Below, piece after piece: positions 1-45,271 of a stretch of DNA of 45,271 nt. The translations under genes and the position numbers were made by a program. This DNA comes from Aurantimonas coralicida (lineage in GTDB: Bacteria > Pseudomonadota > Alphaproteobacteria > Rhizobiales > Rhizobiaceae): contig DRFF01000139.1 in the NCBI GenBank assembly GCA_011050685.1, positions 1-45,271 on the forward strand. The letters are read 5' to 3'. Each line of letters opens with the position of its first letter. The stretch's first letter is position 1. The notes under the pieces are model-generated. The model was given only the letters and a program-made list of their open reading frames with translations, searched no databases and had not been told where the DNA came from.

Positions 1-2
1 AC

Positions 3-44
3 GTCAGCGTCCGCTTCGACGACGTAGGAAAGCCGCGCCCATGA
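3..44 (+). CDS. 3' end of an upstream gene (partial)
   Basis: An open frame enters the window at base 3 and stops at TGA 42-44, giving a C-terminal tail ending VGKPRP. Its stop overlaps the ATG of hpt in an ATGA arrangement, which is typical of translationally coupled genes and suggests hpt is the second gene of an operon. Only 13 codons are visible, so no function can be assigned and the frame itself is an inference from the overlap. Confidence 0.3.
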   Translation, partial: VSVRFDDVGKPRP

Positions 45-577
45 TCACCGTCCGGGGCAAGCAGATCGCGACCCTGTTCGACCAAGATCGGATCGCGGCG
101 GAAGTCGCGCGTGTCGCCGACGACATCGCAGCGACGCCATCGACGGACCTTCTGGTGATTTCGGTGCTGAAGGGCTCGTTCGTGTTCGCCGCCGATCTGA
201 TCCGCGCGCTGCACCACGCCGGCCTGGCGCCCGAAGTTGAGTTTATCACGCTGTCCAGCTATGGCGCGGGCACCGAGGGCGGCGAGGTGCGGGTGCTGCG
301 CGATATCGAAAGCGCCGTCGAGGGCCGCACCGTCCTTCTCATCGACGACATCCTGGAATCGGGGCGGACGGTCAAATTCGCCCGCGACCTGATGCGTTCG
401 CGCGGCGCCAAGGAGGTCAAGATCGCCGTCCTTCTCGACAAGCGAATGCGGCGCAAGGCCGACATCGAGGCCGATTATGTCGGCTTCGACTGCCCCGACC
501 ATTTCGTCGTCGGCTATGGCATGGATGTCGGGCACGCCTTTCGCGAGCTGCCATTCGTCGGCCGCGTCGTCGAATAA
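41..577 (+). CDS. hpt: hypoxanthine phosphoribosyltransferase
   Basis: A 178-residue purine salvage enzyme that transfers phosphoribose from PRPP to hypoxanthine (and usually guanine) in the cytoplasm. The PRPP-binding loop VLLIDDILESGRT is at residues 98-110, and the LKGSFVFAADL segment near residue 43 matches the second conserved PRPP/pyrophosphate loop of the family. The C-terminal YVGFDCPDHFVVGYGMD segment carries the purine-binding region. Length is normal for bacterial Hpt. The start overlaps the stop of a preceding frame (ATGA). The CpdR-like gene follows after 116 bases in the same direction. Confidence 0.95.
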   Translation: MITVRGKQIATLFDQDRIAAEVARVADDIAATPSTDLLVISVLKGSFVFAADLIRALHHAGLAPEVEFITLSSYGAGTEGGEVRVLRDIESAVEGRTVLLIDDILESGRTVKFARDLMRSRGAKEVKIAVLLDKRMRRKADIEADYVGFDCPDHFVVGYGMDVGHAFRELPFVGRVVE

Positions 578-693
578 TCCACAGGCGCCGAAACCATTCG
601 TCAGCGATTGGTATGTACTGGTCAGCTACACGTCAGTTTCGACGTCTACTGGCATAAGGTGGTTTTGCGTATGGTCAAAGCAGGAGGCTTTGA

Positions 694-1125
694 GTGGCAC
701 GAATTCTGATCGCGGAAGACGATCCGAGTGTTCGCGTGCTGGTGTCGCGAGCCCTCGGGCTCGAGGGCCACGAGGTAACCGTCGCCGAAGATGGCGAACT
801 GGCGCTCGATATCCTGGTCGAATGCGACGGCGATTTCGATTTCGTCCTGTCCGACATCCGCATGCCGGCGATGACCGGAATCGAACTCGCGCACGAGATC
901 GGCGCCTCCTGGCCCGACCTGCCGGTACTGTTGATGACCGGCTACGCCGAGCAGAAGGAAGCCGCGGACGATCTGGCGGCGATTATCGAGGGCGTTGTTG
1001 AAAAGCCGTTCTCGATCGTCGAGATCCGCCGCGAAGTCGGGCGTATCCTGGCGGAACGCGAAACCGCGAAACAATCGGACGAAACCGAGAACGCGGGCAA
1101 CCTGTCGATCCGCCGCTGCGCCTGA
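694..1125 (+). CDS. CpdR-like single-domain response regulator
   Basis: A 143-residue stand-alone receiver domain. Acidic residues E8, D9 and D10, phospho-acceptor D54 in SDIRMP, T82 in MTGY and K104 in EKPF form the complete receiver active site. There is no output domain; after residue about 118 there is only a short polar tail. In Alphaproteobacteria single-domain receivers of this type, exemplified by CpdR, control ClpXP-dependent proteolysis during the cell cycle, and the start MARILIAEDD and the KPF region resemble that group. A GTG start is chosen because AGGAGG lies at 682-687, seven bases upstream. The CpdR assignment is by resemblance; a different small receiver is possible. Confidence 0.75.
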   Translation: MARILIAEDDPSVRVLVSRALGLEGHEVTVAEDGELALDILVECDGDFDFVLSDIRMPAMTGIELAHEIGASWPDLPVLLMTGYAEQKEAADDLAAIIEGVVEKPFSIVEIRREVGRILAERETAKQSDETENAGNLSIRRCA

Positions 1126-1149
1126 CCACAGATCCCGCGCCGACAGGTC

Positions 1150-1608
1150 TCAACCTGGAAACGTCAGCGCGAGAAGGTCGCCGCGCAGAGCCGCATCGTC
1201 CCGACCGCCGAGCAGGCTATCGACATCGTCATGGGTGGCCCGCCAGATCGGCACCGCCTCGACGAGCAGATCGCGGCCAGCCTCGGTCAGCGTGAGGCGG
1301 CGGCTGCGCTTGTCCTTCGTGTCGGGCAGGATCGTCAAAAGCCCCCGCCGCTCGAGCGGTTTCAGATTCGCCGTCAGCGTCGTGCGGTCCATCGCCAGCA
1401 ATGCCGCCACGTCACCGAGGCGCGGCGGTTCGGGTCGGTTGAGCGAAATCAGCAGCGAATATTGACCATTTGTCAGACCCACCGGTTTCAGCGCCTCGTC
1501 GAACCGGCGTCCGATCGCCCGCGCCGCCCGCTGCAGATGCAGACAGAGGCAGCGGTCGCGGACTTCGTGGGTCGTGGCCAGGGGCAAATCGTCTCGCATG
1601 GTTCTCAT
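1150..1608 (-). CDS. MarR-family transcriptional repressor
   Basis: A 152-residue winged-helix regulator. The recognition segment RLGDVAALLAMDRTTLTANLKPLERRGLL and the wing LPDTKDKRSRRLTLTEAGRDLL are classical MarR features; flanking helices would form the dimer interface. It is divergent from the VOC/DUF1428/DUF899 operon with only 70 bases between the starts, and an inverted repeat lies over the operon's -35 box, so it is probably the local repressor, released by an unknown small ligand. An alternative ATG three codons downstream (1597-1599) cannot be excluded. Confidence 0.88.
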   Translation of the reverse strand: MRTMRDDLPLATTHEVRDRCLCLHLQRAARAIGRRFDEALKPVGLTNGQYSLLISLNRPEPPRLGDVAALLAMDRTTLTANLKPLERRGLLTILPDTKDKRSRRLTLTEAGRDLLVEAVPIWRATHDDVDSLLGGRDDAALRGDLLALTFPG

Positions 1609-1613
1609 ATTAG

Positions 1614-1644
1614 GTTGACATCAACGTTTTTGTCCACTTAGTAT
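1614..1644 (+). promoter_or_regulatory. promoter of the VOC operon with overlapping MarR-type operator
   Basis: TTGACA at 1615-1620 is a perfect -35 box; TAGTAT at 1639-1644 is a fair -10 box with an 18-base spacer. GTTGA-CA-TCAAC at 1614-1625 is an inverted repeat with 5-base arms that covers the -35 box. This geometry fits repression by the divergent MarR protein and also autoregulation, because the site is within 10 bases of its start codon. The operator role is inferred. Confidence 0.55.
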
Positions 1645-1678
1645 TCCGGACCACCACAAGAGGGAGCCCGGTTGGTCC

Positions 1679-2083
1679 ATGAACGTCTATATCAATTTGC
1701 CCGTTGCCGACCTTGTCCGATCGCGTCGCTTTTTCAGCGTGCTCGGTTTCGAGTTCAACGATCAGTTCAGCGACGCCACCGCGCTCGCCATGCGGATCAG
1801 CGATACCTGCTTCGCCATGCTGCTGACGCACGAGAAGTTCGCCAGCTTCACGCCCAGGCGGATCGCCGATGCCCGCGAGACCAGCGAAGTCCTGACCGCG
1901 CTGCAGTTGGAAAGCCGCGAGGCGGTCGACCGGCTGACGGACATGGCGCTCGCGAACGGCGGCGGCGTAGTGCGCGATGCCGAGGACCACGGCTTCATGT
2001 ACGGCCGCGCATTCGCCGACCCCGACGGCCATATCTGGGAGCTGTTCTGGATGAATGCAGACGCCATGGGAGGCGACAAATGA
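1679..2083 (+). CDS. VOC-family (glyoxalase-like) protein
   Basis: A 134-residue protein of the vicinal oxygen chelate fold, beginning MNVYINLPVADL and ending FADPDGHIWELFWMN, the typical paired beta-alpha-beta modules of glyoxalase/bleomycin-resistance proteins. The HGFMYGR and PDGHIWELFW segments hold candidate metal ligands (His and Glu). The substrate is unknown. It is the first gene of the MarR-controlled operon; its stop overlaps the next start (ATGA). Confidence 0.85.
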   Translation: MNVYINLPVADLVRSRRFFSVLGFEFNDQFSDATALAMRISDTCFAMLLTHEKFASFTPRRIADARETSEVLTALQLESREAVDRLTDMALANGGGVVRDAEDHGFMYGRAFADPDGHIWELFWMNADAMGGDK

Positions 2084-2550
2084 GCGACAAGCCGAAGGTG
2101 CGCACCTGCCTGTTGTTCGACGGCCGGGGCGAAGACGCGGCGAAGTTCTATGTCTCGCTGCTGCCCGACAGCCGGATCGAGGACATCGTGCGCCCCGGCC
2201 CGGACGGCCCGGCGCTGGTGGCGGAATTCACCCTCGCCGGCGCGCCTTACATGACGCTGAATGCCGGACCGCAATTCCAGCATACGCCGGCGGCGTCGAT
2301 TTCGGTTCTGACCAAAGACCAGGCCGAAACGGATCGGCTCTGGGATGCGCTGCTTGAGGGCGGCGGCAGCGCGGGGCACTGCGCCTGGCTCACCGACAAA
2401 TTCGGCGTCTCCTGGCAGATCGTGCCCGAAGCGGTTCCGCGGCTGCTCGGCGCAGACGACAAGGCCGCCGCCATGCGGGCGCGTGATACCATGATGACGA
2501 TGGGAAAGATCGATATCGCCGCGCTGGAAGCGGCATTTCAAAACACGTGA
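2080..2550 (+). CDS. PhnB-like VOC protein
   Basis: A 156-residue protein of the VOC subfamily often named PhnB-like or 3-demethylubiquinone-9 3-methyltransferase domain; despite that name, members are not shown to be methyltransferases. The N-terminal FDGRGEDAAKFYVSLLPDSRI and the central GGGSAGHCAWLTDKFGVSWQIVP motifs are characteristic. The open frame extends far upstream, but the ATG at 2080 overlapping the previous stop is the natural start. It is the second gene of the operon and probably acts on the same class of substrate as its neighbours. Confidence 0.85.
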   Translation: MSDKPKVRTCLLFDGRGEDAAKFYVSLLPDSRIEDIVRPGPDGPALVAEFTLAGAPYMTLNAGPQFQHTPAASISVLTKDQAETDRLWDALLEGGGSAGHCAWLTDKFGVSWQIVPEAVPRLLGADDKAAAMRARDTMMTMGKIDIAALEAAFQNT

Positions 2551-2563
2551 AGGAGGAAGAAAG

Positions 2564-3046
2564 ATGAGCAACAACCCCAAATCCGCCGCCGAGCTCGCCG
2601 CGTTGTCCGGCATGCACGCGGTCAGCCCGCACCTCGTCTGCCGGGGTGCTGCCGACGCCATCGCCTTCTACGAGAGGGCGTTCGGCGCGACGAAGCTGAT
2701 GGTCCTGCCCGGACCGGACGGCAAGATCATGCACGGCTGCGTCTCGATCAACGGTTCGTCGGTCATGCTCGTCGATGAAAACCCCGAATACGGGCTGAAA
2801 TCGCCCAAGCTGCTCGGGGGAAGCCCGGTGACCATGCACCTGATCGTCGACGACGTGGACGCCGTCACCGACAAGGCCATCGCCGCGGGCGCGACCGTGG
2901 TGATGCCCGTCGCCGACATGTTCTGGGGCGACCGCTACGGCAAGATCGAGGACCCGTTCGGGCACCAGTGGTCCATCGCCACGCCCACGCGCGAGCCGAT
3001 GACCGAAGCGGAGTTGCAGGACGCCGCCAAAAGCGCCTTCGCCTGA
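2564..3046 (+). CDS. VOC-family protein
   Basis: A 160-residue third VOC protein of the operon. The fold is shown by AVSPHLVCRGAADAIAFYERAF at the start, a central LIVDDVDAVTDKAIAAGA module and the closing YGKIEDPFGHQWSIATP, typical of PhnB/YaeR-like glyoxalase superfamily members. The start has a strong ribosome site (AAGGAGGAAG, 2550-2559). Three dissimilar VOC proteins under one MarR regulator suggest a detoxification or antibiotic-modification operon, but no substrate can be read from the sequence. Confidence 0.85.
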   Translation: MSNNPKSAAELAALSGMHAVSPHLVCRGAADAIAFYERAFGATKLMVLPGPDGKIMHGCVSINGSSVMLVDENPEYGLKSPKLLGGSPVTMHLIVDDVDAVTDKAIAAGATVVMPVADMFWGDRYGKIEDPFGHQWSIATPTREPMTEAELQDAAKSAFA

Positions 3047-3071
3047 ACCACACCAAACCGGGAGAAAACCA

Positions 3072-3419
3072 ATGGCCTATATCGACGGAATGATCGCCGC
3101 GGTCCCGACCGCCAACAAGGACGCCTTTCGCGAGCACGCCGTGAAGGCGGGGGCGATCTTCAAGGAGCACGGGGCGCTGTCGCTGACCGATTGCTGGGGC
3201 GACGACGTGCCGGAGGGCAAGCTGAACTCCATGCACACGGCGGTCATGCGCAAACCGGATGAGACAGTGGTGTTTTCCTGGATCGTCTGGCCATCGAAGG
3301 CGGTGCGCGACGCGGGGATGCAAAAGGTGATGGGCGATCCGCGCATGCAGGCGGAGACCATGCCCTTCGACGGCAAGCGCATGATCTTTGGCGGGTTCGA
3401 GGTGATCGTCGAGGGCTGA
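3072..3419 (+). CDS. DUF1428 family protein
   Basis: A 115-residue protein matching the DUF1428 family (E. coli YbaA-like) in length and in the pattern YIDGMIAAVPTANKD at the start, LTDCWGDDVPEGK in the middle and KRMIFGGFEVIVE at the end. The fold is a ferredoxin-like alpha/beta dimer in known members; the biochemical role is unknown. DUF1428 genes are often found next to VOC genes, as here. A GGGAGAAAA ribosome site (3060-3068) precedes the ATG. Confidence 0.88.
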   Translation: MAYIDGMIAAVPTANKDAFREHAVKAGAIFKEHGALSLTDCWGDDVPEGKLNSMHTAVMRKPDETVVFSWIVWPSKAVRDAGMQKVMGDPRMQAETMPFDGKRMIFGGFEVIVEG

Positions 3420-3512
3420 GAAAAGCGATGTGCCGGAAGGCGGCTCGGCTCATCGAGCTCCTGGGAGAGCAACAGGCAAGCCGGCTACCATCGATTGGAA
3501 GGAGGAGGATTT

Positions 3513-4253
3513 ATGCCCCGCAACGCCACAGCTTATCCGAACATTGTCGCGCGCGCCGAATGGCTCGCGGAACGGCGGAAACTTCTCACCGAAGAAAAGA
3601 CGCTCACGCGCGCAAGGGATGCTCTCAATGCGGCGCGGCGGCGACTTCCCATGGTGCGCGTGGAAAAGGACTACGAATTCACCGGACCTGAGGGGACGCT
3701 CAGTCTTCTCGATATGTTCAGCGGCCGGAGCCAACTGATTGTCGGCCACTTCATGTTCGACCCGGAGTGGGAGAACGGATGCCCGAGCTGCACGCATATG
3801 GCCGACGAGATATCGTCCGGACAAGTCGGCCACCTGCGAGATGGAAATACCGAATTTGCCTATGTCTCGCGCGCGCCATTGCCAAAGATCGAAGCCTACA
3901 AGGCCCGGCGAGGCTGGACTTTCCCTTGGAATTCGTCGTTCGGCGGTGACTTCAATTACGATTTTCACGTTACGCTTGATCGCTCGGTTGCCCCTCCGGA
4001 ATACAACTACAAGAGCGAGGAGGAATTAGCCGCGGCGGGAATGGAGCTTAAGGACGGCCAGTCAGTCGAGCTTCCGGGATTCAGCATGTTCCTGCGTATC
4101 GAAAAAGAGATATTCCACACCTATTCGACCTATGCCCGGGGCGGAGAAATGATCGGCGGGTCGCACTATATGCTCGACCTCACCGCTTGGGGCCGCCAGC
4201 AAGACTTTGAAGATTCCCCTGACGGGTGGCCACAGCAGCCGACCTACGGTTGA
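3513..4253 (+). CDS. DUF899 family thioredoxin-like protein
   Basis: A 246-residue protein of the DUF899 family, related to the thioredoxin fold. Conserved segments are EWLAERRKLLTEEKTLTRARD near the N-terminus, the motif HFMFDPEWENGCPSCTHMAD with a CPSC pair, FAYVSRAPLPKIEAYK, and GWTFPWNSSFGGDFNYDF. The CPSC pair could be redox active. The ATG at 3513 is chosen over an upstream in-frame ATG because GGAAGGAGGAGG at 3497-3508 sits at ideal spacing. It closes the MarR-controlled operon after a 93-base gap. Confidence 0.88.
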   Translation: MPRNATAYPNIVARAEWLAERRKLLTEEKTLTRARDALNAARRRLPMVRVEKDYEFTGPEGTLSLLDMFSGRSQLIVGHFMFDPEWENGCPSCTHMADEISSGQVGHLRDGNTEFAYVSRAPLPKIEAYKARRGWTFPWNSSFGGDFNYDFHVTLDRSVAPPEYNYKSEEELAAAGMELKDGQSVELPGFSMFLRIEKEIFHTYSTYARGGEMIGGSHYMLDLTAWGRQQDFEDSPDGWPQQPTYG

Positions 4254-4279
4254 GCGATATATCGCTGTCGCGCATGACA

Positions 4280-4317
4280 GCCTTTGCATCGGATGCAAGG
4301 CCCAAGCCCGCTGGGCC
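4280..4317. terminator. paired hairpins between convergent genes
   Basis: Two adjacent inverted repeats lie between the convergent DUF899 and TIGR02302 genes: GCCTTTGCAT/ATGCAAGGC (4280-4301, one bulged T) and GGCCCA/TGGGCC (4299-4317). They could form alternative hairpins ending transcription from either side, but no T-run follows, so intrinsic termination is uncertain. Confidence 0.3.
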
Positions 4318-4367
4318 AAAGCAAGCCATCGCGAAACCCGTATTCGGCCCAGGCCCTTGGCGTCTCG

Positions 4368-6983
4368 TCAGGGCGTCTTCAGCAGCCGCTCCAGATAGTC
4401 GCGTTCGAGCTGCGGTGACAGCGCGTCGCCGAGGCGGTTGCGGATGGCGTCGAGAATACGCCGGGCGCGCTGGGTATCGATCTCGTCCGGCACACCGACA
4501 TCCTGGCCGAAATCCGGTCCCTCGGTCTGGCGCTGTCGGCCGAGCGGATCGCGGCCCGAGCGCTGCTGCTGGCCGCCGAAGCCCTGGCCCATCTGCCCTT
4601 GCGCGCCCTGGCTGCCCTGCCCCTGCATGGCTTCCTGCATCTGCCGCATCATGTCCTGCCCGCCGCGACGCAGCGCCTCCATGGCGCGGCCCTGCTCGCC
4701 GACGGCCTCGCCGTCATTGCCCTGGCCAAGCGCGCCTTCGGCCTTGCCCATCGCCTCGCCGGCCTCGCCGAAGCCGTCGGAAGGCTCCATGCCCATGCCT
4801 TCCAGCTGCTGCTGCAAGGCCTCCAGCTCCTGCTGGAGCTGGCCCTGCTGCTCCTGCAACTGCTTCATCATCTCCTGGAGCTGTTCGGCGGTCATCGGCT
4901 CGCCCTGCTGACCGTCCTGCGGCTGGCCCTGTTGAGGCTCACCGGGTTGGCCTTGCTGGCGATCCTGCTGCTGGCGCTCGAACTGCCGGCGGCCGAGATC
5001 GAAGGTCTGGTCCTTCAGCTGCTGCTGACGCTGCAGCATCTCGCCGAGCTTGTTCATCTGCTGCTGCATGGCGCTTTGCTGGCCCTGCTGCTGCTGGCCG
5101 GGCCGCATCGCCTGGAGGTTGTCCATCATCTGCTGGAGTTCGGAGAGGAGCTGCTGCGCGGCATCCTTGGAGCCCGATTTCGCCAGATCCTCGATCCGGT
5201 CCATCATCCGCTCCAAGTCCTGCGGACGCAGCTCCTGCATGTCGCCCATCTGCAGCTGATCCTGGCTCATCGGCGGCTGGTTGCGCATCGCTTCCGCCAG
5301 GGCCTGCATGTATTCACGCATCGCCTCGCGCAGTTCCTGCATTAGCCGGTCGATCTCGGCATCCGACGCGCCCTCCTCCAGCGCCTCGGCAAGCTGTTCG
5401 CGCGCGTCGCGCAGGCGCCGCTCTGCCAGCGACAGATTGCCATCCTCGATACCGAGGGCGATCTCCCACAGGAAGTCGACCGACGACAGCAATGCCTCGT
5501 CGCTGTAGGCGGTGGCGATGCGGGTGCGCGCGGCACGGAGCGCCAGATAGTCGGCCGGGTTCTCGATGAACTCCTCGCCGCGCAGGGTGACCGCGTCGAG
5601 CATCTCGACGACGCGCGGCACCGTGTTCGCATCGAGCGCCAGCATTCGCCGCTGCTCGACGACAGCGCGGGCGAGCGGATTGCTGAACCGCCGCTCGGGC
5701 AATGTCAGCGGCATCGTTTCGGAACGGCCGGACTGGCCGGCGTCGTCGGTGGCAACCAGCGTCATCGCCACTTTTGCCCCGGCATAGGGGCTTTCGGTGA
5801 GGTCGGCGCTGGTGCGCCCCTCGGCCGCGCCCTTGGTGCGGCGGGGCAGAGCAAGGTTGATCTCGGGCGCGGCGACCAGCGGCCGGGCATTCGCGGCGAC
5901 GACATCGTCGGCGACGACGATCTCCGCGCGGCCCTTGCGCACGCCGTAATCGTCGGTGACCGTGTAGGCGAGTTGCAGCGCGCCGTTGCGCGCTTCGCTC
6001 GGCTCCTCCTTGAAGGCGATCTTAGGGTCGGCATCGGGCGTCACCGCGAAATTCCAGCGGCCAAGGGTCGAAAAGGCGGTGGCAAGCGCTGCCTCGCCGC
6101 TTTCTTCCAGCGCAAAAGCGTATTCGCGCGGACCGGCCGCGACCCTCGCCGGCTTCGGCGCCTCGCCATCCTCCGCCAACTCGGCCATTTCGTCGGCGCC
6201 GACCGGCGCGACGGTAACCGCGTCGGCCGTCTCGTTGGTCGGCGTGAAGACGAGGTCGGCGGCGGCGCCGTCGGACAATCGAACGGACAGGACACTGCCC
6301 TCGGGAACCCCGATCGACTCCTCGCCCGCGCCGCCAGCATCGGTCAGGAAGATCGGCGCCCGGCCGGTATAGCTCGGCGGTGTCACCCAGGCGTCGACGC
6401 GGGCGACGGCCACGACTTGCGCGTCCGCCGGGGCGAATGCGTCGAGAACCCGACCGCCGCCGGGGCCGAAGGAAAAGGCAAAGGCGGTGACCAGGAGCAG
6501 CGCGACAAGCGCCCTGAGGCCAAACGGGTCCAGCCTCTCGGTCCGGGTGTTGGGGGAACCGCCGCTGAGATCGCGCAACCGCTCGGCCATGCGCCGCTGA
6601 TGCTCGTGCCAAAGGGCTTTGGCGAAGGGATCGTCCGAGACGACGTGGTCGCCCTGCACCCGCAGCGGCTGATGGGCCAGGCGGCTGACGCTCTCGATCC
6701 GGGCGTCGATGTCGCTAGCCGTCGGCAGCCGCACCCCCCGATTGAACCAGAGCGCGGCGACGGCAAGGCCGGCCAGGACCGCCAGAACGGCGACGCGGCC
6801 ATAGAACGGCATCGCGGCGAACAGGCCGAACCAGGAAAGAATCAGGAAGACGCCGGCGAGACTGGCGAAGGCCAGGACGAGCGGCCACGCCCGCTCGACG
6901 AGGAGCGCCGTGGCGGCGAATTTTCGCGTCAACGCGATCCGTCCGGCCTTGGTCCAGTCGTTGTGCCGGTCGGTCTCGGCCAT
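4368..6983 (-). CDS. TIGR02302 / DUF4175 large membrane protein
   Basis: An 871-residue alphaproteobacterial protein of the TIGR02302 family. Two hydrophobic segments lie at about residues 30-80 and a third at about 155-175, after which a long periplasmic-type domain follows. From about residue 560 to 810 it is extremely rich in Gln, Met and Glu with repeated QQ and EQLQ blocks, likely a long coiled coil. The start follows the conserved MAETDRHNDWTK form. Function is not known; the conserved position after lysA in Rhizobiales argues for a housekeeping envelope role, which is inference. Confidence 0.9.
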   Translation of the reverse strand: MAETDRHNDWTKAGRIALTRKFAATALLVERAWPLVLAFASLAGVFLILSWFGLFAAMPFYGRVAVLAVLAGLAVAALWFNRGVRLPTASDIDARIESVSRLAHQPLRVQGDHVVSDDPFAKALWHEHQRRMAERLRDLSGGSPNTRTERLDPFGLRALVALLLVTAFAFSFGPGGGRVLDAFAPADAQVVAVARVDAWVTPPSYTGRAPIFLTDAGGAGEESIGVPEGSVLSVRLSDGAAADLVFTPTNETADAVTVAPVGADEMAELAEDGEAPKPARVAAGPREYAFALEESGEAALATAFSTLGRWNFAVTPDADPKIAFKEEPSEARNGALQLAYTVTDDYGVRKGRAEIVVADDVVAANARPLVAAPEINLALPRRTKGAAEGRTSADLTESPYAGAKVAMTLVATDDAGQSGRSETMPLTLPERRFSNPLARAVVEQRRMLALDANTVPRVVEMLDAVTLRGEEFIENPADYLALRAARTRIATAYSDEALLSSVDFLWEIALGIEDGNLSLAERRLRDAREQLAEALEEGASDAEIDRLMQELREAMREYMQALAEAMRNQPPMSQDQLQMGDMQELRPQDLERMMDRIEDLAKSGSKDAAQQLLSELQQMMDNLQAMRPGQQQQGQQSAMQQQMNKLGEMLQRQQQLKDQTFDLGRRQFERQQQDRQQGQPGEPQQGQPQDGQQGEPMTAEQLQEMMKQLQEQQGQLQQELEALQQQLEGMGMEPSDGFGEAGEAMGKAEGALGQGNDGEAVGEQGRAMEALRRGGQDMMRQMQEAMQGQGSQGAQGQMGQGFGGQQQRSGRDPLGRQRQTEGPDFGQDVGVPDEIDTQRARRILDAIRNRLGDALSPQLERDYLERLLKTP

Positions 6984-7092
6984 GGGCCCGCTCTCGTTCC
7001 TTTTACGTGCGGAGAACCTTACCGGATTTTACGGCGAAGGCGAGGCGGTGACGCAGGTGTGAAGCGCATGTTGGCCGCAGTCAGGCGCGCCC

Positions 7093-8355
7093 CTACAGCC
7101 ACGGCGGCAGCCGGTCGAGATCGATCAACTCCTCGATGGTCTGGCGCGGGCGGACGACATGGAAGGTGTCGTCCCGGACCATGACTTCCGCGATCAGGGG
7201 GCGGGAATTGTAGGTGCCCGACTGCACGGCGCCATAGGCCCCGGCGGAGGAGACATAGACGAGATCGCCCGCTTCGACGCTCGGCAGGTCGCGGTCCTTG
7301 GCGAGGAAATCGCCGCTCTCGCAGACCGGTCCGACGACGTCGGCGATGATCCGTCGCGCGTCCGGATCGTCAACCACCGGATGGATGTCGTGCCAGGCGT
7401 CATAAAGCGTCGGGCGAATCAAATCGTTCATCGCCGCGTCGACGATGACGAAAGTCTTGCCCTCCGCCTTCTTCACATAGAGGACTTTGGTCACCAGGAT
7501 GCCGGCATTGGCGGCGATCAGCCGGCCGGGCTCGAACACCACCTGGCAGTCGAGGTCGCGCACATGCCGCTTGACGATCTCGGCATAGGCCGGCGGCTCC
7601 GGCGGCGGCGCATTGTCGCGGCGATAGGGCACGCCGAGCCCGCCGCCAAGGTCGATGTGGTCGATCGTGTGGCCCTTGGCGCGCAGCTTGCGCACCAGAT
7701 CGGCGAGACGGTCGAACGCCTCGTCGAAGGGCTCCAGTTCGACGATCTGGCTACCGATATGCATGTCGATGCCGGAGACGTGAATGCCGGGCAGCGAACG
7801 GGCACGATCGTAGACCGCCTCGGCGCGCTCGAAGGAGATGCCGAACTTGTCGGACTTCTTGCCGGTGGAGATCTTGGCGTGGGTGCGCGCGTCGACATCC
7901 GGATTGATGCGGAAGGACACATTCGCGCGGATACCGGCCTGCGTGGCGCGGGCCGAGATCGCGTCCAGCTCGGGCTCGGATTCCACGTTGAAGCAGAAGA
8001 TCCGCGAGGCGAGAGCCAGATCGATCTCCTCGATGGTCTTGCCGACCCCGGAGAACATGATCTTCTCCGGCGGAATCCCGGCCTTGAGCGCGCGCAGCAA
8101 TTCGCCGCCCGAAACGACGTCCGCCCCCGCCCCGAGCCGGGCCAGCGTCGCCAGCACCGCCTGGTTGGAGTTCGCCTTCATGGCATAGCAGACCAGCGCG
8201 TCGATATCGGCGAAGGCGCGGGCGAAGACCTCGTAGTGCCGGGTCAGTGTCGCGGTCGAATAGCAGTAGAACGGCGTGCCGATGTCGCGCGCGATCGCCG
8301 CCACACTGACGCCCTCGGCGTGGAGGGCGCCGTCCCGGATTTCGAAATGATTCAT
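7093..8355 (-). CDS. lysA: diaminopimelate decarboxylase
   Basis: A 420-residue PLP enzyme that decarboxylates meso-diaminopimelate to L-lysine, the last step of lysine synthesis. The PLP lysine is K60 in VCYAMKANSNQ; HIGSQI, the glycine loop DLGGGLGVPY, EPGR and the active-site CESGD motif contributed across the dimer are all present. Length and order match type III fold decarboxylases. It lies between an LptM-like lipoprotein gene and the TIGR02302 gene in the usual Rhizobiales order argH-lipoprotein-lysA. Two palindromic repeats separate it from the lipoprotein gene. Confidence 0.96.
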   Translation of the reverse strand: MNHFEIRDGALHAEGVSVAAIARDIGTPFYCYSTATLTRHYEVFARAFADIDALVCYAMKANSNQAVLATLARLGAGADVVSGGELLRALKAGIPPEKIMFSGVGKTIEEIDLALASRIFCFNVESEPELDAISARATQAGIRANVSFRINPDVDARTHAKISTGKKSDKFGISFERAEAVYDRARSLPGIHVSGIDMHIGSQIVELEPFDEAFDRLADLVRKLRAKGHTIDHIDLGGGLGVPYRRDNAPPPEPPAYAEIVKRHVRDLDCQVVFEPGRLIAANAGILVTKVLYVKKAEGKTFVIVDAAMNDLIRPTLYDAWHDIHPVVDDPDARRIIADVVGPVCESGDFLAKDRDLPSVEAGDLVYVSSAGAYGAVQSGTYNSRPLIAEVMVRDDTFHVVRPRQTIEELIDLDRLPPWL

Positions 8356-8403
8356 GGCAAGGCTTGCGGTGGTCGAAGCGGAATAACCGGCTCGGTTTCG
8401 GAC

Positions 8404-8480
8404 CTAGTGGTCCGATTTCGACATTTGCATCCCGCTGGGAGCACCCTGGCAAGCAAATGTCGAAATCAAAGGGCCACTAG
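8404..8480. repeat. palindromic repeat element, copy A
   Basis: A 77-base imperfect inverted repeat bounded by CTAGTGG (8404-8410) and CCACTAG (8474-8480). Inner arms GATTTCGACATTTGC and GCAAATGTCGAAATC pair almost completely around a 20-odd-base loop. It has the form of a small dispersed palindromic (REP/MITE-like) element and lies directly upstream of lysA, so it could also fold in the lipoprotein-lysA transcript. Confidence 0.7.
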
Positions 8481-8493
8481 CAACTTTATGACT

Positions 8494-8571
8494 CTCGTGG
8501 ATACTTCAAATTTGACATTTGATTTGGAGTCCGCCGCACGTGCGTATCAAATGTCAAATTCAATCCACTAG
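8494..8571. repeat. palindromic repeat element, copy B
   Basis: A second element of the same design, 13 bases from copy A. The right end is CCACTAG at 8565-8571 and the left end is a diverged CTCGTGG at 8494-8500; inner arms AAATTTGACATTTGA and TCAAATGTCAAATT pair. The two copies share the boundaries and the GACATTTG core but differ in sequence, so they look like two independent insertions or an old duplication. Its terminal CTAG supplies the TAG stop codon of the lipoprotein gene. Confidence 0.7.
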
Positions 8572-8870
8572 TTCAGCAGCGGATCGAGGAAGAACCGTTT
8601 GCCGGAGGCGTCTTTGTTCCGGGTGACCTCGGCGGCGCTGACCATATTGTCGTTCTGGACATCCGAGATTCGCGCGGCGCGAACGGCTGTGCCGGTCTCG
8701 CCGCTGCCGAGGACGTTGGTCGTCCCGCCTTGCGTCTGCTCCGCCACCACGGCAGGCACCTCGTTGGTATCCGGTGCCACCGGCAGGTTCTTCACGCCGC
8801 AGCCGCCAAGAACCGACAGCGCAGCCAGAATCAGCACCAGCTTGGCCGCAAGGCTCGATCGCTCCGTCAT
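8568..8870 (-). CDS. small LptM-like lipoprotein
   Basis: A lipoprotein of about 100 residues. The start at 8870 (MTERSSLAAKLV) is chosen over an ATG 11 codons upstream because it places a short positively charged head before the hydrophobic stretch and a lipobox LSVLGGC. The CGVKNLPVAP segment just after the lipid-modified Cys resembles LptM/YifL-like proteins, which assist the LptD outer-membrane translocon in enterobacteria; that role here is inference from resemblance. The conserved position between argH and lysA is usual in Rhizobiales. The stop codon TAG lies inside a palindromic repeat, so the native C-terminus may have been altered. Confidence 0.75.
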   Translation of the reverse strand: MTERSSLAAKLVLILAALSVLGGCGVKNLPVAPDTNEVPAVVAEQTQGGTTNVLGSGETGTAVRAARISDVQNDNMVSAAEVTRNKDASGKRFFLDPLLN

Positions 8871-8958
8871 CTCGTCACCCCTCAGCACATCGCCGACCGT
8901 CAATCGCCGTCACCGCGGTGATAACGGTTCGCGACGAAGAAATCACCACCCGCGGCGA

Positions 8959-10398
8959 CTATTCGCCATTGCCGCCGAGTCGATCGCGCCAATAGGCGAT
9001 CTGGGCGCGGACATTGGCGGGCGCCGTGCCGCCGAAGCTGGTGCGACTGTTTACCGAGGCATCGACGCCGAGCACGGAATAGACCGCGTCGGTGATCCGC
9101 GCCTCCAGCGTTTGCAGAAGATCCAACGGCAGATCCTCGAGCCCGACGCCGCGCTCTTCGGCGAGCGCCACCGCCCGTCCGGTCACATGATGCGCCTCGC
9201 GGAACGGCAGACCCAGTTCGCGCACCAGCCAATCGGCGAGGTCGGTGGCGGTGGAAAAGCCGTGGCCGGCCGCCCGGCGCATCGCCTCTGTTTCGATGCT
9301 CATGTCGCGGACCATGCCGGTGGCGGCGGCGAGTGCCAAGGCCAGCGAATCGATCGCGTCGAAGACCTGTTCCTTGTCTTCCTGCATGTCCTTGGAATAG
9401 CTCAGCGGCAGCCCCTTCATCACGGTCAGCAGCGAGATCAGCGCGCCGTTGATGCGGCCGGGCTTGGCCCGCACCAGCTCGGCGGCGTCCGGGTTCTTCT
9501 TCTGCGGCATGATCGAGGAGCCGGTCGAGAATGCGTCGGACAGCCGGACGAAGCCGAATTGCGGCGTCGACCAGATGACGATTTCCTCGGCGAGACGCGA
9601 CAGATGCGTGCCGCAGATCGCGGCCACCGAGAGAAATTCCAGGGCGAAGTCCCGGTCGGACACCGAATCGAGCGAGTTGCGGGTCGGCTCGCGAAAGCCC
9701 AGCGCTTCCGCCGTCTGGTGCCGGTCGATGGCAAAGCCGGTGCCGGCGAGCGCAGCGGCGCCGAGCGGACATTCGTCGAGACGGGTGATCGCGTCGCGGC
9801 AGCGCGACAGGTCGCGGGCCGCCATTTCGACATAGGCGAGGCAATGGTGGCCGAAGGTGACCGGCTGGGCGACCTGGAGATGGGTGAAGCCGGGCATGAT
9901 CGTGTCGGCATGCGCGCCGGCCTTGTCGAGCAGCGCGCCGATGAAGGCTTCGAGCGCTTCGGCGAGCGAGCCGAACGCCGTCTTCACATGCAGGCGGAAA
10001 TCGACTGCCACCTGATCGTTGCGCGAACGGGCGGTGTGCAGCCGGCCGGCGGCGGGGCCGATCAGTTCGGCGAGCCGCGCCTCGATATTCATGTGGATGT
10101 CCTCGCGCTCTCGCGAGAAAGTGAAGCGCCCCTCGGCGATCTCGGCCCGGATGTCCTCCAGACCCGCTATGATCTGGCTGGCATCCTCCGCCGAAATGAT
10201 GCCTTGATCGGCCAGCATGGCGGCATGGGCTTTCGAACCGGCGATATCCTCGTCATAAAGCCGTCGATCGAAATCGATCGAGGCGTTGATCTCCTCCATG
10301 ATGGCGTCGGGTCCGGAGGCAAAGCGACCACCCCACATCGCATTGCTGGACGTGGGGGCGTTGCTTGACTTGGGAACGTTGCTGGTCTTCTGGCGCAT
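8959..10398 (-). CDS. argH: argininosuccinate lyase
   Basis: An enzyme of about 479 residues that splits argininosuccinate into arginine and fumarate, the last step of arginine synthesis. The family signature [12 protein letters not shown] with the catalytic serine is present, as are the N-terminal [14 protein letters not shown] segment and the [16 protein letters not shown] region that binds substrate. An upstream in-frame ATG (10440) would add 14 residues and overlap the divergent TlpA gene; 10398 is preferred. A short repetitive Ser/Asn/Lys leader (about 20 residues) before MWGGRF is unusual. Confidence 0.95.
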
Positions 10399-10424
10399 GG
10401 ATACTCGAAAGGGCTTTTGACGGT

Positions 10425-11099
10425 ATGTCCGAGGAAACACGACAGGCTTCGAACGGGCGGCGGCTCGGTGTCATCGCCGGGATCGCGCTGATCTCAGGCA
10501 TCGCGGCGGGCGGTGTCGTCCTATACGTGAGCGAGACGGGGTCTGGCAACGAAGTCGCCGCCACGTCCTGCCCGGCCGACGAGGCGATCTACGCCGCGAT
10601 CGACGGCGCGGCGCGCGGCGAGGTCGCGGCCGTGCAGGCGCTCGACGCGCCCTTCGACATCTCGGCCATGGCGTTTACGGACGGCGACGGCCAGCCGGCA
10701 AGCCTGAAGGATTTTTCCGGCAAGACGCTGCTGGTCAATCTGTGGGCGACCTGGTGCGTGCCCTGCCGGCTCGAGATGCCGGCGCTCGACGCGCTGGAGC
10801 AGCAGGAGGGAGGCGAGGATTTCGCCGTGATCCCGATCAACATCGACACCGGCAGTATCGACAAGCCGAAGAAGTTCTACGCCGAGACCAAGCTCACCGC
10901 CCTACCCCTGTATCGCGACGAAACGATGGGGGTGTTCGACGATCTCAAAGGGCGAGGGCTGGCTTACGGCCTGCCCGTCTCGGTACTGGTCGGACCCGAC
11001 GGCTGCGCCCGCGCGGCGATCAACGGCCCGGCGGAATGGGCGAGCCCGGACGCGGTGAAGCTGATCGAGGCAGTCAAGGAGAGCGGGCGGAAGGTTTGA
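10425..11099 (+). CDS. tlpA: TlpA-family thiol:disulfide interchange protein
   Basis: A 224-residue membrane-anchored thioredoxin. A single N-terminal transmembrane segment (about residues 14-35, [18 protein letters not shown]) is followed by a periplasmic thioredoxin fold with [13 protein letters not shown] (Cys 111 and 114) and cis-Pro region [11 protein letters not shown] further Cys at 49 follows the membrane segment. TlpA proteins keep cytochrome c or cytochrome oxidase assembly partners reduced. Its start is 26 bases from that of the divergent argH, so the two promoters must overlap the opposite coding starts or lie within this gap. Divergent tlpA-argH is typical of Rhizobiales. Confidence 0.92.
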
Positions 11100-11169
11100 G
11101 GGGGCCGGCTCTGACGCTTGCCGGAACGTGACTCTGCATTTAACTTGGCCTGAAAGCGGACGGCAGGCA

Positions 11170-11403
11170 GTGGCGACGTTAATCATCACATCGAAAGGCC
11201 AAGTGACATTTCCTGAGGATGTCCGGAAACATCTGGGCATCGTTCGGGGCGAGGATATCGAGGCTGAACTTCATCCCGGCGGTCGGATAATCCTGGGTGC
11301 TGAACGACCCCGCAGCGCCGGAGAGGGTTTAGCCGGCCAACGCGATGGGCAACTGACCGGCGGACCAGACAACAAAGGGTCGAAGAATTCGACATCAGAA
11401 TGA
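11170..11403 (+). CDS. AbrB/MazE/SpoVT-type DNA-binding protein, orphan
   Basis: A 77-residue protein whose first 45 residues, ATLIITSKGQVTFPEDVRKHLGI followed by GEDIEAELHPGGRIIL, form a swapped-hairpin AbrB domain like that of VapB/MazE antitoxins. The GTG start at 11170 gives the standard antitoxin N-terminus; an upstream ATG at 11128 would add 14 unrelated residues. The C-terminal 30 residues are polar and of low complexity. No toxin gene follows: the next gene is convergent and begins its stop 21 bases away. It may be a solitary regulator or a remnant of a toxin-antitoxin pair. Confidence 0.75.
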   Translation: MATLIITSKGQVTFPEDVRKHLGIVRGEDIEAELHPGGRIILGAERPRSAGEGLAGQRDGQLTGGPDNKGSKNSTSE

Positions 11404-11424
11404 CCGAGGGCGATGGAAGCGCCC

Positions 11425-12306
11425 CTACCGCGTCGGCACCGGATGCTCGCCGCGATAGTCGTAGAAGCCGCGGCCGGTCTTGCGGCCAAGCCAGCCGGCC
11501 TCGACATATTTCACCAGCAGCGGGCACGGCCGGTATTTGGAATCGGCCAGCCCGTCATAAAGCACCTGCATGATCGACAGGCAGGTGTCGAGACCGATGA
11601 AATCGGCCAGCTGCAGCGGCCCCATCGGGTGGTTGGCGCCGAGCCGCATCGCGGTATCGATGGATTCCACCGAGCCGACGCCCTCATAGAGCGTGTAGAT
11701 CGCCTCGTTGATCATCGGCAGAAGGATGCGGTTGACGATGAAGGCCGGAAAATCCTCCGACACGGTGATCGTCTTGTCGAGCGCGGTGACGAATTGCTTG
11801 GCGCTCTCGAAGGTCGCGTCCTCCGTCGCGATGCCGCGCACCAGCTCGACCAGCTTCATCACCGGCACCGGGTTCATGAAGTGGATGCCCATGAACCGCT
11901 CGGGCCGATCGGTCGCCGAGGCGAGGCGAGTGATCGAGATCGACGAGGTGTTGCTGGCGAGGATCGTCGCCTCGGACAGGTGCGGACAGATGTCGCGATA
12001 GATCTTGCGCTTGACCGTCTCGTCCTCGGTCGCCGCCTCGATGACAAGGTCGAGGCCGCCGAGGGCCGCGGGGTCGGTCGCGGTCGTGATGCGGCTCAGC
12101 GCCTCGGCCTGCTCGGCTTCGGTGATCTTCTGCGACGACAATTGCCGGTCGAGCGCGGCGCTGACACGCTCGAGGCCCGCCGCCGTGCGATCCGCCGCGA
12201 TGTCGTAGAGCGTGACGTCATAGCCGGCGAGCGCGGCGACATGGGCGATGCCCGCGCCCATCTGGCCCGCGCCGACGATCCCGACCTTGCTGATCCTGTC
12301 CGCCAT
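11425..12306 (-). CDS. hbdA: 3-hydroxybutyryl-CoA dehydrogenase
   Basis: A 293-residue NAD(P)-dependent enzyme that interconverts acetoacetyl-CoA and 3-hydroxybutyryl-CoA. The Rossmann motif [18 protein letters not shown] is at residues 12-29, and the catalytic His lies in [19 protein letters not shown]. The C-terminal all-helical dimerization domain contains [12 protein letters not shown] and [19 protein letters not shown]. An upstream ATG (12345) is open, but 12306 matches the family start. It heads toward the terminus of the etfB-etfA transcript, with 84 bases after etfA, so co-transcription with the electron transfer flavoprotein is likely. Confidence 0.94.
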
Positions 12307-12390
12307 CTCGCCTTCAACCGCCTCCCGGATTATATTGCGCCGCAACAGTAATGCTCACCTGCCCCGCCGTCAAAGGCGGCGCGGCGACGC

Positions 12391-13320
12391 TCAGAGCTTG
12401 TCTTTCAGCTCCGGCAGAATCTGGAAGAGATCTCCGACCAGGCCGTAATCGGCGACCTGGAAGATCGGCGCTTCCTCATCCTTGTTGATCGCCACGATCA
12501 CCTTGGAATCCTTCATGCCGGCCAGATGCTGGATCGCGCCGGAAATGCCGGCGGCGATGTAGAGGTCGGGCGCCACCACCTTGCCGGTCTGGCCGACCTG
12601 CCAGTCGTTCGGGGCATAGCCGGCATCGACCGCCGCGCGGCTGGCGCCGATCGCCGCGCCGAGCTTGTCGGCGACGGGCAGGATGAATTCGTCGAACTTT
12701 TCCTTGGAGCCGAGCGCCCGGCCACCGGACAAGATGATCTTGGCGCTGGTCAGCTCCGGCCGGTCGCTTTCGGCCAGACGTTCGCCGACGAAGCGCGACA
12801 GGCCCGGATCGGCGGCGGCATCCACCGCCTCGACCGAGGCCGAACCGCCCTCACCGGCGGCCTGGAAGCCGGCGGTGCGCACGGTGATCACCTTCTTGGC
12901 GTCGCCCGACTTCACCGTCTGGATGGCGTTGCCGGCATAGATCGGCCGCTGGAAGGTGTCGGGACCGTCGACGGCGACGATGTCGGAAATCTGCATGACG
13001 TCGAGCAGCGCTGCGACGCGCGGCATGACGTTCTTGCCCGAGGTCGTCGCCGGGGCGACGATGGCGTCATAGGAAGCCGCAAGCTTGACGATGAGGTCGG
13101 CGAGCGGCTCGGCGAGGCCGTGCGCATAGGCCTCCGCGTCGGCGTGCAGCACCTTGGCGACGCCGCCAAGCTTCGCCGCGGCCTCCGCGACGACGCCGGA
13201 ACCGGAGCCGGCGACGAGGACATGCACGTCGCCGCCCATCTGGGACGCCGCCGCCAGCGCCTTGGCGGTCTGGTCGGACAGGGCGGCATTGTCGTGTTCG
13301 GCGATGAGAAGCGTGGTCAT
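12391..13320 (-). CDS. etfA: electron transfer flavoprotein alpha subunit
   Basis: A 309-residue FAD-binding subunit of ETF, which passes electrons from acyl-CoA and other dehydrogenases to ETF-ubiquinone oxidoreductase. The C-terminal FAD domain shows [44 protein letters not shown] and the closing [11 protein letters not shown], all family signatures. It follows etfB in the same direction after 129 bases that contain a strong palindrome. Confidence 0.96.
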
Positions 13321-13404
13321 GCTATTGTCTCCCGATCGAGGGCAGGTTCCGTCTCAGGTCCGGACGGAGCAGCGAATGCAATGGGCGGAGCCGGTCGTCT
13401 CGTC

Positions 13405-13448
13405 GCAAGTCCGGACGGAAAACCGGTGGCCGCTTTTCCTGGACTTGC
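13405..13448. repeat. intergenic palindrome between etfB and etfA
   Basis: GCAAGTCC (13405-13412) and GGACTTGC (13441-13448) form perfect 8-base outer arms; inside them GGAAAA and TTTTCC form a second stem around a 12-base centre. A half copy, GGTCCGGACGGA, occurs about 50 bases further left (near 13357). The element resembles small palindromic repeats common in Rhizobiales intergenic spaces. In the etfB-etfA transcript it would fold into a hairpin right after the etfB stop codon. Confidence 0.6.
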
Positions 13449-13449
13449 T

Positions 13450-14199
13450 TTAGAGAACGCCGGCCTCGTTCCTCAGCTTGTCGATCAGCTCATCGACGCT
13501 GGCGACCTTGACGCCGGCCTCGCGCCTCTGCGGCTCGACCGTCTTCAGCACTTCCAGCCGCGGCGCGACGTCGACGCCGTAATCGTCCGGCGACTTTTCC
13601 TCCAGCGGCTTCTTCTTCGCCTTCATGATGTTCGGCAGCGAGGCGTAGCGCGGCTCGTTGAGGCGCAGATCGGTGGTGACCACCGCCGGCATCTTGATGT
13701 CGACGGTCTGCAGGCCGCCATCGACCTCGCGCGTCACCGTGGCCCGGCCGTCGGCGAACTCCACCTTGTTGGCGAAGGTGCCCTGGCTCCAGCCGAGCAG
13801 CGCGGCGAGCATTTGGCCGGTCTGATTGCAATCGTCGTCGATCGCCTGCTTGCCGACGATGACGAGGTCGGGCTTTTCCGCGTCGACCACGCCTTTGAGG
13901 ATCTTGGCGACGGCGAGCGGCTCGGTCGGCTGGTCGGTCTTGACCAGGATACCGCGGTCGGCGCCCATCGCCAGCGCGGTGCGGATGGTCTCCTGCGCCT
14001 GCTGCGGGCCGACGGAAACGGCGATGATCTCGCTCGCCGTGCCGGCTTCCTTGAGGCGGATCGCCTCTTCCACCGCGATCTCGTCGAACGGGTTCATGCT
14101 CATCTTGACGTTGGCGAGATCGACGCCCGATCCGTCCGGCTTGACCCGGATCTTCACGTTGTAATCCACCACCCGCTTGACGGCGACGAGAACTTTCAT
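13450..14199 (-). CDS. etfB: electron transfer flavoprotein beta subunit
   Basis: A 249-residue partner of EtfA that binds AMP and carries the recognition loop for dehydrogenases. The N-terminal [19 protein letters not shown] and [18 protein letters not shown] segments, [10 protein letters not shown] and the recognition loop [13 protein letters not shown] are all present. It is the promoter-proximal gene of the etfB-etfA-hbdA unit. A good promoter with an embedded TTTACGTAA-type palindrome lies about 120 bases upstream. Confidence 0.96.
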
Positions 14200-14320
14200 C
14201 GGCGAAGACTCCCCTTGGTCGACCCGGAGCGATCCGGACGCTTGTTCCGTTGAACCTCAGCCTGACCCGCCGCTCGCGAGCGCCCAATGAATTGGGAGGA
14301 GATCAGCCGATTGTCGCAAT

Positions 14321-14349
14321 GCGATAAATGACGTTTACGTAAGTGTCAA
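14321..14349 (-). promoter_or_regulatory. putative etfB promoter with LiuR-like palindrome
   Basis: Read on the minus strand, TTGACA (14349-14344) and TATCGC (14326-14321) are separated by 17 bases. The spacer and the -35 box are covered by a partly palindromic site, TGACGTTTACGTAAGTGTCA on the plus strand (14329-14348). This resembles, from memory, the operator of LiuR, the MerR-family regulator of branched-chain amino acid and fatty acid degradation in Proteobacteria. ETF genes are plausible targets. No regulator gene is in the window. Confidence 0.4.
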
Positions 14350-14396
14350 AAGCCCTTGCGTCTCAGGCCGCTTAGTGACGCCCCGGCCGCTATCTT

Positions 14397-15134
14397 TCAA
14401 GCCCCGCGATCGTCTTTCCGCTTGAGTTCGACGGCGCGCGGCGTCTCGATCCGGCTGTCGAACAGCGGAACGCCCTTCTGACGCAGCACCAGCGTCAGCG
14501 CCGCCCCGGCGAAAATGCCGCCGGCATGGGCGGCATAGGAGACGTCCTCGCCGCCGGCGATAAACAGCGCGAACTGCCAGCCGATCCAGATCGCCAAGAG
14601 CAGCCAGGCCGGCAGATACAAGGGGATCCGGCCGAAGGCGAGCACCCACACCCAGACGCGCGGATGCAGCATCAGATAGGCCGCCGCGACCCCGGAGACG
14701 GCGCCCGACGCGCCGATCAGCGTCGCTTCGGAATCGGGCATGGCGAGAGAATGGGCAAAGGCACCGGCCGCCGCGCAGGCGAGATAGAACAGGAGAAAGC
14801 GGAAATGGCCGAAGGCGTCCTCGACATTGTCGCCGAACACCCAGAGAAACAGCATGTTGCCGAGAAGATGCCAGAAATTCAGATGCAGGAAGGCGTAGGT
14901 GACGAAATTCAGCGCCTCGGGCACTGCCACATAGTGCGGCGGCAGATCGGCATAGCCGTTCACCACCGCCGGGATGAAGCCGTAGGTGATCTCGAAGGCC
15001 GAGAGCAAGGCGCCGGTCTCGCCGGTCGCGGTGAACACCAGATAGATAACGACGTTCACGACGATCAGCCCGACCGTCACATATTGGAAACGGATGCGCC
15101 GCAGCCGGTTGGCGTCGTAGATGGGCACGAACAC
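14397..15134 (-). CDS. rhomboid-family intramembrane serine protease
   Basis: An integral membrane protease of about 245 residues. Six hydrophobic segments are visible. The catalytic dyad is clear: Ser 143 in GASGAVSG and His 203 in AAHAGG, and the HLNFWHLLGNMLFLWVFGDNVED region matches rhomboid loop 1 and helix 2. The GTG at 15134 (FVPIYDANRLRR follows) is chosen because upstream in-frame sequence is unlike rhomboids and because AAAGGAA precedes it. The natural substrate is unknown. It lies 61 bases beyond the stop of the adenosyltransferase gene in the same direction. Confidence 0.9.
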   Translation of the reverse strand: MFVPIYDANRLRRIRFQYVTVGLIVVNVVIYLVFTATGETGALLSAFEITYGFIPAVVNGYADLPPHYVAVPEALNFVTYAFLHLNFWHLLGNMLFLWVFGDNVEDAFGHFRFLLFYLACAAAGAFAHSLAMPDSEATLIGASGAVSGVAAAYLMLHPRVWVWVLAFGRIPLYLPAWLLLAIWIGWQFALFIAGGEDVSYAAHAGGIFAGAALTLVLRQKGVPLFDSRIETPRAVELKRKDDRGA

Positions 15135-15195
15135 GATCGCGGCGTTCCTTTTCTGGGAGCCTTGCCTTTTCTCTGCGAGCCTTGTGGCCCCGCGC

Positions 15196-15768
15196 CTAGC
15201 GGCTCTGGCCGGGCACCCACAGAACGTCGCCCTTGCCGTCGTCATTGGCAATACGGGCGGCGACGAAAAGATGGTCCGACAGGCGGTTGATATATTGCAG
15301 CGCCGCCGCCGAGACGAACTCCCCCTCCTTGCGGGCGAGCTCCACCATCAGCCGCTCGGCCCGGCGCGCGACGGTGCGGGCATGATGCAGGTGGGTGGCG
15401 GCGGGCGAGCCGGCCGGCAGCACGAAGGAGCGCAGCGGCTCCAGCCGCGCGTTCATGGCGTCGATCTCGCGCTCCAGCCGCTCCACCTGCGACGGCACGA
15501 TCGCCAGCCGCTCATAGGGCAGAGGCTCGGCCGTCTCGGGGGTGGCGAGATCGGCGCCGAGGTCGAACAGCTCGTTCTGGATGCGGGCGAGCATGGCGTC
15601 GAGCGCTGCGTCGGCGTGAAGCCGCACGATGCCGACAATGGCGTTGAGTTCGTCGACCGTGCCGTAGCTCGCGACTCGGATGTCGAATTTCGGCCGCCGC
15701 TCGCCGGTGCCGAGCCCGGTGTCACCGGCATCGCCGGTCCGGGTGTAGATCTTGTTTAGCTTGACCAT
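15196..15768 (-). CDS. PduO-type cob(I)alamin adenosyltransferase
   Basis: A 190-residue enzyme that adenosylates cob(I)alamin with ATP to give adenosylcobalamin. The ATP-binding N-terminus MVKLNKIYTRTGDAGDTGLG, the GTVDELNAIVG motif and the C-terminal RRAERLMVELAR followed by ALQYINRLSDHLFVAAR are diagnostic of the PduO family. A GGAGG ribosome site stands seven bases before the ATG. A degenerate second copy of the first 30 codons and the leader occurs at 18607-18726. Confidence 0.95.
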   Translation of the reverse strand: MVKLNKIYTRTGDAGDTGLGTGERRPKFDIRVASYGTVDELNAIVGIVRLHADAALDAMLARIQNELFDLGADLATPETAEPLPYERLAIVPSQVERLEREIDAMNARLEPLRSFVLPAGSPAATHLHHARTVARRAERLMVELARKEGEFVSAAALQYINRLSDHLFVAARIANDDGKGDVLWVPGQSR

Positions 15769-15961
15769 GACGCCTCCGTTCGGCGGAGATCATAGAGCAT
15801 CGGGGAACCGGCGACAGGGTGGCGGCGAAAGGCATGCGGATCGCCGGCCGGCCGACCGCGATACCCCCGCCTTGGCGGCGATCGTTGCCCGGCACGGCGA
15901 TGGGGCCGGAACCAGATGCCGCGTCATCCGTATAGCCTACGAACCGTCCTCCCATTTCGAG

Positions 15962-16429
15962 ATGTCTTCGATGGATTTCCCGCATCCCCCGTCCACCGCC
16001 GCGATCGCGGGTCATCCGATCCACGCGATGCTGGTGCCGTTTCCGATCGTCTGCTTCACCCTCGCGCTGTTCACCGACATCGCCTATTGGCAGACGTCGA
16101 ACCTGATGTGGCATCACTTTTCCGCCTGGCTGCTCTTGGCCGGCCTGGTGTTCGGCGTGCTCGCGGGCCTCGCCGGCGCGGTGGACTTCCTGTTCAGCTG
16201 GGACGTCCGCGCCCAGAAGCCGGCCTGGCCGCATGCGATCGGCAACGTCATCGTCCTCGCCCTCGCCTTCGTCAACAACCTCGTCCATGCCGGCGACGGC
16301 TGGACCGCGATCGTGCCCTATGGGCTGATCCTGTCGGCCGTCACCGTGCTTCTTCTGATCGTCACGGCCTGGCTCGGCCGCTCGATGGTGTTTCGTCATG
16401 GCGTCGGAGTCAGCAATGACCAGTACTAG
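15962..16429 (+). CDS. DUF2231 membrane protein
   Basis: A protein of about 155 residues with four transmembrane segments. The opening STAAIAGHPIHAMLVPFPIVCF and the later WDVRAQKPAWPHAIGNVIVL are characteristic of DUF2231, a family of small inner-membrane proteins of unknown function often found with dehydrogenases or cytochromes. The ATG at 15962 is preferred; the frame is open further upstream but that part is not membrane-like and lies in the divergent promoter region. Its end overlaps the start of the next gene by 14 bases, indicating co-expression. Confidence 0.85.
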   Translation: MSSMDFPHPPSTAAIAGHPIHAMLVPFPIVCFTLALFTDIAYWQTSNLMWHHFSAWLLLAGLVFGVLAGLAGAVDFLFSWDVRAQKPAWPHAIGNVIVLALAFVNNLVHAGDGWTAIVPYGLILSAVTVLLLIVTAWLGRSMVFRHGVGVSNDQY

Positions 16430-18110
16430 TTCCCCCCTTCGCGCCGCCCTCCTCGGCGGCAGCGCGGTCCTCCTCCTGTCGCTCGCCGGCTGCGGCGACG
16501 ACGGATCGAATTTCGACGTGTCCTCGCAGATCGGCCCCGATCCGGTCCTGCCCGAGCCGAGCATGTCGCTTGTTCCCGACATCAAGATCGCCGAGGTCGT
16601 CGGCTGGCAGGACGGCCAGACGCCGACCGTTCCCGAGGGGCTGACCGTCACCGCCTACGCGACGGACCTCGTCAACCCGCGCACGGTCCACACCCTGCCG
16701 AACGGCGACGTTCTGGTGGTGCAGTCGCGCGGGCCCTCCGGCAAGCCCAAGCCCCGGCCGAAGGACTACATCCAGGGCTGGATCATGTCGCTCGCCAAGG
16801 GCGGCGGCGGCGGACCGCAGAAGGGCAGCAACCTCATCACCCTGCTCCGCGACACCAACCGCGACGGCACGGTCGACGAGCGCAGCGATCTTTTGACCAG
16901 GCTCAACTCGCCCTTCGGCGTCGCCTGGTACGACGACACGCTCTATGTCGCGGCCGCCGACGCGATCCTGACCTACCCCTATCGTCTCGGCGACACCGAG
17001 ATCACCGCCGCGCCGGAGGTCCTGACGCCGCTGCCCGGCGGGCCGATCAACCACCACTGGACCAAGGACCTGGCGCTCAGCCCCGACGCGCGCTTCCTCT
17101 ACGCCTCGGTCGGCTCCAATTCCAACGCCGCCGAACGCGGCATCGAGGCGGAAAAGGGCCGGGCGGCGATCTGGCAGGTGGACCGCGAGACCGGCGCCGC
17201 GCGCGTCTACGCCTCCGGCCTGCGCAATCCGAACGGCCTCACCGTCCATCCCGAGACCGGCGCGCTCTGGGCGGTGATCAACGAGCGCGACGAGCTCGGG
17301 CCGAACCTCGTGCCCGATTACATGACCTCGGTGCAGGAAGGCGCCTTCTACGGCTGGCCGTGGAGCTATTACGGCGACCACGTCGACGAGCGGGTGCATC
17401 CGCCGCGCCCCGACATGGTCGAAAAGGCGATCGCGCCCGACTACGCGCTGTCGAGCCACGTCGCGGCGCTGGGGCTGACCTTTACCAACGGCTCGGCCCT
17501 GCCCGACACTTACGCCAACGGCGCCTTCATCGGCGAACACGGCAGCTGGAACCGCAATTCCTTCAACGGCTACAAGGTCGTCTACGTGCCGTTCGAGAAC
17601 GGCCAGCCGGCGGGCATGGCCGAAGATGTGGTCACCGGCTTCCTCGACGGCGAGACGGCGCGCGGCCGGCCGGTCGGCGTCGGCATCGACGGCACCGGCG
17701 CGCTTTTGATCGCCGACGATGCCGGCAACACGGTCTGGCGCGTGGCGGCGGCCGACGGCACCATCCTGCCGGAGCCGGTCGGCAGCGACCGGGTCGCGGC
17801 CGAGGCCCCGGACGCTGCGGCGCCGGCCGAGGCGCAGCCGCAGGCAGACCCTCCCGCCGGGACCGCGCCGGAAGCGCCGGCACCCGTGACCCAGCCCGCC
17901 GGGCAACCGGCGACGACGGGTCAGGCGGGAACTGAGCCGCCAGCCGAAACACCCCCGGCCGCAAGCCCGCCGGAGCCGGCAGCAACGGAACCCGCGCCAG
18001 CGGACGCGTCCCAGGAAGCGCCGCCGGCGGAGCCGGCGCAGACCGAGATCGCCCCGGCCGTCCTGCCGGAGGGGACGGTCGAGGATGGAGCGCCCCAGCC
18101 GGGCCAGTAG
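16416..18110 (+). CDS. L-sorbosone dehydrogenase-like lipoprotein
   Basis: A 564-residue exported protein. The signal ends in a lipobox LLSLAGC, with Cys 26 as the lipid attachment site. Residues about 65-445 form a beta-propeller of the sorbosone/soluble glucose dehydrogenase type: LVNPRTVHTLPNGDVLVV, SPFGVAWYDDTLYVA, the GLRNPNGLTVHPETG motif, YGWPWSYYG and FIGEHGSWNRN are family hallmarks. PQQ binding is likely but not proven by sequence. The last 110 residues are almost entirely Pro, Ala, Glu and Gln, an unusual disordered tail. The upstream DUF2231 gene overlaps it. Substrate is unknown. Confidence 0.88.
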   Translation: MTSTSSPLRAALLGGSAVLLLSLAGCGDDGSNFDVSSQIGPDPVLPEPSMSLVPDIKIAEVVGWQDGQTPTVPEGLTVTAYATDLVNPRTVHTLPNGDVLVVQSRGPSGKPKPRPKDYIQGWIMSLAKGGGGGPQKGSNLITLLRDTNRDGTVDERSDLLTRLNSPFGVAWYDDTLYVAAADAILTYPYRLGDTEITAAPEVLTPLPGGPINHHWTKDLALSPDARFLYASVGSNSNAAERGIEAEKGRAAIWQVDRETGAARVYASGLRNPNGLTVHPETGALWAVINERDELGPNLVPDYMTSVQEGAFYGWPWSYYGDHVDERVHPPRPDMVEKAIAPDYALSSHVAALGLTFTNGSALPDTYANGAFIGEHGSWNRNSFNGYKVVYVPFENGQPAGMAEDVVTGFLDGETARGRPVGVGIDGTGALLIADDAGNTVWRVAAADGTILPEPVGSDRVAAEAPDAAAPAEAQPQADPPAGTAPEAPAPVTQPAGQPATTGQAGTEPPAETPPAASPPEPAATEPAPADASQEAPPAEPAQTEIAPAVLPEGTVEDGAPQPGQ

Positions 18111-18135
18111 CGGCCCGGCCGCAGGCCAGCGCGAC

Positions 18136-18528
18136 CTACGCCTCGAAGCGGCCCGTCCCGTCGCGATCGCGCGCGTAGTGCCGCGCGAGCGGAAATTCCG
18201 GCAGCCAGGATTCGCGCCGGATGGTCCACAGTTCATAGGTCGGCGTCAATTGGTCCGGGGCATCCAGCGATCCGAGATTCACCTCGATCTCGTCGCCGCT
18301 GCGGCCGAAAACCGGCGAGCCGCAGCGCGGGCAGAAGAACCGCCCGGCATAGTCGCGGGTTTCGCCCTCGATCGTCACCGCCTCCTCGGGAAATATCGCG
18401 GAGGCGTGGAACAGCGCCCCGTGATGCTTGCGACAATCCAGACAGTGGCAAAGGCCGACCCGGTAGGGGCGTCCCGACGCCACGATCCGGACGTTGCCGC
18501 ACAGACAACCGCCGGTGAATCGCTCCAT
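18136..18528 (-). CDS. GFA/CENP-V family zinc protein
   Basis: A 130-residue protein with the zinc-site pattern of the GFA family (glutathione-dependent formaldehyde-activating enzyme-like): CLCGNVRI (Cys 8 and 10), CHCLDCRK (Cys 27, 29, 32) and FFCPRCGSPVF. Members coordinate two zinc ions and may handle glutathione adducts; enzymatic activity has been questioned for much of the family. It is convergent with the sorbosone dehydrogenase-like gene, 25 bases apart. Confidence 0.88.
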   Translation of the reverse strand: MERFTGGCLCGNVRIVASGRPYRVGLCHCLDCRKHHGALFHASAIFPEEAVTIEGETRDYAGRFFCPRCGSPVFGRSGDEIEVNLGSLDAPDQLTPTYELWTIRRESWLPEFPLARHYARDRDGTGRFEA

Positions 18529-18606
18529 GCCGCGTCTCCTCTCAGATCAAGCGGTCGGACGATTGCCACCGATCCGCGTTCGCCGCGTCGATCGTGCCTT
18601 AACGCG

Positions 18607-18726
18607 AGACCCGAAATTCGGCCGCCGCTCGCCGGTGCCGAGCCCCGGGATCGCGGGAATCGCCGGTTTTGGTGTCGACGGTGTTCAACTCGATCATGAC
18701 GCCTCCGGTTTGGCGGGGAGAATAGG
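18607..18726 (-). pseudogene. relic of the cob(I)alamin adenosyltransferase 5' end
   Basis: The minus strand here repeats the leader and first 30 or so codons of the intact gene at 15196-15768. The leader GGAGGCGTC before the ATG (18697) is the same as at 15768. The reading frame gives MIELNTVDTKTGDSRDPG, parallel to MVKLNKIYTRTGDAGDTG; then one extra G shifts the frame, and in the shifted frame LGTGERRPNFGSRV matches LGTGERRPKFDIRV. After about 34 codons the similarity ends. It is therefore a frameshifted, truncated remnant of a second adenosyltransferase gene. The surrounding 18529-18881 holds no other gene. Confidence 0.8.
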
Positions 18727-18881
18727 TCGTGTAGGGAGGGATAGGGGGTCGGAATAATAGACGCCCCATGCGTGCGGCGAACGTACTCTACTATGGGAAC
18801 CACCGTCCCGCGCAACAGTCCAGGCGCAACGTTCGCGACGACATCAAAACGAACCGATCATCGGTAGCCGAAAGGGGGAAA

Positions 18882-19661
18882 ATGACGAACACAGCTGATG
18901 GCGATCAACCAGCATTTGACGTCAAGTCGCGCCTCTGGAACACATTTCAGATCTTCCGGGCCCGGTTCGGCTTCTTCGCGGGAGTTGGCGTGGCTGCCAA
19001 CTTGCTGACGGTGGCGCTCGCCTATTTATTGCAGCAATTGATCACCGCTGGATCCGACGGCGGTCACGCCTTCCGCTCTCCTCAGAGTGACGAACACTTC
19101 CTGATCTGGCTGCTTTTAAGGCCTTTGGTATGGTCGTTGAATGACCCCGTGGGGCTGATCGTGGGACCGTTCTTGTCCGCTTTGTTTGTGATGGGCGCCT
19201 ACGATGTTCAAATCAGACGTCCAATTGATTGGAGCGACTACTTCCGCGCCTCTCTGCAGCAGATTGTTCCGTTGGTGTCGATATCGTTTGTCGTCGTTCT
19301 GCTGGTCTTCACCGGTGCTGTGATGCTCATTGTGCCGGGGCTGTGGTTGCTCGGCATGTTCTCCGTCGTCATCCCTGCGGTCGTGGTCGATCGAGCGGGT
19401 TTCGAGGCGCTTGGTCGTAGCCGTTCGCTTACGAAGGGTTACCGTTGGCCGATTGTCGGCTTCATCGCCCTCGTGTCGCTGGTGGCCCTCATTGAAACCG
19501 TCATCGTCATGGGTCTTAAATGGTTGCTCGGCGTTTCTACCATCTTTGTGATGCTGCAAGTGATCCTCAGTGGTTTGACTGCCGCGATCGGGTCGATCGC
19601 TGCGGCCGTTATCCACATGCGACTTCGAGAGATTAAAGAGAATTTACGCTTGTCCGCTTGA
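18882..19661 (+). CDS. multi-pass membrane protein, YciC-like
   Basis: A 259-residue inner-membrane protein with about six hydrophobic segments (roughly residues 30-55, 75-105, 130-165, 185-210 and 215-245). The motif IVPGLWLLGMFSVVIPAVVVDR and the later RSRSLTKGYRWPIVGF are seen in YciC-like and related membrane proteins of unknown function. The ATG at 18882 is chosen because AAAGGGGG precedes it at seven bases; 38 upstream in-frame codons are not membrane-like. Its base composition looks lower in GC than the flanking genes, which hints at acquisition. Confidence 0.75.
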   Translation: MTNTADGDQPAFDVKSRLWNTFQIFRARFGFFAGVGVAANLLTVALAYLLQQLITAGSDGGHAFRSPQSDEHFLIWLLLRPLVWSLNDPVGLIVGPFLSALFVMGAYDVQIRRPIDWSDYFRASLQQIVPLVSISFVVVLLVFTGAVMLIVPGLWLLGMFSVVIPAVVVDRAGFEALGRSRSLTKGYRWPIVGFIALVSLVALIETVIVMGLKWLLGVSTIFVMLQVILSGLTAAIGSIAAAVIHMRLREIKENLRLSA

Positions 19662-19783
19662 ACCACACTGCCTTTGTCCCGAAACGGGCAGCTTAAGGGG
19701 TCCGCTTACGCCGTCTTCATAGTCTCTCAGATCGAAGCGCCATCGCTCCAAGGGACGTAGGGTCGTGCGGTTCCGTGTTCTCC

Positions 19784-20338
19784 TTAAGCTCCCAGTTCCC
19801 GCGCCCGCTTCTGCCCCTCGTCCGTGTGGTCGAGAACGAACTCGAAGCCATGCCGGTCGGCGATAGTGCGCAGGATCGTCAGCAAGCAGGCCAGTTCCTC
19901 CTTCGATATGACCGGAAGGAACAGCCGCGTCCGCTGGCCGTCCTTCGCGATGACGACCAGATTGCGGTCGATCGGCGCAAAGCTTCCCATAGCAGAATGC
20001 GTATGAATCAACGCCTGCACGTGGGACCATTCGACGTAGTGCGGGCGCCACCAGGTGGGTGCCATCATAGCGTCCGGCCCAACGCCGATCGGAGTGCTGA
20101 ACGGACCCGACGTCTCAAGGTAGCTTACCAACATGAAAAAGAGCGGAGTAAAAATTGCGGCGATGAGCGCCGTGACGAGGTAGGGCGTCAACTCTCGTCC
20201 GTCGACGACAGCGGCAATGACGATCAAGACGACCATCGCAACCGTGAAACCAGCGATCTGACGGGCAGAGAAATGGCGTTCGCGCCACGGAATGACTGCT
20301 TCGCTCCGCTCCAGATCGAACCACGCTCCTTGTCGCAT
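19784..20338 (-). CDS. two-TM protein with a YcxB/bPH-like cytoplasmic domain
   Basis: A 184-residue protein. Two adjacent transmembrane segments at about residues 28-45 and 53-72 are followed by a soluble domain of about 100 residues with the pattern PHYVEWSHVQALIHTHSAMGSF and NLVVIAKDGQRTRLFLPV. This architecture is like YcxB or bacterial PH-domain membrane proteins. No function is known. It is convergent with the YciC-like gene across 122 bases in which I see no feature. Family assignment is by architecture only. Confidence 0.65.
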   Translation of the reverse strand: MRQGAWFDLERSEAVIPWRERHFSARQIAGFTVAMVVLIVIAAVVDGRELTPYLVTALIAAIFTPLFFMLVSYLETSGPFSTPIGVGPDAMMAPTWWRPHYVEWSHVQALIHTHSAMGSFAPIDRNLVVIAKDGQRTRLFLPVISKEELACLLTILRTIADRHGFEFVLDHTDEGQKRARELGA

Positions 20339-20515
20339 TTGCGGACTATGCCAACCGGTCCCGTCCGCGTCGAATCACGGATCAGGTTGATATCCGTCCG
20401 ATTCCGACGCCATCGCCGTTGGGGACACTGCAGGCCTATGCGTCGATCGTTCAGACAAAGCCGCCACAACCGCCTATTCGTCACCGGACAACGTGGGAAA
20501 ACATCGCGGCATGGC

Positions 20516-20539
20516 TCCCGGCTCAAGGCCGAGATGACG
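20516..20539. repeat. half copy of the CCCGGCCTTGAG palindromic element
   Basis: TCCCGGCTCAAGGCC followed by GAGATGACG matches the right arm of the 20911-21025 element with one base change. No intact left arm is seen, so it is a degenerate copy. Confidence 0.6.
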
Positions 20540-20600
20540 ACATTTCGATGCCGCTTCATCGACGGTGAATGGAGGGCCCGCGCCCTCAACACCCCCCCGA

Positions 20601-20690
20601 AAAATTTTCTCCTCACCCTTCCCCACCGCCTCCATAATCCCCTCACCGCCGGCCCACGGAACGGGCGCGAATGATCACCGGGATCGTTCG
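20601..20690. repeat. direct repeat unit, copy 1
   Basis: A 90-base unit that recurs at 21103-21191. The right-hand 58 bases (20633-20690) differ from copy 2 at only two positions. Both copies are followed, after a few tens of bases, by a GGCGGGCGGTG segment. No coding function is evident. Confidence 0.75.
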
Positions 20691-20910
20691 GGGGCTGGCG
20701 GGCGGTGTCCGCGACGGGGCTTCTTCCGGAGAAGTGCCGGCCCGGACGGCCTTTTGCTCTCGCCGGCCAGAGGGACCCAATTCCAAGCGGCACGAGCCGT
20801 CATCCATCGCCGGCAAGCGCGCCCTCTCGCCCCTTGTGAGAGAGAGGGGCGCCAAGCCTCGACACCTCGGCATCTCGGTCTCGGCGATTGGCGAAGCCGT
20901 CTAACGCGGT

Positions 20911-21025
20911 CGTCATCCCGGCCTTGAGCCGGGATCCATTCCAAGCCGCTTGAGCCGCCAATCCGTCGCCGGACAGGATGGGATAAAAGTCGCGGCATGG
21001 GTCCCGGCTCAAGGCCGGGATGACG
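20911..21025. repeat. palindromic intergenic element with 24-base arms
   Basis: CGTCATCCCGGCCTTGAGCC plus GGGA at 20911-20934 and its exact reverse complement at 21002-21025 enclose about 67 bases. The CGTCATCCCGGCCTTGAGCCGGGATCC sequence class is a widespread palindromic repeat in alphaproteobacteria. Confidence 0.8.
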
Positions 21026-21102
21026 CGGTTTGGATGCCGGCGCCCTTTTCTTCCAAGGGGTACGAAGGATCCGCGCAGCTTCCGAAGAAGCCGCCCGCCC
21101 AA

Positions 21103-21191
21103 GAAAATTTATCCCCACCCTTTCCACCTCTCCCATAATCCCTTCACCGCCGGCCCACGAAACGGGCGCGAATGATCACCGGGATCGTTCG
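21103..21191. repeat. direct repeat unit, copy 2
   Basis: The second copy of the unit at 20601-20690, about 500 bases away in the same orientation. The first third is more diverged than the rest. Confidence 0.75.
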
Positions 21192-21448
21192 TTGGGCCAA
21201 GGGGAGAAATCCCTGGCGGGCGGTGCCGGTTGCGGCCGCTTCCGGAGCGGCGGGAACCGGGCCTTGTGACAAGCCGCGCCTGCCTTCCGTTCTGCGGGGA
21301 AGGCGGCATGCCGCCGGCCTGGAGGTCGTGCTCCTCCCGGCGGCATCCCACAGCCCGTCCGGTCCTGGCCGAAAGGTCGGGGCGGCGGGTGAATGGTGCG
21401 GCGACGCACGGGAACCGAGAGCCCGGGCGTGTCACGGGAACCCATCGC

Positions 21449-21513
21449 GCGGGATGCCGGAGGCGGACCGTATTGACTTAAAATAGTCGGAGGGTTCGCC
21501 TCCGGCATCCCGC
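21449..21513. repeat. hairpin element with perfect 17-base arms
   Basis: GCGGGATGCCGGAGGCG at 21449-21465 is exactly complementary to CGCCTCCGGCATCCCGC at 21497-21513, around a 31-base AT-richer loop containing TATTGACTTAAAATAG. It could be a REP/MITE-like element or a strong transcript hairpin. Confidence 0.7.
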
Positions 21514-21626
21514 CGCTCGTCAGGAGTGGCATCAGGGCCCCTCAGCGAGCCGCAAGGCGAAGCTTAAGGAGGGGACAGAGAACACTCCGGCCCGAGCGGG
21601 CGCGGAGGCGCTGTCGCATGGGGAAA

Positions 21627-21930
21627 AGCCCCTCACCCGGTTCGCTGCGCGAACCACCCTCTCCCCGGAGGGGCGAGGAATGGCGCCCTTCCGAAACTGT
21701 TCGCGTCCATCAGGAACAGAAAAAAGCGCCGACAGGGACGCTGCCGATTCTTCTCCCCGGCGGGGAGAAGGGTCCGAAGGACGGGCGAGACACGCGGCTC
21801 GCCCTGGAGCCGCGAAGGGCCGGATGAGGGGGCGAGCGCAGCGAGGCAGCCGAGGATGACGAAGGCGGGTAATGCCGCGCCCCCACTCTCCCTCATCCTG
21901 AGGTGCGGAGCGAAGCGGAGCCTCGAAGGG
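21627..21930. repeat. cluster of common intergenic repeat motifs
   Basis: The segment contains AGCCCCTCACCCGGTTCGCTGCGCGAACC (arms GGTTCG/CGAACC), a CTCCCCGGAGGGG palindrome, TTCTCCCCGGCGGGGAGAA, and CTCATCCTGAGG with AGCGAAGCGGAG near 21890-21930. All are short palindromic motifs that recur in alphaproteobacterial spacers. No gene is seen. Confidence 0.55.
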
Positions 21931-21946
21931 CGAGGGAAAGCGCGCC

Positions 21947-22135
21947 CTACCGCGCCAGCAGCAGCACGGCGACGAGGACGAGGACGGCCAGGCCTTGCAG
22001 CAGGATGCGGGCACGCATCAGGTTCTGCGACGTGCTGCTGGAGCCGCCCTTCATCAGATTATAAAGGCCCGCGACGAGAACGCCGGCGGTCGCGAGCATG
22101 AAGAACAGGGCAAGGTAGATCATCATATCGGACAT
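21947..22135 (-). CDS. HIG1-domain-like twin transmembrane protein
   Basis: A 62-residue protein made of two transmembrane helices (residues 4-24 and 44-61) joined by GLYNLMKGGSSSTSQNLMRARILLQG, the typical loop of the HIG1-type twin transmembrane proteins of Rhizobiales. In eukaryotes HIG1 proteins act on respiratory complexes; the bacterial role is not known. From my knowledge of Rhizobiales, this gene is commonly next to the PduO adenosyltransferase; here it is about 6 kb away, with a relic of that gene in between. Confidence 0.8.
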   Translation of the reverse strand: MSDMMIYLALFFMLATAGVLVAGLYNLMKGGSSSTSQNLMRARILLQGLAVLVLVAVLLLAR

Positions 22136-22242
22136 GCCGGCCTTTTACGGATTTCGAGTCGCGGAAAGCGCAATATAAGCAGCGCGGGCGACGGCGCGAG
22201 TCCCCGGTCACGGAAGGCGGATCGCGGGGAAGAACCGGCGGT

Positions 22243-23133
22243 TCATAGGCCTGGCGGCACGACCTTGGCCTTGCGCCTGCGCGTGGCCGCCGCAACGCCG
22301 ACCCCGGCGATGACGAGGCCGACAAGCTGGATCGGCGACAGCGTCTCGCCGAACAAGAGCCACGCCGTGACGGCGGTGACGCCCGGCACCAGATACATCA
22401 GCGAGGCGACCGACGACACCGCGCCCTCGCGGATCAGATACAGCATCAGGAACACCGCCCCGATCGACAGGACGAAGACCAGCCAGACCAGCGCGAAGAC
22501 CAGCTCGCCGGTCCAGTCGAGCACCATCGTCTCGGTGGAGGCAGCGAGGATCAGCGTCGGCACGAGGGCGCCGAAATATTGCAGCGCCGTGCCGGTGCGA
22601 AGGTCGACGCCGCCGACGAAGCGTTTTTGCCAGACCGAGCCGGCCGAGATCGCGATGGCCGACAGGACCACCGGGCCGAGCGTCAGCAACCGGTAGTCGC
22701 CCGAGCCGTCGAGCTTCGGCAGGATCACCAGGGCGACGCCGACAAGCCCCAGCGCCAGACCGGCGAGATGGCGCGGCTGCACGCGCTCGCCGAGGAAGCT
22801 GGCGGCGAGGATCGTGGTCAGGACGGGTTGCAGCCCGACGATCAAGGCGGCGATGCCGGCGTTGAGGCCGTGGCGCACGGCGAAGAACACGCCGCCGAGA
22901 TAGACGCCGTGGATCAGGCTGCCGGCGATCATCGCGTGCGCCGCCGGCCGCCAGCCGGGCCAGGGCGCCCGCATCAGGAGGACAACCGAGCCGAGGATTG
23001 CCAGCGCCAGCGCATAGCGCAGCGACAGGAAGGTGAACGGCTCGGCATGGGGCATCGCGTAGCGCGCGCCGATGAAGCCGGTCGACCAGAGCAGCACGAA
23101 GATCGCCGGGAAGAAGGGCAGCAACCGGTTCAC
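22243..23133 (-). CDS. DMT-superfamily (EamA) transporter
   Basis: A 296-residue protein with ten predicted transmembrane helices in two EamA repeats. The first begins LPFFPAIFVLLWSTGFIGARYAMP and the second contains SIGAVFLMLYLIREGAVSSVASLMYLVPGVTAVTAWLLFGE, the usual signature of each half. It probably exports a metabolite or amino acid, but the substrate cannot be told. It is divergent from the AEC transporter gene, with 207 bases between the starts in which I recognise no operator. Confidence 0.92.
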   Translation of the reverse strand: MNRLLPFFPAIFVLLWSTGFIGARYAMPHAEPFTFLSLRYALALAILGSVVLLMRAPWPGWRPAAHAMIAGSLIHGVYLGGVFFAVRHGLNAGIAALIVGLQPVLTTILAASFLGERVQPRHLAGLALGLVGVALVILPKLDGSGDYRLLTLGPVVLSAIAISAGSVWQKRFVGGVDLRTGTALQYFGALVPTLILAASTETMVLDWTGELVFALVWLVFVLSIGAVFLMLYLIREGAVSSVASLMYLVPGVTAVTAWLLFGETLSPIQLVGLVIAGVGVAAATRRRKAKVVPPGL

Positions 23134-23340
23134 TGGGGACGGCCTTTCGGGACGGACGGGTCGGCGGCGGCGGTCGGAATCGATGGATGGCCGATCGCCA
23201 GCGCGCCATTCGATAGCAGGGCGAAGCGCGGGCCGGAAGCCGGAAACCGTCAGCTTGTCCGACGGAATCGGGTCGCAAGCGTTTGCCTTGCCGCCCGGCG
23301 CCGTCTATCGCCGGGTTTCAGCGATCATCCGGTTCGTCTC

Positions 23341-24300
23341 ATGCAAGACATCCTCAATATCATCGTCCCGATCTTCAGCCTGATCGCCATCGGCTTTCTG
23401 GCGGCCAGGGCGAAGCTGTTGTCGGACGCGACCGGCGAGGCGCTGGCCCGCTTCGTCTTCGTCGTCGCGGTGCCGGTGCTGCTGTTCCGCACCCTCGCCA
23501 ATTCGGCCTTCGGCGACGCCAACCCGCTGTTTCTGTGGCTGGCCTATTTCAGCGCCATCGCCATCGTCTGGACAATCGGCAGTCTCGTGGTCCGGCGCCT
23601 TACCGGCGCCGACCGGCGCATCGGCGTCATCGCCGGCATTTCGGCGAGCTTCGCCAACACCGTCTTCGTCGCCATCCCGACCGTCCAGCGCGCCTATGGC
23701 GATGCAGGCCTGCAACCGCTCTTGCTGATTCTCGCCATCCATCTGCCGGTGATGATGATCGTCGCGACGCTGATCGTCGAGCGGGCGGCCCTCCTCGACG
23801 CGCGCGATGCCGGCACCATGCCGCCGCAGGTCTCGACGGCGACGACGCTGAAGCGGGTCCTGAAGAACCTTGCGACCAACGCCATCATCGTCGGCATCCT
23901 TTCGGGGCTCGTCTGGCGCGCCACCGGCCTGCCGCTGGAGTCCCATGTCGACGAGATCACCAAACTGCTCGGCGGCACGGCGGGACCGCTGGCGCTGTTT
24001 TCGCTCGGCATGTCGCTGACCCGCTACGGGTTGCGCGGCGACATCGCGTCGTCGGCGATCGTCGCGACGCTGGCGCTGGTGGTGATGCCGGCGATCGTGT
24101 TCTTTCTCGGCACCTGGCTCGCGCTGCCGCCGCTCTGGCTGAAGAGCGCGGTGCTCACCGCCGCCGCGCCGGCCGGCGTCAACGCCTATCTGTTCGCGGC
24201 CTATTTCCGGTCCGGCGAGAAGCTGGCGGCGACGACGATCCTGGTCTCGACGGTCCTGTCGGTGGTTACCCTCAGCGTGTGGCTGACCGTACTCGGCTGA
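23341..24300 (+). CDS. AEC-family transporter
   Basis: A 319-residue auxin-efflux-carrier-type permease with ten transmembrane segments. MQDILNIIVPIFSLIAIGFLAARAKLLSD is the usual start, ISASFANTVFVAIPTV and LFSLGMSLTRYG are conserved motifs, and KSAVLTAAAPAGVNAYLFA is the second substrate-site region. Members carry organic acids such as malate or malonate. The frame is open far upstream but the ATG at 23341 is the family start. Its 3' end overlaps the convergent gluQ by 29 bases. Confidence 0.92.
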   Translation: MQDILNIIVPIFSLIAIGFLAARAKLLSDATGEALARFVFVVAVPVLLFRTLANSAFGDANPLFLWLAYFSAIAIVWTIGSLVVRRLTGADRRIGVIAGISASFANTVFVAIPTVQRAYGDAGLQPLLLILAIHLPVMMIVATLIVERAALLDARDAGTMPPQVSTATTLKRVLKNLATNAIIVGILSGLVWRATGLPLESHVDEITKLLGGTAGPLALFSLGMSLTRYGLRGDIASSAIVATLALVVMPAIVFFLGTWLALPPLWLKSAVLTAAAPAGVNAYLFAAYFRSGEKLAATTILVSTVLSVVTLSVWLTVLG

Positions 24301-25204
24301 AACATTCCGCCGCCGGCCGGCCCGGAAAGCCGACCATGCGGCGAATATCCTCGGCGCCGAGACCGGCCTCGCGCAGAGCCTTCAACGAGGTGTCGCGGGC
24401 GCTTTTCGACAGCTTGCGGCCGTCGGCGCCCAGAATCAGGTTGTGATGGTGGTAGCGCGGCGCCGGCAGGCCGAGCAGCGCCTGCAGAAGGCGATGGACG
24501 CTGGTGGCGTGGAACAGATCCTGCCCCCTGACGACATCGGTGATGCCTTGCAGCGCGTCGTCCACGACGACGGCCAGGTGATAGCTCGCCGGCATGTCCA
24601 TGCGGCCGAGCACGACGTCGCCCCAGTCGAGCGGCCGCGCGGCGATCTCGCCGCTGGTGCCGTCGGGCGAACGCCCGGTCTCCGTAAAACGCAGCGCAGA
24701 CACCCGTTCGACCGCCGCCGCCATATCGAGCCGCCAGGCAAAGCGCTCGCCGTCGCTCATCTTCCGCTCGCGCTCGCGCGTCGACAGCTTGCGGTCGAGA
24801 CCGGGATAGAGCGGCGCGCCGTCGGGATCATGCGGCCAGGGCTTGCCGGTTTCCTCCAGGTGGCGCTCGGCATGGGTGCGGATGTCGCCGCGCGACATGA
24901 AAGCCGGATAGATCAGTTCCTCGTCGGCCAGGGCTTCGAGCGCTGCGGCATAGTCGGGAAAATGCTCCGACTGCCGGCGCGGGGTGTCGTCCCAATCGAT
25001 CCCGAGAAAGTACAGATCGTCCTCGAGTTGCTGCTCGTAGGCCTTGGTGCAGCGCGCCCGATCGATGTCCTCGATCCGCAAGAGAAAGGTCGCGCCCGCC
25101 TCGCGCGCCATCTTGTGGTTGAGCAGCGCCGAATAGGCATGGCCGAGATGCAGTTCGCCGTTCGGACTCGGTGCGAATCGGAACACGGCTGACGTCGTTT
25201 CCAT
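24272..25204 (-). CDS. gluQ: glutamyl-Q tRNA(Asp) synthetase
   Basis: A 310-residue truncated glutamyl-tRNA synthetase paralogue that attaches glutamate to the queuosine of tRNA(Asp). It has the class I motifs: RFAPSPNGELHLGHA at residues 9-23 and KLSKS near residue 262, and it lacks the anticodon-binding domain. The cysteines of the zinc site found in E. coli GluQRS are not present in the YPAFMSRGDI region, so this is a zinc-less version. The convergent overlap with the AEC gene is 29 bases. Confidence 0.93.
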   Translation of the reverse strand: METTSAVFRFAPSPNGELHLGHAYSALLNHKMAREAGATFLLRIEDIDRARCTKAYEQQLEDDLYFLGIDWDDTPRRQSEHFPDYAAALEALADEELIYPAFMSRGDIRTHAERHLEETGKPWPHDPDGAPLYPGLDRKLSTRERERKMSDGERFAWRLDMAAAVERVSALRFTETGRSPDGTSGEIAARPLDWGDVVLGRMDMPASYHLAVVVDDALQGITDVVRGQDLFHATSVHRLLQALLGLPAPRYHHHNLILGADGRKLSKSARDTSLKALREAGLGAEDIRRMVGFPGRPAAECFSRVRSATR

Positions 25205-25296
25205 CGAATTGTTTCCCCTCGTTTGTCGTCCGATGCTCTAGACTCCGATTGCGTGAGCAACGTGACAGAGTCGCGGCAATTGAGGAACCGGGCGCC

Positions 25297-25944
25297 ATGA
25301 TCAGGACACAAGCCGACATCGACGCGGCGTTGGATGCGCTGCGTCTGGCGGACGATCGCCTGCATCGGGTGATCGAGGCGGCCGGCGTGGTGCCGCTTCG
25401 CCGCGGCGCCGGCGGGCTCCGGGGTCTCGCCGGCATCATCGTCGCGCAGCAGGTGTCCAAGGCGAGCGCCGACGCGATTTTCGCGCGGTTCACACAGGAG
25501 ATCGACGTCGACGATGCCGCGGCGATTCTCGCCGCACCCGACGAGGCCTTCCGCCGCGCCGGCCTGTCGCGTCCCAAGCAGCGCACGATGCTCGCCGTCG
25601 CCGAGGCCGTCCAGGACGGCGCAGTCGATTTCGCGCGGGTCGAGGCGGCGTCCCCCGACGACGCCGTCGCCGAACTCGTCGCGGTGCGCGGGATCGGGAT
25701 CTGGACCGCCGAATGCTATCTCTTGTTCTGCGCCGGTCATCCCGACATCTTTCCCGCCGGGGACTTGGCCTTGCAAGCCGCGTTGGGCCACGCCTTCGAC
25801 CACGAGACGCGGCCGGCGGCAGCCGCCGTCGCTTCGATTGCCGAGCGCTGGTCGCCGCACCGCTCGGTCGCCGCGCGGCTGTTCTGGTCCTACTACGGCG
25901 CCGTCACGCGCCGCGACGCGGCTCCGGCGCCCGCCGTCGAATGA
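25297..25944 (+). CDS. AlkA-type DNA-3-methyladenine glycosylase
   Basis: A 215-residue HhH-GPD base excision enzyme. LAGIIVAQQVSKASADAIF is the conserved N-terminal helix pair, the helix-hairpin-helix is VAVRGIGIWTAECYLLF (about residues 129-144) and the catalytic Asp is D156 in PAGDLALQ. It lacks the extra N-terminal domain of E. coli AlkA, as is common in short alphaproteobacterial forms. It removes alkylated purines from DNA. The ATG at 25297 has a weak GAGGA site; the starts of this gene and gluQ are divergent, 92 bases apart. Confidence 0.9.
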   Translation: MIRTQADIDAALDALRLADDRLHRVIEAAGVVPLRRGAGGLRGLAGIIVAQQVSKASADAIFARFTQEIDVDDAAAILAAPDEAFRRAGLSRPKQRTMLAVAEAVQDGAVDFARVEAASPDDAVAELVAVRGIGIWTAECYLLFCAGHPDIFPAGDLALQAALGHAFDHETRPAAAAVASIAERWSPHRSVAARLFWSYYGAVTRRDAAPAPAVE

Positions 25945-26114
25945 TCCCCGCGAAATTTATCCACAGATCTTCTCCAAGGGTCGACCGCACTGCGGGAAAC
26001 GGGAGAACCCGTCGGCGAAACTCGCTCGCGCCCAGGCTTCACAAAGGCGACACGATAGAGCACGATAGTCGCGCCAATTCAGGTCCGACCGCAGGGAGTT
26101 AAGGAGAACGACCG

Positions 26115-26675
26115 GTGACGATCGCCGTGAATCAGGACTTATCTCCAGCGCTCGTTCTGAACGCCGACTTTCGGCCGCTCAGTTATTACCCTTTGTCGCT
26201 CTGGTCCTGGCAGGATGCCGTCAAGGCGGTGTTCCTCGACCGGGTGACGATCCTGGCGGAATACGACCGGGCGGTGCGAAGTCCGACCTATTCGATGCGG
26301 CTTCCGTCGGTCGTCTGCCTCAAATCCTACGTCAAGCCGGCGCGTCATCCCGCCTTCACCCGCTTCAACGTGTTCCTGCGCGATCGCTTCCAGTGCCAGT
26401 ATTGCGGTTCGCCGCAGGAACTGACCTTCGATCACGTCATCCCCCGCTCGCGGGGCGGGCTGACCACTTGGGAGAATGTCGTCGCCGCCTGTTCGCCCTG
26501 CAACCTCAAGAAGGGCGGTCTGATGCCGAGGGCGGCGCGCATGTTCCCGCATCAAAAGCCCTATCAGCCGAGCGTCCACGATTTGCACAACAACGGCCGG
26601 CTATTTCCGCCGAACTTCCTGCACGAGAGCTGGCTCGATTATCTCTACTGGGATTCCGAACTCGATCCCGAATAG
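26115..26675 (+). CDS. HNH endonuclease
   Basis: A 186-residue protein. An N-terminal domain with LSPALVLNADFRPLSYYPLSLWSWQDAVKAVFLDRV precedes an HNH nuclease: CQYCG (zinc Cys), LTFDHVIPRSRGG (catalytic His), WENVVAACSPCNLKKG (Asn and second Cys pair). This fixed architecture is present in nearly all Rhizobiales as a single chromosomal gene, so it is probably a housekeeping repair or maintenance enzyme, not a mobile one. The GTG start is preceded by AAGGAGA. The preceding 170 bases hold an isolated DnaA-box-like TTATCCACA at 25957-25965 and no gene. Confidence 0.9.
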   Translation: MTIAVNQDLSPALVLNADFRPLSYYPLSLWSWQDAVKAVFLDRVTILAEYDRAVRSPTYSMRLPSVVCLKSYVKPARHPAFTRFNVFLRDRFQCQYCGSPQELTFDHVIPRSRGGLTTWENVVAACSPCNLKKGGLMPRAARMFPHQKPYQPSVHDLHNNGRLFPPNFLHESWLDYLYWDSELDPE

Positions 26676-26850
26676 GCGCATCGATCGGCAGCGCCATTCT
26701 CGACAGACCCGATCGAAGCCTTTCATCCCGTTCGTGCGAAGCTGCATCGACCACGCAACGATGCGCGCTTCCCGCCGCGCCCCTCGATGCCAGAGCAGCG
26801 GACGATAATAGAATGGCCGGCGAAGCGCCTCGCCTGAACCGGGACGATCG

Positions 26851-28062
26851 ATGGACGAACCGCCAGACAAAGACCGCGCGACGCCGACTAGCACCGGCCT
26901 CGACTTCTACGCGGCGTTGCCGACGTCGGCGGACTTCAGCCGTCTCGGCGACCCCGCCGCCTATGTGCCGCTTCCGGACGACTGGGTCGTCGGTGTCGCT
27001 GACATCGTGCGCTCGACCGCCGCCATCGAAGCGGGCGCCTACAAGCAGATCAACACGGTCGCCGCTGCGGTGATCGCCGCGATCGCCAACGGCCTTTCCG
27101 GAAAGGACTTTCCCTTCGTGTTCGGCGGTGATGGCGCCGGATTCGCCCTGCCCGCTGCCCGGGCTGAACTTGCCCGAACGGCCATGGCGGCTGTCGCCGG
27201 CTGGGCAAGCGAGGCTTTCGACCTGACCCTGCGTATCGCCATGATCCCAGTCGCGACGATCCGGGCAAACCAGCATGACGTGCGGGTCGCCCGCTTCTCT
27301 CCATCACCCGATGTTGCCTACGCCATGTTCGACGGCGGCGGCCTCGCCTGGGCGGAACAGCGGATGAAGGTGGGGGAATATCGGCTGGAACCGGCAACGG
27401 GCGATGCGGCCCGGCCCGACCTGACGGGCCTGACCTGCCGATTCGCGGAGATACCGGCTAGCCGTGGCCTGATCCTGTCGATCATCATGGTCCCGGCTCC
27501 GGACGCCGCGCCGGAGCGTTTTGCCGCCCTGGCACAAGAGATTGTGGCGCTGGGCGCCGATGGAATTGAGGTCGGCAGCCCGGTTCCGCCCCAAGGGCCT
27601 GATCTGCGCTGGCCATCCGCCGGCTTCCGGATCGAGGCAAAGGTCTGGGCGGCAAGAACCGGTCGAGCTCTTTGGTCGTCACGGCTTTCCGTCCTTCTGC
27701 GCTCCTTTCTCGCCCATCTGACGTTCACGACAGGCATCCGGGTCGGCCGGTTCGATCCGAGACGCTATCGGGCCGAACTCGTGCGCAACACCGATTTCCG
27801 CAAATTCGACGACGGCCTCAGGATGACGCTGGACTGCACGCCGTCCGTCGCTGATCGGATCGAGCAGCGGCTGCGCCTGGCGGCGGCCGAGGGAACCGCG
27901 CGCATCGGCACCCACCGTCAGGGCGCGGCGCTGATGACTTGCTTCGTACCCTCGGCGAGTCGCAGCGACCATGTACATTTCATCGATGGAGCAACCGGCG
28001 GATATGCAGCGGCGGCGGCCATGATTCCCGGAGATGCCGGCGATGACAGCGACAGGGCCTGA
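26851..28062 (+). CDS. DUF3095 family protein
   Basis: A 403-residue protein of the DUF3095 family. Characteristic segments are DFYAALPTSADFSRLGDP, WVVGVADIVRSTAAIEAGAYKQ and FPFVFGGDGAGFALP, which resemble a nucleotidyl-cyclase-like fold, and a C-terminal part with FRKFDDGLRMTLDCT and THRQGAALMTCFVPS. Function is unknown; cyclase-like activity is suggested only by the fold resemblance. The 175 bases before it carry no recognised feature. Its stop abuts the stop of the convergent AEC gene. Confidence 0.85.
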   Translation: MDEPPDKDRATPTSTGLDFYAALPTSADFSRLGDPAAYVPLPDDWVVGVADIVRSTAAIEAGAYKQINTVAAAVIAAIANGLSGKDFPFVFGGDGAGFALPAARAELARTAMAAVAGWASEAFDLTLRIAMIPVATIRANQHDVRVARFSPSPDVAYAMFDGGGLAWAEQRMKVGEYRLEPATGDAARPDLTGLTCRFAEIPASRGLILSIIMVPAPDAAPERFAALAQEIVALGADGIEVGSPVPPQGPDLRWPSAGFRIEAKVWAARTGRALWSSRLSVLLRSFLAHLTFTTGIRVGRFDPRRYRAELVRNTDFRKFDDGLRMTLDCTPSVADRIEQRLRLAAAEGTARIGTHRQGAALMTCFVPSASRSDHVHFIDGATGGYAAAAAMIPGDAGDDSDRA

Positions 28063-28968
28063 TCAGCCGAACAGGGACAGGACCAGCGGGAGGCTTGCCG
28101 CCGCGAGCAGCGTCTGCAGGGTGACGAGACCCGCCATCAGCGTCGCGTCGCCCTTGAGCTGTGTCGTCAACACATAGGCGGTCGGGGCGGTCGGCAGCGC
28201 AAAGAAGATGACGAGTAGCGAGGCGTCGAGCGGCGACAGGACAAACAGCCATGCGACCAGCGCGGCGACGAGCGGCATGGCTACCAGCCGGCCGGCGCTG
28301 TTGAGAAGAAGCGTCGTGGTCTCGGCCCGCGCGGCGGCGAGCTTGAGGGCGGCCCCGACACACAAGAGGCCGAGCGGCAGGCTGGCAGCGGCCAACAGGC
28401 CAAGGAATCGGTCCGTCCCGAACGGAAGGCCAACGCCCGTGAGGGCAAAGGCCGCCCCGGCGGCGCAGGCGAGGATCAGCGGGTTGCGAACCAGCGGCAT
28501 CAGCAACTGGCGGGCACTGGTTTCGCGTTCGGCGGTTAGGGCGATGACCGACAGGACATTGACCGCCGGTACCAGCACGGCGAGGACGACAGCGGCCCGC
28601 GCCAGGCCCTCGGTGCCGTAGAGGCTTCCGACCAGTGCCAGCCCCAGATAGGTGTTGAAGCGGATCGTGCCCTGGACCAGCGGCCCGTAGCGCGCGGCCG
28701 GCCACCCTCGCCAGCGGCGCAGTAGCGCGAGGACGATGGCGGTGACAGCCAGCACGACGAGGATCGCTGCGGCGAAACCAAGGAGGGTCGGATCGGCCAG
28801 CGGCGCCTTGGCAAGGCTTGCAAAGAGCAGCGCCGGGAAGAGAACGAAATAATTGAGCTTCTCCGCCGCCGGCCAGAAGCCCTCGCCTGGAAAGCCCGAC
28901 CGCCGGAACACAAGGCCCGCGAGGATCAGGGCAAACAGCGGCCAAAGGGTCAGGAAAATCGCCGGCAT
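28063..28968 (-). CDS. AEC-family transporter
   Basis: A 301-residue permease with ten predicted helices, a distant paralogue of the one at 23341-24300. MPAIFLTLWPLFALILAGLVFRRSG is the typical N-terminus; NTYLGLALVGSLYG and FFALPTAPTAYVLTTQLKGD are the conserved crossover motifs. Organic acid or related efflux is likely; substrate unknown. Its 3' end touches the DUF3095 stop with no gap, so terminators must lie within the coding sequences. It follows dsbB/yqaA in the same direction only after a gap of 43 bases, so it may share their transcript. Confidence 0.9.
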   Translation of the reverse strand: MPAIFLTLWPLFALILAGLVFRRSGFPGEGFWPAAEKLNYFVLFPALLFASLAKAPLADPTLLGFAAAILVVLAVTAIVLALLRRWRGWPAARYGPLVQGTIRFNTYLGLALVGSLYGTEGLARAAVVLAVLVPAVNVLSVIALTAERETSARQLLMPLVRNPLILACAAGAAFALTGVGLPFGTDRFLGLLAAASLPLGLLCVGAALKLAAARAETTTLLLNSAGRLVAMPLVAALVAWLFVLSPLDASLLVIFFALPTAPTAYVLTTQLKGDATLMAGLVTLQTLLAAASLPLVLSLFG

Positions 28969-29011
28969 CGCCTCGTATCAACCCTTTTCGGGGAGAGCGC
29001 CTCGCTTGTCC

Positions 29012-29554
29012 TCAGGCGAACCGGTCGGCCTTGGCGACGGCGCTGCGCAGCGCCACGGCCGCGAAGAGGGCGGACGCGACGGCGTTCCAGCCGGCGAAGG
29101 ACAGGCCCAGGAAGCGGCCGGCCGCCTCGTCGCAGGATGGCGGCCGGATGGCGTCGATGGTGGCAAGGAGATCGCCGCTCATCAGGTCGCTGCCGCCGAC
29201 CTGCCCGCAATCTGCCGGTCCCGGCCAGAAGCCCCACTCGACCCCGGAATGGAAGACGCCGAGATAGAGCGAAAAGAGCATGATCAGGCCAATCGCGAGG
29301 AGCAGCCCGCGGGTGAGAACCGCCGGCGCCCGCCCCGCCGCCGCGACGAAGGCAACGAGCGCTATGGGAATCGACACGTAATAGGGGATGCGCTGCTGAA
29401 GACAGAGGGCGCAAGGGATGTAGCCGCCGACATGCTGGAACAGCAGTGCCGTGCCGACGGTCATCGCCGTTCCCACGGTGAGGAAGCCCGATGCCAATGT
29501 TTGGCGAAAGCCGGTCGGGCGCTTGAAGCGTTCAGTCAATCCCATCGAAATCAT
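29012..29554 (-). CDS. dsbB: disulfide bond formation protein B
   Basis: A 180-residue four-helix inner-membrane protein that reoxidises DsbA using quinone. The first redox pair is C48-C51 in IPCALCLQQRIPYY and the second pair is in the second periplasmic loop (PADCGQ and PPSCDEA). Length is normal. The start could be 29554 or the ATG three codons later. It is three bases from the end of the YqaA gene and so is very probably co-translated with it. Confidence 0.93.
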   Translation of the reverse strand: MISMGLTERFKRPTGFRQTLASGFLTVGTAMTVGTALLFQHVGGYIPCALCLQQRIPYYVSIPIALVAFVAAAGRAPAVLTRGLLLAIGLIMLFSLYLGVFHSGVEWGFWPGPADCGQVGGSDLMSGDLLATIDAIRPPSCDEAAGRFLGLSFAGWNAVASALFAAVALRSAVAKADRFA

Positions 29555-29557
29555 CCG

Positions 29558-30139
29558 TTACATCAAATACCGCAACACGACGAAGCCGCCGACGAGCAGA
29601 ACCATGAAGAGGGTGAAGAGCATGCCGAGATTGTTCTCGATGAACCCTTTGATCGGCGCGCCGTAGCGATTGAGCAGCCAGGCGACGAGGAAGAACCTCA
29701 CGCCCCGGCCAATGATCGAGACGACGGTGAAGGTCACCAGATTGAGCCCGGTGACGCCGGAGAAGATCGTCAGGACCTTGTAGGGAAACGGCGTCATCGC
29801 CGCGAACAGTACCGCCCAACCGCCCCAGGAATTGTAGCGGGCCGTCAGCTCGGCGAAAGCGTCCGCCTTGCCGTAGAGCTCCAGGATCGGCCGGCCGACA
29901 AGATCGAAGAACAAGGCGCCGATGGCATAGCCGAGAAACGCCCCGAGCACCGAAGCGACCGTACAGACCAACGCGATTCGGAACCACTTCGCCCGCTCCG
30001 CGATCACCATCGGGATCAACAGCACATCCGGCGGGATCGGGAAAACCGAGCTTTCGATGAAGGATACGGCAGCCAGCGCCCGCTCCGCATGGCGGGTCGC
30101 GGCCAGTGACATGACCCAATCATAGAGGCGGCGGAGCAT
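29558..30139 (-). CDS. YqaA/DedA-type membrane protein
   Basis: A protein of about 193 residues of the YqaA branch of the DedA/VTT superfamily. SFIESSVFPIPPDVLLIPMVIA carries the glutamate and proline residues of the re-entrant loop, and RGVRFFLVAWLLNRYG holds the conserved arginines of the second half. Members are proposed lipid scramblases or flippases; YqaA itself is uncharacterised. The start at 30139 (MLRRLYDW) is preferred over upstream in-frame starts that add an Arg/Pro-rich stretch. It is the first gene of the yqaA-dsbB operon. Confidence 0.88.
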   Translation of the reverse strand: MLRRLYDWVMSLAATRHAERALAAVSFIESSVFPIPPDVLLIPMVIAERAKWFRIALVCTVASVLGAFLGYAIGALFFDLVGRPILELYGKADAFAELTARYNSWGGWAVLFAAMTPFPYKVLTIFSGVTGLNLVTFTVVSIIGRGVRFFLVAWLLNRYGAPIKGFIENNLGMLFTLFMVLLVGGFVVLRYLM

Positions 30140-30310
30140 GGCGGGTTCCAGACCTGGGGTGCGAGACGAGGCCCGCGCACATGGCTGGCGCATAGGACGA
30201 ACGCGGCGCAAACGCAATTGCCGTTGCCGCATCGCACAGAAGCGGGACCGCCGGCATTGACCGAGGAACCGTTGCGGCTATAGTCCCGCGTCGAATGGCC
30301 GAGGCCGTTC

Positions 30311-30395
30311 GCCCCTGTGGCGGAATTGGTAGACGCGCGCGACTCAAAATCGCGTTCCGCAAGGAGTGCTGGTTCGATCCCGGCCAGGGGCACCA
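30311..30395 (+). tRNA. tRNA-Leu (anticodon CAA)
   Basis: Acceptor arms GCCCCTG (30311-30317) and CAGGGGC (30385-30391) pair fully; the D arm, the anticodon stem CGCGA/TCGCG with loop CTCAAAA, a short variable arm and the TTCGATC T loop are all in place, and CCA is encoded (30393-30395). The integrase gene starts 260 bases downstream in the tRNA-to-integrase orientation usual for P4-type integrases, so the 3' end of this tRNA is the probable attachment site. No second copy of the 3' end was found in the window. Confidence 0.95.
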
Positions 30396-30398
30396 ACA

Positions 30399-30537
30399 GT
30401 TGACATTCACCCCGCCAAAGTTGACGTTTCAGGTTGTCTCATCCTGTCTCATGCCGTGCCAAAAGCTTGGCAAGCCCTTACGGGACAGGCATTGCAGGGG
30501 ACTAACCGCCTTCACGGATTTGTCTCACGCTGTCTCA
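30399..30537. promoter_or_regulatory. putative attL arm region with paired GTCTCA and GTTGAC sites
   Basis: Directly after the tRNA-Leu end there are two AGTTGAC sites (30398-30404 and 30419-30425, 21 bases apart) and two pairs of GTCTCA, each pair spaced exactly 10 bases: 30436/30446 and 30522/30532. The repeat unit is TGTCTCAYGC. Evenly spaced direct repeats beside a tRNA attachment site are typical of integrase arm-type binding sites. The function is inferred. Confidence 0.5.
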
Positions 30538-30573
30538 TACACTTTCAACCTCAATCACTGCATCTCAGGCAAA

Positions 30574-30622
30574 TGACGTAAAATTTGGCGTAACGTGGTT
30601 GTCAGCGTTACGTTTTACGTCA
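30574..30622. promoter_or_regulatory. nested palindrome upstream of the integrase gene
   Basis: Outer arms TGACGTAAAA (30574-30583) and TTTTACGTCA (30613-30622) are perfect complements; inner arms CGTAACG (30589-30595) and CGTTACG (30606-30612) are also perfect. It lies 33 bases before the integrase start and could be an operator controlling integrase expression, or a structured leader. Confidence 0.6.
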
Positions 30623-30655
30623 AATCTGATCGGGCGACGACATAACGGGTGAAAC

Positions 30656-31861
30656 GTGAATAAACTCAATCAGATGGCATTGCGGGCGATCCGCCCAAGC
30701 GGAAAATTGCAGAGGTTCACGGACGGCGGCGGGCTCTCACTCCTCGTCACCCCGGCAAACTGCCGCAGTTGGCGGCTTGAGTATCGCTTCGATGGCGAGC
30801 GCCGTTCCATGTCCCTCGGGAACTACCCCGCCATGGGCCTCACGGAAGCGCGCGTCGAACGCGACCGGATCAAGCACGATGTCAAAAGGGGGAATGATCC
30901 GGCGCCGCAGCCCGTGACGCCCGAGGCCGAACCGGACGATCCGACATTCGGGGAGATCGCCGAGGAATACCTGTCGGTGATGATCGGCGAAGGGCGCACT
31001 GAGAAGACGATCTATAAAAACCGCCGTTTTCTCATGCACTATGCGCGCCCGCTTCTGCCGAAGCCCATGCGTGAGATCGGCCCCGCCGAGATTCTGAGGT
31101 TGTGCAAGACCATCGAGGCCGAGGGGAAGCACGAAACGGCACACCGGGTAAAGGCCGCGATCGGGAAGGTTTTCCGCTATGCGATCCAAACGGAACGCGC
31201 TGAGGTCGACCCGACGCAACCCCTCGCCGGGGCGCTCCTCCCTCTAGTGCATCAGCCTCACCCCGCTATCCTTGACGAGCGCGAGTTCGGACTCCTCGTC
31301 GCCGGGTGTGGTGCGTATGAGGGGAGCGTCGCTGTCCGCGCCGGCTTGCAAATCATGATCCTTTGCGTCCCGCGTCCGGTCGAGCTTCGCCTTGCACGCC
31401 GCCAGGAAATCGATCTCAAGAAGCGGCTCTGGACGATCCCCGCCGAGAGGACGAAGATGCGGCGCGTGCATGTGATCCCCCTCTCGCGCCAAGCCGTCCG
31501 TATTTTTGAAGACGTGATCGAGTGGGCGGATGGAGACATGCTCTTCCCCGGCGCCCGCAGCGGTCGGCCGATGTCGGATGCTGCAATGTCGATGGCGTTG
31601 CGCCGACTCGGCTACACAAACGAGGAGCATTCGGTCCACGGCTTTCGATCGTCCTTCTCGACGATCATGAATGAGCGCGGCGCGCGGTATGACGTGATTG
31701 AAGCTGCGCTTTCGCATCTCGATCCCAACGAGACGCGGCGCATCTATAATCGCACCGCCTATCTGAAAGAGCGGGTGGGGCTTATGCAGGATTGGGCCGA
31801 TCTCTGCGACGATATGCAGAAGCGCGCCAGTCGCCGGGCCGAGATCGCGGCGTTCGTCTGA
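30656..31861 (+). CDS. int: P4-type tyrosine integrase
   Basis: A 401-residue site-specific recombinase. The N-terminal domain FTDGGGLSLLVTPANCRSWRLEY and RRSMSLGNYPAMGLTEAR is the arm-binding domain of P4-like integrases (DUF4102). A SAM-like core-binding domain follows at about 95-185. The catalytic set is complete: R240, K267, H328 and R331 in HGFRSSF, H354 in LSHL and nucleophile Y364. The GTG start is used; no strong ribosome site is seen. It mediates integration at the adjacent tRNA-Leu, most likely. Absence of truncation suggests the enzyme is still active. Confidence 0.95.
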   Translation: MNKLNQMALRAIRPSGKLQRFTDGGGLSLLVTPANCRSWRLEYRFDGERRSMSLGNYPAMGLTEARVERDRIKHDVKRGNDPAPQPVTPEAEPDDPTFGEIAEEYLSVMIGEGRTEKTIYKNRRFLMHYARPLLPKPMREIGPAEILRLCKTIEAEGKHETAHRVKAAIGKVFRYAIQTERAEVDPTQPLAGALLPLVHQPHPAILDEREFGLLVAGCGAYEGSVAVRAGLQIMILCVPRPVELRLARRQEIDLKKRLWTIPAERTKMRRVHVIPLSRQAVRIFEDVIEWADGDMLFPGARSGRPMSDAAMSMALRRLGYTNEEHSVHGFRSSFSTIMNERGARYDVIEAALSHLDPNETRRIYNRTAYLKERVGLMQDWADLCDDMQKRASRRAEIAAFV

Positions 31862-31931
31862 CCCCGCCGAGGGGCGAGGTTCGATCGTGAACCCCGCCCC
31901 GGCTCAAATGGCGCACCCCCAGGCTACGCCA

Positions 31932-31981
31932 TGAGACGCTATGCAGCATCAAAGCGTCTCACGCTGTCTCATGCTGTCTCT
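31932..31981. promoter_or_regulatory. three tandem GTCTC sites upstream of alpA
   Basis: GTCTCA at 31956 and 31966 and GTCTCT at 31976 repeat every 10 bases, with an inverted TGAGAC at 31932-31937. The unit is the same TGTCTCAYGC as beside the tRNA. The array ends at the -35 box of the alpA promoter, so it may serve the AlpA regulator or integrase as a control site. Confidence 0.5.
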
Positions 31982-32009
31982 TGCCTGTCAACCAAAACCT
32001 GACTATACC
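31981..32009 (+). promoter_or_regulatory. promoter of the alpA-terminase operon
   Basis: TTGCCT (31981-31986) and TATACC (32004-32009) are separated by 17 bases. GTCAACC follows the -35 box immediately (31987-31993), within the spacer. The ATG of alpA is 25 bases after the -10 box, with AGGAG and AGGA between. Confidence 0.5.
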
Positions 32010-32034
32010 CGGTTTAGGAGAACAGGATCAGACT

Positions 32035-32268
32035 ATGAGCATTCACCCCGACGACGAAGATTTGCGCCTATTGCGGATCGATGATGTCCTGACGCTGACG
32101 ACATTCAGCCGGGCAACCCTCTATCGACGGATCAAGGACGGGAAGTTCCCGCCGCCGATTGAGGACGAGGGCACCCGCCTATGGTGCAACAGCGAGCTTC
32201 GGGAATGGAAGCGATCCAAGCTGCGCGCCCGCCATCAAATTCAACGAAACAATGACGACATCCTCTAA
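32035..32268 (+). CDS. AlpA-family regulator / excisionase-like protein
   Basis: A 77-residue MerR-like winged-helix protein. LLRIDDVLTLTTFSRATLYRRIKDGKFPPPIE and WCNSELREWKRSKLRAR are the AlpA signature. AlpA proteins activate or regulate integrase and early genes of P4-like satellites and many integrated elements; some act as excisionases. The ATG at 32035 is preferred over a TTG at 31981 that lies in the promoter. The C-terminus ends RNNDDIL, closely like the terminase small subunit gene that follows after two bases. It heads a three-gene operon. Confidence 0.88.
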   Translation: MSIHPDDEDLRLLRIDDVLTLTTFSRATLYRRIKDGKFPPPIEDEGTRLWCNSELREWKRSKLRARHQIQRNNDDIL

Positions 32269-32270
32269 CC

Positions 32271-32894
32271 ATGGCAACGCAACTAACTTTCAAGGGCGAT
32301 GGCGTGGAGTCTCCTACGGGGGGTGTCACCGTTCCATGGCTTATGAAGGCGTTCCGCATGGGGCGCGCAACGGTCGAACGCAAGCTGGCCGGCGTGGAGC
32401 CCATCGGCTACGGCAAGCACCGCACGCCGCTCTATGACCTCCCCGAGGCCGCGTCATACCTCGTCAAGCCAAAGGGCGACCTCCTCAAGCTTCTGAAAGA
32501 GATGAAGCCCGAGGACATGCCCGAGCGCCTTCGCGAAGCCTATTGGGGCGCCAAGCTCAAGCAACAGCGTTGGGAGGAGAAGGCCGGCCATCTCTGGACG
32601 ACGAGTTCCGTCATGGACGTGTTTTCGAACGTCCTGACCGAAATCCGTATCCGGTTGCAGTTGGTCCCCGATGCGGTCGAGCGCGACGCCGGCCTCGACA
32701 TGAAACAGATCATCGCCGTGCGCGCGACGATCGACGGCATTCAAGACGAAATCCACAAGGCTATCCAGGCCATCGCGGAAGGCGGCGAAACGCTGTCTCA
32801 GCTTGGGCGCGACCGGCTTGAGGTCGGCGAAGAGGAGTTGGCCGAGGATGAGGCTGCGCCCCGCCCCGCCCGCAATCACGATGACATTCTATGA
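32271..32894 (+). CDS. terminase small subunit-like protein (DUF1441/Nu1 type)
   Basis: A 207-residue protein. An N-terminal winged-helix-like part (VTVPWLMKAFRMGRATVERKLAGVEPIG) would bind DNA; AYWGAKLKQQRWEEKAGHLWTTSSVMDVFSNVLTEIRIRLQLVPD and a C-terminal acidic helix match the pattern of DUF1441/Nu1-type small terminase subunits of lambda-like phages. It would choose the packaging site and recruit the large subunit. Its stop overlaps the large subunit start (ATGA). The assignment rests on the pattern and the neighbour; confidence is moderate to good. Confidence 0.7.
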   Translation: MATQLTFKGDGVESPTGGVTVPWLMKAFRMGRATVERKLAGVEPIGYGKHRTPLYDLPEAASYLVKPKGDLLKLLKEMKPEDMPERLREAYWGAKLKQQRWEEKAGHLWTTSSVMDVFSNVLTEIRIRLQLVPDAVERDAGLDMKQIIAVRATIDGIQDEIHKAIQAIAEGGETLSQLGRDRLEVGEEELAEDEAAPRPARNHDDIL

Positions 32895-34204
32895 AGCCCT
32901 TCTCGTCGCTTGAGCAAATCCTACTGGCAACCGCAGAGGCCATCCGCCCGCCCGAGCGCCTGACCGTATCGGAAGCGGCCGAGAAGTATCGAAAGCTCAA
33001 TAATCCCGGCCAGTATATCGGCCCGTGGCGCAATTCCATGGCGCCATACCTGACCGAAATCATGGACGAGACTGGATCGCTCGATTTCACGGGTGTCGTC
33101 TTCGCCGGGCCGGCTCGCTGCGGCAAGTCCGACATCTTCTTCAACAAGCTCGGCCATTCGGCGATCTGCGATCCCGGTGACGCGATGCTTGTCCACATGA
33201 CGCAATCCACGTCCCGCGATTGGTCGCAGGGGGATTTGCGGAAGTTCTTCCGTCACACAACGGCGGTCGGGTCGCGGGTCCTTCCCGGCAAGCAAAACAT
33301 GAACGTCCATGACATTCGGTTTTTGACGATGCGGCTCCTCGTCAAGTGGCCGACGATCACCGAACTGTCAGGCAAGACGCTCCGCGATCTCTGGTTCATG
33401 GACTACGATCGGATGCCCCAGGACATCGAAGGGGAAGGACCCCCGTTCGATCTTGGGCGGAAGCGCACACAAACGGTCGGTCGCTACGGAATGACGGTGG
33501 CCGAGTCCTCGCCCGGCTTTGAAATTCTGAATACGCGCTGGTCGCCTGAGACGCCCCATGAGGCGCCGCCGACGCAAGGTATTCTCGCGCTCTATAACCG
33601 TGGCGATCGTCGGCGTTGGTATATTCGCTGTGTCGACTGCGGCAACGCCTTTGAGCCCCATTTCGATCACCTGAATTATCCCGACAGCGCCGACCACGTT
33701 GAGGCTGCCGAGATGACGACCCTCGATTGTCCGATGTGCGGCTTCTCCCATACCCATGAGCCCGCGCCAGGGCAGCCGGGGAAGCACGGTCTCAATCTCG
33801 GCGGCAAGTGGATCAAGGAAGGGCAATTATGGATGCCTGACGGCACGATCGAGGGCGTCGCCAGGAAGTCCGACATTGCATCGTTTTGGCTGCCCGGCGT
33901 TTCCGCCGCGTTCGTCGATTGGAAAACCCTCGTCCTAAAATGGCTCAAGGCCAACGAGGAGTACGATAAGTCCGACCTCGACGCCGTTGAGGCTGGCGCG
34001 GAAGGTCGACCCGCCGTCGTTACGCCAGACCCGCGCGCCGATCGCTTCGCAGATGAGGGCGTAGCGGTTCACGCCGACGCGGTAGCTCTTGAAGGTGTGG
34101 CCGTCGATCTCGACAGGTTTCCGGCTCGTCGGAGTCATTATGGGATCATCCTTCCATGGCGGCGGCGCGGGCAGTCGTTGCGGTTGCAAACATGCGTCTT
34201 TTGA
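32891..34204 (+). pseudogene. terminase large subunit (GpA type), 3'-truncated
   Basis: A lambda GpA-like packaging ATPase of which about 361 codons are genuine. Walker A GPARCGKS is at residues 73-80, Walker B LWFMDYD at 167-173, and the coupling motif TVAESSPG at 202-209; a zinc-ribbon-like set Cys 247, 250, 280 and 283 follows. The match runs to KANEEYDKS (ending at 33973). After that the frame reads 76 residues of antisense to a leftward gene, and the nuclease domain is absent; full GpA proteins are usually over 550 residues. It may still make an ATPase, but packaging nuclease activity is lost. Confidence 0.85.
33935..34138 (-). CDS. small leftward gene with truncated, chimeric 3' end
   Basis: A 67-residue frame beginning MTPTSRKPVEIDGHTFKSYR and continuing through RYALICEAIGARVWR and FRASLNGVEVG. 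The last 11 residues come from antisense of the terminase gene after the junction at about 33973, so the natural C-terminus is missing. The ATG overlaps the TAA stop of the upstream DUF7768-like gene (TAATG), which shows it was the last gene of that operon. I do not recognise the family. Confidence 0.55.
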   Translation of the reverse strand: MTPTSRKPVEIDGHTFKSYRVGVNRYALICEAIGARVWRNDGGSTFRASLNGVEVGLIVLLVGLEPF

Positions 34205-35121
34205 TGCGTGCCGCAAGTGTCGCAGGCGTTGAGGATGGCCCGAAAGGTCGCCGTCTTGAACTTGGGCTCGCGCATCCGCATCCGCTCAAGCCATTCCTCT
34301 GTCTCCTCGTCGGGGAGCTTGGGCGCACTCACCCGATTTGGCGCCTTAATCTCCTTCGCCATCGCGGCAAATGTTTCCCCCTTCTGACGAACCGTCGCGG
34401 CGATTTCGGAATCGGTAGGAAACGACGACCCTGGCGACAGGATCACGGGGAACTCGTTGGACTTGACGATCCCTCCCGAGTGCAATGGTATCCCCAGGTC
34501 GGCGAGGGTCTTCACCATCTTCGCAACGAGCGCCCTCCCGGTGATCGTCACTTCATGCGTCGATTTGAGCCGGATGCGGTCCATCACGACTACGGGCAGG
34601 CGGCGAACTTCCACCCGGCGACCCGCGCGCTTGGCCCGCTCGATCCCGAGGCGCATCCCTTCCGAGATGCCCAGGTCCTCATAGACAACCGTCGCATCGG
34701 CCTTCTCACCCCAGGCAAGACCCGCGTCGATCCCCGCCGACTGCTCGTCGGGATTGTCGTCGTCGAGCACGTCCGGTTGGGTGTAGAGGAGATGGCTGGC
34801 GTAAGGTGCCTCCTCGCGTTCAAGGCAATCGCGCATCGCGGCGCGGGCGTAGCGGGTGTTGAGTTCGACGTTGCCCGCATAGGGGCTTTCGATGATGACG
34901 AGTCTCATGACCTTGCCGATTGGCAGGTTATAGTCACCGGCATCGTGCGTCACGACGTAATCTGACGGAATATTGCTGAATGTTTTATGGTCGATCTTCT
35001 CGCCGCAGCGCTGGCAATAGTGCTGTCGCCCGTCGCTAAAGACGTATGACCGGTGAGACTTCACACCTGGGCGATGGTAGAGCCCCATGCAGGGGTGCTT
35101 ATTCTCGCCAACGTCATTCAT
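34138..35121 (-). CDS. DUF7768-like protein with zinc-binding ends
   Basis: A 327-residue protein in three parts. Residues 1-45 hold a Cys pair in YCQRCGEK. Residues about 70-190, with VIIESPYAGNVELNTRYARAAM and SAGIDAGLAWGEKADATVVYEDLGISEGM, match phage proteins of the DUF7768/nucleoside deoxyribosyltransferase-like class. The last 30 residues contain CDTCGTHQKTHVCNRNDC, a second likely zinc site. Such enzymes act on nucleosides or nucleotides in some phages; here the function is unknown. It overlaps both neighbours, so it belongs to the leftward operon that starts at the winged-helix gene. Confidence 0.65.
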   Translation of the reverse strand: MNDVGENKHPCMGLYHRPGVKSHRSYVFSDGRQHYCQRCGEKIDHKTFSNIPSDYVVTHDAGDYNLPIGKVMRLVIIESPYAGNVELNTRYARAAMRDCLEREEAPYASHLLYTQPDVLDDDNPDEQSAGIDAGLAWGEKADATVVYEDLGISEGMRLGIERAKRAGRRVEVRRLPVVVMDRIRLKSTHEVTITGRALVAKMVKTLADLGIPLHSGGIVKSNEFPVILSPGSSFPTDSEIAATVRQKGETFAAMAKEIKAPNRVSAPKLPDEETEEWLERMRMREPKFKTATFRAILNACDTCGTHQKTHVCNRNDCPRRRHGRMIP

Positions 35122-35341
35122 GATGGGGAACTCCTAGTATCTGCTTGAATCGGGCCTTGGCCTCGGGGGTGAGGACCGGATCGAGGTCGACCGCCTCAAG
35201 GCACCGCTTGGCCGTCATGTCGATCGCCGCGTTGACCGCCGTGGCCGTCATGCCGTTGTCGGCGAGACAGGCCAGTTCCATCCGCTGCGCTTGCGAGACG
35301 AACAGATCGCGGTCGATCGTGGTCGTCGGCTTATATCCCAT
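35114..35341 (-). CDS. small hypothetical protein
   Basis: A 75-residue protein with no family I recognise. The sequence TAVNAAIDMTAKRCLEAVDLDPVLTPEAKARFKQILG is helical and charged. Its start overlaps the previous stop by 11 bases (ATGGGATATAA) and its end overlaps the next gene by 8, so the three are translationally coupled. Confidence 0.65.
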   Translation of the reverse strand: MGYKPTTTIDRDLFVSQAQRMELACLADNGMTATAVNAAIDMTAKRCLEAVDLDPVLTPEAKARFKQILGVPHHE

Positions 35342-35534
35342 CGACCACCCGATAGACCGGACGCTTGTTGACGAGGATGCGTTCGACCTTCCCGGCCGCG
35401 ATGAGTTCGATCATCGCCCGCGTGATCGTTGCCAGCGTGCTTTGGTCGCGGCGCTCGATGAGCGGTATGATTTCCTGAATGGAGCGAGGCCCGTCCGCCA
35501 GCGCTGCCAGCACTTCTTTTTCAGCTTCGGTCAA
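35331..35534 (-). CDS. small winged-helix regulator
   Basis: A 67-residue protein starting with TTG at 35534, chosen because CAGGAGAACTCAT precedes it; upstream ATG frames lack a ribosome site and would run through a palindromic operator. TEAEKEVLAALADGPRSIQEIIPLIERRDQSTLATITRAMIELIAAGKVERI is a complete winged helix-turn-helix, like minimal MarR or replication/partition regulators. It is the first gene of the leftward operon and the AGTCAAC palindrome upstream is its likely autoregulatory site. Confidence 0.65.
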   Translation of the reverse strand: MTEAEKEVLAALADGPRSIQEIIPLIERRDQSTLATITRAMIELIAAGKVERILVNKRPVYRVVDGI

Positions 35535-35582
35535 ATGAGTTCTCCTGGTTCTCGCGGGCACACTAGATCGCTCTGCGGGTCT

Positions 35583-35601
35583 AGTCAACATTAAGTTGAC
35601 T
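35583..35601. promoter_or_regulatory. 19-base operator-like palindrome
   Basis: AGTCAAC (35583-35589) and GTTGACT (35595-35601) are perfect arms around ATTAA. It is 49 bases upstream of the winged-helix gene start. The half site GTCAAC also occurs in the alpA promoter and in leaders of the ArdA cassette. Confidence 0.6.
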
Positions 35602-35630
35602 GTCGCTTCACACTCCTCGCTTGGCACTTG

Positions 35631-35672
35631 GCGAATCCGTTTGAGCGAATCCGTTTGGGCAAATCCGTTTGG
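35631..35672. repeat. three tandem 14-base repeats
   Basis: GCGAATCCGTTTGA, GCGAATCCGTTTGG and GCAAATCCGTTTGG follow one another without gap in the control region of the leftward operon. They could be regulator or integrase binding sites. No coding function is evident. Confidence 0.8.
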
Positions 35673-36015
35673 GCGGCTCCCGCGTACCTGGCGCATCGGA
35701 TGGGGTCGGTATCTCCGATGTTATCTCGCCGTGGGATGCAGACTGACGACGCAACCCCTATTCCCCAGGCGTCGGAGAATGACTCGGCACGGCTCAGTAT
35801 ATGCAAAATTTGCACGAACTGCATCTTAACCAAATATCAGATAATCAACCGACATACAGTTAAACGAGACACCATGCCGTCTCATGAGGTCTCATCGAAA
35901 CAAGGGATGCCGCGCCTCGGCCGGTTCATTGTCGCGGCATGGTTCCGTTGACGGCTGGATCGGCGGGCCTGTAAAACGCGAGGATCGCAACACTGACAGA
36001 GAAGATCGCCCCCCA
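35673..36015. promoter_or_regulatory. divergent control region, with palindromes and GTCTCA pair
   Basis: No gene is seen in this AT-richer stretch. TGCAAA-A-TTTGCA at 35802-35814 is a palindrome that overlaps a second, TGCA-CGAAC-TGCA. GTCTCA occurs at 35879 and 35889, again 10 bases apart, with an inverted GAGAC at 35866-35870. It separates the leftward operon from the rightward small membrane protein gene. Confidence 0.5.
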
Positions 36016-36270
36016 ATGAACGAGATACAGATCATCAACGATGTCGTCTTCTGGACGATCGGCTTCCTCAATATCCTGACCTACTTCCTGGCCGGGGATC
36101 GGTCGTCGGCGACGTGGTATGTCGGGACCGTCACGCAATCATCGTGGATCGGCTGGCAGCTAATCACGGGCAACACCACCTTCCTCTGGATTTCCATTGC
36201 CCTTCTCTCAGTCAACGTGATCAACCTCATCAAGTGGCGCCGAGCCGGCCGCCTGCTTTCCCCCGTCTGA
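36016..36270 (+). CDS. small membrane protein, holin-like
   Basis: An 84-residue protein with two or three hydrophobic segments (about residues 6-25 with VVFWTIGFLNILTYFLAG, 30-45 and 50-70 with TTFLWISIALLSVNVINLI) and a basic end KWRRAGR. The size and layout are like a small holin or nucleoside-transporter fragment, but no family is recognised. The ATG at 36016 is chosen as the last start before the hydrophobic part; no strong ribosome site is visible. A clear terminator follows at 36320. Confidence 0.6.
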   Translation: MNEIQIINDVVFWTIGFLNILTYFLAGDRSSATWYVGTVTQSSWIGWQLITGNTTFLWISIALLSVNVINLIKWRRAGRLLSPV

Positions 36271-36319
36271 TCTCGCATTCTCATCGCTAAATGGATCGGG
36301 GATTCCCGGTTGGCGTCGT

Positions 36320-36345
36320 GGCCTCGGAATTGTTCCGGGGCCTTT
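36320..36345 (+). terminator. Rho-independent terminator
   Basis: GGCCTCGGAA and TTCCGGGGCC form a 10-pair stem (one G-T pair) with a TTG loop, followed by TTT. It ends transcription of the small membrane protein gene. Confidence 0.75.
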
Positions 36346-36703
36346 CGCTTTTCAGGGCGGCGGTTGCGGCCGGCCAGGGCGCGGATTTTGCGCGGGCTCG
36401 AAATTTTGGAACGGGCTGACTTTTTGAAGTAGCGGCGCGCCGCCCGAAAAATCCGAGGACTCACCCCTCGATCGCGGCGTACTGCATTGCGGAGCCGCGT
36501 TAACCTTAACAAAACGCCAAGGCGACCCCTCCCCGGACCCTGGCCGAATGGTCTTGTCTGACGCCATAGGCTGCCCAGGGACGCGCGTTCGCGGGGTGTG
36601 GGGCTAGGTAGGTGGCGGGAAAGCGCGCGGCGCGTCCCTATGGGCACGCAAGGCCGCGTTAAGGTCGGTTGCCTATGGTCGCGGCGTTCCAAGGGAGTCC
36701 CGT
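36346..36703. other. gene-free spacer with inverted repeat
   Basis: No gene is supported. AGGGACGCGC (36577-36586) and GCGCGTCCCT (36630-36639) are perfect 10-base inverted arms 43 bases apart, shortly upstream of the next gene. GCCGCGTTAA occurs twice (near 36493 and 36651). The promoter of 36704-36973 probably lies here, but I cannot define it. Confidence 0.4.
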
Positions 36704-36973
36704 ATGCGCGCCATCATTCTTGCCCTGGCGATCTTCGCCGCGTCGCCGGCTTATGCTGTGACGGCTGATCAGTGCGCCACCATGCGCGAGAGCGTCACCG
36801 AGCTACTGACGTTCGCAAAAGCCGTCGCACTGGCGCACGCGGCGACAATTCGACGGGGAAACGTTCTAGGTATTGAGATTCGCCAGTTCGGCCGCGCCCT
36901 GGCAACCCTAGACACAAAAAAGCACGCGGCTCTTGTCCGCGTGCTCAATGATGTTTGTCCGAAGGGGCGTTAG
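36704..36973 (+). CDS. small secreted protein
   Basis: An 89-residue protein with a clear signal peptide, MRAIILALAIFAASPAYA, and a cleavage site after AYA. The mature part of about 71 residues has two cysteines (in DQCATM and NDVCPK) that could form a disulfide. AAGGGAG stands well placed before the ATG. No family is recognised. Its stop overlaps the stop of the convergent 41-codon gene. Confidence 0.65.
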   Translation: MRAIILALAIFAASPAYAVTADQCATMRESVTELLTFAKAVALAHAATIRRGNVLGIEIRQFGRALATLDTKKHAALVRVLNDVCPKGR

Positions 36974-37095
36974 AGGATCGCGGACCCTACCGCGATGATT
37001 GCCAAGCTGATTCCGATAGGGACGAATGACTCGGACGCCATCGCCTCAGCTATGGCAGCAATTGCCATGACGACGACGAGTCCGCCCCTAAACAT
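36970..37095 (-). CDS. 41-residue membrane peptide
   Basis: A short frame, MFRGGLVVVMAIAAIAEAM followed by SFVPIGISLAIIAVGSAIL, with two hydrophobic halves split by ASES. Its ATG overlaps the stop of the preceding leftward gene (ATGTTTAG), an arrangement that suggests translational coupling. No ribosome site other than the upstream gene's translation is needed. The family is unknown. Confidence 0.5.
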   Translation of the reverse strand: MFRGGLVVVMAIAAIAEAMASESFVPIGISLAIIAVGSAIL

Positions 37096-37585
37096 TGCAC
37101 GCCTTTAGCTTACCCTCGGCAGCGAGTTCCGCGCGCCATACCGCAAACCGCGCGGCCCGGTCTGCGGCGGTTCCGTTCTTCGCGACCTGTTGCGCCTCGC
37201 GCTTAGGGCAGAAAGCCGTTCCATCCCTTGCCATTATCAGGCCGCGCGCAATGACTGCCAAAAGAGCGTCAAAACCTTCTGCAACAGCCGTGGATTTGTG
37301 GAAATGAACCGGGTTGACGTTGCCGAAGCGGTCCGAAAGACAGGCGTCGGAATCAAGCGCCATGTGCCATGCGACGACGTGAATGTCCGGTTGGACTGAC
37401 CGCCCGTCAAAATCGATCGTGACAGACAGGCCGCGCGCCCCTCGAATAGAAACAAACACTTCCCTCGGCGAGATAGAGCTAGAGCCTTCCGGTTCAATTG
37501 TGACTTGCGCGCCGAACGATTCCGCCGAGGCGGCTAGGCGAGACGCCATAACGGCGCGGTCGGATTTCCGTTTCTCAGTTAACAT
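37088..37585 (-). CDS. hypothetical protein of the ArdA cassette
   Basis: A 165-residue protein starting MLTEKRKSDRAVMASRLAA, with AAGGAG well placed before the ATG; the frame is open further upstream but that part is basic and not needed. The middle, VFVSIRGARGLSVTIDFDGR and HVVAWHMALDSDACLSDRFGNVNPVHFHKS, looks like a compact alpha/beta domain. The family is unknown to me. The leader has GTCAACC and AAAGGAG like other genes of the cassette. Confidence 0.65.
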   Translation of the reverse strand: MLTEKRKSDRAVMASRLAASAESFGAQVTIEPEGSSSISPREVFVSIRGARGLSVTIDFDGRSVQPDIHVVAWHMALDSDACLSDRFGNVNPVHFHKSTAVAEGFDALLAVIARGLIMARDGTAFCPKREAQQVAKNGTAADRAARFAVWRAELAAEGKLKACNV

Positions 37586-37611
37586 TGTCAAGACTCCTTT
37601 CGGTTGACTAT

Positions 37612-38205
37612 TTAGGCAAAGATGGACTCGTGACGGGAACGCCGGGCCGACTCTTCGCGGGCTTTCAAGTGACGTTCCCGCTGCCACTGGCGATAGGTGA
37701 AAACGTCCAAGATCGGCGCGCAACCGCCCGCCCCGTTTGCAACGGATTCGTCTGCGGACTCTTCTGCGGCCTGCCATATGGCCTCATGATAGGCTTCCGA
37801 TTTGCTCTTGCGGATTCCCAGGTCGGCAACGGTATCAATGACGAACGTTTCGCAGATAAACCGGGGGTCGTATTCGTCACGGTAAGCCCCGTAGTCGCCC
37901 CGCGTGCCGCCCGACTCCAGTTCGAGTCCATCGGGATCGCCGTCATATTCCCAGGCTTCATTCGGGACTCCGACGAATTCGTTTTTCAGCCAAACGCCGT
38001 AAGCGGATGGCGTGAAGCTGCAAATATGCGTCGCCTCACGATGGCGAATAAGCTTGATTTCAAAGCTCGCTTCAATCCAGCTATAGGCATCGCCAGTGTC
38101 GACGGTTCCCGCGTCGATTGCCGCGCAATTCGCGTCCTCGTCAAACCGTCCGAAGCATCCCCGCATCATGGGGCTTGCGATAATCAAGAACTTTTCTTTT
38201 GCCAT
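37612..38205 (-). CDS. acidic hypothetical protein of the ArdA cassette
   Basis: A 197-residue protein, acidic through most of its length (FDEDANCAAIDAGTVDTGD, EWEYDGDPDGLELESGG-like stretches) and basic in the last 30 residues. CGAGGAGTCAGACA precedes the ATG. I do not recognise the family. The acidity recalls DNA-mimic proteins such as the neighbouring ArdA, but that is only an impression. Confidence 0.65.
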   Translation of the reverse strand: MAKEKFLIIASPMMRGCFGRFDEDANCAAIDAGTVDTGDAYSWIEASFEIKLIRHREATHICSFTPSAYGVWLKNEFVGVPNEAWEYDGDPDGLELESGGTRGDYGAYRDEYDPRFICETFVIDTVADLGIRKSKSEAYHEAIWQAAEESADESVANGAGGCAPILDVFTYRQWQRERHLKAREESARRSRHESIFA

Positions 38206-38229
38206 TGTCTGACTCCTCGAAAGTTAGTT

Positions 38230-39069
38230 TCAGCCCCGACCTTCGTTAAACGCGACCATAAGAGCGGACGGGATCGAGTCCGCCAGTTCGTCGCGTTCGT
38301 TCCGAAGATCGTGAATGTTGGAAAGGCAAGCGCGCACCTTGTCATGAATGAAGCCGCAAGCCTTGCGCCATTCGTCGCCGTCAAGCGGGACGCCAAAGCG
38401 AGTCAGGCTCTTGCGGATACCCTTGCGCGCCGTGAGAGCGTCGCGGATTTCGTTCCGCTGCTCGGTTATCTGCAAATCCAGATCGGCCGCGCGGCTTCCC
38501 GCCTGCCATGCGGTTTGCCAGTCGCGTTCATCTTCGGCCGCGTGTTGCGCCATCGAGTCCGCCATCATGGCAGCGTCGCGCGCCGCTTCGCTCTTGCGCG
38601 GGTTATCGTTCCAATCCCAATAGGCGCGCCATCCGTTGGACGCGGGAATGTGTCGCGTCGCCGGCTCTTCGAAGATCGTTGTCAGGTCAAGAGTCGGTCC
38701 CGCGTCGGTTCCGCCAAACTGATAGCCGCCGACGAAACGCGACGCGCCCTTGCGGCCCGGAAGCTGATAAACGACGCCACGGCAACGCCCCGTGTCATCC
38801 TTGGAGGTTTCGCCGTCTGGCGTGGTGAGCCATCCGGTATGACCTAGCGTCGCGATCTCATCAGCGTGTCCGACGAGCCGCAGGCCGGCAGCGTCGCTAT
38901 TCAGAATGTTTGCGTCGCCGTTGTCATGCCATGTGACAGCCGGCCAGATTTCCGAACCGGGATAGCGTGCCGTGCCGTTCGCAACGTCTTCCCGTGCCAG
39001 TTCAATTGCCCGATGCGCGCGAAGCTTGAAAGCGCGATGGTAGGCGAATGCGGTTTTCAAGTTTTCCAT
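38230..39069 (-). CDS. hypothetical protein of the ArdA cassette
   Basis: A protein of 279 residues. The ATG at 39069 (MENLKTAFAYHRAFKLRAHRA) gives better spacing to AAAAAGGGA than the ATG at 39075 and aligns with the GACAATG starts of neighbouring genes; the latter overlaps the stop of the upstream small gene. The middle has YQFGGTDAGPTLDLTTIF; residues 150-275 are helical and probably coiled-coil (AADLDLQITEQRNEIRDAL). I do not recognise the family. Confidence 0.65.
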   Translation of the reverse strand: MENLKTAFAYHRAFKLRAHRAIELAREDVANGTARYPGSEIWPAVTWHDNGDANILNSDAAGLRLVGHADEIATLGHTGWLTTPDGETSKDDTGRCRGVVYQLPGRKGASRFVGGYQFGGTDAGPTLDLTTIFEEPATRHIPASNGWRAYWDWNDNPRKSEAARDAAMMADSMAQHAAEDERDWQTAWQAGSRAADLDLQITEQRNEIRDALTARKGIRKSLTRFGVPLDGDEWRKACGFIHDKVRACLSNIHDLRNERDELADSIPSALMVAFNEGRG

Positions 39070-39071
39070 TG

Positions 39072-39203
39072 TCATCGTCCCTTTTTGGTTGACGGTTTAG
39101 ACGGGATATAGACGAGCTTGCCGCCATTCCAGACGCGCGAGGCGTCACGTTCTTCGCGGATCAGGATCGCAAGGGCGAGGCGGTTTCCTTTGATGTTATT
39201 CAT
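39072..39203 (-). CDS. 43-residue basic protein
   Basis: MNNIKGNRLALAILIREERD followed by WNGGKLVYIPSKPSTKKGR. GGCAGGACA precedes the ATG. The stop overlaps the ATG at 39075 (ATGA), which supports that the frame is translated. The protein is basic and of unknown function; it could be a nucleic-acid-binding peptide. Confidence 0.5.
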   Translation of the reverse strand: MNNIKGNRLALAILIREERDASRVWNGGKLVYIPSKPSTKKGR

Positions 39204-39213
39204 TGTCCTGCCC

Positions 39214-39354
39214 TCAGATTGAAAGATATGCGGCGACGGCGAAAACGAACCCGCCGACTGATAGGACGCAACCCAAAAGCCGGATAAGCTCTAGGAAGAT
39301 CGAGTCCCCGGTTGCGGTGCGGCGCGGTGCGATTGGCAAATCAAGATCAGACAT
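39214..39354 (-). CDS. 46-residue single-TM protein
   Basis: MSDLDLPIAPRRTATGDSIF followed by a membrane helix LIRLLGCVLSVGGFVFAVAAYLSI. A strong ribosome site ACAAGGAGTCAC precedes the ATG. Function unknown. It is part of the leftward cassette, between ArdA and the 43-residue gene. Confidence 0.55.
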   Translation of the reverse strand: MSDLDLPIAPRRTATGDSIFLELIRLLGCVLSVGGFVFAVAAYLSI

Positions 39355-39411
39355 GACGTGACTCCTTGTTCGTGTCTAAAATCAACCTAACCTTGACTCG
39401 TTAAGCGCGAG

Positions 39412-40086
39412 TTAACGCGCGTGCCAAAGATAGAGGCTTCCGTCTTTTTCGACGTGATTAAACTCGCCGCTTAGCCGCAGATCGCGCCCATAGGCTTCAA
39501 AGTCGAAATACCTGGCGAGTTCGTCGGGAACGTCGGACAACGTACCGCAGTCGGCAATGAAGCTTTCCGCATATGCGGTCCAACTTTCGTGCTCCCCGGC
39601 ATAATCGTCTTGAAGCGCGCTTTCCGCTTCGGACTCGTCGGTTATGTCCGCGATCTTTCCAACGTCTTCTAAGTATTCCAGCGCAACGGCTATCGGGATT
39701 CCAACAGTCTCGGCAGCGTTGACGATCATGACTCGCTTCGCGACCTCATCAAGGCCGGCATATTCGCCAAGATCGCCGAGTCCTTCGTGATCGTGGATCG
39801 CCCATTCTTCGGCCGACCTGAAAGCCGCGCCGTCCTTCGTCATGTAGTCGACGCACTCAGGGCATTCGTATTCCACGGGTCCGCCTCCATAGGGCAGCGT
39901 GACAGTCGCGGTTTTGTCGCAGTCCTCGCACTTGAACTTTTGCCTAAAGACATTCGGAAAGCGGGACGCGGCGAGCATTTCGTTGATCTCGCGATACATG
40001 GCCGATTGATCTTCCGAAGCATCGATCCATCGGCCATGAAGGACACCGTTATTGTAGCTGGCGAGACATGCGGCATAGATACGCAT
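39412..40086 (-). CDS. ardA: antirestriction protein ArdA with zinc-ribbon insert
   Basis: A 224-residue protein with the ArdA pattern: MRIYAACLASYNNGVLHGRW at the start, EEWAIHDHEGLGD in the middle and ESFIADC followed by LARYFDFEAYGRDL at the end. ArdA is an elongated acidic dimer that mimics B-form DNA and inhibits type I restriction enzymes. Between residues 50 and 82 there is an insert with C53-C56 and C75-C78 (CEDC and CPEC), a likely zinc ribbon not present in classical ArdA. The leader, with GTCAACC and AAGGAAAC, is nearly the same as that of the next upstream gene. Antirestriction genes are usual in conjugative and phage-derived elements. Confidence 0.85.
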   Translation of the reverse strand: MRIYAACLASYNNGVLHGRWIDASEDQSAMYREINEMLAASRFPNVFRQKFKCEDCDKTATVTLPYGGGPVEYECPECVDYMTKDGAAFRSAEEWAIHDHEGLGDLGEYAGLDEVAKRVMIVNAAETVGIPIAVALEYLEDVGKIADITDESEAESALQDDYAGEHESWTAYAESFIADCGTLSDVPDELARYFDFEAYGRDLRLSGEFNHVEKDGSLYLWHAR

Positions 40087-40091
40087 AAGGG

Positions 40092-40122
40092 CGTTTCCTT
40101 GTCATAGGTCGGAAAGGTTGAC
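40092..40122 (-). repeat. cassette leader repeat, copy 1
   Basis: A 31-base leader just before ardA, including GTCAACC and ATGACAAGGAAACG (as read on the minus strand), matching copy 2 at 28 of 31 positions. It contains the ribosome site. Confidence 0.7.
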
Positions 40123-40123
40123 G

Positions 40124-40324
40124 TTAAGCCGTGGCACCTAGCACAAGTGCCTTATGGCGCGCGTTAAAAAGCCATTCGGGAACTGGAAAGCCTTCCCGTT
40201 TCCGTTGGTCGATTTGCCGTTGATATCCGTTGTAAAGGTCGACGAGCGGATTCGTCATTCTCTGCCCGGTATAAGTGACGTACCCGTAAGGCATAGTGTC
40301 GTCTAAGTTCATATCGGCGCGCAT
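40124..40324 (-). CDS. small hypothetical protein, first gene of the ArdA cassette
   Basis: A 66-residue protein: MRADMNLDDTMPYGYVTYTG, then MTNPLVDLYNGYQRQIDQRKREGFPVPEWLFNARHKALVLG. AAGGAAACGGCA precedes the ATG. The frame is open further upstream but ATG 40324 has the good ribosome site. No family is recognised. It is the first gene of the leftward cassette, which runs to about 36970. Confidence 0.6.
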   Translation of the reverse strand: MRADMNLDDTMPYGYVTYTGQRMTNPLVDLYNGYQRQIDQRKREGFPVPEWLFNARHKALVLGATA

Positions 40325-40327
40325 TGC

Positions 40328-40358
40328 CGTTTCCTTGTCATGGTTCGGAAGGGTTGAC
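40328..40358 (-). repeat. cassette leader repeat, copy 2
   Basis: The leader of the 66-residue gene; 28 of 31 bases match the ardA leader (40092-40122). GTCAACC also recurs before the genes starting at 37585 and 39069, followed there by AAAGGAG-like ribosome sites. Confidence 0.7.
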
Positions 40359-40424
40359 GGGGCGAATAGAGTCGTCCCGTCGCTATTGACGCATGGCGCT
40401 AAATCGGAGAGATAACGCCGCGTG

Positions 40425-40499
<75 letters not shown>

Positions 40500-40545
40500 T
40501 CCAAATCCCTGCACAGCAAGGCTTCCGAGCCCCAAGCACTCCCGT

Positions 40546-40612
40546 TTCCCCCACGGTTCAAACCTGAACAGGTGCGGAACGTCCCCCAAAAGCTGGGGGA
40601 AAACTGGGGGAA
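40546..40612. promoter_or_regulatory. TGGGGGAA repeats downstream of tRNA-Thr
   Basis: TTCCCCCA (40546-40553), GTCCCCCA (40581-40588), and TGGGGGAA at 40594-40601 and 40605-40612, the last two 11 bases apart. They differ from the GTCTCA units at the tRNA-Leu. By position they could be arm sites of another integrase; the centre also forms a TCCCCC/GGGGGA hairpin. 40613-40790 holds an imperfect hairpin near 40670-40695 and no gene I can support. Confidence 0.4.
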
Positions 40613-40790
40613 TCCGTTCGCGGACTGTTCTCCCGTCGATCCGCCGCCGGACCCCGGAAACGCGAAAGCCGCTCCGATTGGTCCTCGGAACGGCTCGCAG
40701 AATGAAAAGCGCTGTGGCGGTGCTTTCAACTCAAAATACTACAGCACCGCGCGCGCTCTGACAATTCCCAGCCCGGAAAAACCCGACCGA

Positions 40791-40859
40791 ATGGCGCACG
40801 TAGTGCGTTGCGGCGAACGGCTCTTTGCGGTCGGTTACCACGTCGGAGGTGCCCTATGA
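40791..40859 (+). CDS. possible 22-residue leader peptide
   Basis: MAHVVRCGERLFAVGYHVGG and two more residues, ending in a stop that overlaps the ATG of the following gene (ATGA). There is no clear ribosome site before its ATG. Translation is therefore only suggested by the overlap; the GGAGGT for the next gene lies inside it. Confidence 0.25.
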   Translation: MAHVVRCGERLFAVGYHVGGAL

Positions 40860-41449
40860 CCGGCACCGTCGAAGTTATGGCGGCACGCGCCAAGCTCTAT
40901 CGTAGGGCTATGCCGTCGCGGGCGTCGATCGATTACGTACGCGACAACGGCCTCGATAGTTGGACAATTGCCGCGCACGCGGGTTGCTTCACCGTCCTGA
41001 AGATCAACGTCCTGCCGGGGAACCGGTGGGACTTCGTCGAGGACGACAGCGAAGTGGCTGTCCCGGTGGCGATCGTCGAAGCCTTCGGCCGCGACGGCGA
41101 GACCGTCCTGGACCTCGTAGCGTGGCCGCTGGACCATCCCTACCGGGTGCTGACGATGTTCGGCCGGGCCGACATGCTCGGCCTCGTCAACGTCTATTCG
41201 GCCGCGTCCTACACCTTCGGAACGCCGCTCCAGATGCACCGGACGCCGCTCGGATGGTGGCGTGCAGGATGCCGTGGCGCGGTCGTTCTCGATCCCGTCT
41301 CGGCCGCCCGACATCTCCTCGACGCGCCGGGCCGGATCGCTGGGCAAGACCGGGAGCACTCGCAGGAACTCGCCGATCTCGTCGGCGGGCTCTTCGATCG
41401 CTCGCGCTTTGTCGCTTCTGCAGCTTCTCATCTCAAGGTGGCGGCATGA
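40856..41449 (+). CDS. hypothetical protein preceding the VapE-like gene
   Basis: A 197-residue protein. GGAGGT (40845-40850) precedes the ATG. The sequence has VPVAIVEAFGRDGETVLDLVAWPL, HPYRVLTMFGRADMLGLVNV and HRTPLGWWRAGCRGAVVLDP, a compact alpha/beta pattern often seen, as far as I recall, in alphaproteobacterial prophages next to primase or VirE genes. Its stop overlaps the start of the VapE-like gene (ATGA), so the two probably work together in replication. No function is known. Confidence 0.7.
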   Translation: MTGTVEVMAARAKLYRRAMPSRASIDYVRDNGLDSWTIAAHAGCFTVLKINVLPGNRWDFVEDDSEVAVPVAIVEAFGRDGETVLDLVAWPLDHPYRVLTMFGRADMLGLVNVYSAASYTFGTPLQMHRTPLGWWRAGCRGAVVLDPVSAARHLLDAPGRIAGQDREHSQELADLVGGLFDRSRFVASAASHLKVAA

Positions 41450-42696
41450 GCGCCCTGGCCGAAGACTATCGTCCGATCGACAGCTTCCCGCGCGATCGCG
41501 AGGACGCCAGCGACCCGGATTGGACGAGGCGGCTGATTTGCACAGCGAACGGATTCCCGAAGCCGCTTCTGGCAAACGTCCTGACGGCGCTGCGATCGGC
41601 GCCCGAATGGGCGGGTGTCCTTGCTCACGACGAGTTCGGTATGTCGACCATGATGCGCGTCGTGGCACCGTGGGACCGCGCGCACGGTTTCAAACCTCGT
41701 CCCTGGACTTCGCGAGACGATCTCTTGACGACCGAATGGATGCAGCATCACGGCATCCCGATATCCGTGGAGATCGTTCAACAGGCTATTGAGGCTGCGG
41801 CGGCCGAGAATGCCTTCCATTCCGTCCGCGATTATCTGGACGGGCTCCGGTGGGATCGAACATCCCGCGTCGAAACATGGCTGACGCGTTATCTCGGAGT
41901 AGAGACGACAGACTACACCCGCGCAGTGGGAAAGAAGTTTCTCATCTCGGCTGTCGCTAGGGCTTTCCGGCCTGGGATCAAAGTCGACACGATGCTGATC
42001 TTCGAGGGAGGGCAGGGCGCCGGCAAGTCACGCGCCGTGGCGACCCTCGGCGGAGCATTCTATTCCGACGAAATCGGCGATCTCGGCTCGAAGGACGCCG
42101 CCATGCTGGCGGGCGCCGCTTGGATAATCGAAATGTCCGAACTCGACGCGATGTCGAAATCGGAGGCAACGCGGACGAAAGCGTTTCTCTCGCGAACGGC
42201 GGACATGTACCGGCCACCCTACGGGAAGCGGGTTATCAACGCTCCTCGTCATTGCGTCTTCGTCGGCACGACCAACGGCGACGGCTACCTGAAGGACGAA
42301 ACCGGCGGTCGGCGCTTCTGGCCCGTGACGGTCGGCAAGATCGACATCGCCGCATTGGAGGCCGATCGCGATCAGCTTTGGGCTGAAGCCTTGTGCATCT
42401 ATCGCGCCGGGCATTCCTGGTGGCTGGACAAGCAAGAGCTGATCGACGCCGCGCAAGCCGAACAGTCGGCTCGGTATGCCGGCGATCCCTGGGATGACGA
42501 CGTTCGCCAGTTCATCGCCACCCGCACGGATGTTTCCGCCCGCGAGGTCATGGCCGAATGCCTCTTCATCGATATCGCGAAGAGATCTCGGCAGGACGAG
42601 ATGCGGGTTTCGAAGATCCTCAAGACGCTGGGCTTCGAGCGATATCAGCGGCGAGAGAACGGAAAGCAGACGTGGAGGTATCGTCGCCGAGAATAG
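41446..42696 (+). CDS. VapE/VirE-type P-loop protein (replication helicase-like)
   Basis: A 416-residue member of the virulence-associated E family. Residues 1-125 carry a small N-terminal domain; the superfamily 3-like ATPase follows: Walker A GGQGAGKS at 188-195, then EIGDLGSKDAAMLAGAAWIIEMSEL, FLSRTADMYRPPYGKRV and CVFVGTTNGDGYLKDETGGRRFWPVTV, all family hallmarks. The C-terminal 70 residues are a winged helix ending FERYQRRENGKQTWRY. VapE-like proteins take the primase/helicase role in phages and satellites. Directly after the stop lies the repeat array that may be its origin. The ATG overlaps the previous stop. Confidence 0.9.
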   Translation: MSALAEDYRPIDSFPRDREDASDPDWTRRLICTANGFPKPLLANVLTALRSAPEWAGVLAHDEFGMSTMMRVVAPWDRAHGFKPRPWTSRDDLLTTEWMQHHGIPISVEIVQQAIEAAAAENAFHSVRDYLDGLRWDRTSRVETWLTRYLGVETTDYTRAVGKKFLISAVARAFRPGIKVDTMLIFEGGQGAGKSRAVATLGGAFYSDEIGDLGSKDAAMLAGAAWIIEMSELDAMSKSEATRTKAFLSRTADMYRPPYGKRVINAPRHCVFVGTTNGDGYLKDETGGRRFWPVTVGKIDIAALEADRDQLWAEALCIYRAGHSWWLDKQELIDAAQAEQSARYAGDPWDDDVRQFIATRTDVSAREVMAECLFIDIAKRSRQDEMRVSKILKTLGFERYQRRENGKQTWRYRRRE

Positions 42697-42705
42697 CTTT
42701 CCGCC

Positions 42706-42938
42706 TGTCACCAACCACTATCGCCTGTCACCGACCGGAGGTTGGTGACAACTCGACGTGTCACCGACCTAGGTTGGTGACACTTGCGTTTTGCAACTAA
42801 TAAAACGGCAGCAATTTCAACGCTGTCACCATGTCACCAACCTAACCAACCTATCTGAGAATTAGTAGAGAATGGCTCAAAAGGGGGTGTTTACGCTCTG
42901 GGGAAAGTTTGGTGACGAGGTTGGTGACATGGTGACAG
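42706..42938. repeat. TGTCACCRACC iteron array, candidate replication origin
   Basis: Full units TGTCACC(A/G)ACC lie at 42706, 42726, 42759 and 42832 (forward) and 42740, 42772 and 42919 (reverse); shorter ones are at 42824, 42909 and 42931. 42726/42740 and 42759/42772 form back-to-back palindromes with 3- and 2-base centres. CTGTCACCATGTCACCAACC (42823-42842) and its exact reverse complement at 42919-42938 flank 76 bases containing an AT-richer CTATCTGAGAATTAGTAG. The gene-free interval 42697-43001 is thus a dense symmetric binding array right after the VapE-like gene, the place where satellites and many plasmids have origins. Function is inferred. Confidence 0.75.
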
Positions 42939-43001
42939 CCGAAGGCGTCGCTTCACTTGCCACAACTTGCTTAATCCCCATGCGTCACGGTCGGCAGCAT
43001 A

Positions 43002-44216
43002 ATGCCGGCTATGTTCGGATTTCTGCGCAAGAGCGTTCCTGTCGAGAAGAAGGAGGGCATCAGCTCGCCTTCCGATTGGCTTCTCAGCCTGTTCGGCGCG
43101 ATGCCAGCCGCCGCCGGCGTATCCGTCACGCCTCAGACCGCCATGCGCTGCACTCCGGTTCGGGCCGCAGTCCAGACCATCGCGGAGTCGATCGGCCAGC
43201 TTCCCTTCCATGTTTATCGTCGCGGGCCGGATCGGTCGAAGGAGCGAGACAGCGAGCATCCGGTCGCCAAGCTTCTGAACGGCGAGGCGAACGAATGGAC
43301 CGCCTCTTCCGACTTTCAGGAACAACTAACCCGTGACGCGCTCCTATGGGGCAATGGCTACGGCTTCATCAATCGGATTGAAGGCCGCCCGCAGGAGCTT
43401 CTTCGGCTTCAGCCGGACACCGTGTCGGTCGACGCCGACGAGACCACCGGCGAGCCGCGATACAAGATCACGTCCGGTTTCGACGTCGGTCGCCAGATCG
43501 CTCGGCGCGACATTCTCCATATCAAGGCGCCGTCGCTGAACGGCATCGTCGGAGACAGTCCGGTCGTCCAGGCGAAGGAGGCCATCGCTTCGATTCTGGC
43601 GATGGAGGAACACTGCGCTCGCCTCTTCGGCAATGGCGCTCGCCCATCCGGCGTGATCGAGATGCCGAACAATCTCTCGGAAGAGGGTCTGAAGCGAATG
43701 CGCACCGGATGGGAAGCCGTCCACGGCGGCGCCCATAAATCCGGCAAGACGGCGCTCCTCTGGGATGGCGCCAAATTCGTCCCGCTCACCTTCTCTTCGG
43801 TCGACGCGCAGTTCTTGGAGCTTCGCCGCTTCGCTATCGACGAGATCGCCCGCGTCTTTCGCGTGCCGCCGCACATGCTTTTCGAGATGGGCCGCGCGAC
43901 CTGGGGCAATGCCGAGGAGATGGGCGCCACCTTCGTCACCTACACGCTGCAACGTTGGTTGCGGGCATGGCAGGGCGAGGTTCGCCTGAAGCTCTTCGCC
44001 GAGGACGAGCGCGACACATTCTTCGCCGAGTTCCTGGTCGACGATCTCCTCAGGGCGGACATCAGCGCTCGCGCTGTCGCCTATTCCTCGCTGATCTCCT
44101 CTCGCGTTCTGAATCCGAACGAGGTCCGGGCGATGGAAAACCGGCCGCCATACGAAGGCGGCGAGGCCTTCGCCAATCCGAATATCACCACGACTGTTGC
44201 GGAGCCCGCGCAATGA
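43002..44216 (+). CDS. HK97-type phage portal protein
   Basis: A 404-residue portal protein (HK97 family): TPVRAAVQTIAESIGQLPF, LTRDALLWGNGYGFI, LLRLQPDTVSVD, RRDILHIKAPSLNG, and IARVFRVPPHMLFEMGRATWGNAEEMG are the classical signatures. Twelve copies would form the ring through which DNA enters the head. ATG 43002 and 43011 are both possible; neither has a strong ribosome site. Upstream is the iteron region and not the usual terminase. The stop overlaps the protease start (ATGA). Confidence 0.95.
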   Translation: MPAMFGFLRKSVPVEKKEGISSPSDWLLSLFGAMPAAAGVSVTPQTAMRCTPVRAAVQTIAESIGQLPFHVYRRGPDRSKERDSEHPVAKLLNGEANEWTASSDFQEQLTRDALLWGNGYGFINRIEGRPQELLRLQPDTVSVDADETTGEPRYKITSGFDVGRQIARRDILHIKAPSLNGIVGDSPVVQAKEAIASILAMEEHCARLFGNGARPSGVIEMPNNLSEEGLKRMRTGWEAVHGGAHKSGKTALLWDGAKFVPLTFSSVDAQFLELRRFAIDEIARVFRVPPHMLFEMGRATWGNAEEMGATFVTYTLQRWLRAWQGEVRLKLFAEDERDTFFAEFLVDDLLRADISARAVAYSSLISSRVLNPNEVRAMENRPPYEGGEAFANPNITTTVAEPAQ

Positions 44217-44746
44217 AGGAAGACAAGCTTCAGCACCCGGCTCTGATCGAGGTCAAGGCCAGTCTGTCGGCGGCCGATGACGGCGCCGTCGAAGGGCTTG
44301 CCTGGCCGTTCGGCACACCCGACCGCGTCGGAGACATGATCGAGAAAGGCGCCTTCTCAGGATCGGCCGTCCCGATCCCCATGCTCTTCGGTCACAACCC
44401 GAACGATCCTGTCGGCGTCTGGGAAGCCGTCGAGGAAACGAGCGAAGGCCTCCGGGTGAAGGGCCGGCTTCTGGTCGCTGAGGTCGGCCGTGCCCGCGAA
44501 GTTCAGGCCATGGTGAAGAGCGGCGCCGTGCGCGGTCTGTCGATCGGCTTCATCACGAAAAAGGCCAGCGCCCGGCGCGGCGGCGGCCGGACCATCACGT
44601 CTCTTGAACTTGCCGAAATTTCACTCGTCACCATCCCCATGCACCCGAAGGCGGGTCTCAGGGGAACAAAGGCCGGAGCGGACGCCATCGCGCTCGCCGA
44701 GGCCATCAACCGGGCCGCCAGCGCCCTCCGTTCCTCAAGGGGTTAG
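44213..44746 (+). CDS. HK97-family prohead protease
   Basis: A 177-residue S63-type serine protease that cleaves scaffold parts of the capsid protein during head maturation. EVKASLSAADDGAVEGLAWPFG and LFGHNP (His 61), AVRGLSIGF (Ser 110) and LELAEISLVTIPMHP (Glu near 137) give the catalytic set. Typical size; overlaps the portal stop, 4 bases before the capsid gene. Confidence 0.93.
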   Translation: MKEDKLQHPALIEVKASLSAADDGAVEGLAWPFGTPDRVGDMIEKGAFSGSAVPIPMLFGHNPNDPVGVWEAVEETSEGLRVKGRLLVAEVGRAREVQAMVKSGAVRGLSIGFITKKASARRGGGRTITSLELAEISLVTIPMHPKAGLRGTKAGADAIALAEAINRAASALRSSRG

Positions 44747-44750
44747 AACC

Positions 44751-45271
44751 ATGGAACAACTGAAGCAGTCCGCGCTGATGCCCGGCGCGATCGAACTTAA
44801 GGGCGATGAAGACGGTGACGATCCGACCGCGATCGTCACGAAGGCTCTCGACGAGCTGAAGGGCTCGGTAGACGAGCGCATAAAGGCGATCGAAGAGAAA
44901 TCCGGCGACGCCAGCAAGATCACCGACCGCCTGGACAAGCTCGAATTCCGCCTCAATCGTCCCGGCACCGGCGGCGACAGGAAGGACGGGCCGAACGTCG
45001 AACAGAAGGCTTTCGTCGGCTTCATCCGACGCGGCGCCGATGGCATCCCGGACGAAGACCGCAAGGCGCTTCGCGTCGCCGATTCCCAGGCCGGCGGCTA
45101 TCTCGCACCGGAAGCCTTTGAGACTGAAATCCTGAAGGAACTCGTTGAAATCTCGCCGATTCGATCGGCGGCGACGGTTCGCCAGACCTCTTCGGCATCC
45201 GTGGTCCAGCCGAAGCGCACCGGGCGCATTACGGCGAAGTGGGTCGGCGAGACGGAAGCCCGCCCCGGCAC
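44751..45271 (+). CDS. HK97-type major capsid protein (5' part)
   Basis: The first 173 residues of an HK97-fold capsid protein; the gene continues beyond the window. The first 85 residues are a helical, acidic delta (scaffold) region with VTKALDELKGSVDERIKAIE; the mature part begins around FVGFIRRG and contains SQAGGYLAPEAFETEILKEL and SPIRSAATV, which are diagnostic. Co-transcribed with portal and protease. Confidence 0.93.
   Translation, partial: MEQLKQSALMPGAIELKGDEDGDDPTAIVTKALDELKGSVDERIKAIEEKSGDASKITDRLDKLEFRLNRPGTGGDRKDGPNVEQKAFVGFIRRGADGIPDEDRKALRVADSQAGGYLAPEAFETEILKELVEISPIRSAATVRQTSSASVVQPKRTGRITAKWVGETEARPG

Follow-up and report, generated by a model that had tools for sequence, protein, structure and literature searches.

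The window, that is, the whole stretch of 45,271 nucleotides analysed here, is a complete contig (C139) of Aurantimonas coralicida that ends inside a capsid gene, and the sequence runs on into contig C106. The junction is bridged by a 37,559-base IMG/VR contig, which is 100% identical to the window over 13,237 bases and 99.9% identical to C106 over 19,559 bases. As it possibly originates from the same material, it checks the assembly rather than the evolution of the region. Across the junction lies an integrated element of about 16.8 kb, a putative phage satellite (hereafter the satellite), which is bounded by a tRNA-Thr gene and by a partial copy of this gene that is identical at 50 of 52 positions (Table 1).

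Table 1. Features of the satellite and of its iteron array (positions in the window unless C106 is named).
Feature	Position	Strand	Remark
tRNA-Thr (GGT), left attachment site	40425-40499	+	52-bp repeat at C106:12037-12088
ORF197	40856-41449	+	overlaps vapE by 4 bases (ATGA)
VapE-family AAA+ initiator helicase, 416 aa	41446-42696	+	modelled C-terminal winged helix, residues 350-414
Outer left iteron set	42706-42782		42706+, 42726+, 42740-, 42759+, 42772-; two palindromic pairs
Inner left arm	42822-42843	+	half-site 42824, iteron 42832-42842
Central 76 bp, candidate melting region	42843-42918	.	55% AT
Inner right arm	42907-42939	-	degenerate iteron 42907-42917, iteron 42919-42929, half-site 42931
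HK97-type portal protein	43002-44216	+	
Prohead protease (S78)	44213-44746	+	
Major capsid protein	44751-45271, cut by contig end	+	frame continues on C106 to 697
Integrase	C106:10969-12009		beside right att

On C106 the capsid gene is followed, in this order, by HNH, two connectors, TerS, TerL, cargo and the integrase. The satellite therefore has its own capsid genes (capsid, protease, portal and connectors), its own packaging genes (TerS, TerL and HNH) and an integrase with a 52-bp attachment repeat. Among the satellite ORFs scanned against PHROGs, mostly those of about 90 aa or more and without C106:7891-8217, none matched a tail family. A search for an AlpA-type regulator gave a weak MerR-like match only (C106:10064-10597). 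The cargo between TerL and the integrase (locus L030 on C106, 5142-7977, minus strand) encodes a RhuM family protein, which is the PADLOC candidate PDC-S05, an unknown protein and an HSDR_N-like endonuclease, and is possibly a defence or interference module.

The satellite is nested in a second integrated element (window 30311-45271 and C106 1-24513). This outer element has an integrase gene (30656-31861) adjoining a tRNA-Leu gene, and an 18-base repeat of the tRNA-Leu end lies at C106:24496-24513. It carries a gpA-type terminase pair, a DNA polymerase and a Prim-Pol, and among the ORFs scanned no head or tail gene was found besides the terminase pair. The tRNA-Thr of the satellite (window 40400-40499, some upstream bases included) is 97% like another tRNA-Thr of the genome (G000:C166:10040-10114), which suggests a captured host tRNA gene carried by the outer element. 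An ArdA-type antirestriction gene is located just outside the left attachment site (39412-40086, minus strand).

The earlier note had described, behind vapE, ten copies of TGTCACCRACC or its core, two palindromic pairs, a perfect 20-base inverted repeat and an AT-richer centre of 76 bases. All four were recovered. The core GTCACC/GGTGAC occurs ten times in 42697-43001, and the first iteron starts 10 bases past the vapE stop. The exact 11-mer TGTCACCRACC occurs seven times (four on the plus and three on the minus strand), all within 42706-42929, and the copy in the inner right arm that makes the eighth has two mismatches. Elsewhere in the window GTCACC occurs at most twice per 305-base stretch (mean 0.28, 50-base steps), and its maximum across 2000 dinucleotide shuffles of 42697-43001 was four. 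The palindromic pairs are formed by the sites at 42726/42740 and 42759/42772. The inverted repeat that brackets the array centre is slightly longer than described, with 22 nt in each perfect copy (42822-42843 / 42918-42939). The 76-base centre framed by the 11-mer arms is 55% AT, against 38% in vapE, and seven core sites lie to the left of this AT-richer centre and three to the right. Counted over the whole assembly (4.86 Mb, 202 contigs), there are 14 copies of the 11-mer, of which seven are in the array and seven are singletons on seven other contigs. No second exact-match array of the 11-mer was therefore found in this assembly; the earlier note had named repeats spread throughout the host genome as refuting its reading.

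The mirror-image layout claimed for the array holds for the inner arms, where it is given by the perfect 22-bp repeat, and fails for the array as a whole. The nine 9-mer sites of the window form 2 mirror pairs versus 1.9 under the null (p = 0.83 and 0.87); the five outer left core sites are without right-hand partners, and core sites are absent beyond 42936. A mirror layout of the entire array was therefore rejected (p = 0.83).

It could be argued that the palindromic pairs are transcription terminators, as the stretch 42758-42783 plus its T-rich tail scores as a terminator. However, three terminator-like sites were found in 40400-43100 versus 2.9 expected from shuffles, and this explanation leaves eight other core sites and the 22-bp repeat unaccounted for. 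Termination was rejected as the main function of the array and is extremely improbable in that role; one palindromic pair may have a dual use as iterons and terminator.

VapE matches PF05272 (E = 1.1e-79), and its best solved sequence match is PDB 7PDS (E = 1.4e-52). The structure model of VapE, built from 56 aligned sequences, had a mean pLDDT of 91.1, and the modelled residues 350-414 comprise three helices and two strands, a fold that we read as a winged helix. The six best Foldseek matches of this model were chains of PriRep1 with dsDNA (TM 0.76-0.81), and the next matches were NrS-1 and D5-type viral helicases (TM < 0.5). PriRep1 (7PDS), which we take to be of staphylococcal origin, is thus the top solved match of VapE in both sequence and structure, although the two share 27% identity in the structural alignment. 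In the available text of PMC7581432, SaPI Rep is described to use its C-terminal domain for recognising downstream iterons, and seems to do so as a pair of hexamers. A second VapE relative is encoded in the same genome (G000:C101:2576-3763, L021); it is 40% identical, has an internal stop and is without a clear array.

We surveyed VapE loci drawn from the best 80 of 592 matches in viral contigs, the best 80 of 560 in genomes and earlier searches. L019 and L020 were excluded before counting as weak VapE relatives. Among the 182 loci, 173 had enough downstream sequence (L014, L034, L053, L061, L130, L134, L154, L155 and L162 were left out), and these gave 87 representatives at 80% identity. At least seven iterons within -100 to +500 of the VapE stop were found at 56 of the 173 loci, and in control windows upstream of or inside the gene at 7 of 173. 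For the representatives, 42/87 were above all 20 shuffles, 32 of them with at least seven sites, and control windows reached at least seven at 2/87. At offsets of -150 and 0 relative to the VapE stop, the fraction of 400-bp windows with at least seven iterons was 0.32-0.34; it was 0.00-0.05 at all other offsets from -3000 to +3000 (87 loci). No array beating all 20 shuffles was found within -100 to +500 of the stop for the remaining 45/87 representatives. The earlier note had proposed to look in relatives for arrays beside VapE/VirE genes; in this survey arrays peak at the VapE stop, although about half of the representatives are without an adjacent one above shuffles.

Fifteen loci without an adjacent array were scanned whole; four stayed below seven iterons in every 400-bp window, and 11 had a window with at least that number, located about 1-4.5 kb downstream. 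Because maxima of 7-9 iterons were also seen in 20-kb loci chosen by their portal gene, only the six distant loci with 10-11 sites are persuasive (L124, L125, L138, L173, L039 and L136; 1.1-4.5 kb downstream). At L124, L125, L128, L138, L173 and L039, where VapE is about 46% identical to that of the window, a TCCCAACCT array is located 1.8-4.5 kb downstream rather than beside the gene.

The nearest VapE relative among the matches listed (L113, 58% identity) keeps the array in the same position with GTCACC-type iterons and a similar layout; a lack of such conservation is what the earlier note had named as refuting its reading. The 35 representatives with at least seven sites near the stop have element-specific iterons, many akin to TGTCCCA or TGTCACC, and arrays behind VapE also occur in Marinobacter phage PS3 (L026) and in the plasmids pKNA06 (L023) and pGO128 (L024). 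A cumulative GC skew minimum lies near the array on pKNA06 (24.7 of 25.8 kb analysed) and is absent near the array on pGO128; GC skew is not counted in favour of an origin. At L181 and L169, where a VapE relative is accompanied by the same head and packaging genes as in the satellite, there were only four inverted sites, a count not above shuffles. Relatives of the portal were found in 314 of 395 genomes and are too common to define a family.

ORF197 gave no Pfam match, and its longer reading (40808-41449) gave no PHROG match; its structure model, from two sequences, had a pLDDT of 31.6. No recognisable primase was found in the satellite. Relatives of ORF197 are present at 2 of the 182 VapE loci surveyed and at 2 of the 35 array-bearing loci, one of which is the window's own record. 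By Pfam, the relatives precede different helicase types, namely VapE, DUF3987 (L261 and L266) and AAA_25 RepA-like (L262 and L265), and at L241 and L263 the neighbour is a non-VapE helicase by sequence reading alone. At L265 the AAA_25 gene has a C-terminal HTH and is followed by TGTCCCA-type repeats. Given its rarity at VapE loci and its other helicase neighbours, ORF197 was dismissed as an obligatory partner of the arrays.

We also analysed the geometry of the 35 arrays. Altogether 218 of 364 sites were in mirror pairs versus about 140-145 expected; 14/35 arrays were individually mirrored at p < 0.05, and 21/35, the window among them, were not. The median core gap was 88 bp, and the core was more AT-rich than the gene in 34/35. 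As a control we used a stretch of CFT073 with an integrase, a primase-family gene and a PerC gene, which we took to be EcCICFT073 although the record does not name it. The region behind its primase-helicase gene holds 11 sites, which are ordered ++-+++|--+-- and form 5 mirror pairs (p = 0.0016); the same order recurs in L056 and L057. The rep-ori segment of EcCICFT073 supported plasmid replication in E. coli according to the available part of PMC6092414.

Iteron similarity among the 35 arrays was correlated with the similarity of the VapE C-terminus (ρ = 0.35) and of the ATPase core (ρ = 0.26, p = 0.002), both unadjusted. Given the ATPase core, the C-terminus kept a partial ρ of 0.24 (Mantel p = 0.001), whereas the ATPase core given the C-terminus explained no further iteron similarity (partial ρ = 0.001); partial Mantel tests may overstate significance among relatives, as shared ancestry is not fully removed. 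By subregion, the partial ρ was 0.22 for the recognition helix (p = 0.001), 0.22 for the wing (p = 0.005) and 0.09 for the first two helices (p = 0.096). The N-terminal part showed a weak adjusted correlation (0.15, p = 0.029).

These results bear on two other functions. The array might be a packaging (cos/pac) site for the terminase of the satellite, which owns TerS, TerL and HNH and whose head genes start right after the array, the portal beginning 62 bases beyond it. Array-bearing relatives are also often phage-like: pKNA06, which has a VapE array, also encodes TerL- and head-protease-like proteins (15087-17353), and L113 carries a virion-protein-like gene. pKNA06, which may be a phage-plasmid or satellite, was accordingly dropped as a head-gene-free control. 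Since both records are phage-like, they alone do not exclude a packaging role, and we slightly raised our estimate for it and slightly lowered that for an origin. However, arrays follow vapE whatever packaging genes come next. In the 16.4 kb of L113 examined, only ORF197 and VapE of the satellite's proteins have relatives, and those of its portal and terminase were not found. The 4.3 kb plasmid pGO128 has an array (7 sites versus at most 5 in shuffles) and no head gene among its five listed features. In addition, the iteron sequence tracks the VapE C-terminus. We thus rejected packaging as the main function and regard it as very unlikely. A role as operator, bound by a repressor or activator of vapE or the head genes, is slightly less probable again and was likewise rejected. 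The location of the array between the vapE and portal genes would be suitable, and repeated operators are common. However, a promoter scan of 42697-43001, which covered the sigma-70 type only, gave no match, ten sites in 233 bp with an AT-rich gap fit initiator origins better, and the iterons follow the winged helix of the initiator.

We therefore consider it highly likely that the array serves as replication origin for a capsid-encoding phage satellite of cfPICI type, a role in which it would very probably be bound by VapE. The candidate origin proposed in the earlier note agrees with the main tests: conservation in L113, the peak at the VapE stop, and the attachment repeats, integrase and capsid and packaging set with no tail family together support it. 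In the proposed mechanism, the satellite would excise and VapE would then be made; its C-terminal winged helix would bind the TGTCACC-type iterons, and two VapE ring helicases, face to face on the inner arms, would melt the AT-richer centre. Forks would leave in both directions with primers supplied by ORF197, the host or a helper, and the terminase of the satellite would package the copies into capsids that the satellite likewise encodes, with tails taken from a helper.

More broadly, VapE-family initiators may serve one broad class of dyad origins in satellites, phages, phage-like and small plasmids, in which an exchangeable winged helix and the iterons co-evolve as lock and key and two head-to-head rings act on a shared AT-rich core of about 90 bp. 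We give this generalisation an even chance; under it, the origin in the window would be a half-symmetric variant.

PICI-type origins are already known, and the array is most likely a further example of this type. Newer are the host group, the combination of features, the wide link of VapE and arrays across phages and plasmids, and the helix-iteron correlation. The discussion in PMC6092414, in its available text, knew no other such bacterial replicon, and no paper joining VapE and iteron was found in the open-licence literature searched. The analysis places in an alphaproteobacterium a satellite that encodes its own capsid, has a putative origin of its own and seems to be autonomous. VapE-linked origins can often be found by sequence alone in phage-like elements, and the correlation suggests that origin specificity might be predictable from the protein sequence.

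According to the available parts of PMC6092414 and PMC7581432, PICI and SaPI origins resemble the array in lying directly 3' of the initiator gene, in two iteron sets around an AT-richer region, and in a helicase initiator with a C-terminal domain, here modelled as DNA-binding. The window differs in its iteron sequence, its one-sided outer set and its alphaproteobacterial host; the L113 genome, read as Antarcticirhabdus, belongs to the same family as this host. The CFT073 element encodes a protein of D5_N type whereas the satellite has VapE, and by our own observation of mirror placement the CFT073 region is mirrored (p = 0.0016) and the array as a whole is not (p = 0.83).

Helper-embedded PICIs, as the available text of PMC10111431 describes them, likewise lie within another integrated phage-like element. 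Their site is a late gene, whereas that of the satellite is a tRNA-Thr gene, and its outer element has, among the ORFs scanned, no head or tail gene except the terminase pair. From cfPICIs, as defined in the available parts of PMC10690885 and PMC11389934, the satellite differs in carrying the integrase behind the cargo, at its far end, in the lack of a clear AlpA and in its lodging inside a second prophage-like element. It shares with them the portal, protease, capsid, connectors, HNH, TerS, TerL, integrase and own replication gene, and the absence of tail families among the ORFs scanned; this gene set agrees with the list of capsid-forming PICI genes in the available text of PMC10690885.
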